Shown here piece by piece: positions 1 through 30,534 of a stretch of DNA of 30,534 nucleotides (its first letter is position 1; each line of letters opens with the position of its first letter). A model generated the notes under the pieces. It worked only from the letters and a program-made list of their open reading frames with translations. It was not told the DNA's origin and did not search any database. The stretch comes from Elusimicrobiota bacterium. Its GTDB lineage: Bacteria; CAYTYR01; UBA6262. The DNA lies in contig PMCA01000016.1 of NCBI GenBank assembly GCA_003153935.1, forward strand, positions 1 through 30,534, given 5' to 3'. The position numbers and the translations under genes are program-made.

Positions 1-962
1 AGCCGCAATTTTTCCAGGGCCGCCAGCAGCGGATCATAATCCCCGGGATTCACCGGGAAGAAACCGGCATAAACCATGGGTTTTAGTTCCTTGAACCCGT
101 GGAAAGGAGTATCAGTGGGCCGTTCCACATGCGTAACGGTATCGCCGATCTTAACGTCCTGCAGGTTCTTGATCCCGGCGATAATGTAGCCGACATCCCC
201 CGCTTCCAAGCCTTCGGCTTGTTCCATTTCCGGCCGGAAATATCCCACTTCATCCACATCATATTCCGAGTTATTGAAGATCATCTTGATCTTGTCGTCT
301 TTTTTGATCCTGCCGTCCAGTAACCGTACGTATATAATGGCGCCGCGATAAGGGTCGTAATTGCAATCAAAGATCAGCGCGCTCAAGGGCCGTTCCTGGT
401 TACCCACCGGCGGCGGGAGCTTATGCACTATGGCTTCCAGTATTTCTTTGGTCCCGATACGGTTCTTGGCGCTGGCCATGAGGATATCCGTGGTATCCAC
501 TTTAAGGATATCCTGAATCTGCACCTTCACCCTGTCGGGATCGGCGTTGGGCAGGTCTATCTTGTTAATGACCGGTATGATGACCAGGTTGTTCTGTTTG
601 GCCAGCATGACATTGGCCAGGGTTTGCGCCTCTACTCCTTGAGACGCGTCCACTACCAGGATTGTTCCTTCACAGGCGGCTAAAGAGCGCGAAACCTCGT
701 AGGTGAAATCCACGTGTCCCGGCGTGTCGATGAGGTTAAGTATATAGTCCTCGCCGTCATCGGCGTGGTAATTCATGCGCACGGCTTTGGCCTTGATAGT
801 GATACCCCGCTCCCGCTCCAGGTCCATCTTATCCAGAAACTGTTCTTTCATCTTCCGTTCCGGGATGGTATGGGTGAGCTCCAGCAAAGTATCGGCTAAA
901 GTGCTCTTGCCATGGTCTATATGGGCAATAATGGAAAAATTCCGTATTTTTTGTATATTCAT
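1..962 (-). CDS. lepA: Elongation factor 4 (LepA), N-terminal part
   Basis: Ribosome-associated translational GTPase that remodels or back-translocates stalled ribosomes. The gene runs off the left edge, so about 320 N-terminal residues of a protein usually near 600 residues are present. The G-domain motifs are all visible: P-loop AHIDHGKST just after the start, the switch I segment [16 protein letters not shown] (G3), NKIDLP (G4) and a SAK-type G5. They are followed by the start of the beta-barrel domain II. The ATG at 962 gives the canonical LepA N-terminus ([18 protein letters not shown]). No clear Shine-Dalgarno sequence lies before it, only an A-rich stretch. It begins 14 nt after the stop of the sugar isomerase gene and is the last gene of the run. 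The LepA assignment is very secure; nothing can be said about its C-terminus. Confidence 0.97.
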
Positions 963-976
963 TTTTTGGTTTGGGT

Positions 977-2032
977 CTATAGATTGGCTTTGATGTAATC
1001 GATCATCGGCATCGGGGTAGGATCCGTTGCGTAGAGAAAGGCCAAATAGACACTGACAAAATCGCCCAGGTAAACTATGCTGAACAAACGGGCCAGGGCG
1101 CTTTGGCCATAAGGATGTATCTGCTCCACCGTTCCCAGGTTCTGGCTGATCTTCCGCAAGCTTAAGTCCAGCCGTTTCTGATCCTCCGGGTACGCTATAC
1201 CGTCATGCAAAACAAAAACTTTAAAATAGCGGCGTAACTCTTTCAGGTTGTACCAGCACTCGATCTCATTATGGGTGATCTCCGGGAAAATATTATAAGC
1301 AGCGAACAGCTTAGTGTTCTCGTTAAACTGGCTTTTCCAGCGCCGGGCCACCCCGTCCATCAGGGAATTAGCCCCGTACAACACCGGTATTTTGCCGGCC
1401 AGTTTGGCCGCCAGCTTCTTGGCCTGATTGCGGTTGGTTTTGACCGTTCCCGCCCAGCGGCGGCTCAGCTCCCAGACCAGGGCCAGAGTTTCGCTGAACT
1501 CTTTGTGCTTATTGCTGATAAAACCCAGCTTCTGCAATATGTTCAGCACCGGGAAAAACAGCAGTCCCAGGCTGGCTCGTGGCAGGCCGTCGGCCCGGAT
1601 GCTGACACACGGAAGACCCAGGCGCGCGGTTTCTTTCTTTAGCCGGCCGCCGGAAGTTATAGCGACAATTTTAGCCTTTCTCTTCAAAGCGTCATGATAA
1701 TTATGTAAAGTCTCTTTGGTGTTGCCGGAATGGCTGATCAGGAACACGAGCGTATTTTTATCGACAAAGTTCGGGATACGTGAATCGCGGTTCACTATGA
1801 CCGGCACCTTGGTCTCCAGTTTCAGGTAATCGTGGAGCAAGTCGCCGATAATTGCCGAACCACCCATGCCGCAAATCAGTATCTTATCCGCTTTCTTATA
1901 ATCCGGGGGCAGTCGCAGGTCAACTCCCAACCGGTAAGCTTCCGCGCACTGCTCGGGGAAATTTTCCAGTTCCGCCAGCATGTCGCGGGTATCGATATTT
2001 TTCAGCAAATCCAGATTATCCAGTTTTCTCAC
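977..2032 (-). CDS. PGI/PMI-family sugar-phosphate isomerase (double SIS)
   Basis: 351 residues, the size of the bifunctional phosphoglucose/phosphomannose isomerase family. Two SIS-fold signatures are visible: [12 protein letters not shown] around residue 53, and [10 protein letters not shown], the phosphate-binding serine/threonine loop, around residue 99. The THNEIECW segment later matches the family's conserved His-Asn-Glu catalytic region. The enzyme should interconvert glucose-6-P or mannose-6-P with fructose-6-P in the cytosol. The start is GTG at 2032, preceded by GAGGAG about 9 nt upstream. It directly follows the mannose-type PTS and EI genes. That context suggests it turns imported mannose-6-P into fructose-6-P, although it could equally supply mannose-6-P or serve glycolysis. 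Family is secure; substrate preference is inferred. Confidence 0.88.
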
Positions 2033-2061
2033 TGACCAATTCTCCTCATAATTTAGATAGG

Positions 2062-3792
2062 TTAGATATTTTCTTCGACCAGTATTTTATTCTGTTTCAG
2101 GAACTTCTTGATGGCGTCCACGGTTGGCAGTTCCAGGATGGTGTTGACCATTTCCTTGGCCTGGTTCATAGTTGATTCCCGGACCATCTTCTTGATCTTG
2201 GGAATGGAAGCGCTGCCCATGCTGAACTCATCCAGGCCCATGCCCAGCAAGATCAGGGTCAACTCGGGTTCGCTGGCCATTTCTCCGCACAGTCCGACCC
2301 ATTTGCCTTCACGGTGCCCGGCTTCGATCACGTGTTTGATCTGGCGTAATATGGACGGATGCATAGGTTCATATAAGTACGCCACCTTCTCATTGCCCCG
2401 GTCCACTGCGATAGTGTATTGAATCAGGTCATTGGTGCCGATGCTCATAAAATCCACTTCTTTGGCGATGACGTCAGCGGTCAGGGCCGCGGAGGGAGTT
2501 TCGATCATGGCCCCCACCTCAATATTGGGATTAAAATCTATATGTTCCTTCTTCAGCTCTTCTTTTACCTGTTCCAATATGCGATTGGCCTTTATTACCT
2601 CTTCCACGGTGGAGATCATGGGATACATTATTTTTAGATTACCTGAAGTGGACGCCTGCAGTATCGCCCTGAGTTGCGTCTTGAAAAGATCCGGATGTTT
2701 CAGGCAGAGACGTATCGCCCTCAAACCCAGGAAGGGATTGGTTTCCACAGTGGTCCCGAGCTGTTCGGTAAGCTTATCGCCGCCCAGGTCCAGAGTCCTG
2801 ATGATCACCGCGTAAGGTGCCATTTTTTTAGCCATGTTGCGGTAGACCTTGGTTTGTTCCTCTTCCCCGGGCAGATCGGCGCGATTTAGAAAGATAAATT
2901 CAGTCCGGAACAGTCCTATCCCCTTGGCGCCCTGGCGCAACGCCAGCTCCACTTCATCGGGTATTTCTATATTAGCCACCAGCTCTACTTCACGGCCATC
3001 CTGGGTTACCGCCGGCAGGTCTTTTAATTTATTCAGTTGCCGCTGGATCTCCTGGTATTTCTTGTTCCTTTTCTCATATTCTTCCAGGATCTCATCTGAC
3101 GGGTTGACAATAACGAAACCTTCATAACCGTCCAGGATTATCTGGTCTCCGTTCTGGACTTTGGCGGTTATATCCTTCAAACCCACTACCGCCGGTATAC
3201 CCAGAGACTGAGCCATGATCGCCGTATGCGAGGTCTTGCCGCCCATATTGGTGATGAACCCGAGGATCTTTTCCTCGCGCATCTGGACCGTATCGGACGG
3301 GGTCAGGTCGTTGGCGACAATGATCACGTCTTCTTTTAGATGGGTCAGGATCTGCCGTTTTTCGCCCAGCAGGATATGCAGGACCCTCTTGCCCAGATCC
3401 TGGATATCATGACCGCGTTCCCGCAAGTATTCGTCGCCCATTGTGGTAAAGACATGCACGAACTTGGCGATGGTCTGGGAGAAAGCGTACTCAATGTTAA
3501 TTTTCTCTTTGCGGACCTTTTCCATGGTCTCGCCTACCAGCATCGGGTCTTCCAGCACCAGCAGGTAAGCTTCGAAAATAGAAGCGTGCTTGGTCCCGAG
3601 ACGGGTGTTGACCTTATCCCGTATGGTGATCAACTCCTGCTTGGTTATATTCAAGGCTTCCTGGAAGCGCGCTATCTCTTCTTCTACTTCCTCTTCCAGT
3701 AGTCTCCGCTTTTTAATGCAGAAATCCTCCTGGCTTAGGACCAAGGCCTTGCCTATGACTATTCCGGGTGACGCCGCTATACCTCTTTGCAT
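2062..3792 (-). CDS. ptsI: Phosphoenolpyruvate-protein phosphotransferase (PTS Enzyme I)
   Basis: 576 residues, the usual EI length. EI takes phosphate from PEP onto a histidine and passes it to HPr. The phosphohistidine motif GGKTSHTAIMAQ is present; with the chosen start the histidine is residue 189, as in E. coli EI. The PEP-binding barrel shows FRTEFIF, the MYPMIS segment, SIGTNDLIQYT and the C-terminal GLCGEMASEP loop with its active-site cysteine. I place the start at the ATG at 3792, because GGGAG lies 5 nt before it and the protein then begins MQRGIAASPG, as in other EIs. A GTG 6 nt further upstream overlaps that ribosome site. The gene follows HPr at a short spacing and closes the mannose-type PTS series. 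Confidence 0.97.
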   Translation of the reverse strand: MQRGIAASPGIVIGKALVLSQEDFCIKKRRLLEEEVEEEIARFQEALNITKQELITIRDKVNTRLGTKHASIFEAYLLVLEDPMLVGETMEKVRKEKINIEYAFSQTIAKFVHVFTTMGDEYLRERGHDIQDLGKRVLHILLGEKRQILTHLKEDVIIVANDLTPSDTVQMREEKILGFITNMGGKTSHTAIMAQSLGIPAVVGLKDITAKVQNGDQIILDGYEGFVIVNPSDEILEEYEKRNKKYQEIQRQLNKLKDLPAVTQDGREVELVANIEIPDEVELALRQGAKGIGLFRTEFIFLNRADLPGEEEQTKVYRNMAKKMAPYAVIIRTLDLGGDKLTEQLGTTVETNPFLGLRAIRLCLKHPDLFKTQLRAILQASTSGNLKIMYPMISTVEEVIKANRILEQVKEELKKEHIDFNPNIEVGAMIETPSAALTADVIAKEVDFMSIGTNDLIQYTIAVDRGNEKVAYLYEPMHPSILRQIKHVIEAGHREGKWVGLCGEMASEPELTLILLGMGLDEFSMGSASIPKIKKMVRESTMNQAKEMVNTILELPTVDAIKKFLKQNKILVEENI

Positions 3793-3809
3793 ACCCACTC
3801 CCGCTGTTA

Positions 3810-4091
3810 TTATTCCTCGCCGAATTTACTATTAACCAGTTCTTCTATCCGCCCCAGCAATTCCTCTTCCTTATCGCCGACGACAGTGATGAGCAGATTG
3901 GAGCCGGCCTCCGCCGCCAGCATCATCAGACCCATGATACTTTTGCCGTCAACTTCCTCGCCCTCTTCTCCGTTGCGAACGACACGCACCTTGACCCGGG
4001 CTTGTTTATACTGGTTAGTCAATTGCACGAACAGGGCCGCTGGCCGCGCGTGCAGTCCTAATCTATTTTTTAGTGCAAATGATTTTTGCAT
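3810..4091 (-). CDS. ptsH: Phosphocarrier protein HPr
   Basis: 93-residue small phosphocarrier that relays phosphate from EI to the IIA components. The active-site motif LGLHARPAA places the phosphorylatable histidine at residue 14. The regulatory-serine motif VDGKSIMGLMML is also present with Ser51, so the protein should be a substrate of the HPr kinase encoded upstream in the same run. The distance from His to Ser is 37 residues, against 31 in E. coli HPr; the surplus lies in an acidic loop (NGEEGEEVDGKS). The ATG at 4091 has AGGA 6 nt upstream. The gene sits between IID and EI and is clearly part of the same transcription unit. Confidence 0.96.
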   Translation of the reverse strand: MQKSFALKNRLGLHARPAALFVQLTNQYKQARVKVRVVRNGEEGEEVDGKSIMGLMMLAAEAGSNLLITVVGDKEEELLGRIEELVNSKFGEE

Positions 4092-4106
4092 TATGTGTCC
4101 TGTCTC

Positions 4107-4883
4107 CTAAAAATCGAACCCCACGTATTTCATGATTATGCTGCTTAAGATCACAATGAATATCAGTAACCCGGTATAGACCTTTTTCCGGATCAGGCCG
4201 TAGGACAGCAGTAAGGTGCCGCCAAATACTATGTTCTGCCAGAAATCCAGGCCCGACATAAAAATTATCAGCAATACTCCCAGGACGATCAGGCCCAGCA
4301 AATTGACTACAGTGATCAATTCCTGGGTATCGAACTTTTTCAGGATGTCCACTACGCCGGTTCCCAGCCGATAGCCCTTGAGCAGTCCCCCGAAACGGAT
4401 ATACAGGCCAAAAAAATTAAAGAACAACAGGAAGAACAGCGGCCCGATTATTTTGAACCAGCCATCCAGAAGCAGGAACAGGGTAACTCCCATCAAAGCG
4501 CTGAAAGGCCGCAGCGAAGCCCAGAAAAAAGCGTCCCCGATGGCCGCCAGCGGACCGCTCATAATGGCCTTTATCGACCGGATGTCCTCCGGTTTAACGG
4601 CGTCCGGAGAATTGACCATCTTCTCTTCCATGCTGGTAACTACCCCGATAACAATGGACGCCATATACGGATGGGTATTAAAGAATTCCAAGTGTCTCTG
4701 CAAAGCCGGTATGCGCTCGGTCTTAGAAGGATACAACCTTTTGATCATGGGCACCACGACGAAAAGGAACCCCAGGTTTTGCAAGCGTTCAAAGTTCCAG
4801 ACCGCCTGAATATAAAAAGAGCGCATCATGATCAGGAACAGGTCCATTTTAGTTATTTTCTTGCTCGCTATCGTATCACTCAA
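4107..4883 (-). CDS. PTS mannose-family IID component
   Basis: Integral-membrane IID subunit of a mannose/fructose/sorbose-family permease, 258 residues and slightly shorter than the usual 270-285. The family landmarks are present: an N-terminal MMRSFYIQAVWNFERLQNLGF segment, FFNTHPYMASIVIGVV, the GPLAAIGDAFFWASLRP motif, and several hydrophobic segments in the C-terminal third. With IIC it forms the sugar channel. The start is TTG at 4883, overlapping the IIC stop by 8 nt, with AGAGG about 8 nt upstream. An ATG 36 nt downstream lacks a ribosome site. The transported sugar cannot be read from sequence; mannose-family systems carry mannose, glucose, fructose, sorbose or amino sugars. Confidence 0.93.
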   Translation of the reverse strand: MSDTIASKKITKMDLFLIMMRSFYIQAVWNFERLQNLGFLFVVVPMIKRLYPSKTERIPALQRHLEFFNTHPYMASIVIGVVTSMEEKMVNSPDAVKPEDIRSIKAIMSGPLAAIGDAFFWASLRPFSALMGVTLFLLLDGWFKIIGPLFFLLFFNFFGLYIRFGGLLKGYRLGTGVVDILKKFDTQELITVVNLLGLIVLGVLLIIFMSGLDFWQNIVFGGTLLLSYGLIRKKVYTGLLIFIVILSSIIMKYVGFDF

Positions 4884-5526
4884 GTTCTTTGCCTCTCTTT
4901 TTGAACATGAATGTATCCAGGACCATGGCCAGACCCAAAGCGATCAACAAGATCATGGATTGGGCTAAACCGCCTATTACCTGGGCCGGTAATTTCGGCA
5001 CCAATATATACAGGACATGCAAGCCAAAATATATAGTGATAAAATAAAAAAGAAAGTATTTGAGGAATATAAGAAAGATCGCTAAAACAACCATGGATTC
5101 TATCCGCAATAGGCGGCCGGCTTTGGCGTAATTATCAGCCTGGTAAACCAGGTTATTGCTGAAACGCCGCGTAAATATATCCAGTCGCTTAAAGGCCACG
5201 CCGAAGGGAATAGCGTATAATATTCCCAACGCTATCGACGCCGGTTCCGGGATCACCCACATGCGCTCTATCAGGATAGCGCTGGCGGTAGCTACCACCG
5301 TGGTGGCCGTGGCGTCCAGCGGGATACTGGCTCCCATGGGCAGGGTGTTTATCCAGATCAGTTCCAACATGGCGCCCATGATCATGCCATGCATGAAATC
5401 ACCAGAAAGATATCCGATGATCGGGCCAATAATTATTGGCCGGGAGATCATGACCTGCCAGCAGGCGGTTACATCCAGGCTGATGAATGCGGCTACTAAA
5501 CTGAGCCAGATGGATTGGAGTAGCAT
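4876..5526 (-). CDS. PTS mannose-family IIC component (short)
   Basis: Membrane channel subunit of the mannose-family permease. The N-terminal half is typical: ISLDVTACWQVMISRPIIIG, GYLSGDFMHGMIMGAMLELIWI, then LPMGASIPLDATATTVVATA, which is the conserved substrate-pore region. At 216 residues it is shorter than the roughly 250-265 of ManY-type IIC proteins; the deficit is in the C-terminal half. No frameshift is visible, and the reading frame closes by overlapping the IID start. The ATG at 5526 follows AGAGG at a 6-nt spacing, and the GH57 stop lies one base upstream of it. It acts with IID, IIB and IIA encoded around it. Subunit identity is secure, sugar specificity is not. Confidence 0.9.
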   Translation of the reverse strand: MLLQSIWLSLVAAFISLDVTACWQVMISRPIIIGPIIGYLSGDFMHGMIMGAMLELIWINTLPMGASIPLDATATTVVATASAILIERMWVIPEPASIALGILYAIPFGVAFKRLDIFTRRFSNNLVYQADNYAKAGRLLRIESMVVLAIFLIFLKYFLFYFITIYFGLHVLYILVPKLPAQVIGGLAQSMILLIALGLAMVLDTFMFKKRGKELE

Positions 5527-5527
5527 A

Positions 5528-7687
5528 TTACGCCTCTAAGTCTTGCATCCTGAAAATGATCCTGTTCCGCCACTGTCCCTGCGGCGGCAAGACCAGTTGC
5601 CACTGGGCCAGAATCACTGAGCCCTGGTAGCTTCTTTCAAAGCCGGATTCCGATTGGGAAACAGTTTCCAGGGGGAAACGCCACAGCGTGGCCGGGTTGG
5701 AGAACCGCCAGATGGCCTCCAGTTTGGTGAAATAATCTTTTATGCCCAGCTCGGACAGCTCTTCATTTTCTTCCAGGCTGTCCATATATTTATTGGTCAA
5801 TGTACCGGCAGGCCCGGGCGCATAATAAAAACACCCGTCATCGTGGCCCGTAGTACCGGCAAAACAGAATTCCGTTCCGTAGCGTAATTTCAGCTCCGTA
5901 TTTTCCAAGCTGCTAATCACCTGGGTAATCTCCAGTTCCTGGCCGCCTTGGGGTATCTTGATGGTCTTTTCTACCTTAATAGCTGCGAACAGGCTGTCCA
6001 CCCAAACGTGTCCGGTCCGGGACAGCGCTATCTCCAAACCGTCTGGCAGCTGCCGGTGACGGTAGTCAAAGGGCTGGGTTACAAAATCGCCTTTCTCGCC
6101 AAAATTACAGTTGGCGAATGATTCCAGGTCGGCCCAGTCGCTCAGGAAATGATCGATCAGGAAACCCCGTTCGTACCAGTCATACTTTAAATACTTGTCC
6201 AGGTTCTTTTCCTTGACCCGGAACTGTTCATGAATGGTCTTCAATCCATTATCCTGCTGTTTGGACTGCTTGCCAATAAAATCAATTATTTTTTTATGAT
6301 AAGCTTCTTTATGCCGGGTCAGGACGTTCAGACAGTTGAAATTCTGCGGCCGCCAGTCGATCTCGCTGATCTTACCCCCGACACCTGGCGCCAGGTAACA
6401 TTTTACTTTCTCCGTAGTGGCGATTATCTCTTGCCGGCCGTCGTTATTATAATCCTCTTCCTGCAGGGTTGGACCTACTTCAGCCGGCATACTTTCAGCC
6501 AGTTTGTTCTCGGCCTTGATCAGGTTCTCATAGACCGAACGGCGCAAATGGGACATGTAGAGGCCGCCGAAAACCCCATGCCAGTAACCGTCGTTGCACT
6601 GGGCGGCCAGCAGATGGTCCTGGGCCTGGGCCAGCGAGGAAGCGCCAGGGTTTTTCTTTAAAGCGGCATTCACCTTCCGGCTCACTTCCAGCATTTTCTT
6701 ATGCATGTTATTCGCTTCCGGGTATTTTACCAGGAAGTTGCGCCAAAAACCGCCTTTAATGAACTGCAGGTAGCCCGCTTCGTCAAAATTGTGTTTGATC
6801 CGTTCCACGACGTTCTCGTAGTTTTCCTGGGCCTGCTCCGGCAGTGACCATTCCAGCATTTCGCTGTAACTGGCGCAGGGCAGGTAGACCCGGCCGCGGG
6901 CTTTATGCCCATCCAGGTACTCGCTGAAAGTAGTGGTCTTGATCCAAGCGGAATTTTCCTCTAATAACTTAAAGAACCGTTCCAGCCATTGTTCTTCATA
7001 GACCGAATGGTAGGTTTGCGGCCAGACGCCGAATTTCTCCCCGTCATCGGCTATGACCAGCAGCCGGTCGCCGACTTCGTCCGCCAGCTGCGCACAATAT
7101 TCTATGGTCTTCTCTGGCAAAGCAAATGGGATCATATACCTTAACTTCTGGCTGATGGGGAACATGGCCAGGGACCGGCCCTGTTCCTCACTGATATAAT
7201 AGCCCAGAAGGTCTTCCTCATTTAGCCCGGCGCTCTTGAAATGATAATCATCTACTACCACGTATTCTACTTTTGCTTCCTGTAAAGGCTTGACCAGATG
7301 CGGCTCCCAGATCCGCTCGGCCAACCACATGCCCCGTGGCTGGCAGGAGGTGGTTTCTTTGATAAAATTGGTAAGTTTTTCGATCTGCGCCAGCTTATCA
7401 TCGTCTGGTAAAATAGCCAGGATGGGCTCGTAGAAACCACCGGTCATGATCTCGATCTGCGACCGGGACACCATTTCCTGCAGATAGCCGACAAAGTCCG
7501 GATGTTTTTCTTTCAGGAAACGGAACAGCTCCCCGGTATAGTGGAAAGTCATCTTGATACTGGGATGCCGCCGCAGTACCTGCATGAAAGGCAGGTAAGC
7601 TTTCTGGTAGGATTCTTCGAAAATATGATCGAAGTTGCCCACCGGCTGGTGATTATGGACGCCAAATATCAGATTTATACTCTTCAC
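5528..7687 (-). CDS. GH57 4-alpha-glucanotransferase / alpha-amylase-like enzyme
   Basis: 719 residues with the layout of Thermococcus-type GH57 4-alpha-glucanotransferases: an N-terminal (beta/alpha)7 catalytic domain (about 1-300), a helical domain, and a C-terminal beta-sandwich region (DUF1925/DUF1926 type). Family motifs are visible: FGVHNHQPVGNFD near the N-terminus, GGFYEPIL, WLAERIWEPH with the presumed nucleophile Glu124, and VIADDGEKFG with the acid/base Asp214 or Asp215. It should cleave and transfer alpha-1,4-glucan chains (glycogen, maltodextrin); no signal peptide is seen, so it is cytosolic. It overlaps the IIB stop by 4 nt and is followed one base later by IIC, so it is embedded in the PTS operon. 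Whether it is an amylase or a transferase cannot be settled from sequence alone. Confidence 0.92.
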   Translation of the reverse strand: MKSINLIFGVHNHQPVGNFDHIFEESYQKAYLPFMQVLRRHPSIKMTFHYTGELFRFLKEKHPDFVGYLQEMVSRSQIEIMTGGFYEPILAILPDDDKLAQIEKLTNFIKETTSCQPRGMWLAERIWEPHLVKPLQEAKVEYVVVDDYHFKSAGLNEEDLLGYYISEEQGRSLAMFPISQKLRYMIPFALPEKTIEYCAQLADEVGDRLLVIADDGEKFGVWPQTYHSVYEEQWLERFFKLLEENSAWIKTTTFSEYLDGHKARGRVYLPCASYSEMLEWSLPEQAQENYENVVERIKHNFDEAGYLQFIKGGFWRNFLVKYPEANNMHKKMLEVSRKVNAALKKNPGASSLAQAQDHLLAAQCNDGYWHGVFGGLYMSHLRRSVYENLIKAENKLAESMPAEVGPTLQEEDYNNDGRQEIIATTEKVKCYLAPGVGGKISEIDWRPQNFNCLNVLTRHKEAYHKKIIDFIGKQSKQQDNGLKTIHEQFRVKEKNLDKYLKYDWYERGFLIDHFLSDWADLESFANCNFGEKGDFVTQPFDYRHRQLPDGLEIALSRTGHVWVDSLFAAIKVEKTIKIPQGGQELEITQVISSLENTELKLRYGTEFCFAGTTGHDDGCFYYAPGPAGTLTNKYMDSLEENEELSELGIKDYFTKLEAIWRFSNPATLWRFPLETVSQSESGFERSYQGSVILAQWQLVLPPQGQWRNRIIFRMQDLEA

Positions 7688-8208
7688 TTACTGTCCCCCG
7701 CGATCGTATCGTTTTTGTCACCCATGGTAATCTTCCTGACTGAATCCATTATATTAATGCGCTCGTCGGTCGGGACGATGCGCCCTTCCAATTCTATGCC
7801 CCGGCGTTCCAGTTGGTACAGAGCCTCGATGTCCACCATATCCACGCAGACCGCTTTCAGGATCTGCTTCTTGCCTTCACAGTAATGGATACCGCCGACG
7901 TTGATGCTTTTCACCGGCACTTCTTTCTCTACCAGCGCCAGGGCGTCAGCCGGTGAATTCAACAAGACGATCAAACGGTCATTATCCGGTACTCCGGCCT
8001 TCAGGACCGCGGCCGCTTCGGTGATTGACAGCACCGATAATTTCAAGTTACCGGGCACCGCCATGCTCAGTAGCACCCGCTGCATCTGGTCCTGAGCCAC
8101 CTTATCGTTCACCACCATAATATGGTTGGCCTTGATCGCCTTAACCCAGCCCGCTACTACCTGGCCGTGGACCAACCGGTCATCGATCCTGATTAGTTCA
8201 ATGCCCAT
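7684..8208 (-). CDS. PTS mannose-family IIB component
   Basis: 174-residue cytosolic IIB subunit that accepts phosphate from IIA and transfers it to the incoming sugar. The phosphorylation-site motif RIDDRLVHGQVVAGW is intact with His14, and the following IMVVNDKVAQD and LLSMAVPG segments are typical of ManX-IIB/SorB-type domains. The length fits a free-standing IIB (about 160-170). The ATG at 8208 follows the IIA stop by 2 nt, and its own stop overlaps the GH57 start codon in an ATGA arrangement. It works with the IIA, IIC and IID subunits of the same operon. Confidence 0.94.
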   Translation of the reverse strand: MGIELIRIDDRLVHGQVVAGWVKAIKANHIMVVNDKVAQDQMQRVLLSMAVPGNLKLSVLSITEAAAVLKAGVPDNDRLIVLLNSPADALALVEKEVPVKSINVGGIHYCEGKKQILKAVCVDMVDIEALYQLERRGIELEGRIVPTDERINIMDSVRKITMGDKNDTIAGDSK

Positions 8209-8210
8209 AC

Positions 8211-8624
8211 TTATACCTTCTTCAATTTTTGCAAAAAGACTTCCTTGGCATTTATGATCGTCTTTTGCCCCGTTTGCTTGACTTTCAACACTAGATCCGC
8301 CAGGGACAATATTTCCCGGGAAGAAAAGAACTCCAAGAGCATCGGCAGGTTCACCCCGGTCAGTAGTTCCATTTTATGGTACAGGGTCATGGGCAAGCTG
8401 GTGTTGGTCGGAGTACCTCCGTACATGTCGGTAAATATTATGACCCCGTCTGCCGACTTCAGGTTCTCCAGCGCCGCTTCTATCTTTTTCTTCAGCTCCA
8501 CCGAGCTTTCACCAGGGGTCAGGGAGATGCTTTCCACCTCCGGCTGGCTGCCCACTATGCCCTTGGCTACTTCAATCAACTCTTTCCCTAATTCGCCGTG
8601 GGTGATTACTATGGCTCCGATCAT
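8211..8624 (-). CDS. PTS mannose-family IIA component
   Basis: 137-residue IIA subunit that receives phosphate from HPr and passes it to IIB. The N-terminal motif AIVITHGELGKEL carries the phosphorylatable histidine at residue 9. The FTDMYGGTPTNTSL segment is the other family hallmark, found near the active site and the IIB interface. Its size matches an isolated IIA domain. The ATG at 8624 has a strong GAGG site 5 nt upstream, and the rapZ stop lies just before it. Genes for such a IIA directly after hprK and rapZ are a known arrangement in deltaproteobacteria, where the IIA can be regulatory; here the complete permease follows, so a transport role is likely. Confidence 0.94.
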   Translation of the reverse strand: MIGAIVITHGELGKELIEVAKGIVGSQPEVESISLTPGESSVELKKKIEAALENLKSADGVIIFTDMYGGTPTNTSLPMTLYHKMELLTGVNLPMLLEFFSSREILSLADLVLKVKQTGQKTIINAKEVFLQKLKKV

Positions 8625-8631
8625 AACTACC

Positions 8632-9516
8632 TCACTTGTTCATGTCCCTGTGCTTTACCTTGACGTCATATTTTTTATGCGTCAGGTATTTTTCCAGTTC
8701 ATTCACTATCACTACTGACCGATGTTTGCCGCCGGTACAACCGATACCTATGGTCAGGTAGGATTTGCCTTCTTTGATAAAATAAGGGACCAGGAATTTC
8801 AGTATATCAAATGTTTTCTTCAGAAATTTCTGGGTCACCGGGTTCTTCAGGACAAAGTCGCGTACCTTCCGGTCATTACCGGTATACGGCCTGAGCTCTT
8901 CCACGTAATGCGGATTAGGCAGGAATCGGACGTCAAAGACCAGGTCCGCGTCCAGCGGTATGCCGTACTTATAGCCGAATGACACCAGGTTCACCCGCAT
9001 AGCGCTGGCACTGTCCTCCGCCAGGAAAAACGACTCCAGTATGGTATCCCGCAGTTCCTTGGCCGTCAGGTTGGTGGTATCAATGATGCGGTCGGCCCGG
9101 GACTTTATTTCGCTCAGCAGTTCGCGTTCCTGCTTGATGCCTTCCAGCACGCTGTGGCCCTTGCCTTCTATATCCAGCGGATGCCGGCGGCGAGTTTCGC
9201 TGAAACGGTGCACCAATGCCTCGGTTGAGGCTTCCAGGAACAGGATCTCGTATTTTATCTGCAGTTCATCCAAGTCCTTGAGCGTGTTAAAGAGCGTGTC
9301 CAGGAAACCTCTTTCCCTTATATCTATGCCCAATGCCACTTTGGCGATCTTGCTGCCGGATTGAATCGCTACTTCGGCGAATTTCGGCAGCAGCACCGTC
9401 GGCAAATTATCGATACAAAAAAAACCCAGGTCTTCAAATACATTGATAGCCGAGCTTTTACCGGCTCCGCTCATTCCTGTGATGATGATGAAACGGGTCA
9501 CCTTACTAGGCGGCAA
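8632..9516 (-). CDS. rapZ: RapZ/YvcJ-family nucleotide-binding protein
   Basis: 294 residues, the family length. The Walker A loop GMSGAGKSSA lies near residue 14, followed by FFCIDNLPTVLLP. The C-terminal signature IGIGCTGGKHRSVVIVNELE is that of the RapZ RNA-binding domain. In E. coli RapZ directs RNase E to the small RNA GlmZ and so controls glucosamine-6-P synthase; in Bacillus the homologue is a nucleotide-binding protein of looser function. Which applies here is unknown. The start is TTG at 9516, with GGAG 6 nt upstream and the hprK stop 3 nt before it; a GTG five codons in has a poorer site. The position between hprK and the PTS IIA is conserved in many bacteria. Confidence 0.95.
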   Translation of the reverse strand: MPPSKVTRFIIITGMSGAGKSSAINVFEDLGFFCIDNLPTVLLPKFAEVAIQSGSKIAKVALGIDIRERGFLDTLFNTLKDLDELQIKYEILFLEASTEALVHRFSETRRRHPLDIEGKGHSVLEGIKQERELLSEIKSRADRIIDTTNLTAKELRDTILESFFLAEDSASAMRVNLVSFGYKYGIPLDADLVFDVRFLPNPHYVEELRPYTGNDRKVRDFVLKNPVTQKFLKKTFDILKFLVPYFIKEGKSYLTIGIGCTGGKHRSVVIVNELEKYLTHKKYDVKVKHRDMNK

Positions 9517-9519
9517 GAG

Positions 9520-10461
9520 TTACTCCTTTTTCTTCTTTTCCAATTCTTCCGTCAGCTTCTTCTCAAATTCCTTGGCGCTGTGATAACCGGTCTTTTTCAG
9601 GCGCCAGTTCATCGCCGCTACTTCCACGATCGCGGCGATGTTACGCCCCGGCCGGATAGGCACTATCAATTTCGGCACTTCCACTCCCAGGATCTCATAG
9701 GTGATCTCATCCAGCCCCAAGCGGTCATATTCCTTCTTGGAATCCCATTCCTCCATCTGCATGATTAAGTCGATCTCGCAATCATCCCGGATGGCCCCGG
9801 CCCCGAACAGATTCTTGATGTCGATAATGCCGACTCCGCGGATCTCCATGTGATGCTTGATGAATTCCATGCCTTTGCCGATCAGCAGCGTAGACGATTT
9901 CTTGCGGATGTCAATAACGTCATCAGCAATCAGCCGGTGGCCCCTTTTGACCAATTCCAGGGCGCACTCGCTCTTGCCGATACTGCTTTCTCCCAGGATC
10001 AGCACGCCGACGCCATAAACGTCGATCAGTACCCCGTGCACGCTGGTAGAGGGCGCGAATTTATCTTCCAAATAGGCGGTTACTTCATTGATAAAATTTA
10101 TAGTGTTCAACGGAGTGCGCATGACGGATACCTGTTTATCCTGGGCCAGCTTGAGCAGCTCTTCCGGTGGCTCCAGGCTGCGGGTGATGACAAAGCAGAC
10201 CAGGTCATAGGAAAACAGGTTCTCCAGGATCTGCCGGCGCCGCTGGGAATCCAGTTCGGCCAGATAAGAAAGCTCGGTCATACCCAGCACTTGTATGCGT
10301 TCGAAAGCGAAATATTTGAAATACCCGGCCAGCGCCAGGCCCGGGCGGTTAACGTCGAAAACAGTGATCTTCTTCTCCAGGCCCTTATCCGCGGTCAGGA
10401 CTTCCAGTTTCATGGAAGTTTGCTTTTCTTTCAGGAACTCTCTGATGCTTACACCAGACAT
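9520..10461 (-). CDS. hprK: HPr kinase/phosphorylase
   Basis: 313 residues. HprK phosphorylates HPr on its regulatory serine in response to metabolite and ATP levels and reverses this with phosphate. The conserved VHGVLIDVYG segment (His142), the Walker A loop LGESSIGKSE (about 156-165) and the family signature MEIRGVGIIDIKNLFGAG (about 205-222) are all present. I chose the ATG at 10461 because GAGG lies 6 nt before it and the protein then starts MSGVSIREFL like its relatives. The frame stays open 23 codons further upstream, but that stretch only translates the 7-nt repeat leader. The substrate serine is present in the HPr encoded downstream. The leader contains an unusual imperfect inverted repeat, described separately. 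Confidence 0.96.
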   Translation of the reverse strand: MSGVSIREFLKEKQTSMKLEVLTADKGLEKKITVFDVNRPGLALAGYFKYFAFERIQVLGMTELSYLAELDSQRRRQILENLFSYDLVCFVITRSLEPPEELLKLAQDKQVSVMRTPLNTINFINEVTAYLEDKFAPSTSVHGVLIDVYGVGVLILGESSIGKSECALELVKRGHRLIADDVIDIRKKSSTLLIGKGMEFIKHHMEIRGVGIIDIKNLFGAGAIRDDCEIDLIMQMEEWDSKKEYDRLGLDEITYEILGVEVPKLIVPIRPGRNIAAIVEVAAMNWRLKKTGYHSAKEFEKKLTEELEKKKKE

Positions 10462-10473
10462 AGCTACCTCATT

Positions 10474-10501
10474 TTGTTGATTGTTGATTGTTGATTGCTG
10501 A
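10474..10501. repeat. Four tandem 7-nt repeats in the hprK leader (proximal block)
   Basis: On the plus strand the unit TTGTTGA is repeated three times without a break and is followed by TTGCTGA. On the coding strand this reads as TCAACAA-type heptads ending a few bases before the hprK ribosome binding site. Positions 10476-10495 are complementary to 10526-10545 at 17 of 20 positions. Confidence 0.9.
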
Positions 10502-10526
10502 AAAATTAGGTTTAAAGCTTTTTCGA

Positions 10527-10554
10527 TCAACTATGAACTATCAACTATGAACTG
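10527..10554. repeat. Four tandem 7-nt repeats in the hprK leader (distal block)
   Basis: On the plus strand TCAACTA and TGAACTA alternate for four units, the last ending in G. Together with the block at 10474-10501 it forms an imperfect inverted repeat with a 30-nt loop. The block lies directly after the ptsN stop and upstream of hprK. Confidence 0.9.
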
Positions 10555-10557
10555 CTT

Positions 10558-11016
10558 TTAATATTCGTCTTCTTCTTTCAATATCTTGAGCGCTTCTTCC
10601 GCAGTCTTGGCGTCGCGCAGTGACTGACGGAAATGCTTATCCTTCAGTATCCGCGAGATCTTGGCCAGGGCCTTCAAATGGACCCCGGTCGATTCCACCG
10701 GCGCCAGCAGCAGGAACACCAGGTATACCGGTTCACCGTCCAGGCTTTCAAATTCTATCCCCTGCTTGGATGAGGCCAGGGAGATCACCACGTTATCAAC
10801 CTCATCGGTCTTGCCGTGGGGTATAGCCACCCCGGAGCCGATACCCGTGGAACCCAGTTCCTCGCGGTCCATCAGTATCTTCACCACTTTGTCTTTGCCG
10901 GAGATCTTTTTGGTCTTGACCAGCGCATCTACCATCTCGTTCAGTACATCTTTCTTTTCCTTGCCCTGCAGGTTAACAATAACCGCGTCCTTGACGATGA
11001 AATCCATTAACTTCAT
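10558..11016 (-). CDS. ptsN: PTS IIA-Ntr-type regulatory protein (PtsN-like)
   Basis: 152 residues of the fructose/nitrogen-type IIA domain. The phosphorylation motif GSGVAIPHGKTDEVD contains His67, and the C-terminal LLLAPVESTGVHLKALAKISRIL segment is typical. As in E. coli it lies directly after hpf, where PtsN is a regulatory, non-transporting IIA linked to potassium and nitrogen homeostasis. It could also accept phosphate from the HPr encoded downstream. The ATG at 11016 follows AGGAGG at an 8-nt spacing; the TTG 6 nt further upstream sits too close to that site. There is no companion IIB/IIC of fructose type in view, which favours a regulatory role. Confidence 0.92.
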   Translation of the reverse strand: MKLMDFIVKDAVIVNLQGKEKKDVLNEMVDALVKTKKISGKDKVVKILMDREELGSTGIGSGVAIPHGKTDEVDNVVISLASSKQGIEFESLDGEPVYLVFLLLAPVESTGVHLKALAKISRILKDKHFRQSLRDAKTAEEALKILKEEDEY

Positions 11017-11028
11017 TAGCAAGCCCTC

Positions 11029-11583
11029 CTAAAATGTCGGTTCCAATAGGCCAAATGTGCCGTCATGCCTTTTATAAACTATATTCATTTTTTTATTCTC
11101 TATATTGATGAAGGCCCAGAAATCATTATTAGCCAATTCCATCCTCTTGATAGCTTCTTTGGCGGACATCGGGGTCATATCGAATTCTTTTTTATTCATG
11201 GTCGGCGGCAGGTTTTCCGCCAAATGTTCCACGCCCTCCCGGGAAATTATCCGTCCTTCGGCTTTCAGCACCCTGGTAGTGCGCTGGTCACGATGCTTGT
11301 TAGTCCTGATCTTATCCTTAAAACGCTTCATTTGCCGGTCCAGGCTGTCGGCGACCATGTCGATCGCGGCGTACAGGTCCTGGGCCTCTTCCTTAGCGTT
11401 GATCCGGGTGCCGCCGGCGTTCACCGTGGCCTCCACCGTAGAATAGTATTTCTCCACGGTCAGGATCACATGCGCGTCGATGACATTTTCGTAATATTTG
11501 CCTACCTTGCTTATCTTTTCAGTGGCATATTGCTTCAATTGCGGTGTTAATTTAGCGTGTCGAGCGGTAATGTTTACTTGCAT
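11029..11583 (-). CDS. hpf: Long-form ribosome hibernation-promoting factor
   Basis: 184 residues in two domains. Residues 1 to about 100 are the YfiA/HPF ribosome-binding domain (NITARHAKLTPQLKQYATEKISKV start, DLYAAIDMVADSLDRQMKR helix). A linker follows, and residues of about 130-184 form the C-terminal dimerisation domain (KEFDMTPMSAKEAIKRMEL, NIVYKRHDGTFGLLEP). Long HPF makes inactive 100S ribosome dimers in stationary phase. The ATG at 11583 is preceded by AGGAG at a 7-nt spacing. It is the first gene after the only sizeable gap of this region, which carries a promoter-like sequence, so it probably heads its own transcript continuing into ptsN and hprK. The family is secure. Confidence 0.95.
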   Translation of the reverse strand: MQVNITARHAKLTPQLKQYATEKISKVGKYYENVIDAHVILTVEKYYSTVEATVNAGGTRINAKEEAQDLYAAIDMVADSLDRQMKRFKDKIRTNKHRDQRTTRVLKAEGRIISREGVEHLAENLPPTMNKKEFDMTPMSAKEAIKRMELANNDFWAFINIENKKMNIVYKRHDGTFGLLEPTF

Positions 11584-11629
11584 TCAGTAGCTCCTTTCGG
11601 TCTGGTGTCATATTATTGGCGGAAATTTT

Positions 11630-11658
11630 ATAATAGCATACCTGCTGTAATTTATAAA
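11630..11658 (-). promoter_or_regulatory. Putative sigma70-type promoter ahead of hpf
   Basis: On the minus strand a -35-like TTTATA (11658-11653) and a -10-like TATTAT (11635-11630) are separated by exactly 17 nt. Each matches the consensus at 4/6 and 5/6 positions. It lies in the 68-nt gap between lptB and hpf, 47 nt before the hpf start codon. The -35 box overlaps the lptB stop. There is no mapped start site, so the call rests on sequence alone. Confidence 0.4.
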
Positions 11659-12374
11659 GTAAATTCTTTGCCCAAATAGATCTGGCGGGCTTTTTCGTTG
11701 GCGATCAGCTCTTTTGTGGTGCCGGATATCAGGATCTTGCCCTCGTACATGATATAGGCCCGCTCAGTGATCTTGAGCGTTTCCCGCACGTTATGATCGG
11801 TGATCAGCACCCCCAGGCCCTTGTCCCGCAACCGGGAAATTATCTGCTGTATCTCCATGACTGCAATCGGGTCGATGCCGGTAAAAGGTTCGTCCAGCAG
11901 GATGAATTTCGGCTTGGTGACCAGGGCGCGGCTGATCTCTACCCGGCGCTTTTCCCCGCCGCTCAGCAGATAAGCTTTAGCTTTGGCCAGGTCGGTGATG
12001 TCAAATTCTTCCAGCAGCTCCCTCATCCGGTGGTATCTTTCTTCCCGGCTGATGGGCAGGGTTTCCAGTATGGCCAAGATATTCTCCTCCACCGTCAGAT
12101 AGCGGAATATGGAAGGCTCCTGGGAAAGGTAGCCGATACCCATTCTGGCTCTTTTATACATCGGGAAATCGGTAATATCCGTGTCATCCAGCTGTATCGT
12201 GCCGGAATCCGGCGAGATCAATCCGACCATCATATAGAAAGTCGTGGTCTTCCCGGCGCCATTAGGACCCAGCAAACCTACTATTTCGCCCTCGTTGACG
12301 TTAACGGAGATCTTATTGACCACCGGACGTTTAGCGTAATTTTTTATAAGTTCCTGAGTATACAATCTGGTCAT
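11652..12374 (-). CDS. lptB: LPS export ABC transporter ATP-binding protein LptB
   Basis: 240 residues, a complete ABC ATPase. Walker [11 protein letters not shown] is near residue 37, the Q-loop is [16 protein letters not shown], the signature is [15 protein letters not shown], Walker B is [13 protein letters not shown], and the H-loop is [11 protein letters not shown]. The SQEPSIFR Q-loop and the LSGGEKRR signature are typical of LptB. It powers extraction of LPS from the inner membrane together with LptF/LptG, which are not in the window, and LptC. The start overlaps the lptA stop by 4 nt (ATGA). Position after lptC and lptA confirms the assignment. Confidence 0.97.
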
Positions 12375-13042
12375 TCAGTTTTTTCCTTCTTTACCGGCGT
12401 GATCTTGGCCACTACGTTCTCTTCGATGACCACTTTCTTGGTATCAGTGAATACGGTTATCACGGTGCCCGTGTATTCTCCTTCGTTGTCAGGATTTTTC
12501 TGCCAAACCCAGGGATGTCCCGTTAGCACCAGTTTTTTGGCTTCCGAATAATAATCAGCCACGTCGCTCTTGGCCTTGCTGTCTTTCTGCGTTATATCCA
12601 CATGACCGGTTACTCTGGCCCTCTTTTCCTGACTGAATATCTCTATCATGTCTCCGGTCACGACAGCATCCTCATCCGGTTTGACCGGGTTCGTCCTGGT
12701 CATTTTAGGATCCACCGTCACCTGACCGTAGCTCTTTTTCCGGTCATAGGTCATCTTGCCGCCGTATATGTCGTTTATTTCCTTATCTTTTATTTCCTGG
12801 TAATGCACATGGCCTTCCGCTTCCAGCCGGTCAGCGGACAGGTAATGCCAGACCTTATCGGCCCACAGCGTCCCGTTTTCCTGGACCACCTTGACTTGCC
12901 CGGTGAATAGCGCCACCTTACCCTTCTCGAGCATTTCCATCTGCTGGCTGGTGACATCGATGGGCTTTTGGCCGCGGTCAGCCGCCAGGGACGTACCTGC
13001 CAGTAATACCATTAGTAATAAAAACCAGGTTCTATTTTTCAA
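12371..13042 (-). CDS. lptA: LptA/OstA-like periplasmic LPS bridge protein
   Basis: 223 residues, with an N-terminal signal peptide (basic KNR, then a hydrophobic run to about residue 20, likely cleaved after SLA). The rest is repetitive beta-strand sequence of the OstA/LptA jellyroll type, for example [20 protein letters not shown] and the repeated VTGDMIEIF and [10 protein letters not shown] patterns. LptA polymers carry LPS across the periplasm from LptC to LptD. It overlaps lptC by 11 nt and lptB by 4 nt. The start is TTG at 13042 with only a weak purine-rich ribosome site; no better in-frame codon precedes the signal peptide. It is longer than E. coli LptA (185), as in many deltaproteobacteria. 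Confidence 0.87.
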
Positions 13043-13607
13043 CCTTTTTCTTTCCTTCCGGCGTGACTTGCGCTTTTACTTCTCTTTTTATGACCGAACG
13101 GGACAGGTCCGGCTCCGCTTCCAGCCCGTAACCGGTTATTACTCCGCCCGGCCTGGTCTCTTTCACGAATGAATCCGTAACTATCTTTTTCCTCTTATTG
13201 TCCCAGTTCAGTTTATCGGTTTCAACTTTGGTCTGTTCCTGTTCGCTGGAGAAAACGACATTGCCGATGGCTTCCATGTCCCCGGTTTCCGTATTGATAA
13301 AACCTTTTTCAGCGATCAGGACGGAGGTCAGTTTATCGTCTTTAAAGAATTTGAGCTTGATCTTATTCAGCTTCGTTCTTTTCTGGGTCTCGAATACTTC
13401 GGCCTGGGCCGATTCCAGCTCCCATTGTTTCTTGCCCGCCAGGCTTTCCACCATGGAAAATTTATCCAGCTTCTGTTCACCGCGAGAGCTAACCGGAGCG
13501 GCCTGCTCCAGTTTATCGGCATTCTGGCAACCCCAGCAATTTAACAACCCCGCCAAGGCCAGGATCAATCCTAAGGAAACCGGCCGTGGGTTATTCGCCT
13601 TTTTCAT
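13032..13607 (-). CDS. lptC: LptC-like LPS export protein
   Basis: 191 residues, with one N-terminal hydrophobic segment (about 10-22) followed by beta-strand-rich sequence of the LptC/YrbK type, such as KKQWELESAQAEVFETQKRT, IAEKGFINTETGDMEAIGNVV and VETDKLNWDNKRKKIVTDS. LptC anchors the periplasmic LPS bridge to the LptBFG transporter. Cys24 and Cys27 follow the hydrophobic segment, but neither fits the usual lipobox well, so membrane anchoring by the helix is as likely as lipidation. It overlaps the kdsC stop region by 17 nt and the lptA start by 11 nt. Sequence similarity in this family is low, and gene order supports the call. Confidence 0.82.
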   Translation of the reverse strand: MKKANNPRPVSLGLILALAGLLNCWGCQNADKLEQAAPVSSRGEQKLDKFSMVESLAGKKQWELESAQAEVFETQKRTKLNKIKLKFFKDDKLTSVLIAEKGFINTETGDMEAIGNVVFSSEQEQTKVETDKLNWDNKRKKIVTDSFVKETRPGGVITGYGLEAEPDLSRSVIKREVKAQVTPEGKKKVEK

Positions 13608-14136
13608 AATATCTCTCGCAGGCCCGGTCCCAGCTGCCCTGGGTTTTCAGCACCAGTTCCACCAGTTCGCGGAACACTCCCTTGCCGCCAGCGGCTTTAG
13701 TGACCAAGTCCGTTTCTTTTTTCACTTCCCCGGGCGCGTCAGCCGGACTGACTGCCAGGCCCGCCAGGCGCAGAATAGGTATATCTATCAAGTCATCCCC
13801 GATGTAAGCTATCTGTTCATCTGCCAGCGAGAATTTTTCTTTTAATTCGTTGTATGCATCTATCTTCATAGTGGCTTTCTGGTATAAAGCGTCAATCTGG
13901 CACTCTTGGGCGCAACGGGCAACCTCACTAGATTCACGTCCGGTTATCCAGGCCAGTTTTATTTCCGGAGCGCGGTGAGCAATAGCAAAACCCATCCGGT
14001 CTTTGACATTCCAGATCTTTATCTCATCGGTATCGTTGATATATATTATTTCGCCGCCGGTCAGCACTCCGTCCACGTCCATGGCCAGCATTTTAATCTT
14101 TTTGATCTTCTCGATAACTTGTTTTTTCATTTTCAA
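13591..14136 (-). CDS. kdsC: KDO-8-phosphate phosphatase KdsC (HAD family)
   Basis: 181 residues, a compact HAD phosphatase without cap domain, as in KdsC. Motif I is LAMDVDGVLTGG (Asp20 and Asp22), motif II is AWITGRES, the conserved lysine lies in YQKATMKI, and motif III is IAYIGDDLIDIPILR. KdsC removes phosphate from KDO-8-phosphate. It overlaps the kdsD stop by 4 nt at a TTG start (14136) with AAAGGA 5 nt upstream. An ATG two codons later (14130) is an alternative start with a longer spacing. It follows kdsD and precedes lptC exactly as in E. coli. Confidence 0.95.
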   Translation of the reverse strand: MKMKKQVIEKIKKIKMLAMDVDGVLTGGEIIYINDTDEIKIWNVKDRMGFAIAHRAPEIKLAWITGRESSEVARCAQECQIDALYQKATMKIDAYNELKEKFSLADEQIAYIGDDLIDIPILRLAGLAVSPADAPGEVKKETDLVTKAAGGKGVFRELVELVLKTQGSWDRACERYYEKGE

Positions 14137-15091
14137 CCGAGTCCTTTGGCTAATAAATCCCGCTCATCGATTATACCTACCGGTTTATGCTTCCCGTCTA
14201 TCACCGGGATATTATCAAAGTTCCGGTCCTGCATTATACGGGCCGCTTCAGTAGCCATGGTTTCAGCAGTAATGGTAAAAGGATTGCGGGTCATCACATT
14301 CTTAAGAGGCTGGGCCAGTATGTTTCCTTCTTTTTGCAGGTGCCGCCGCAGGTCCCCGTCAGTGAAGAAGCCGATCAACTTGCCATTCTTACCGACCACA
14401 TTAACCGCGCCCAGTCTTGACCTGGTCATTACCAGTAAAGCGTCCTTAACCAGGGTGTTCTCGCCGACTATCGGATTGTCGCGGCCGGTGCGCATGATAT
14501 CGCCTACGCGCAGCAATAGTTTCCGTCCCAGCGTTCCACCAGGATGCAGGGCGGCAAAATCGCGTTTCTGGAATCCTTTTTTAAGCAACAGAACTATCGC
14601 CAGGGCGTCTCCCATCGCCATGGTGGCGGTAGTTGATGCCGTCGGCGCCAGATTATATGGGCAGGCTTCCTTTTTCACTTTAACGTTGATCACCATATCG
14701 CTGGCTTTGGCCAGGGTGGAATGAATAGCACCCGTCAGCGCTATCAGTTTCAGGCCCATACCTTTAATAACGGGCAGCAGGTTGCTTAATTCCTCATTTT
14801 CTCCGCTGTAGGAGACCGCCAGGATGATATCGCCTTTCATCACCATGCCGATATCGCCGTGCGCGCCTTCAGTGGGATGCAGGAAAAACGACGGCGTACC
14901 GGTAGAAGCCAGCGTAGCGGAAATTTTACGTCCCACTAACCCGCTCTTACCGATGCCAACTACTACGACTCTTCCCTTACAGGATTCGATCAGATTTATC
15001 GCGCGCTCAAAATTCCGGTCCAGCTTTCCGGTCAGCTCGCGGATCGCCTTATATTCTATGGCTAAAACTTTTTTAGCTTCATTCAGGATCA

Positions 15092-15092
<1 letters not shown>
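14133..15092 (-). CDS. kdsD: Arabinose-5-phosphate isomerase KdsD/KpsF
   Basis: 319 residues in the KdsD layout: an SIS domain (VGIGKSGLVGRKISATLASTGTPSFF, then HPTEGAHGDIGMV and SYSGENEELSNLLP) followed by two CBS domains (from DIMRTGRDNPIV to the end, with TDGDLRRHL between them). It converts ribulose-5-P to arabinose-5-P, the first committed KDO precursor. The ATG start shares one base with the kdsA stop (TAATG), with GGGAG a few bases upstream. The adjacent kdsA and kdsC make the assignment firm; SIS-CBS proteins for capsule synthesis (KpsF) have the same activity. Confidence 0.96.
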
Positions 15093-18265
<3,173 letters not shown>

Positions 18266-18266
18266 C

Positions 18267-19253
18267 TTAGCCCCTTCTCAGACTTTGTTTTAACTCCGTC
18301 GGCGTACAGGTAGCCGTGCCCACTTTACCGACCACTATACCGGCCGCGTGATTAGCGATGATAGCCGCGTTCAGCAAACCGGCCTTAGCAGCCAGGGCCA
18401 AGGTCAGAGTCGATATCACCGTATCTCCTGCACCGCTGACATCAAAGACCTCTTGAGCCATGGTAGGTATATGGACCGCCTTTTTACCCTGATTAAACAA
18501 GGTCATGCCCTTTTCACCCTGGGTGATCAACAATGATTCGCATTTCAACTTCTTGATTATCAACTCGCCAAGTTTTTCGGTCTCTTCCTGGGTGCGCGGC
18601 AGAGGATAATGGATACCTTGCGCAGCTTCCAGGGTATTAGGGGTAATACAGGTTACTTTTTTATATTTAAGGAAGTGTTCCACTTTCGGGTCCACCGTAA
18701 TTACCTTTTTGTGTTTATGGGCCAGGATGATAGCCTCGGTCAAAACCTGAGGGCAGATCAGTCCCTTGCCGTAATCCGAAATTATTACCCCGTCAACCTG
18801 GGGAATCATCTTACTTATGTATTCCAGGACCCGGCTGATCACTTTCTTGTTCTTCAGCTGGCGGTCTTCCCGGTCGATACGAACCACCTGCTGGATATTG
18901 GCGATAACCCTGGTCTTCTCTATCGTCCCGGAGCAGAATTCATCTACCAGTACTCCGCCGGTATCAATGCCCAGGTTCTGTAATTGCCCTTTGATCCTCT
19001 CTCCCAGGGAATCGTTGCCGACCACCCCGCACAGGTAAACATTGCCGTCCAGGGCCTGGATGTTATGAGCCACGTTGCCGCTGCCGCCGGGTATAAAATC
19101 CTCTTTCGAGACTTCCACTACGGGCACCGGTGCTTCCGGCGAGATCCGGGTCACTTTTCCCCAGATATAGTGATCTACGATAATATCCCCGACCACCAAG
19201 ACCTTGGCCTTCTTGAAACCATCGATAATTTCCTTGAAATTTTGTGAGGGCAT
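18267..19253 (-). CDS. HldE-type D-glycero-manno-heptose-7-phosphate kinase domain (RfaE1)
   Basis: 328-residue PfkB-family sugar kinase matching the N-terminal half of HldE. Family features are VLVVGDIIVDHYIWG, the RISPEAPVPVVEV segment typical of RfaE, the GGSGNVAHNI substrate loop, ISDYGKGLI, and the catalytic VSGAGDTVI near the C-terminus. It should add the 1-phosphate to heptose-7-phosphate. The adenylyltransferase half is encoded separately at 21569-22057, so E. coli's bifunctional HldE is split here. A second, more divergent kinase of the same family lies at 24837-25841. The ATG at 19253 has TAGGAG 4 nt upstream. This copy keeps the SPEAPVPVV motif and is the better candidate for the canonical heptose kinase. 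Confidence 0.9.
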   Translation of the reverse strand: MPSQNFKEIIDGFKKAKVLVVGDIIVDHYIWGKVTRISPEAPVPVVEVSKEDFIPGGSGNVAHNIQALDGNVYLCGVVGNDSLGERIKGQLQNLGIDTGGVLVDEFCSGTIEKTRVIANIQQVVRIDREDRQLKNKKVISRVLEYISKMIPQVDGVIISDYGKGLICPQVLTEAIILAHKHKKVITVDPKVEHFLKYKKVTCITPNTLEAAQGIHYPLPRTQEETEKLGELIIKKLKCESLLITQGEKGMTLFNQGKKAVHIPTMAQEVFDVSGAGDTVISTLTLALAAKAGLLNAAIIANHAAGIVVGKVGTATCTPTELKQSLRRG

Positions 19254-19259
19254 AAGCTC

Positions 19260-20198
19260 CTACCTGCTCAGTAATGTTTGGGCTAGCAGCGGTATCATGA
19301 TCTCATGCTGGCCGATGAAATTATAGCCGCGGCCTTTTTTACCGACCGGCCGCTGGACAATATTGGCCCGGGGGCGGTACTGGTACACCATATCGAAATT
19401 CGCCGTGGTGAAATCATCCAGCCGGTAACCCAGGTTACGGTCAATGGTGACCGCCTTCAAGAACACTTCCGGCAGGATAACTGCGGAGCCGAAATTCAGA
19501 ACTACCCCTCCCCGGTTGATCCCGGCGATGACGCCGGCGAACTTCAGAAAATCCCGGTAGCTGGCTTCACCCCAGGCCGCGCCATCGCAGTACGGGTGCT
19601 GGTAAATAATATCTGTGCCGATAGCCACATGCACGGTTACCGGTATATCGTTCTTGTAAGCTTGCGCTAAAATACTTTGTTTGTGATAACGGCAGGTCTT
19701 GCCGGCGATCATCTTACCCATGGACTCGCCTATACCCAGGCCCTGCCGGTTGCCTTCGCTGACGGTCTGGTTGACGATACGTCCTGTCTCGGCGGCCATG
19801 CCGAAGCTTCCATCCTGGATGTTTGCGGCCACGTCCTCGCTGGTTTTCCCGGCGTAAGCTATCTCAAAATCATGGATAACGCCGGCGCCATTCAGAGCGA
19901 TGGCATTAATATAGCCGCGCTCCATTAATTGGATGATCAGGGGATTGAGCCCGCACTTGATAACATGTGCCCCGAACATCCAGACGACGGGTTTCCCTGA
20001 TTTTTTAGCCTTGACTATCAGGCTGACCAGTTCCTTAAGATCTTTGCCGGCCAAAATATCCGGCAGGCCATTGATAAAACCGCCAAAACCGCCCACTGGC
20101 TTGACAGGCTTAGCAAAATCAGCAATGCGCACCTTGCTTTGACGCGAACTAACGGGATAAGTTTTAATCTTCTTCAGGTCTATCTTTACTTTACTCAC
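19260..20198 (-). CDS. Deoxyhypusine-synthase-like protein of unknown function
   Basis: 312 residues. I read it as a member of a bacterial family distantly resembling deoxyhypusine synthase: NGAGVIHDFEIAYAGKTSEDV and FGMAAETGR are recognisable family blocks, with a Rossmann-like, NAD-enzyme appearance. The region corresponding to the catalytic Trp-Gly-Lys of eukaryotic and archaeal enzymes reads DGAAWGEASYRDF here, with Glu in place of the lysine. Bacteria lack the eIF5A substrate, so a different reaction is likely. The start is GTG at 20198, overlapping the DUF3108 gene's stop by 4 nt with GGGGG upstream. It sits inside an LPS heptose cluster, which suggests a link to envelope sugar or lipid metabolism. 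Function is unknown, and the relationship itself is from memory of motifs. Confidence 0.6.
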   Translation of the reverse strand: MSKVKIDLKKIKTYPVSSRQSKVRIADFAKPVKPVGGFGGFINGLPDILAGKDLKELVSLIVKAKKSGKPVVWMFGAHVIKCGLNPLIIQLMERGYINAIALNGAGVIHDFEIAYAGKTSEDVAANIQDGSFGMAAETGRIVNQTVSEGNRQGLGIGESMGKMIAGKTCRYHKQSILAQAYKNDIPVTVHVAIGTDIIYQHPYCDGAAWGEASYRDFLKFAGVIAGINRGGVVLNFGSAVILPEVFLKAVTIDRNLGYRLDDFTTANFDMVYQYRPRANIVQRPVGKKGRGYNFIGQHEIMIPLLAQTLLSR

Positions 20199-20938
20199 TT
20201 ATTCCCCCTGTTTAAATCCATACCTATTAATTCGGCAGAGATGGAACCCACCGCTATCTTTGATCTCAATAGTACGGGTATCCGTCGGCGATCATCAGTA
20301 AGGTATACGAACAGGCGGCCTTTATTCATGAAAATACCGGCCTGCATCAATTTCGGCTCGACCACAATGGTATCAAATTCACCAGCGGCCACTTTTATCT
20401 TTTCTCGCCGCACTACTTTTACTACCAGCTGGTAATTCTTCTTGTTATTGCACGAAGGTACAGTTAATTCTTTGCCTATTTGCAGGTCCAGTATCCGTAC
20501 ATAATAAAGAGCAGCCAGGACATCCACGGTCCCGGTAACCATATCGATCTCTTCCCCGTTGGGATAGATGGACTTACCGGCGGTCTGGTTGAATATCACT
20601 TCTTCCTGATCGCGATATTTGCCTTCGTTCAGATCCTTAATAAACTTCAAACTGCAGAACGGTTCCCGGGAAACGATCGATTCGTTCTTATCCCTGACCT
20701 TGTACAAGGCGTCCATGAACTTGTTTGTTCGGGCGGTAGAAATGATATGATAGACTTTCTGGTCATTCCAGATCTCCGGTTGGACACTAAGGTCAGCGTA
20801 CCCGGCAGTTATAAAACCCCACTTTATGGCGTAATTAAGCATCTCGCCATCCCCGAAAGGCACAGGATCCTGGGCTCGCAGTGTCGCTGGTAAAATAATA
20901 AACGTTATGGCGATTATAAATAAAGTTAATCTGGACAT
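20195..20938 (-). CDS. DUF3108 family secreted protein
   Basis: 247 residues with an N-terminal signal peptide (hydrophobic to about residue 18, likely cleaved after LRA). The mature part begins PFGDGEMLNYAIKWGFITAGYADL, which is the characteristic opening of DUF3108 proteins, and continues as predicted beta-strands (KNESIVSREPFCSLKF, then LFVYLTDDRRRIPVLLRSKI near the end). DUF3108 proteins are periplasmic or outer-membrane-associated and of undetermined function. It shares one base with the stop of the preceding methyltransferase gene (TGATG) and four with the following gene. Its location fits a role in envelope biogenesis, which is inference. Confidence 0.8.
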   Translation of the reverse strand: MSRLTLFIIAITFIILPATLRAQDPVPFGDGEMLNYAIKWGFITAGYADLSVQPEIWNDQKVYHIISTARTNKFMDALYKVRDKNESIVSREPFCSLKFIKDLNEGKYRDQEEVIFNQTAGKSIYPNGEEIDMVTGTVDVLAALYYVRILDLQIGKELTVPSCNNKKNYQLVVKVVRREKIKVAAGEFDTIVVEPKLMQAGIFMNKGRLFVYLTDDRRRIPVLLRSKIAVGSISAELIGMDLNRGNK

Positions 20939-21546
20939 CAGTTTAATATGTTCTTAACAGGAGTGGCAGCGTTATACACGAACAGGAACCTGATGATCAT
21001 ATAAGCGGCCAGCAGTATCACTCCGCTGGCGGCCTGATATTCCTTGTTTTGCTTTACCTGCTGCCAGCTGAATTCGTTAAGCACGTTAGAAGCATAACCC
21101 TTGGGTGAAGGAACAAAAATGGGTACCGCCTGTTTATAATTGGCAAACTCAGCTCCGAATTTCTCCTGCAAAATATTTTCCTCGCTACGGATGGTATGGG
21201 TAAATACCAGGACGAACAGCAGCATAAAAGCTATAAGCAACAGCGGTTGTCCGGTGGCGAAACAAAAACCGAACCCGACCAGGAAACTGCCCAGGTAAAG
21301 AGGGTTTCTCGTATAGCTGAACGGACCATTCACCGCCAAGGATTCGTCCTTGTACAAATACCCGCTGGCCCAAACTCTTAAACCCTCCCCTAACATGGCG
21401 ATCTCCAGACCGATGACTAGGTATAAGAGCGCGGTCCGGGATGGCACCTGGTAAGCCGGACGACTGGCCAGATAGATAAAGACCAGACCAAAGATCCAGC
21501 TCAGGAATACCCTGTGCCTGGCCAGTAAATAACGAGTTTTACTCAC
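20938..21546 (-). CDS. Isoprenylcysteine/PEMT-like membrane methyltransferase
   Basis: 202 residues with about four to five hydrophobic segments. The motif NGPFSYTRNPLYLGSFLVGFGF and the downstream SEENILQEKFGAEFANYKQAVP are the signature of the ICMT/phospholipid methyltransferase-like membrane family, whose C-terminal part binds S-adenosylmethionine. Substrate is unknown; in bacteria these proteins occur in lipid and envelope clusters. The start is GTG at 21546 with GGGAGGG 7 nt upstream, after a 22-nt gap from the adenylyltransferase gene. It is coupled to the DUF3108 gene by a one-base overlap. Family call fairly secure; methyl acceptor not known. Confidence 0.82.
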   Translation of the reverse strand: MSKTRYLLARHRVFLSWIFGLVFIYLASRPAYQVPSRTALLYLVIGLEIAMLGEGLRVWASGYLYKDESLAVNGPFSYTRNPLYLGSFLVGFGFCFATGQPLLLIAFMLLFVLVFTHTIRSEENILQEKFGAEFANYKQAVPIFVPSPKGYASNVLNEFSWQQVKQNKEYQAASGVILLAAYMIIRFLFVYNAATPVKNILN

Positions 21547-21568
21547 TATAATTCCCTCCCGTTGATGG

Positions 21569-22057
21569 TTAAATCTTACCCTTATTTTTCTGTAGTATTC
21601 TTTGTATCAGGTCCTTGGTAGCGTGCTCCTTCTTATCGCCGGTGATGGCCACTTTACCGCCGCAAGCTTTTACCGACTCCCTCTCCGGCACGCTTTGCCT
21701 GGTGTAATCGGTGCCCTTCACCTGTATATCGGGACGAAGAGCTTTAATTACATTCTCTACCGTTTTTTCCCTGAATAAAACTACATAATCCACAGCCGCC
21801 AGCGCCGCGACGATTTCCGCTCTGGCCCGGCCGGGCATAATAGGTCTTTTGGCGTCTTTGACCTGTTTGATGGAATGGTCATCGTTTATCGCCACGACCA
21901 GAACATCACCCAGCTTTTTGCCGCCCTCCAGGTACCGGATATGGCCCACATGGAGCAGGTCAAAACAGCCATTGGCCAGCACTATACTTTTATGCTGGTA
22001 TTTTATTAATTTTACTATCTTTTTCAATTGCTGTAAAGACTTTATTTTACTTTTCAC
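21569..22057 (-). CDS. HldE-type heptose-1-phosphate adenylyltransferase domain (RfaE2)
   Basis: 162 residues, the free-standing C-terminal half of HldE. The nucleotidyltransferase signature ANGCFDLLHVGHIRYLEGG is near the N-terminus, followed by AINDDHSIKQVKDAKRPI and RAEIVAALAAVDYVV; VKGTDYT lies further on. It should form ADP-glycero-manno-heptose from the 1-phosphate. I chose the GTG at 22057 because GGAGG lies 5 nt before it and it overlaps the stop of the upstream glycosyltransferase by 4 nt; a GTG 15 nt earlier has no such site. It is separated from both kinase genes, unlike the fused E. coli enzyme. Confidence 0.9.
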   Translation of the reverse strand: MKSKIKSLQQLKKIVKLIKYQHKSIVLANGCFDLLHVGHIRYLEGGKKLGDVLVVAINDDHSIKQVKDAKRPIMPGRARAEIVAALAAVDYVVLFREKTVENVIKALRPDIQVKGTDYTRQSVPERESVKACGGKVAITGDKKEHATKDLIQRILQKNKGKI

Positions 22058-22743
22058 GCCAGCCTCCGCCACAGCTTCAATAATTCGCTAAAAGCCTTGA
22101 AAATCACCTTTAATTTGGCTCCGGTCGGCTCGCCATGTTCCCTGGGCAGGTGCGTCACCCCTACTTCGGCGAAACGGTACCCCAATTTCTTGGCTTTTAT
22201 CAGCATTTCCGCGCTGGCTACCGCCCCATTCGATTCAATCTCGATCCGCGAGAATATCTCCCGGTGGAACATTTTGAACGCGCAATCGATATCCTTAACG
22301 CCCAGGTTGAAAAGGAGATTCACTCCCGCCCGATACAGCCAGGCGTTCAAAACCCGGTACCAGGGATCCTGACGCTCCATCCGGTAACCCAGAACCAAAT
22401 CGTAATTTTCTATCAAGGGCAGGAACTTGGCTATCTCCTCCATATTGAACTGGCCGTCGCCGTCGCTAAAGCACACCAGGTCATACCTGGCGCTGAATAT
22501 TCCCGAGCGCAGGGCGGCGCCGTACCCCAGGTTCTGTTCATGCTTGACCAGCCTGACTTCCGGGTACATAGCGGCTATCTTCGTTACTATCGCCCCGGTC
22601 CGGTCGCGGCTGCCGTCGTCCACCACGATGATCTCGTAATTATCGAACATCCTGCCCAGGACCGACACCGCCCGGGTAACGGTTTTTTCAATATTTTGTT
22701 CCTCATTGTAACAGGGGAAAAATAAGCTTAGTGATTTAGCCAT
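22054..22743 (-). CDS. GT2 family glycosyltransferase (DPM1-like)
   Basis: 229 residues. The nucleotide-binding opening SLFFPCYNEEQNIEKTV, then IIVVDDGSRDRTGAI, LGYGAALRSGIFSA and the DxD-like SDGDGQFNMEE motif identify a GT-A fold family 2 enzyme. The KDIDCAFKMFHREIF segment is typical of the dolichyl/undecaprenyl-phosphate mannosyltransferase subgroup. No membrane anchor follows, so it is cytosolic. It may make a polyprenyl-phosphate sugar donor for the membrane glycosyltransferase encoded immediately upstream at 22748-24853, a common pairing with GT39/ArnT enzymes. Its stop overlaps the next start. Donor and acceptor cannot be read from sequence. Confidence 0.87.
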   Translation of the reverse strand: MAKSLSLFFPCYNEEQNIEKTVTRAVSVLGRMFDNYEIIVVDDGSRDRTGAIVTKIAAMYPEVRLVKHEQNLGYGAALRSGIFSARYDLVCFSDGDGQFNMEEIAKFLPLIENYDLVLGYRMERQDPWYRVLNAWLYRAGVNLLFNLGVKDIDCAFKMFHREIFSRIEIESNGAVASAEMLIKAKKLGYRFAEVGVTHLPREHGEPTGAKLKVIFKAFSELLKLWRRLA

Positions 22744-22747
22744 TTAC

Positions 22748-24853
22748 TTACTCCCCGACCATGATTTTATCGTCCTGCAGTAAAACTTTTCCTATGCCGG
22801 TGTATACCGGCCATTCCGCCGTGGGTACCAGCGCCAGCGGCTTCTCCAGCATCGCGGCGTACAGCCAGTGAGGAATAGTGAACATCCCGACTTTCACTTT
22901 CAGGAATTCCGCGTTCATTTTCCGGTCATCCGCGCTGATTTTGAATTTGAGCCGCAGGTTAATATTCTTATACTTCCCCTCTACATTGGCGATGCCATGC
23001 TGGATGCTGACCAGCGGCGATTGTATTCTTTTAGCCTTATCCGCCAGCAAGTCCTGTAAGCTGTTGGCTTTAACTGTAAATTCAGGGTGGATCTCTTTCA
23101 TGCTATAGATCAGTAGTTTGTTTTTCTCCCAGAACAGGGGCAGATCCATTTCCAGGCCTTTTATTTCCAGCTTCAGATCTTCCAGCCAGATACCTTTGAC
23201 CCTGGCCCTCTTGGCGGTTATGATCACTTTTTCGAACTGTCCGCTCATGGCCTTATTAATATTATCTCCCACTAGTTTAATACGCAGGTCTTGACAGTCC
23301 TCCAGATATTCACTTAAGCTCTTATGAAGCTTGTTCTCCATGGTGAGATATGAAAAACCGGCTACCAATGATCTACTCGGCAGCAGTTGTCTTTTATAAA
23401 CCATTAAGTAGGTATCATCCGGCAAGCCAAACAACCCAATTAATTTAAAGTTATGCGCAAAGCCGCTTTTGGGATCCAGCATTTCCTTACGCGCGTCCGG
23501 CATACCGCCCAAGGTGAAAGCCGGTCCCAGATCCCCGGTCTTAGTTATCACGTAATCCGCGAACTGTCCCAGGTTATTGCCATACCCTTTGAACAGGATA
23601 GGCAACTGATGACTGTCAGCGTAGAACTGCAGGGTTTCGCTGTGCCAGTAGCTATGATTGGCGACCACGCTGACCGAGGTGACCAGTTTGCTTTTAGTCC
23701 GGGTTATCAGGTCAGTAACTTCCTGCTGCTGCCAGTCTTCTGGATGCGGGTTCTGGCAATAGTAGTAACGGGACTGGCCAAAAGAGGTTAGCATGAACTG
23801 GGCAAAACTGAACAGGACCAAAAGGGTTATCAGACCGTTGCGATAAAAACGGTTCTTTATGTTCACCAGCCAGAAACAGGAAATAATGCTGACCGCGGCC
23901 AGAAACGGCAATGTATAGCGGTCGTCCTTATTGCGGACCAGGGTCAATATCAGATACGGTATGACTATCCAAGCCAGTAGTATCTTATCCTGTTTCTTGT
24001 AATTAAGCAGGAATATCACCAGCCCGATAATAAATAATACCAGGTATACCGGCTGGACCTGCAGTAACAGGTTATGGGCGTAGTACCAGAGGCTCTGCCA
24101 GGTCAGGATCGCCGGATCGCCTTCGCTGGCGGCGATAGCGCCGTTCTTGATGGTGTATCTGGCCAGCCTCAATAAATTATATCCGTACCAGGGAGAAGCC
24201 ACGACTAAAGCAACTAACGCGGAGAGGCAGAAATTTCTCTTATTACCGCGCCAGAAACCGTGTACCAGAGGACCTATCAGGAAAAACAGATAGCTCCATT
24301 TCAGGAGCATGCCCAAGCCGAAGATGACGCCAAATAAAAGGCTGGGCGCCAAACGCGTGAACTTGTCACTGCGCAGGTAACAGTAAAATCCCAAAGTGAC
24401 CATACTGGTCAGAGGCAGGTCGATTACATAGGTTCGCGATATGAAGACCAGGAACGGGTACATGGCCACTACCAGGGCGGATAGCAACCCGGTCATAGGG
24501 TTATAAAGTATCTTGCCTATGCCGTACGTCGCCCAAACCAGTATTAGCAGGTATAGCAGGTTTAACAGCAGACCGGAATGCAGCGAAGCGCCCAAAGCCG
24601 CGAAAAATGGCAACGTGGTCAAATGGTACAAGGGCGGATAATATCCCGTGACCGAGATGACCTGCCCGGGCGTATTAGCACCAAAATGCTTTAGCAGGTC
24701 ATAGTACTGCAGTGACAGGTTCAGGTGAACGGCCGAATCCCATGATGGTGGCCGCTGATCCAACCCCAACCATACCAGATTGACGGTGATCAAAAATATC
24801 GATAGCAGTATTAATACCCAGTATTCCCTTTTCAACCTAATCCTCTTTTTCAT
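22748..24853 (-). CDS. GT39/ArnT-like membrane glycosyltransferase with extra C-terminal DUF2993-like domain
   Basis: 701 residues. Residues 1 to about 430 are a polytopic GT-C protein: a first membrane helix at about 11-31, then the loop motif PPSWDSAVHLNLSLQYY with the likely catalytic Asp39, and some ten further hydrophobic segments. Such enzymes use polyprenyl-phosphate sugars to glycosylate lipid A or proteins in the periplasm. Residues of about 503-701 are soluble and resemble DUF2993/LmeA phospholipid-binding domains (DLRIKLVGDNINKAMSGQFE, KGIWLEDLKLEIKGLEMDLP, VKVGMFTIPHWLYAAML). This fusion is unusual. The ATG at 24853 overlaps the upstream kinase stop by 17 nt; a TTG at 24835 behind GAGG is an alternative start. 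The GT39 half is secure, the C-terminal domain assignment tentative. Confidence 0.82.
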   Translation of the reverse strand: MKKRIRLKREYWVLILLSIFLITVNLVWLGLDQRPPSWDSAVHLNLSLQYYDLLKHFGANTPGQVISVTGYYPPLYHLTTLPFFAALGASLHSGLLLNLLYLLILVWATYGIGKILYNPMTGLLSALVVAMYPFLVFISRTYVIDLPLTSMVTLGFYCYLRSDKFTRLAPSLLFGVIFGLGMLLKWSYLFFLIGPLVHGFWRGNKRNFCLSALVALVVASPWYGYNLLRLARYTIKNGAIAASEGDPAILTWQSLWYYAHNLLLQVQPVYLVLFIIGLVIFLLNYKKQDKILLAWIVIPYLILTLVRNKDDRYTLPFLAAVSIISCFWLVNIKNRFYRNGLITLLVLFSFAQFMLTSFGQSRYYYCQNPHPEDWQQQEVTDLITRTKSKLVTSVSVVANHSYWHSETLQFYADSHQLPILFKGYGNNLGQFADYVITKTGDLGPAFTLGGMPDARKEMLDPKSGFAHNFKLIGLFGLPDDTYLMVYKRQLLPSRSLVAGFSYLTMENKLHKSLSEYLEDCQDLRIKLVGDNINKAMSGQFEKVIITAKRARVKGIWLEDLKLEIKGLEMDLPLFWEKNKLLIYSMKEIHPEFTVKANSLQDLLADKAKRIQSPLVSIQHGIANVEGKYKNINLRLKFKISADDRKMNAEFLKVKVGMFTIPHWLYAAMLEKPLALVPTAEWPVYTGIGKVLLQDDKIMVGE

Positions 24854-25841
24854 TATCCAGTTTTTGTTTTATTTCAGGGATGGAAACAACGGCCGTACCG
24901 CGTTTCATCACTGCTACGCCTGCGGCCAGGTTAGCCAGTTCGGCGGCTTCTTTTAAACCCGCTCCTCCAGCCAGGGCCAGGGTAGCGCAGCTGGCCACCG
25001 TATCACCGGCGCCGGTAACATCCACCGCGTCGTCACTGCCGGCGATGTCGATATGGGTTATTTTGCCTTTGGGTTCGAACAGGGTCATGCCGTTGCGGCC
25101 CTGCGTTATCAAAACGCCTTTGCATTTGACTTTGGCCAGTAACCTGGCCCCTACCTCTTTCAGGGCCTTCTCTCCGTCCACTTTCATCCCCACGGCCGGT
25201 GCCGCTTCAGTTTCATTGGGTGTTATCAATGTGGCCCCTTCGTATTTGGTAATATTATAGCGCGAGTCCACCACCAGCGGTTTCTGGTATTTATGGACCA
25301 GGCCCAGCAGGACATCGCGGACTCTTTCGGTTATCAAACCGGCGCCATAGTCGCTGACCAGCACGGCGTCCATATCCGGTATATGCGCGGCCAGAACCCT
25401 GAGCACACGGGCTTCCAGTTCTTTACTAAGGGGCTTATCCGATTCCCGGTCTATACGGACAACCTGCTGACGGGCGGTATGATAGTCTCCGGCCATGATC
25501 CTGGTCTTGGTAACGGTTGGGCTGTCAACATCCACGATCATCCTGGAAGTTACTATTTTCTTATCACGCATGATCTTCAGCATCTGCCGGCCGGCCTTAT
25601 CCTGGCCTATAATTCCTACCGGGAAAACCCTGCCGCCCATGGCGTTGATATTATTCACGGAATTAGCCGCTCCGCCGAGGATTATCTCCTCGGTGTCGTA
25701 TTTCAGGATGATAACCGGCGCTTCCCGCGATACCCGGGAAGTCTTGCCGAAAATATACCGGTCGGCTACCATGTCTCCCAGCACCATTACTTTTTTGTCC
25801 CTGAAATTATTCAGGATCCTTGTCAGCTTTTCTTTATCCAA
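24837..25841 (-). CDS. Second HldE-type PfkB kinase (divergent paralogue)
   Basis: 334-residue PfkB-family kinase of the RfaE1 type: VMVLGDMVADRYIFG, SRVSREAPVIIL, GGAANSVNNINAMGG, VSDYGAGLI and the catalytic VTGAGDTVAS. It departs from the copy at 18267-19253 in the sugar-facing segment (SREAPVIIL for SPEAPVPVV). It may therefore use another sugar phosphate or anomer. I prefer the TTG at 25841: GAGGAG lies 5 nt before it, and 16 residues then precede the KV of the first strand, exactly as in the other kinase. A GTG at 25862, 5 nt after the upstream stop, would add 7 residues. It is followed by the GT39 fusion gene and preceded by a small unknown gene. Confidence 0.85.
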   Translation of the reverse strand: MDKEKLTRILNNFRDKKVMVLGDMVADRYIFGKTSRVSREAPVIILKYDTEEIILGGAANSVNNINAMGGRVFPVGIIGQDKAGRQMLKIMRDKKIVTSRMIVDVDSPTVTKTRIMAGDYHTARQQVVRIDRESDKPLSKELEARVLRVLAAHIPDMDAVLVSDYGAGLITERVRDVLLGLVHKYQKPLVVDSRYNITKYEGATLITPNETEAAPAVGMKVDGEKALKEVGARLLAKVKCKGVLITQGRNGMTLFEPKGKITHIDIAGSDDAVDVTGAGDTVASCATLALAGGAGLKEAAELANLAAGVAVMKRGTAVVSIPEIKQKLDNEKED

Positions 25842-25867
25842 ATTGATCTCCTCGTTTAACACCGTTC

Positions 25868-26101
25868 CTATAGCTCCTTCACAGCTTCCTGTAACAACGG
25901 CAGGATGCCTTGCACTTCTTCTTTGGTCAAACGGCCGAGTTTGGCGAAGGAGAAATTGCCGCCCTCGTCCTGTACCGACCGGGATATCTGTATTTTCTTG
26001 GGACCGTTGTTGTAGGAATAAACGCTAACGGACAGTTTCCCCTTCTCTCCCGCGAATTCTTTCACGAACACTTGCTGGTCTAAACTGCTGTCATAAGCCA
26101 T
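25868..26101 (-). CDS. Small conserved-looking protein, possibly PC4-like
   Basis: 77 residues, ATG at 26101 with AGGAGAGGAAA upstream at a good spacing, so it is likely translated. I do not recognise a named family with certainty. The pattern of beta-strands (KLSVSVYSYNNGPKKIQISRSV) followed by FSFAKLGRLTKEEVQGILPLLQEAVKEL loosely resembles bacterial PC4/p15-like single-stranded-DNA-binding domains. No signal peptide, membrane segment or cysteines are visible. It lies between the ligase-phosphatase fusion and the second heptose kinase, within the same run. Its role is unknown; a nucleic-acid-binding or regulatory function is only a guess. Confidence 0.7.
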   Translation of the reverse strand: MAYDSSLDQQVFVKEFAGEKGKLSVSVYSYNNGPKKIQISRSVQDEGGNFSFAKLGRLTKEEVQGILPLLQEAVKEL

Positions 26102-26144
26102 GTAATTTCCTCTCCTGTTTGTATTTTATTGCTTCTGTTTTATT

Positions 26145-27998
26145 TTATTTCTTTTCCTGTTGGATGATCCATTCAACGGCGTCGTACAGATCCCCGGCGA
26201 CGAAGTCGGGGCCTTTGCTCCACTGGTCTTTTTCGAATTCATAGGCGCCTTTGCCGTAACCGGTCAGGACCAGAATTCCCTTGGCCCCTACCTGGTGCGC
26301 GTATTCCACATCGGAGTATTTATCACCGATAACATAAGACTTGGTCAGGTCCAGCCCGAATTTCTCTTTGGCCTGCAGCATCATGCCCGGCTTGGGCTTA
26401 CGGCAGTCGCAATTATCCTTCGGGTGATGCGGGCAGTAATAGATAGCGTCCAGGAAGGCGCTCTCGGCGGCCAGATTCTCTTCCATCCTTTTATGCACTA
26501 TGCCAACCATCTCTTCCTTGAAATATCCCCGTCCTACTCCGGCCTGGTTGGTTACTACTATGGCCCTGAGCTTATTCTGATTTAGCAACCTGACGGCCTT
26601 AGCGGTTCTTTTTAGCAGGTGAAACCGGTCAACATGGTTGATGTATCCCACTTCCTCGCTCATGGTGCCGTCCCGGTCCATGAAGACGGCCATGTTCGCA
26701 TAGCCACCGGTCTCCGCCAGTCCCTTATGCCGTACCCACATTACCAGAGCCATCATGAAATAAAGCATGGTGATCACAATGCCATCGTTGTAAGTTGTTT
26801 CGGTCAATCCCGCGCCGAGGAATGCCACAACGCTGGTCATCCCGCCCAGAACCACGGCTTTGGCAAAGGTATTGTCTGCAGGTATCAGGCGGACAGTTTT
26901 ATATCCGTAGATGAAGAAAGCAACCGCCAGCCAGATAAAAGCTGCTATGCCCAGCAGTCCCCGCTCCACGGTGATCTGCACCAGGTTGCTGTGCAGTTCG
27001 TTCTCGGTCCCTTTATGGGTCGCTTCCGGGCTCTTATATTGTTCATATATTTCATGAATATTTCCCAGCCCTATCCCCAGTACCGGATTCTCTTTGATCA
27101 TCTGCCAGCCGCTCTGCCACATGAATACCCGTTCCTTGCTGTCATTGTCCTGGCGCCAATTAATGGCTTTGGCGATGCGTTCCTGTATAGTGATACGCTT
27201 TCCCTGCGTTATCCCGGATATCCCCAGAACCAGTAATGGGATGACCACCAGAATAGCTGCTACCAGGGCTATAGCTTTCTTAGAGGGCCGGAAGATCACT
27301 AAACTAAAGATACCTAATATGGCTCCCAGCAATGGCCCGCGGCTATTGGAGAACATCAGACTGATCAGCATTATCAGCGTGGCCAGCCAGAGCCAGATCC
27401 TCTTCTTTTTATCTTTATTGAAAACCGCCAGGCAAAAGATTAAGGTTAAGGTCATCATGACGCATTCGGCAAATGTTAACGGATGGCTCCGGGTACCGAT
27501 AGCCCGTCCGTGATCGAGGGCGATATGTTTCAAAACGCTGTATGGCCAGTTCTGCAGGGCCGGCCAGGGATTATAAACTATCGCGGTATCTACTCGGTTA
27601 ATTCCCAAGACATACTGCGCGATCGCGTATATGCTGACCAGCAGGGAACTGCCAAGGAAAAAATATACCATCTTTTTTAACTGGCTCTCTTCTTTGATGT
27701 TACTTACCAACAGCCAGAAGAACAGTACCAGAGCGATCTGTTTAAGGGCATATATACTATGCATGGGGTCGATGGCCATAATACTGGAGGCGATGGTCAC
27801 TGCCAGCAGCCAGAATATGGGCCGGTCTATATCTGTCTTGACGAAACTGTTCCCGACCACAATGGTCCGGGCCAGCCAGACCAGCAGCAGGAAGATCCAA
27901 ACCGTGTCAGTGGCAGCGATCGATATGGGCAAAACCAGTGCCAATAGCAGGAGCCCGGCCTTGATGATCTTGTCAAATATGGTAATTTGGCTAGTCAT
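26145..27998 (-). CDS. O-antigen ligase/polymerase fused to GmhB heptose-bisphosphate phosphatase
   Basis: 617 residues in one frame. Residues 1 to about 425 are a polytopic Wzy/WaaL-type protein, with about ten hydrophobic segments, the FSNSRGPLLGAILG motif and a periplasmic loop with MWQSGWQMIKENPVLGIGLGN and ENELHSNLVQITVERGLLG. Residues 436-617 are a complete GmhB-type HAD phosphatase: MAVFMDRDGT (Asp441, Asp443), VVTNQAGVGRGYF, the zinc motif YYCPHHPKDNCDCRKPKPG and YVIGDKYSDVEYA. GmhB removes the 7-phosphate from heptose-1,7-bisphosphate in the cytosol. The ATG at 27998 follows GGGAGAATGA. The two activities lie in one polypeptide; an internal ATG at 26693 could also start free GmhB, but no strong ribosome site precedes it. 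Confidence 0.85.
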   Translation of the reverse strand: MTSQITIFDKIIKAGLLLLALVLPISIAATDTVWIFLLLVWLARTIVVGNSFVKTDIDRPIFWLLAVTIASSIMAIDPMHSIYALKQIALVLFFWLLVSNIKEESQLKKMVYFFLGSSLLVSIYAIAQYVLGINRVDTAIVYNPWPALQNWPYSVLKHIALDHGRAIGTRSHPLTFAECVMMTLTLIFCLAVFNKDKKKRIWLWLATLIMLISLMFSNSRGPLLGAILGIFSLVIFRPSKKAIALVAAILVVIPLLVLGISGITQGKRITIQERIAKAINWRQDNDSKERVFMWQSGWQMIKENPVLGIGLGNIHEIYEQYKSPEATHKGTENELHSNLVQITVERGLLGIAAFIWLAVAFFIYGYKTVRLIPADNTFAKAVVLGGMTSVVAFLGAGLTETTYNDGIVITMLYFMMALVMWVRHKGLAETGGYANMAVFMDRDGTMSEEVGYINHVDRFHLLKRTAKAVRLLNQNKLRAIVVTNQAGVGRGYFKEEMVGIVHKRMEENLAAESAFLDAIYYCPHHPKDNCDCRKPKPGMMLQAKEKFGLDLTKSYVIGDKYSDVEYAHQVGAKGILVLTGYGKGAYEFEKDQWSKGPDFVAGDLYDAVEWIIQQEKK

Positions 27999-28020
27999 TC
28001 ATTCTCCCAGATTAGGATCA

Positions 28021-29067
28021 TTACTTCACTAATGTTTGTACTACCTTCAGTACTTTAGCTACCGTCAGGTTGCTGAGGCAACTCAATTTGTGGCACTCCG
28101 GATCACTGCCGCAGGGACTGCAGGATATTTCTTCGCGGATGACCGTGTGCCCTTCCCCGTAGGGCCCAAACTGCAGGGGATTGGACGGACCGAAAATGGC
28201 CGCCACCCGGGTGCCGACTGCCACCGCCAGGTGCATGGGACCGCTGTCCTGCGCGATAACACAGGCGCATCTCTGGAAAAGCGCCGCCATCTGCAGAACT
28301 GAAACATCCCAGAGAACGATTACTTTATATTTATTGAGCTTATCTTTTATTTCCTTGATCACCTGGTCGCCATGGTAGCCTACGACCATGACTTTTACAT
28401 ACTTTTCCTTGGTTAATTCATTGATCAGATTTATGAAGTTCCCCGCCGGCCAGATCCTGGCTGGATGCCCAGCTCCGGGGTGTATGCCGATAAGCATATC
28501 GTCCGGGCCGAAGTTGTTCTTATCCAGGACATCATGGGCCCAGCTCCTGGTATCATCATCGATAAACACTTCCAACTCTACTTTTTCTTCTTTATAACCT
28601 AAAGAGCGCATCAGGTCCAAATTATATTCCACGGCGTGCTTCTTGAAATCCTCTTTAAAGGCCACTTTTTTAGTTAAAAAATAACCAGCTTTTTTCTTAT
28701 TGGCCCCAACCCGTTCCGGGATGCGGGCTAATTTCGCCATCAGCGCCTTGCGCCAATCTGCGTTCACGATAACCGCCAGTTTAAAGCCGCCGGCCTTTAT
28801 TTTGCCGATCATCTGACGGTACTGCGCCCAGGTAGCCTCTTTTTTCAGCTGGTCCCGTGACCATGAGGGATTAAAAAGTATCAATTCGTCAACCTGGGGA
28901 TTATGAGCGAACACATCCCTAGTGTATTCCTTCAGTAGGACAGCGATATAACTTCCCGGGTATAACTGTTTTAAGACACGTGGCAGGAAGCTGGCCATGA
29001 CCGCATCGCCAAGGTTGTCCAGCTCAATAATCAGTATTTTTTTGTGTTTCAAGCTGTTATCTGCCAT
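28021..29067 (-). CDS. GT9 ADP-heptose:LPS heptosyltransferase-like protein
   Basis: 348 residues of the GT9 (WaaC/WaaF/WaaQ) family. The N-terminal KKILIIELDNLGDAVMASFLP is typical, as is the C-terminal nucleotide-binding segment DSGPMHLAVAVGTRVAAIFGPSNP. The final part has a four-cysteine cluster (CSPCGSDPECHKLSC), which many bacterial members share. It should transfer heptose from ADP-heptose onto KDO or core heptose in the cytosol. The ATG at 29067 follows AGGGA at a 6-nt spacing. It lies between the lpxL-like gene and the ligase fusion. Which heptose it adds (I, II or III) cannot be told. Confidence 0.92.
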   Translation of the reverse strand: MADNSLKHKKILIIELDNLGDAVMASFLPRVLKQLYPGSYIAVLLKEYTRDVFAHNPQVDELILFNPSWSRDQLKKEATWAQYRQMIGKIKAGGFKLAVIVNADWRKALMAKLARIPERVGANKKKAGYFLTKKVAFKEDFKKHAVEYNLDLMRSLGYKEEKVELEVFIDDDTRSWAHDVLDKNNFGPDDMLIGIHPGAGHPARIWPAGNFINLINELTKEKYVKVMVVGYHGDQVIKEIKDKLNKYKVIVLWDVSVLQMAALFQRCACVIAQDSGPMHLAVAVGTRVAAIFGPSNPLQFGPYGEGHTVIREEISCSPCGSDPECHKLSCLSNLTVAKVLKVVQTLVK

Positions 29068-29075
29068 CTGTTATC
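29055..29075. repeat. Three tandem 7-nt repeats spanning the GT9 start codon
   Basis: Plus strand TGTTATC, TGCCATC, TGTTATC in direct tandem. The middle unit recurs at 29103-29109 on the other side of the palindrome, inside the 3' end of the lpxL-like gene, giving a 10-nt direct repeat (29062-29071 and 29103-29112). The unit length matches the repeats ahead of hprK. Confidence 0.75.
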
Positions 29076-29079
29076 CCTG

Positions 29080-29102
29080 TCCGCCGACGCTTTAGTGGCG
29101 GA
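29080..29102. repeat. Palindrome at the lpxL-like stop codon
   Basis: Inverted repeat TCCGCC ... GGCGGA with two further pairs after a bulged G and a 6-nt loop, 23 nt in all. It contains the stop codon of the lpxL-like gene and ends just upstream of the GT9 ribosome site. No run of T follows, so it is not a typical intrinsic terminator. Confidence 0.65.
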
Positions 29103-30006
29103 TGCCATCTGTATTTTCGGGTCTGGTTTTCCAACGGTTATGTACCCAGAACCACTGCTCCGGATCTTTTAGTATCCAGTTCTCGATCACCTGGTTGCAC
29201 AGGCGGGTATTATAATTAACATACTCTTGCCGGTCGCTCTTCTCAGCCAGGACCAGCTCTCTATCGATGATTATCCTATGCCGGCCATCGGGCTGCCGTA
29301 TCATGTGTATGGGTATGACTGCCGTGCCGGTTTTCTGCGTCAGCAACGGCACCAGCGGCGTGGTGGCAGCCAGTTTACCGAAGAAATCCACGAACACCGC
29401 GTTCTCATACAGGTTCTGGTCTATCAGGATACCCACGATCTCATTGCGGCGCAGGCATTTAATGACATCCTTGACGCTGTTAACGTTGGCGATAACTTCT
29501 TCACCAAAGTTGGAACGTATCCTGTTGACCAGCAGGTCAAGGCGGGGATTATCCAGCGCCCGGGCCAGCACGCTCAATTTGAACCCCAGAGCGCTGACTT
29601 CCATCCCCAGCATCTCCCAGTTGCCGAAATGCCCAGTCATCAATATAACGCCCTTACCGCGGGCCAGGGCCGCCTCAATATGCTCCCGCCCTTCTACTTC
29701 CACGTGCTCCAGCAGTTGGGCCCTAGTCCACTTCTCCGAGTAAATAAATTCGACCAGGGTCCGGCCGACATTTTGGAAGACCGCCTTAGCCACACGGTTT
29801 ATCTCCTCCGGTTTTTTATCGGGGAAAACGAAGGACAGGTTACTCTTCGCCAGATTCCGCCGACTGCCCCATAACCCGTATACCAGGGATCCCATCCCGG
29901 CTCCCAGGCGCACCGCCATCCGGTAAGGCAGGCAGCGTACCTTGAAGACAAAGATCTGGACCAGAATATATTCTATAAGACTAATTGCTTCAGTTTTTTG
30001 AGCCAC
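29092..30006 (-). CDS. Lipid A acyltransferase, LpxL/HtrB family
   Basis: 304 residues, the usual length of LpxL/LpxM late acyltransferases. One N-terminal hydrophobic segment (about 10-22) is followed by MAVRLGAGMGSLVYGL, the catalytic HX4E motif in MTGHFGNWEML (His126, Glu131), the GILIDQNLYENAVFVDFFG segment and VIPIHMIRQPDGRHRI. It adds a secondary acyl chain to KDO-lipid A or its precursor at the inner membrane. The start is GTG at 30006 with GAGG 4 nt before it. This gives a 34-nt overlap with lpxK, and no better in-frame start is seen. Its 3' end contains part of a palindrome and 7-nt repeat units. Acyl specificity is unknown. Confidence 0.92.
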   Translation of the reverse strand: MAQKTEAISLIEYILVQIFVFKVRCLPYRMAVRLGAGMGSLVYGLWGSRRNLAKSNLSFVFPDKKPEEINRVAKAVFQNVGRTLVEFIYSEKWTRAQLLEHVEVEGREHIEAALARGKGVILMTGHFGNWEMLGMEVSALGFKLSVLARALDNPRLDLLVNRIRSNFGEEVIANVNSVKDVIKCLRRNEIVGILIDQNLYENAVFVDFFGKLAATTPLVPLLTQKTGTAVIPIHMIRQPDGRHRIIIDRELVLAEKSDRQEYVNYNTRLCNQVIENWILKDPEQWFWVHNRWKTRPENTDGIRH

Positions 30007-30534
30007 TCCGCCTCACCTTTGACTATCTTCATTTCGATGCGCAGCGAAAAGAAATTTATTCGCGCGATCTTCTCCAGGTTCCAGAATTCCTTCTTGAACC
30101 GGGTCGTGTCCTTTTCCGTCGTAACGATAAAATTATACTCGGCTTCTTCCAGGATATGGATAAAATCATCCTTGGTGTAATAATGGTGGTCGGGATAGCG
30201 GATGGTCTTGGCCACCTTAGCGCCAATTTCCTCCAGGGTCTTCTCGAACGATTCCGGCGCGCCAATGCTGGACAGCGCGGCGATCTCCTTGCCGCGCAGG
30301 AAACCCAGCGGCATGGTTTCGCCGGTCGCCAGGTTCACCAGGTCCACGGGATGATGCGAGCACTTCAATATCACGGCGTAGGAATTATATTTCTTCAACA
30401 ATTTAATGATGAGCTCTGTTTCCTCCGGGCTGACCAGGTTGGTCTTGGTCAGGGCCAGCACATCCGCCCTCTTTAAATGGGACAGCGGTTCCCGCAGGAT
30501 CCCCCGTGGCAGCAAATGATGGTTGCCGAACGGG
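29973..30534 (-). CDS. lpxK: Tetraacyldisaccharide 4'-kinase LpxK, C-terminal part
   Basis: About 186 C-terminal residues; the gene enters from the right edge. The reading frame is already open at the first codon and starts PFGNHHLLPRGILREP, which matches the LpxK segment GN.RLLPAGPLREP just after the substrate-binding region. TEKDTTRFKK near the C-terminus corresponds to the family TEKDAVK motif. LpxK phosphorylates the 4' position of the lipid A disaccharide. The ATP-binding N-terminus lies outside the window. It overlaps the lpxL-like gene by 34 nt. Identity is secure from these two motifs and the neighbour. Confidence 0.93.
   Translation of the reverse strand, partial: PFGNHHLLPRGILREPLSHLKRADVLALTKTNLVSPEETELIIKLLKKYNSYAVILKCSHHPVDLVNLATGETMPLGFLRGKEIAALSSIGAPESFEKTLEEIGAKVAKTIRYPDHHYYTKDDFIHILEEAEYNFIVTTEKDTTRFKKEFWNLEKIARINFFSLRIEMKIVKGEAEWLKKLKQLVL

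Follow-up and report, generated by a model that had tools for sequence, protein, structure and literature searches.

The window, by which we mean the whole stretch of 30,534 nucleotides that was analysed, is an entire contig (G000:C15) of a 95% complete draft genome of 1.75 Mb, probably from a member of the little-known GTDB candidate phylum UBA6262, now named Ryujiniota (PMC11920076). It contains a gene, stop-free over 617 codons, in which a membrane domain of the O-antigen-ligase type is followed in the same frame by a complete GmhB (Table 1). An earlier note, made from the letters of this DNA alone, had described a single uninterrupted frame of this kind, and its coordinates and reading frame, and the lack of any stop, were confirmed.

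Table 1. Coordinates of the fused gene, its parts and the associated lipopolysaccharide (LPS) genes in the window
Feature	Position	Strand	Basis
Fused gene, O-antigen-ligase-type domain + GmhB, 617 aa	26145..27998	-	ORF list and profile matches
Ligase domain, residues 1-423, 12 predicted TM helices, N-in/C-in	26730..27998	-	Wzy_C, topology score, AF2 model versus WaaL 7tpg
Wzy_C core, residues 205-355, with R220, R290 and H336 in H-S-x9-G-x-x-G	26934..27386	-	Pfam, alignment to 7tpg chain
Linker, residues 423-436	26691..26732	-	Alignment of fused relatives
GmhB domain, residues 436-617, D441/D443, zinc C522/H524/C530/C532	26148..26693	-	NCBIfam, PDB matches
Internal ATG (M436)	26691..26693	-	Not conserved in fused relatives
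GT9 heptosyltransferase, upstream operon neighbour	28021..29067	-	TIGR02195, E 2.8e-36
LpxL-type lipid A acyltransferase	29092..30006	-	Profile match
HldA-type heptose-7-phosphate kinase beside fusion	24837..25862	-	TIGR02198, 320 bits vs cut-off 345
HldC-type heptose-1-phosphate adenylyltransferase	21569..22072	-	TIGR02199, E 1.6e-50

The GmhB half shares a pathway setting with its neighbours, HldA and HldC being encoded in the window and a GmhA-like gene elsewhere in the genome (G000:C4; 183.6 bits, below the curated 209). ADP-D,D-heptose needs no HldD. This epimerase was not found in the window genome; it is clear in the three other genomes of the same family (G001, G002 and G003), and in the last of these (G003:C63:21426-22367) it adjoins a DUF3108 gene. 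Its place in the window genome is taken by a deoxyhypusine-synthase-like gene (19260-20198, reverse strand; a weak match to PF01916, E 6e-8, within the LPS gene cluster) and by a second HldA-type kinase of the same cluster (18267-19253, reverse strand), which at 373 bits lies above the curated HldA cut-off of 345. Also on the reverse strand are a 77-codon ORF between the fusion and HldA (25868-26101), for which a Pfam search gave no match; a glycosyltransferase-39-like membrane protein (22748-24853), the C-terminal part of which is weakly LmeA-like (PF11209, E 1.4e-5); and, downstream of Kdo and Lpt genes, a run (2062-12374) that was read by eye only, from ORF translations, as an LptB-like gene, a ribosome hibernation factor, PTS IIA, HPr kinase and a RapZ-like gene, followed by mannose-type PTS parts, HPr and enzyme I.

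The identities that the earlier note gave to the two halves of the fused protein are supported. The GmhB model of NCBIfam (PRK08942; NF006506) covers residues 436-615 (E 5.4e-51, 172.7 bits against a cut-off of 178), and TIGR00213 gives the same half 126.2 bits against a cut-off of 149.6; the orthologue in a relative with a separate GmhB gene (G004, discussed below) reaches 180 bits, above the NF006506 cut-off. The GmhB structures 2gmw/3l8e were matched by sequence (E about 1e-31), and residues 434-615 of an AF2 model match GmhB 3l8h (Z 10.5). The two catalytic aspartates and the Cys-His-Cys-Cys zinc set named in the earlier note are present, and none of them varies among the fused relatives. 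No GmhB besides the fusion was found in the window genome, and with a histidinol/heptose-phosphatase model the fusion was the sole protein above the cut-off there and in G001 and G003 (G002 has a second, distant one besides the fusion). It is only the company of HldA and HldC that suggests heptose 1,7-bisphosphate, as the beta anomer, for the likely substrate of this domain.

The membrane half carries the Pfam domain Wzy_C (PF04932) at residues 205-355 (E 3.5e-26, 92.2 bits against a cut-off of 31.7), and R220, R290 and H336 are invariant in fused and split relatives alike. The histidine falls in the pattern H-[NSQ]-x9-G-x-x-G, which we take to be the WaaL motif with its histidine in the large periplasmic loop. 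A sequence match to WaaL 7tpg (E 8.9e-9) aligns R220 and R290 with R191 and R265 (numbered by the sequence index of the 7tpg chain, from Cupriavidus metallidurans WaaL), and H336 with a histidine. WaaL has a conserved arginine coordinating the pyrophosphate of undecaprenyl-pyrophosphate (Und-PP), and a catalytic histidine (PMC10449877). The AF2 model likewise has WaaL 7tpg as its best fold match (Z 26.1, 379 residues within 5-429, rmsd 4.6), the next best being SEDS proteins, at Z ≤18.3.

Might the membrane domain nevertheless be another enzyme acting on Und-PP-glycans? The Wzy_C family takes in Wzy polymerase and O-oligosaccharyltransferase too, the acceptor cannot be fixed from sequence alone, and the window genome has nine Wzy_C genes in all, so that with eight besides the fusion the fused domain need not be the WaaL. 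On the other hand, the gene is set between LpxK/LpxL/heptosyltransferase and HldA/HldC, WaaL is the top PDB match in both sequence and fold, and WaaL agrees with it in length and in having 12 helices. We therefore look on a polymerase or oligosaccharyltransferase as a serious but somewhat improbable candidate, and continue with the WaaL-type assignment.

The orientation of the protein in the membrane bears on where its phosphatase would work. A two-sided score of charge and hydropathy was best for an N-in/C-in arrangement with 12 helices (38.0), the alternatives being N-out/C-in (36.1, a small margin) and C-out (34.4, a modest margin), and it placed R290 and H336 in a large loop on the periplasmic side (residues 259-346, approximately). 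Plain 19-residue hydropathy gave 8-11 segments and an unclear charge bias; the two-sided score and the helices of the AF2 model (built from seven sequences; mean pLDDT 66, which is moderate, and lowest at the linker) agree on the same 12 instead. The cytosolic C-terminus that the earlier note had expected is thus also the one predicted here and, because the favoured topology is N-in/C-in with 12 helices, the GmhB domain is predicted to be cytosolic.

How widespread is the fusion? In a search collection that included five species genomes of the phylum, it was present in all four genomes of the window's family, the three others having the same junction and 63-64% identity over the full length (these relatives are MAGs recorded under the names STB_115, NC_groundwater_1672 and UBA6262). 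A homologous fusion occurs also in G059 (RS_2_16) and G062, which are outside the phylum by the grouping of the search tool and whose kinship to the window is given as 'same domain' only (there they are labelled G262 and G389). In G062 it is intact, within a 658-codon stop-to-stop frame. In G059 a frameshift at a T-run, either real or a sequencing error, interrupts the ligase part (L057:4880-5257 and 5214-6845). A fusion profile search of some 390 different genomes drawn from across bacteria (two largely overlapping samples) found no further ligase-GmhB fusions; a scan of 84,980 species was made with two narrow peptide patterns and was not exhaustive. The architecture is therefore shared with related genomes and, because its junction recurs in G001-G003, G062 and G059, is due neither to chance nor to sequencing error: the fusion of ligase and GmhB is real and conserved.

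A possible starting point is seen in G004, the last of the five genomes of the phylum, in which ligase and GmhB are separate, adjacent genes in the same order, on two contigs. The ligase stop overlaps the GmhB start (as ATGA on one contig, by 14 nt on the other), one of the copies has LpxK, LpxL and a GT9 heptosyltransferase upstream, and identity in the ligase is 35-37%. A stop between residues 425 and 436 in relatives had been named in the earlier note as a point against the fusion; such a stop is present only in this distant organism and the fusion stands in the closer family genomes, so that the G004 stop probably marks the likely source of the fusion and is no refutation of it. To judge from these sequences, the split, overlapping pair is the probable ancestral state, and a small indel within such an overlap is enough to give one joined frame. 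GmhB lies directly before HldA and HldC in other bacteria (Orenia, G274, G197). In tests that involved few sequences, long branches and groups chosen after the first tree had been seen, the GmhB tree separated the UBA6262 fusions from the ones in G062 and G059 and weakly rejected a single fused clade (p-AU 0.027), but also rejected holding the UBA6262 sequences with their split relative G004 (p-AU 0.035); on the ligase tree, a single clade of fusions was not rejected (p-AU 0.09). Fusion may thus have taken place once or twice, or the genes of G004 may have been split later.

Comparison of G001 with G003 gave dS 0.87 and dN 0.042 for the ligase (dN/dS about 0.05), and dS 1.15 and dN 0.033 for GmhB (dN/dS about 0.03); with dN so low relative to dS, both halves are under purifying selection. 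The linker between them, about 14 residues in the window protein, is 14-15 residues long in all four family genomes, with a sequence 21% identical between the relatives and the window.

From all this, it seems fairly probable that the gene specifies one bifunctional inner-membrane protein, which originated when two adjacent, translationally coupled genes of an LPS-core operon were joined in frame. The intervening stop or frame would have been lost to leave a single gene, and so simple a loss suffices as an explanation because in G004, where they are unfused, the two genes lie side by side with coupled translation. The N-terminal 12-helix domain would act as a WaaL-type transferase on Und-PP glycans at the periplasmic face, and the GmhB domain, joined through a short linker of unconserved sequence to the point where the last helix emerges in the cytosol, would strip the 7-phosphate from heptose 1,7-bisphosphate, after the step of HldA and before that of HldC (both encoded in the same operon), and would thus be fixed to the membrane on its inner side. 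This plain reading, a passive membrane tether of GmhB through fusion of operon neighbours, presumes that the full-length protein is made with both halves active, that lipid A-core is the acceptor of the glycan, and that tethering has been tolerated, not selected for coupling. By the predicted topology and assigned activities, the two active sites are separated by the membrane and have no common substrate; direct channelling between them is not expected, and co-localisation of the fused GmhB with heptosyltransferases is possible.

The idea of the earlier note, that the fusion would tie heptose-precursor synthesis to the place where LPS is completed, is a hypothesis that the origin of the gene does not require. 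It is nevertheless conceivable that the fusion was selected, the tethered GmhB channelling or regulating heptose supply near the heptosyltransferases or the ligase. The fusion has persisted while four species diverged, its linker keeping a constant length, it is found in two groups for which the weak evidence of the GmhB tree against one fused clade (p-AU 0.027, above) would mean two origins, and a PAP2-GmhB protein met with in the same survey is another membrane protein ending in GmhB. Yet two further enzymes, HldC and a heptosyltransferase, must act before what GmhB makes can reach an acceptor, the linker varies freely in sequence, proteins of the heptosyltransferase-GmhB and GmhB-DUF3108 kinds show fusion to varied operon-type neighbours, and recurrent fusion is already predicted by operon adjacency, all of which makes such selection unlikely. 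We are more doubtful still of the idea that membrane tethering arose repeatedly (as WaaL-GmhB in two lineages and PAP2-GmhB elsewhere) because fixing this step to the inner side of the membrane links the making of heptose precursors to the assembly of core or O-antigen.

Another reading is that free GmhB arises from a translation start inside the gene, at 26693, or from proteolytic cleavage in the linker, the fusion then being incidental. The ATG at 26693 does encode M436, at the position given in the earlier note; it coincides with the beginning of the domain and has a weak GGTGG upstream, and there is an ATG in the G062 linker too. In G001, G002 and G003, by contrast, non-start codons stand in its place and the linker has no ATG, GTG or TTG (in G003 there is no start codon from the last helix to DRDGT). 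Because the ATG is not conserved and these linkers are start-free, a conserved internal start was rejected, and it seems unlikely that a separately made GmhB is a conserved product; its release by proteolysis is possible. Taken as a whole, we give the free phosphatase little credence. As for an assembly or frame artefact, MAGs of this sort do carry errors (the frameshift at the T-run in G059 being a case in point), but the same junction in the independently assembled records JAQTPL01, JACRDM01 and DJVG01, and in G062, rules this out to near certainty.

The joining of ligase to GmhB, which the earlier note did not recall as described, appears in no paper found in the open-access text searched, and within that literature the architecture is indeed undescribed. 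If the full-length protein is active, it would offer a natural handle on whether ADP-heptose supply in the cytosol and LPS completion in the periplasm are physically linked; the genomes also form a clear series, from split to fused, of genes whose translation is coupled.

Each half is close to a well-known protein. With C. metallidurans WaaL (PDB 7tpg/7tpj; PF04932) the window protein shares the fold over residues 5-429, the Arg/Arg/His sites, 12 helices and an LPS gene setting, but the solved WaaL stops after its last helix, whereas the window protein continues with a 182-residue phosphatase. With Escherichia coli GmhB (2gmw/3l8e) it shares the HAD core, two catalytic aspartates, the C-x-H ... 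C-x-C zinc site and an operon with HldA and HldC; its zinc loop is shorter, and GmhB, usually free and soluble, in this case forms the C-terminal part of a membrane protein. The same survey yielded GT9-GmhB (three genomes), SIS-GmhB, PAP2-GmhB (two genomes) and GmhB-DUF3108 (loci L112, L113, L117, L116, L119, L120 and L118). Long GmhB frames in G147, G335 and G204 were set aside as probable high-GC read-through, their N-terminal part having no Pfam domain. Like the window protein, the GT9, SIS, PAP2 and DUF3108 fusions have GmhB in frame with a partner typical of LPS or heptose neighbourhoods, and PAP2-GmhB resembles it further in being a membrane protein with a C-terminal GmhB, but the partners differ and none is an O-antigen ligase. 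Because GmhB has these other partners elsewhere, its joining to envelope-biosynthesis proteins is a recurrent pattern, which the present fusion widens; the ligase-GmhB pairing is an undescribed combination, not a new kind of system.
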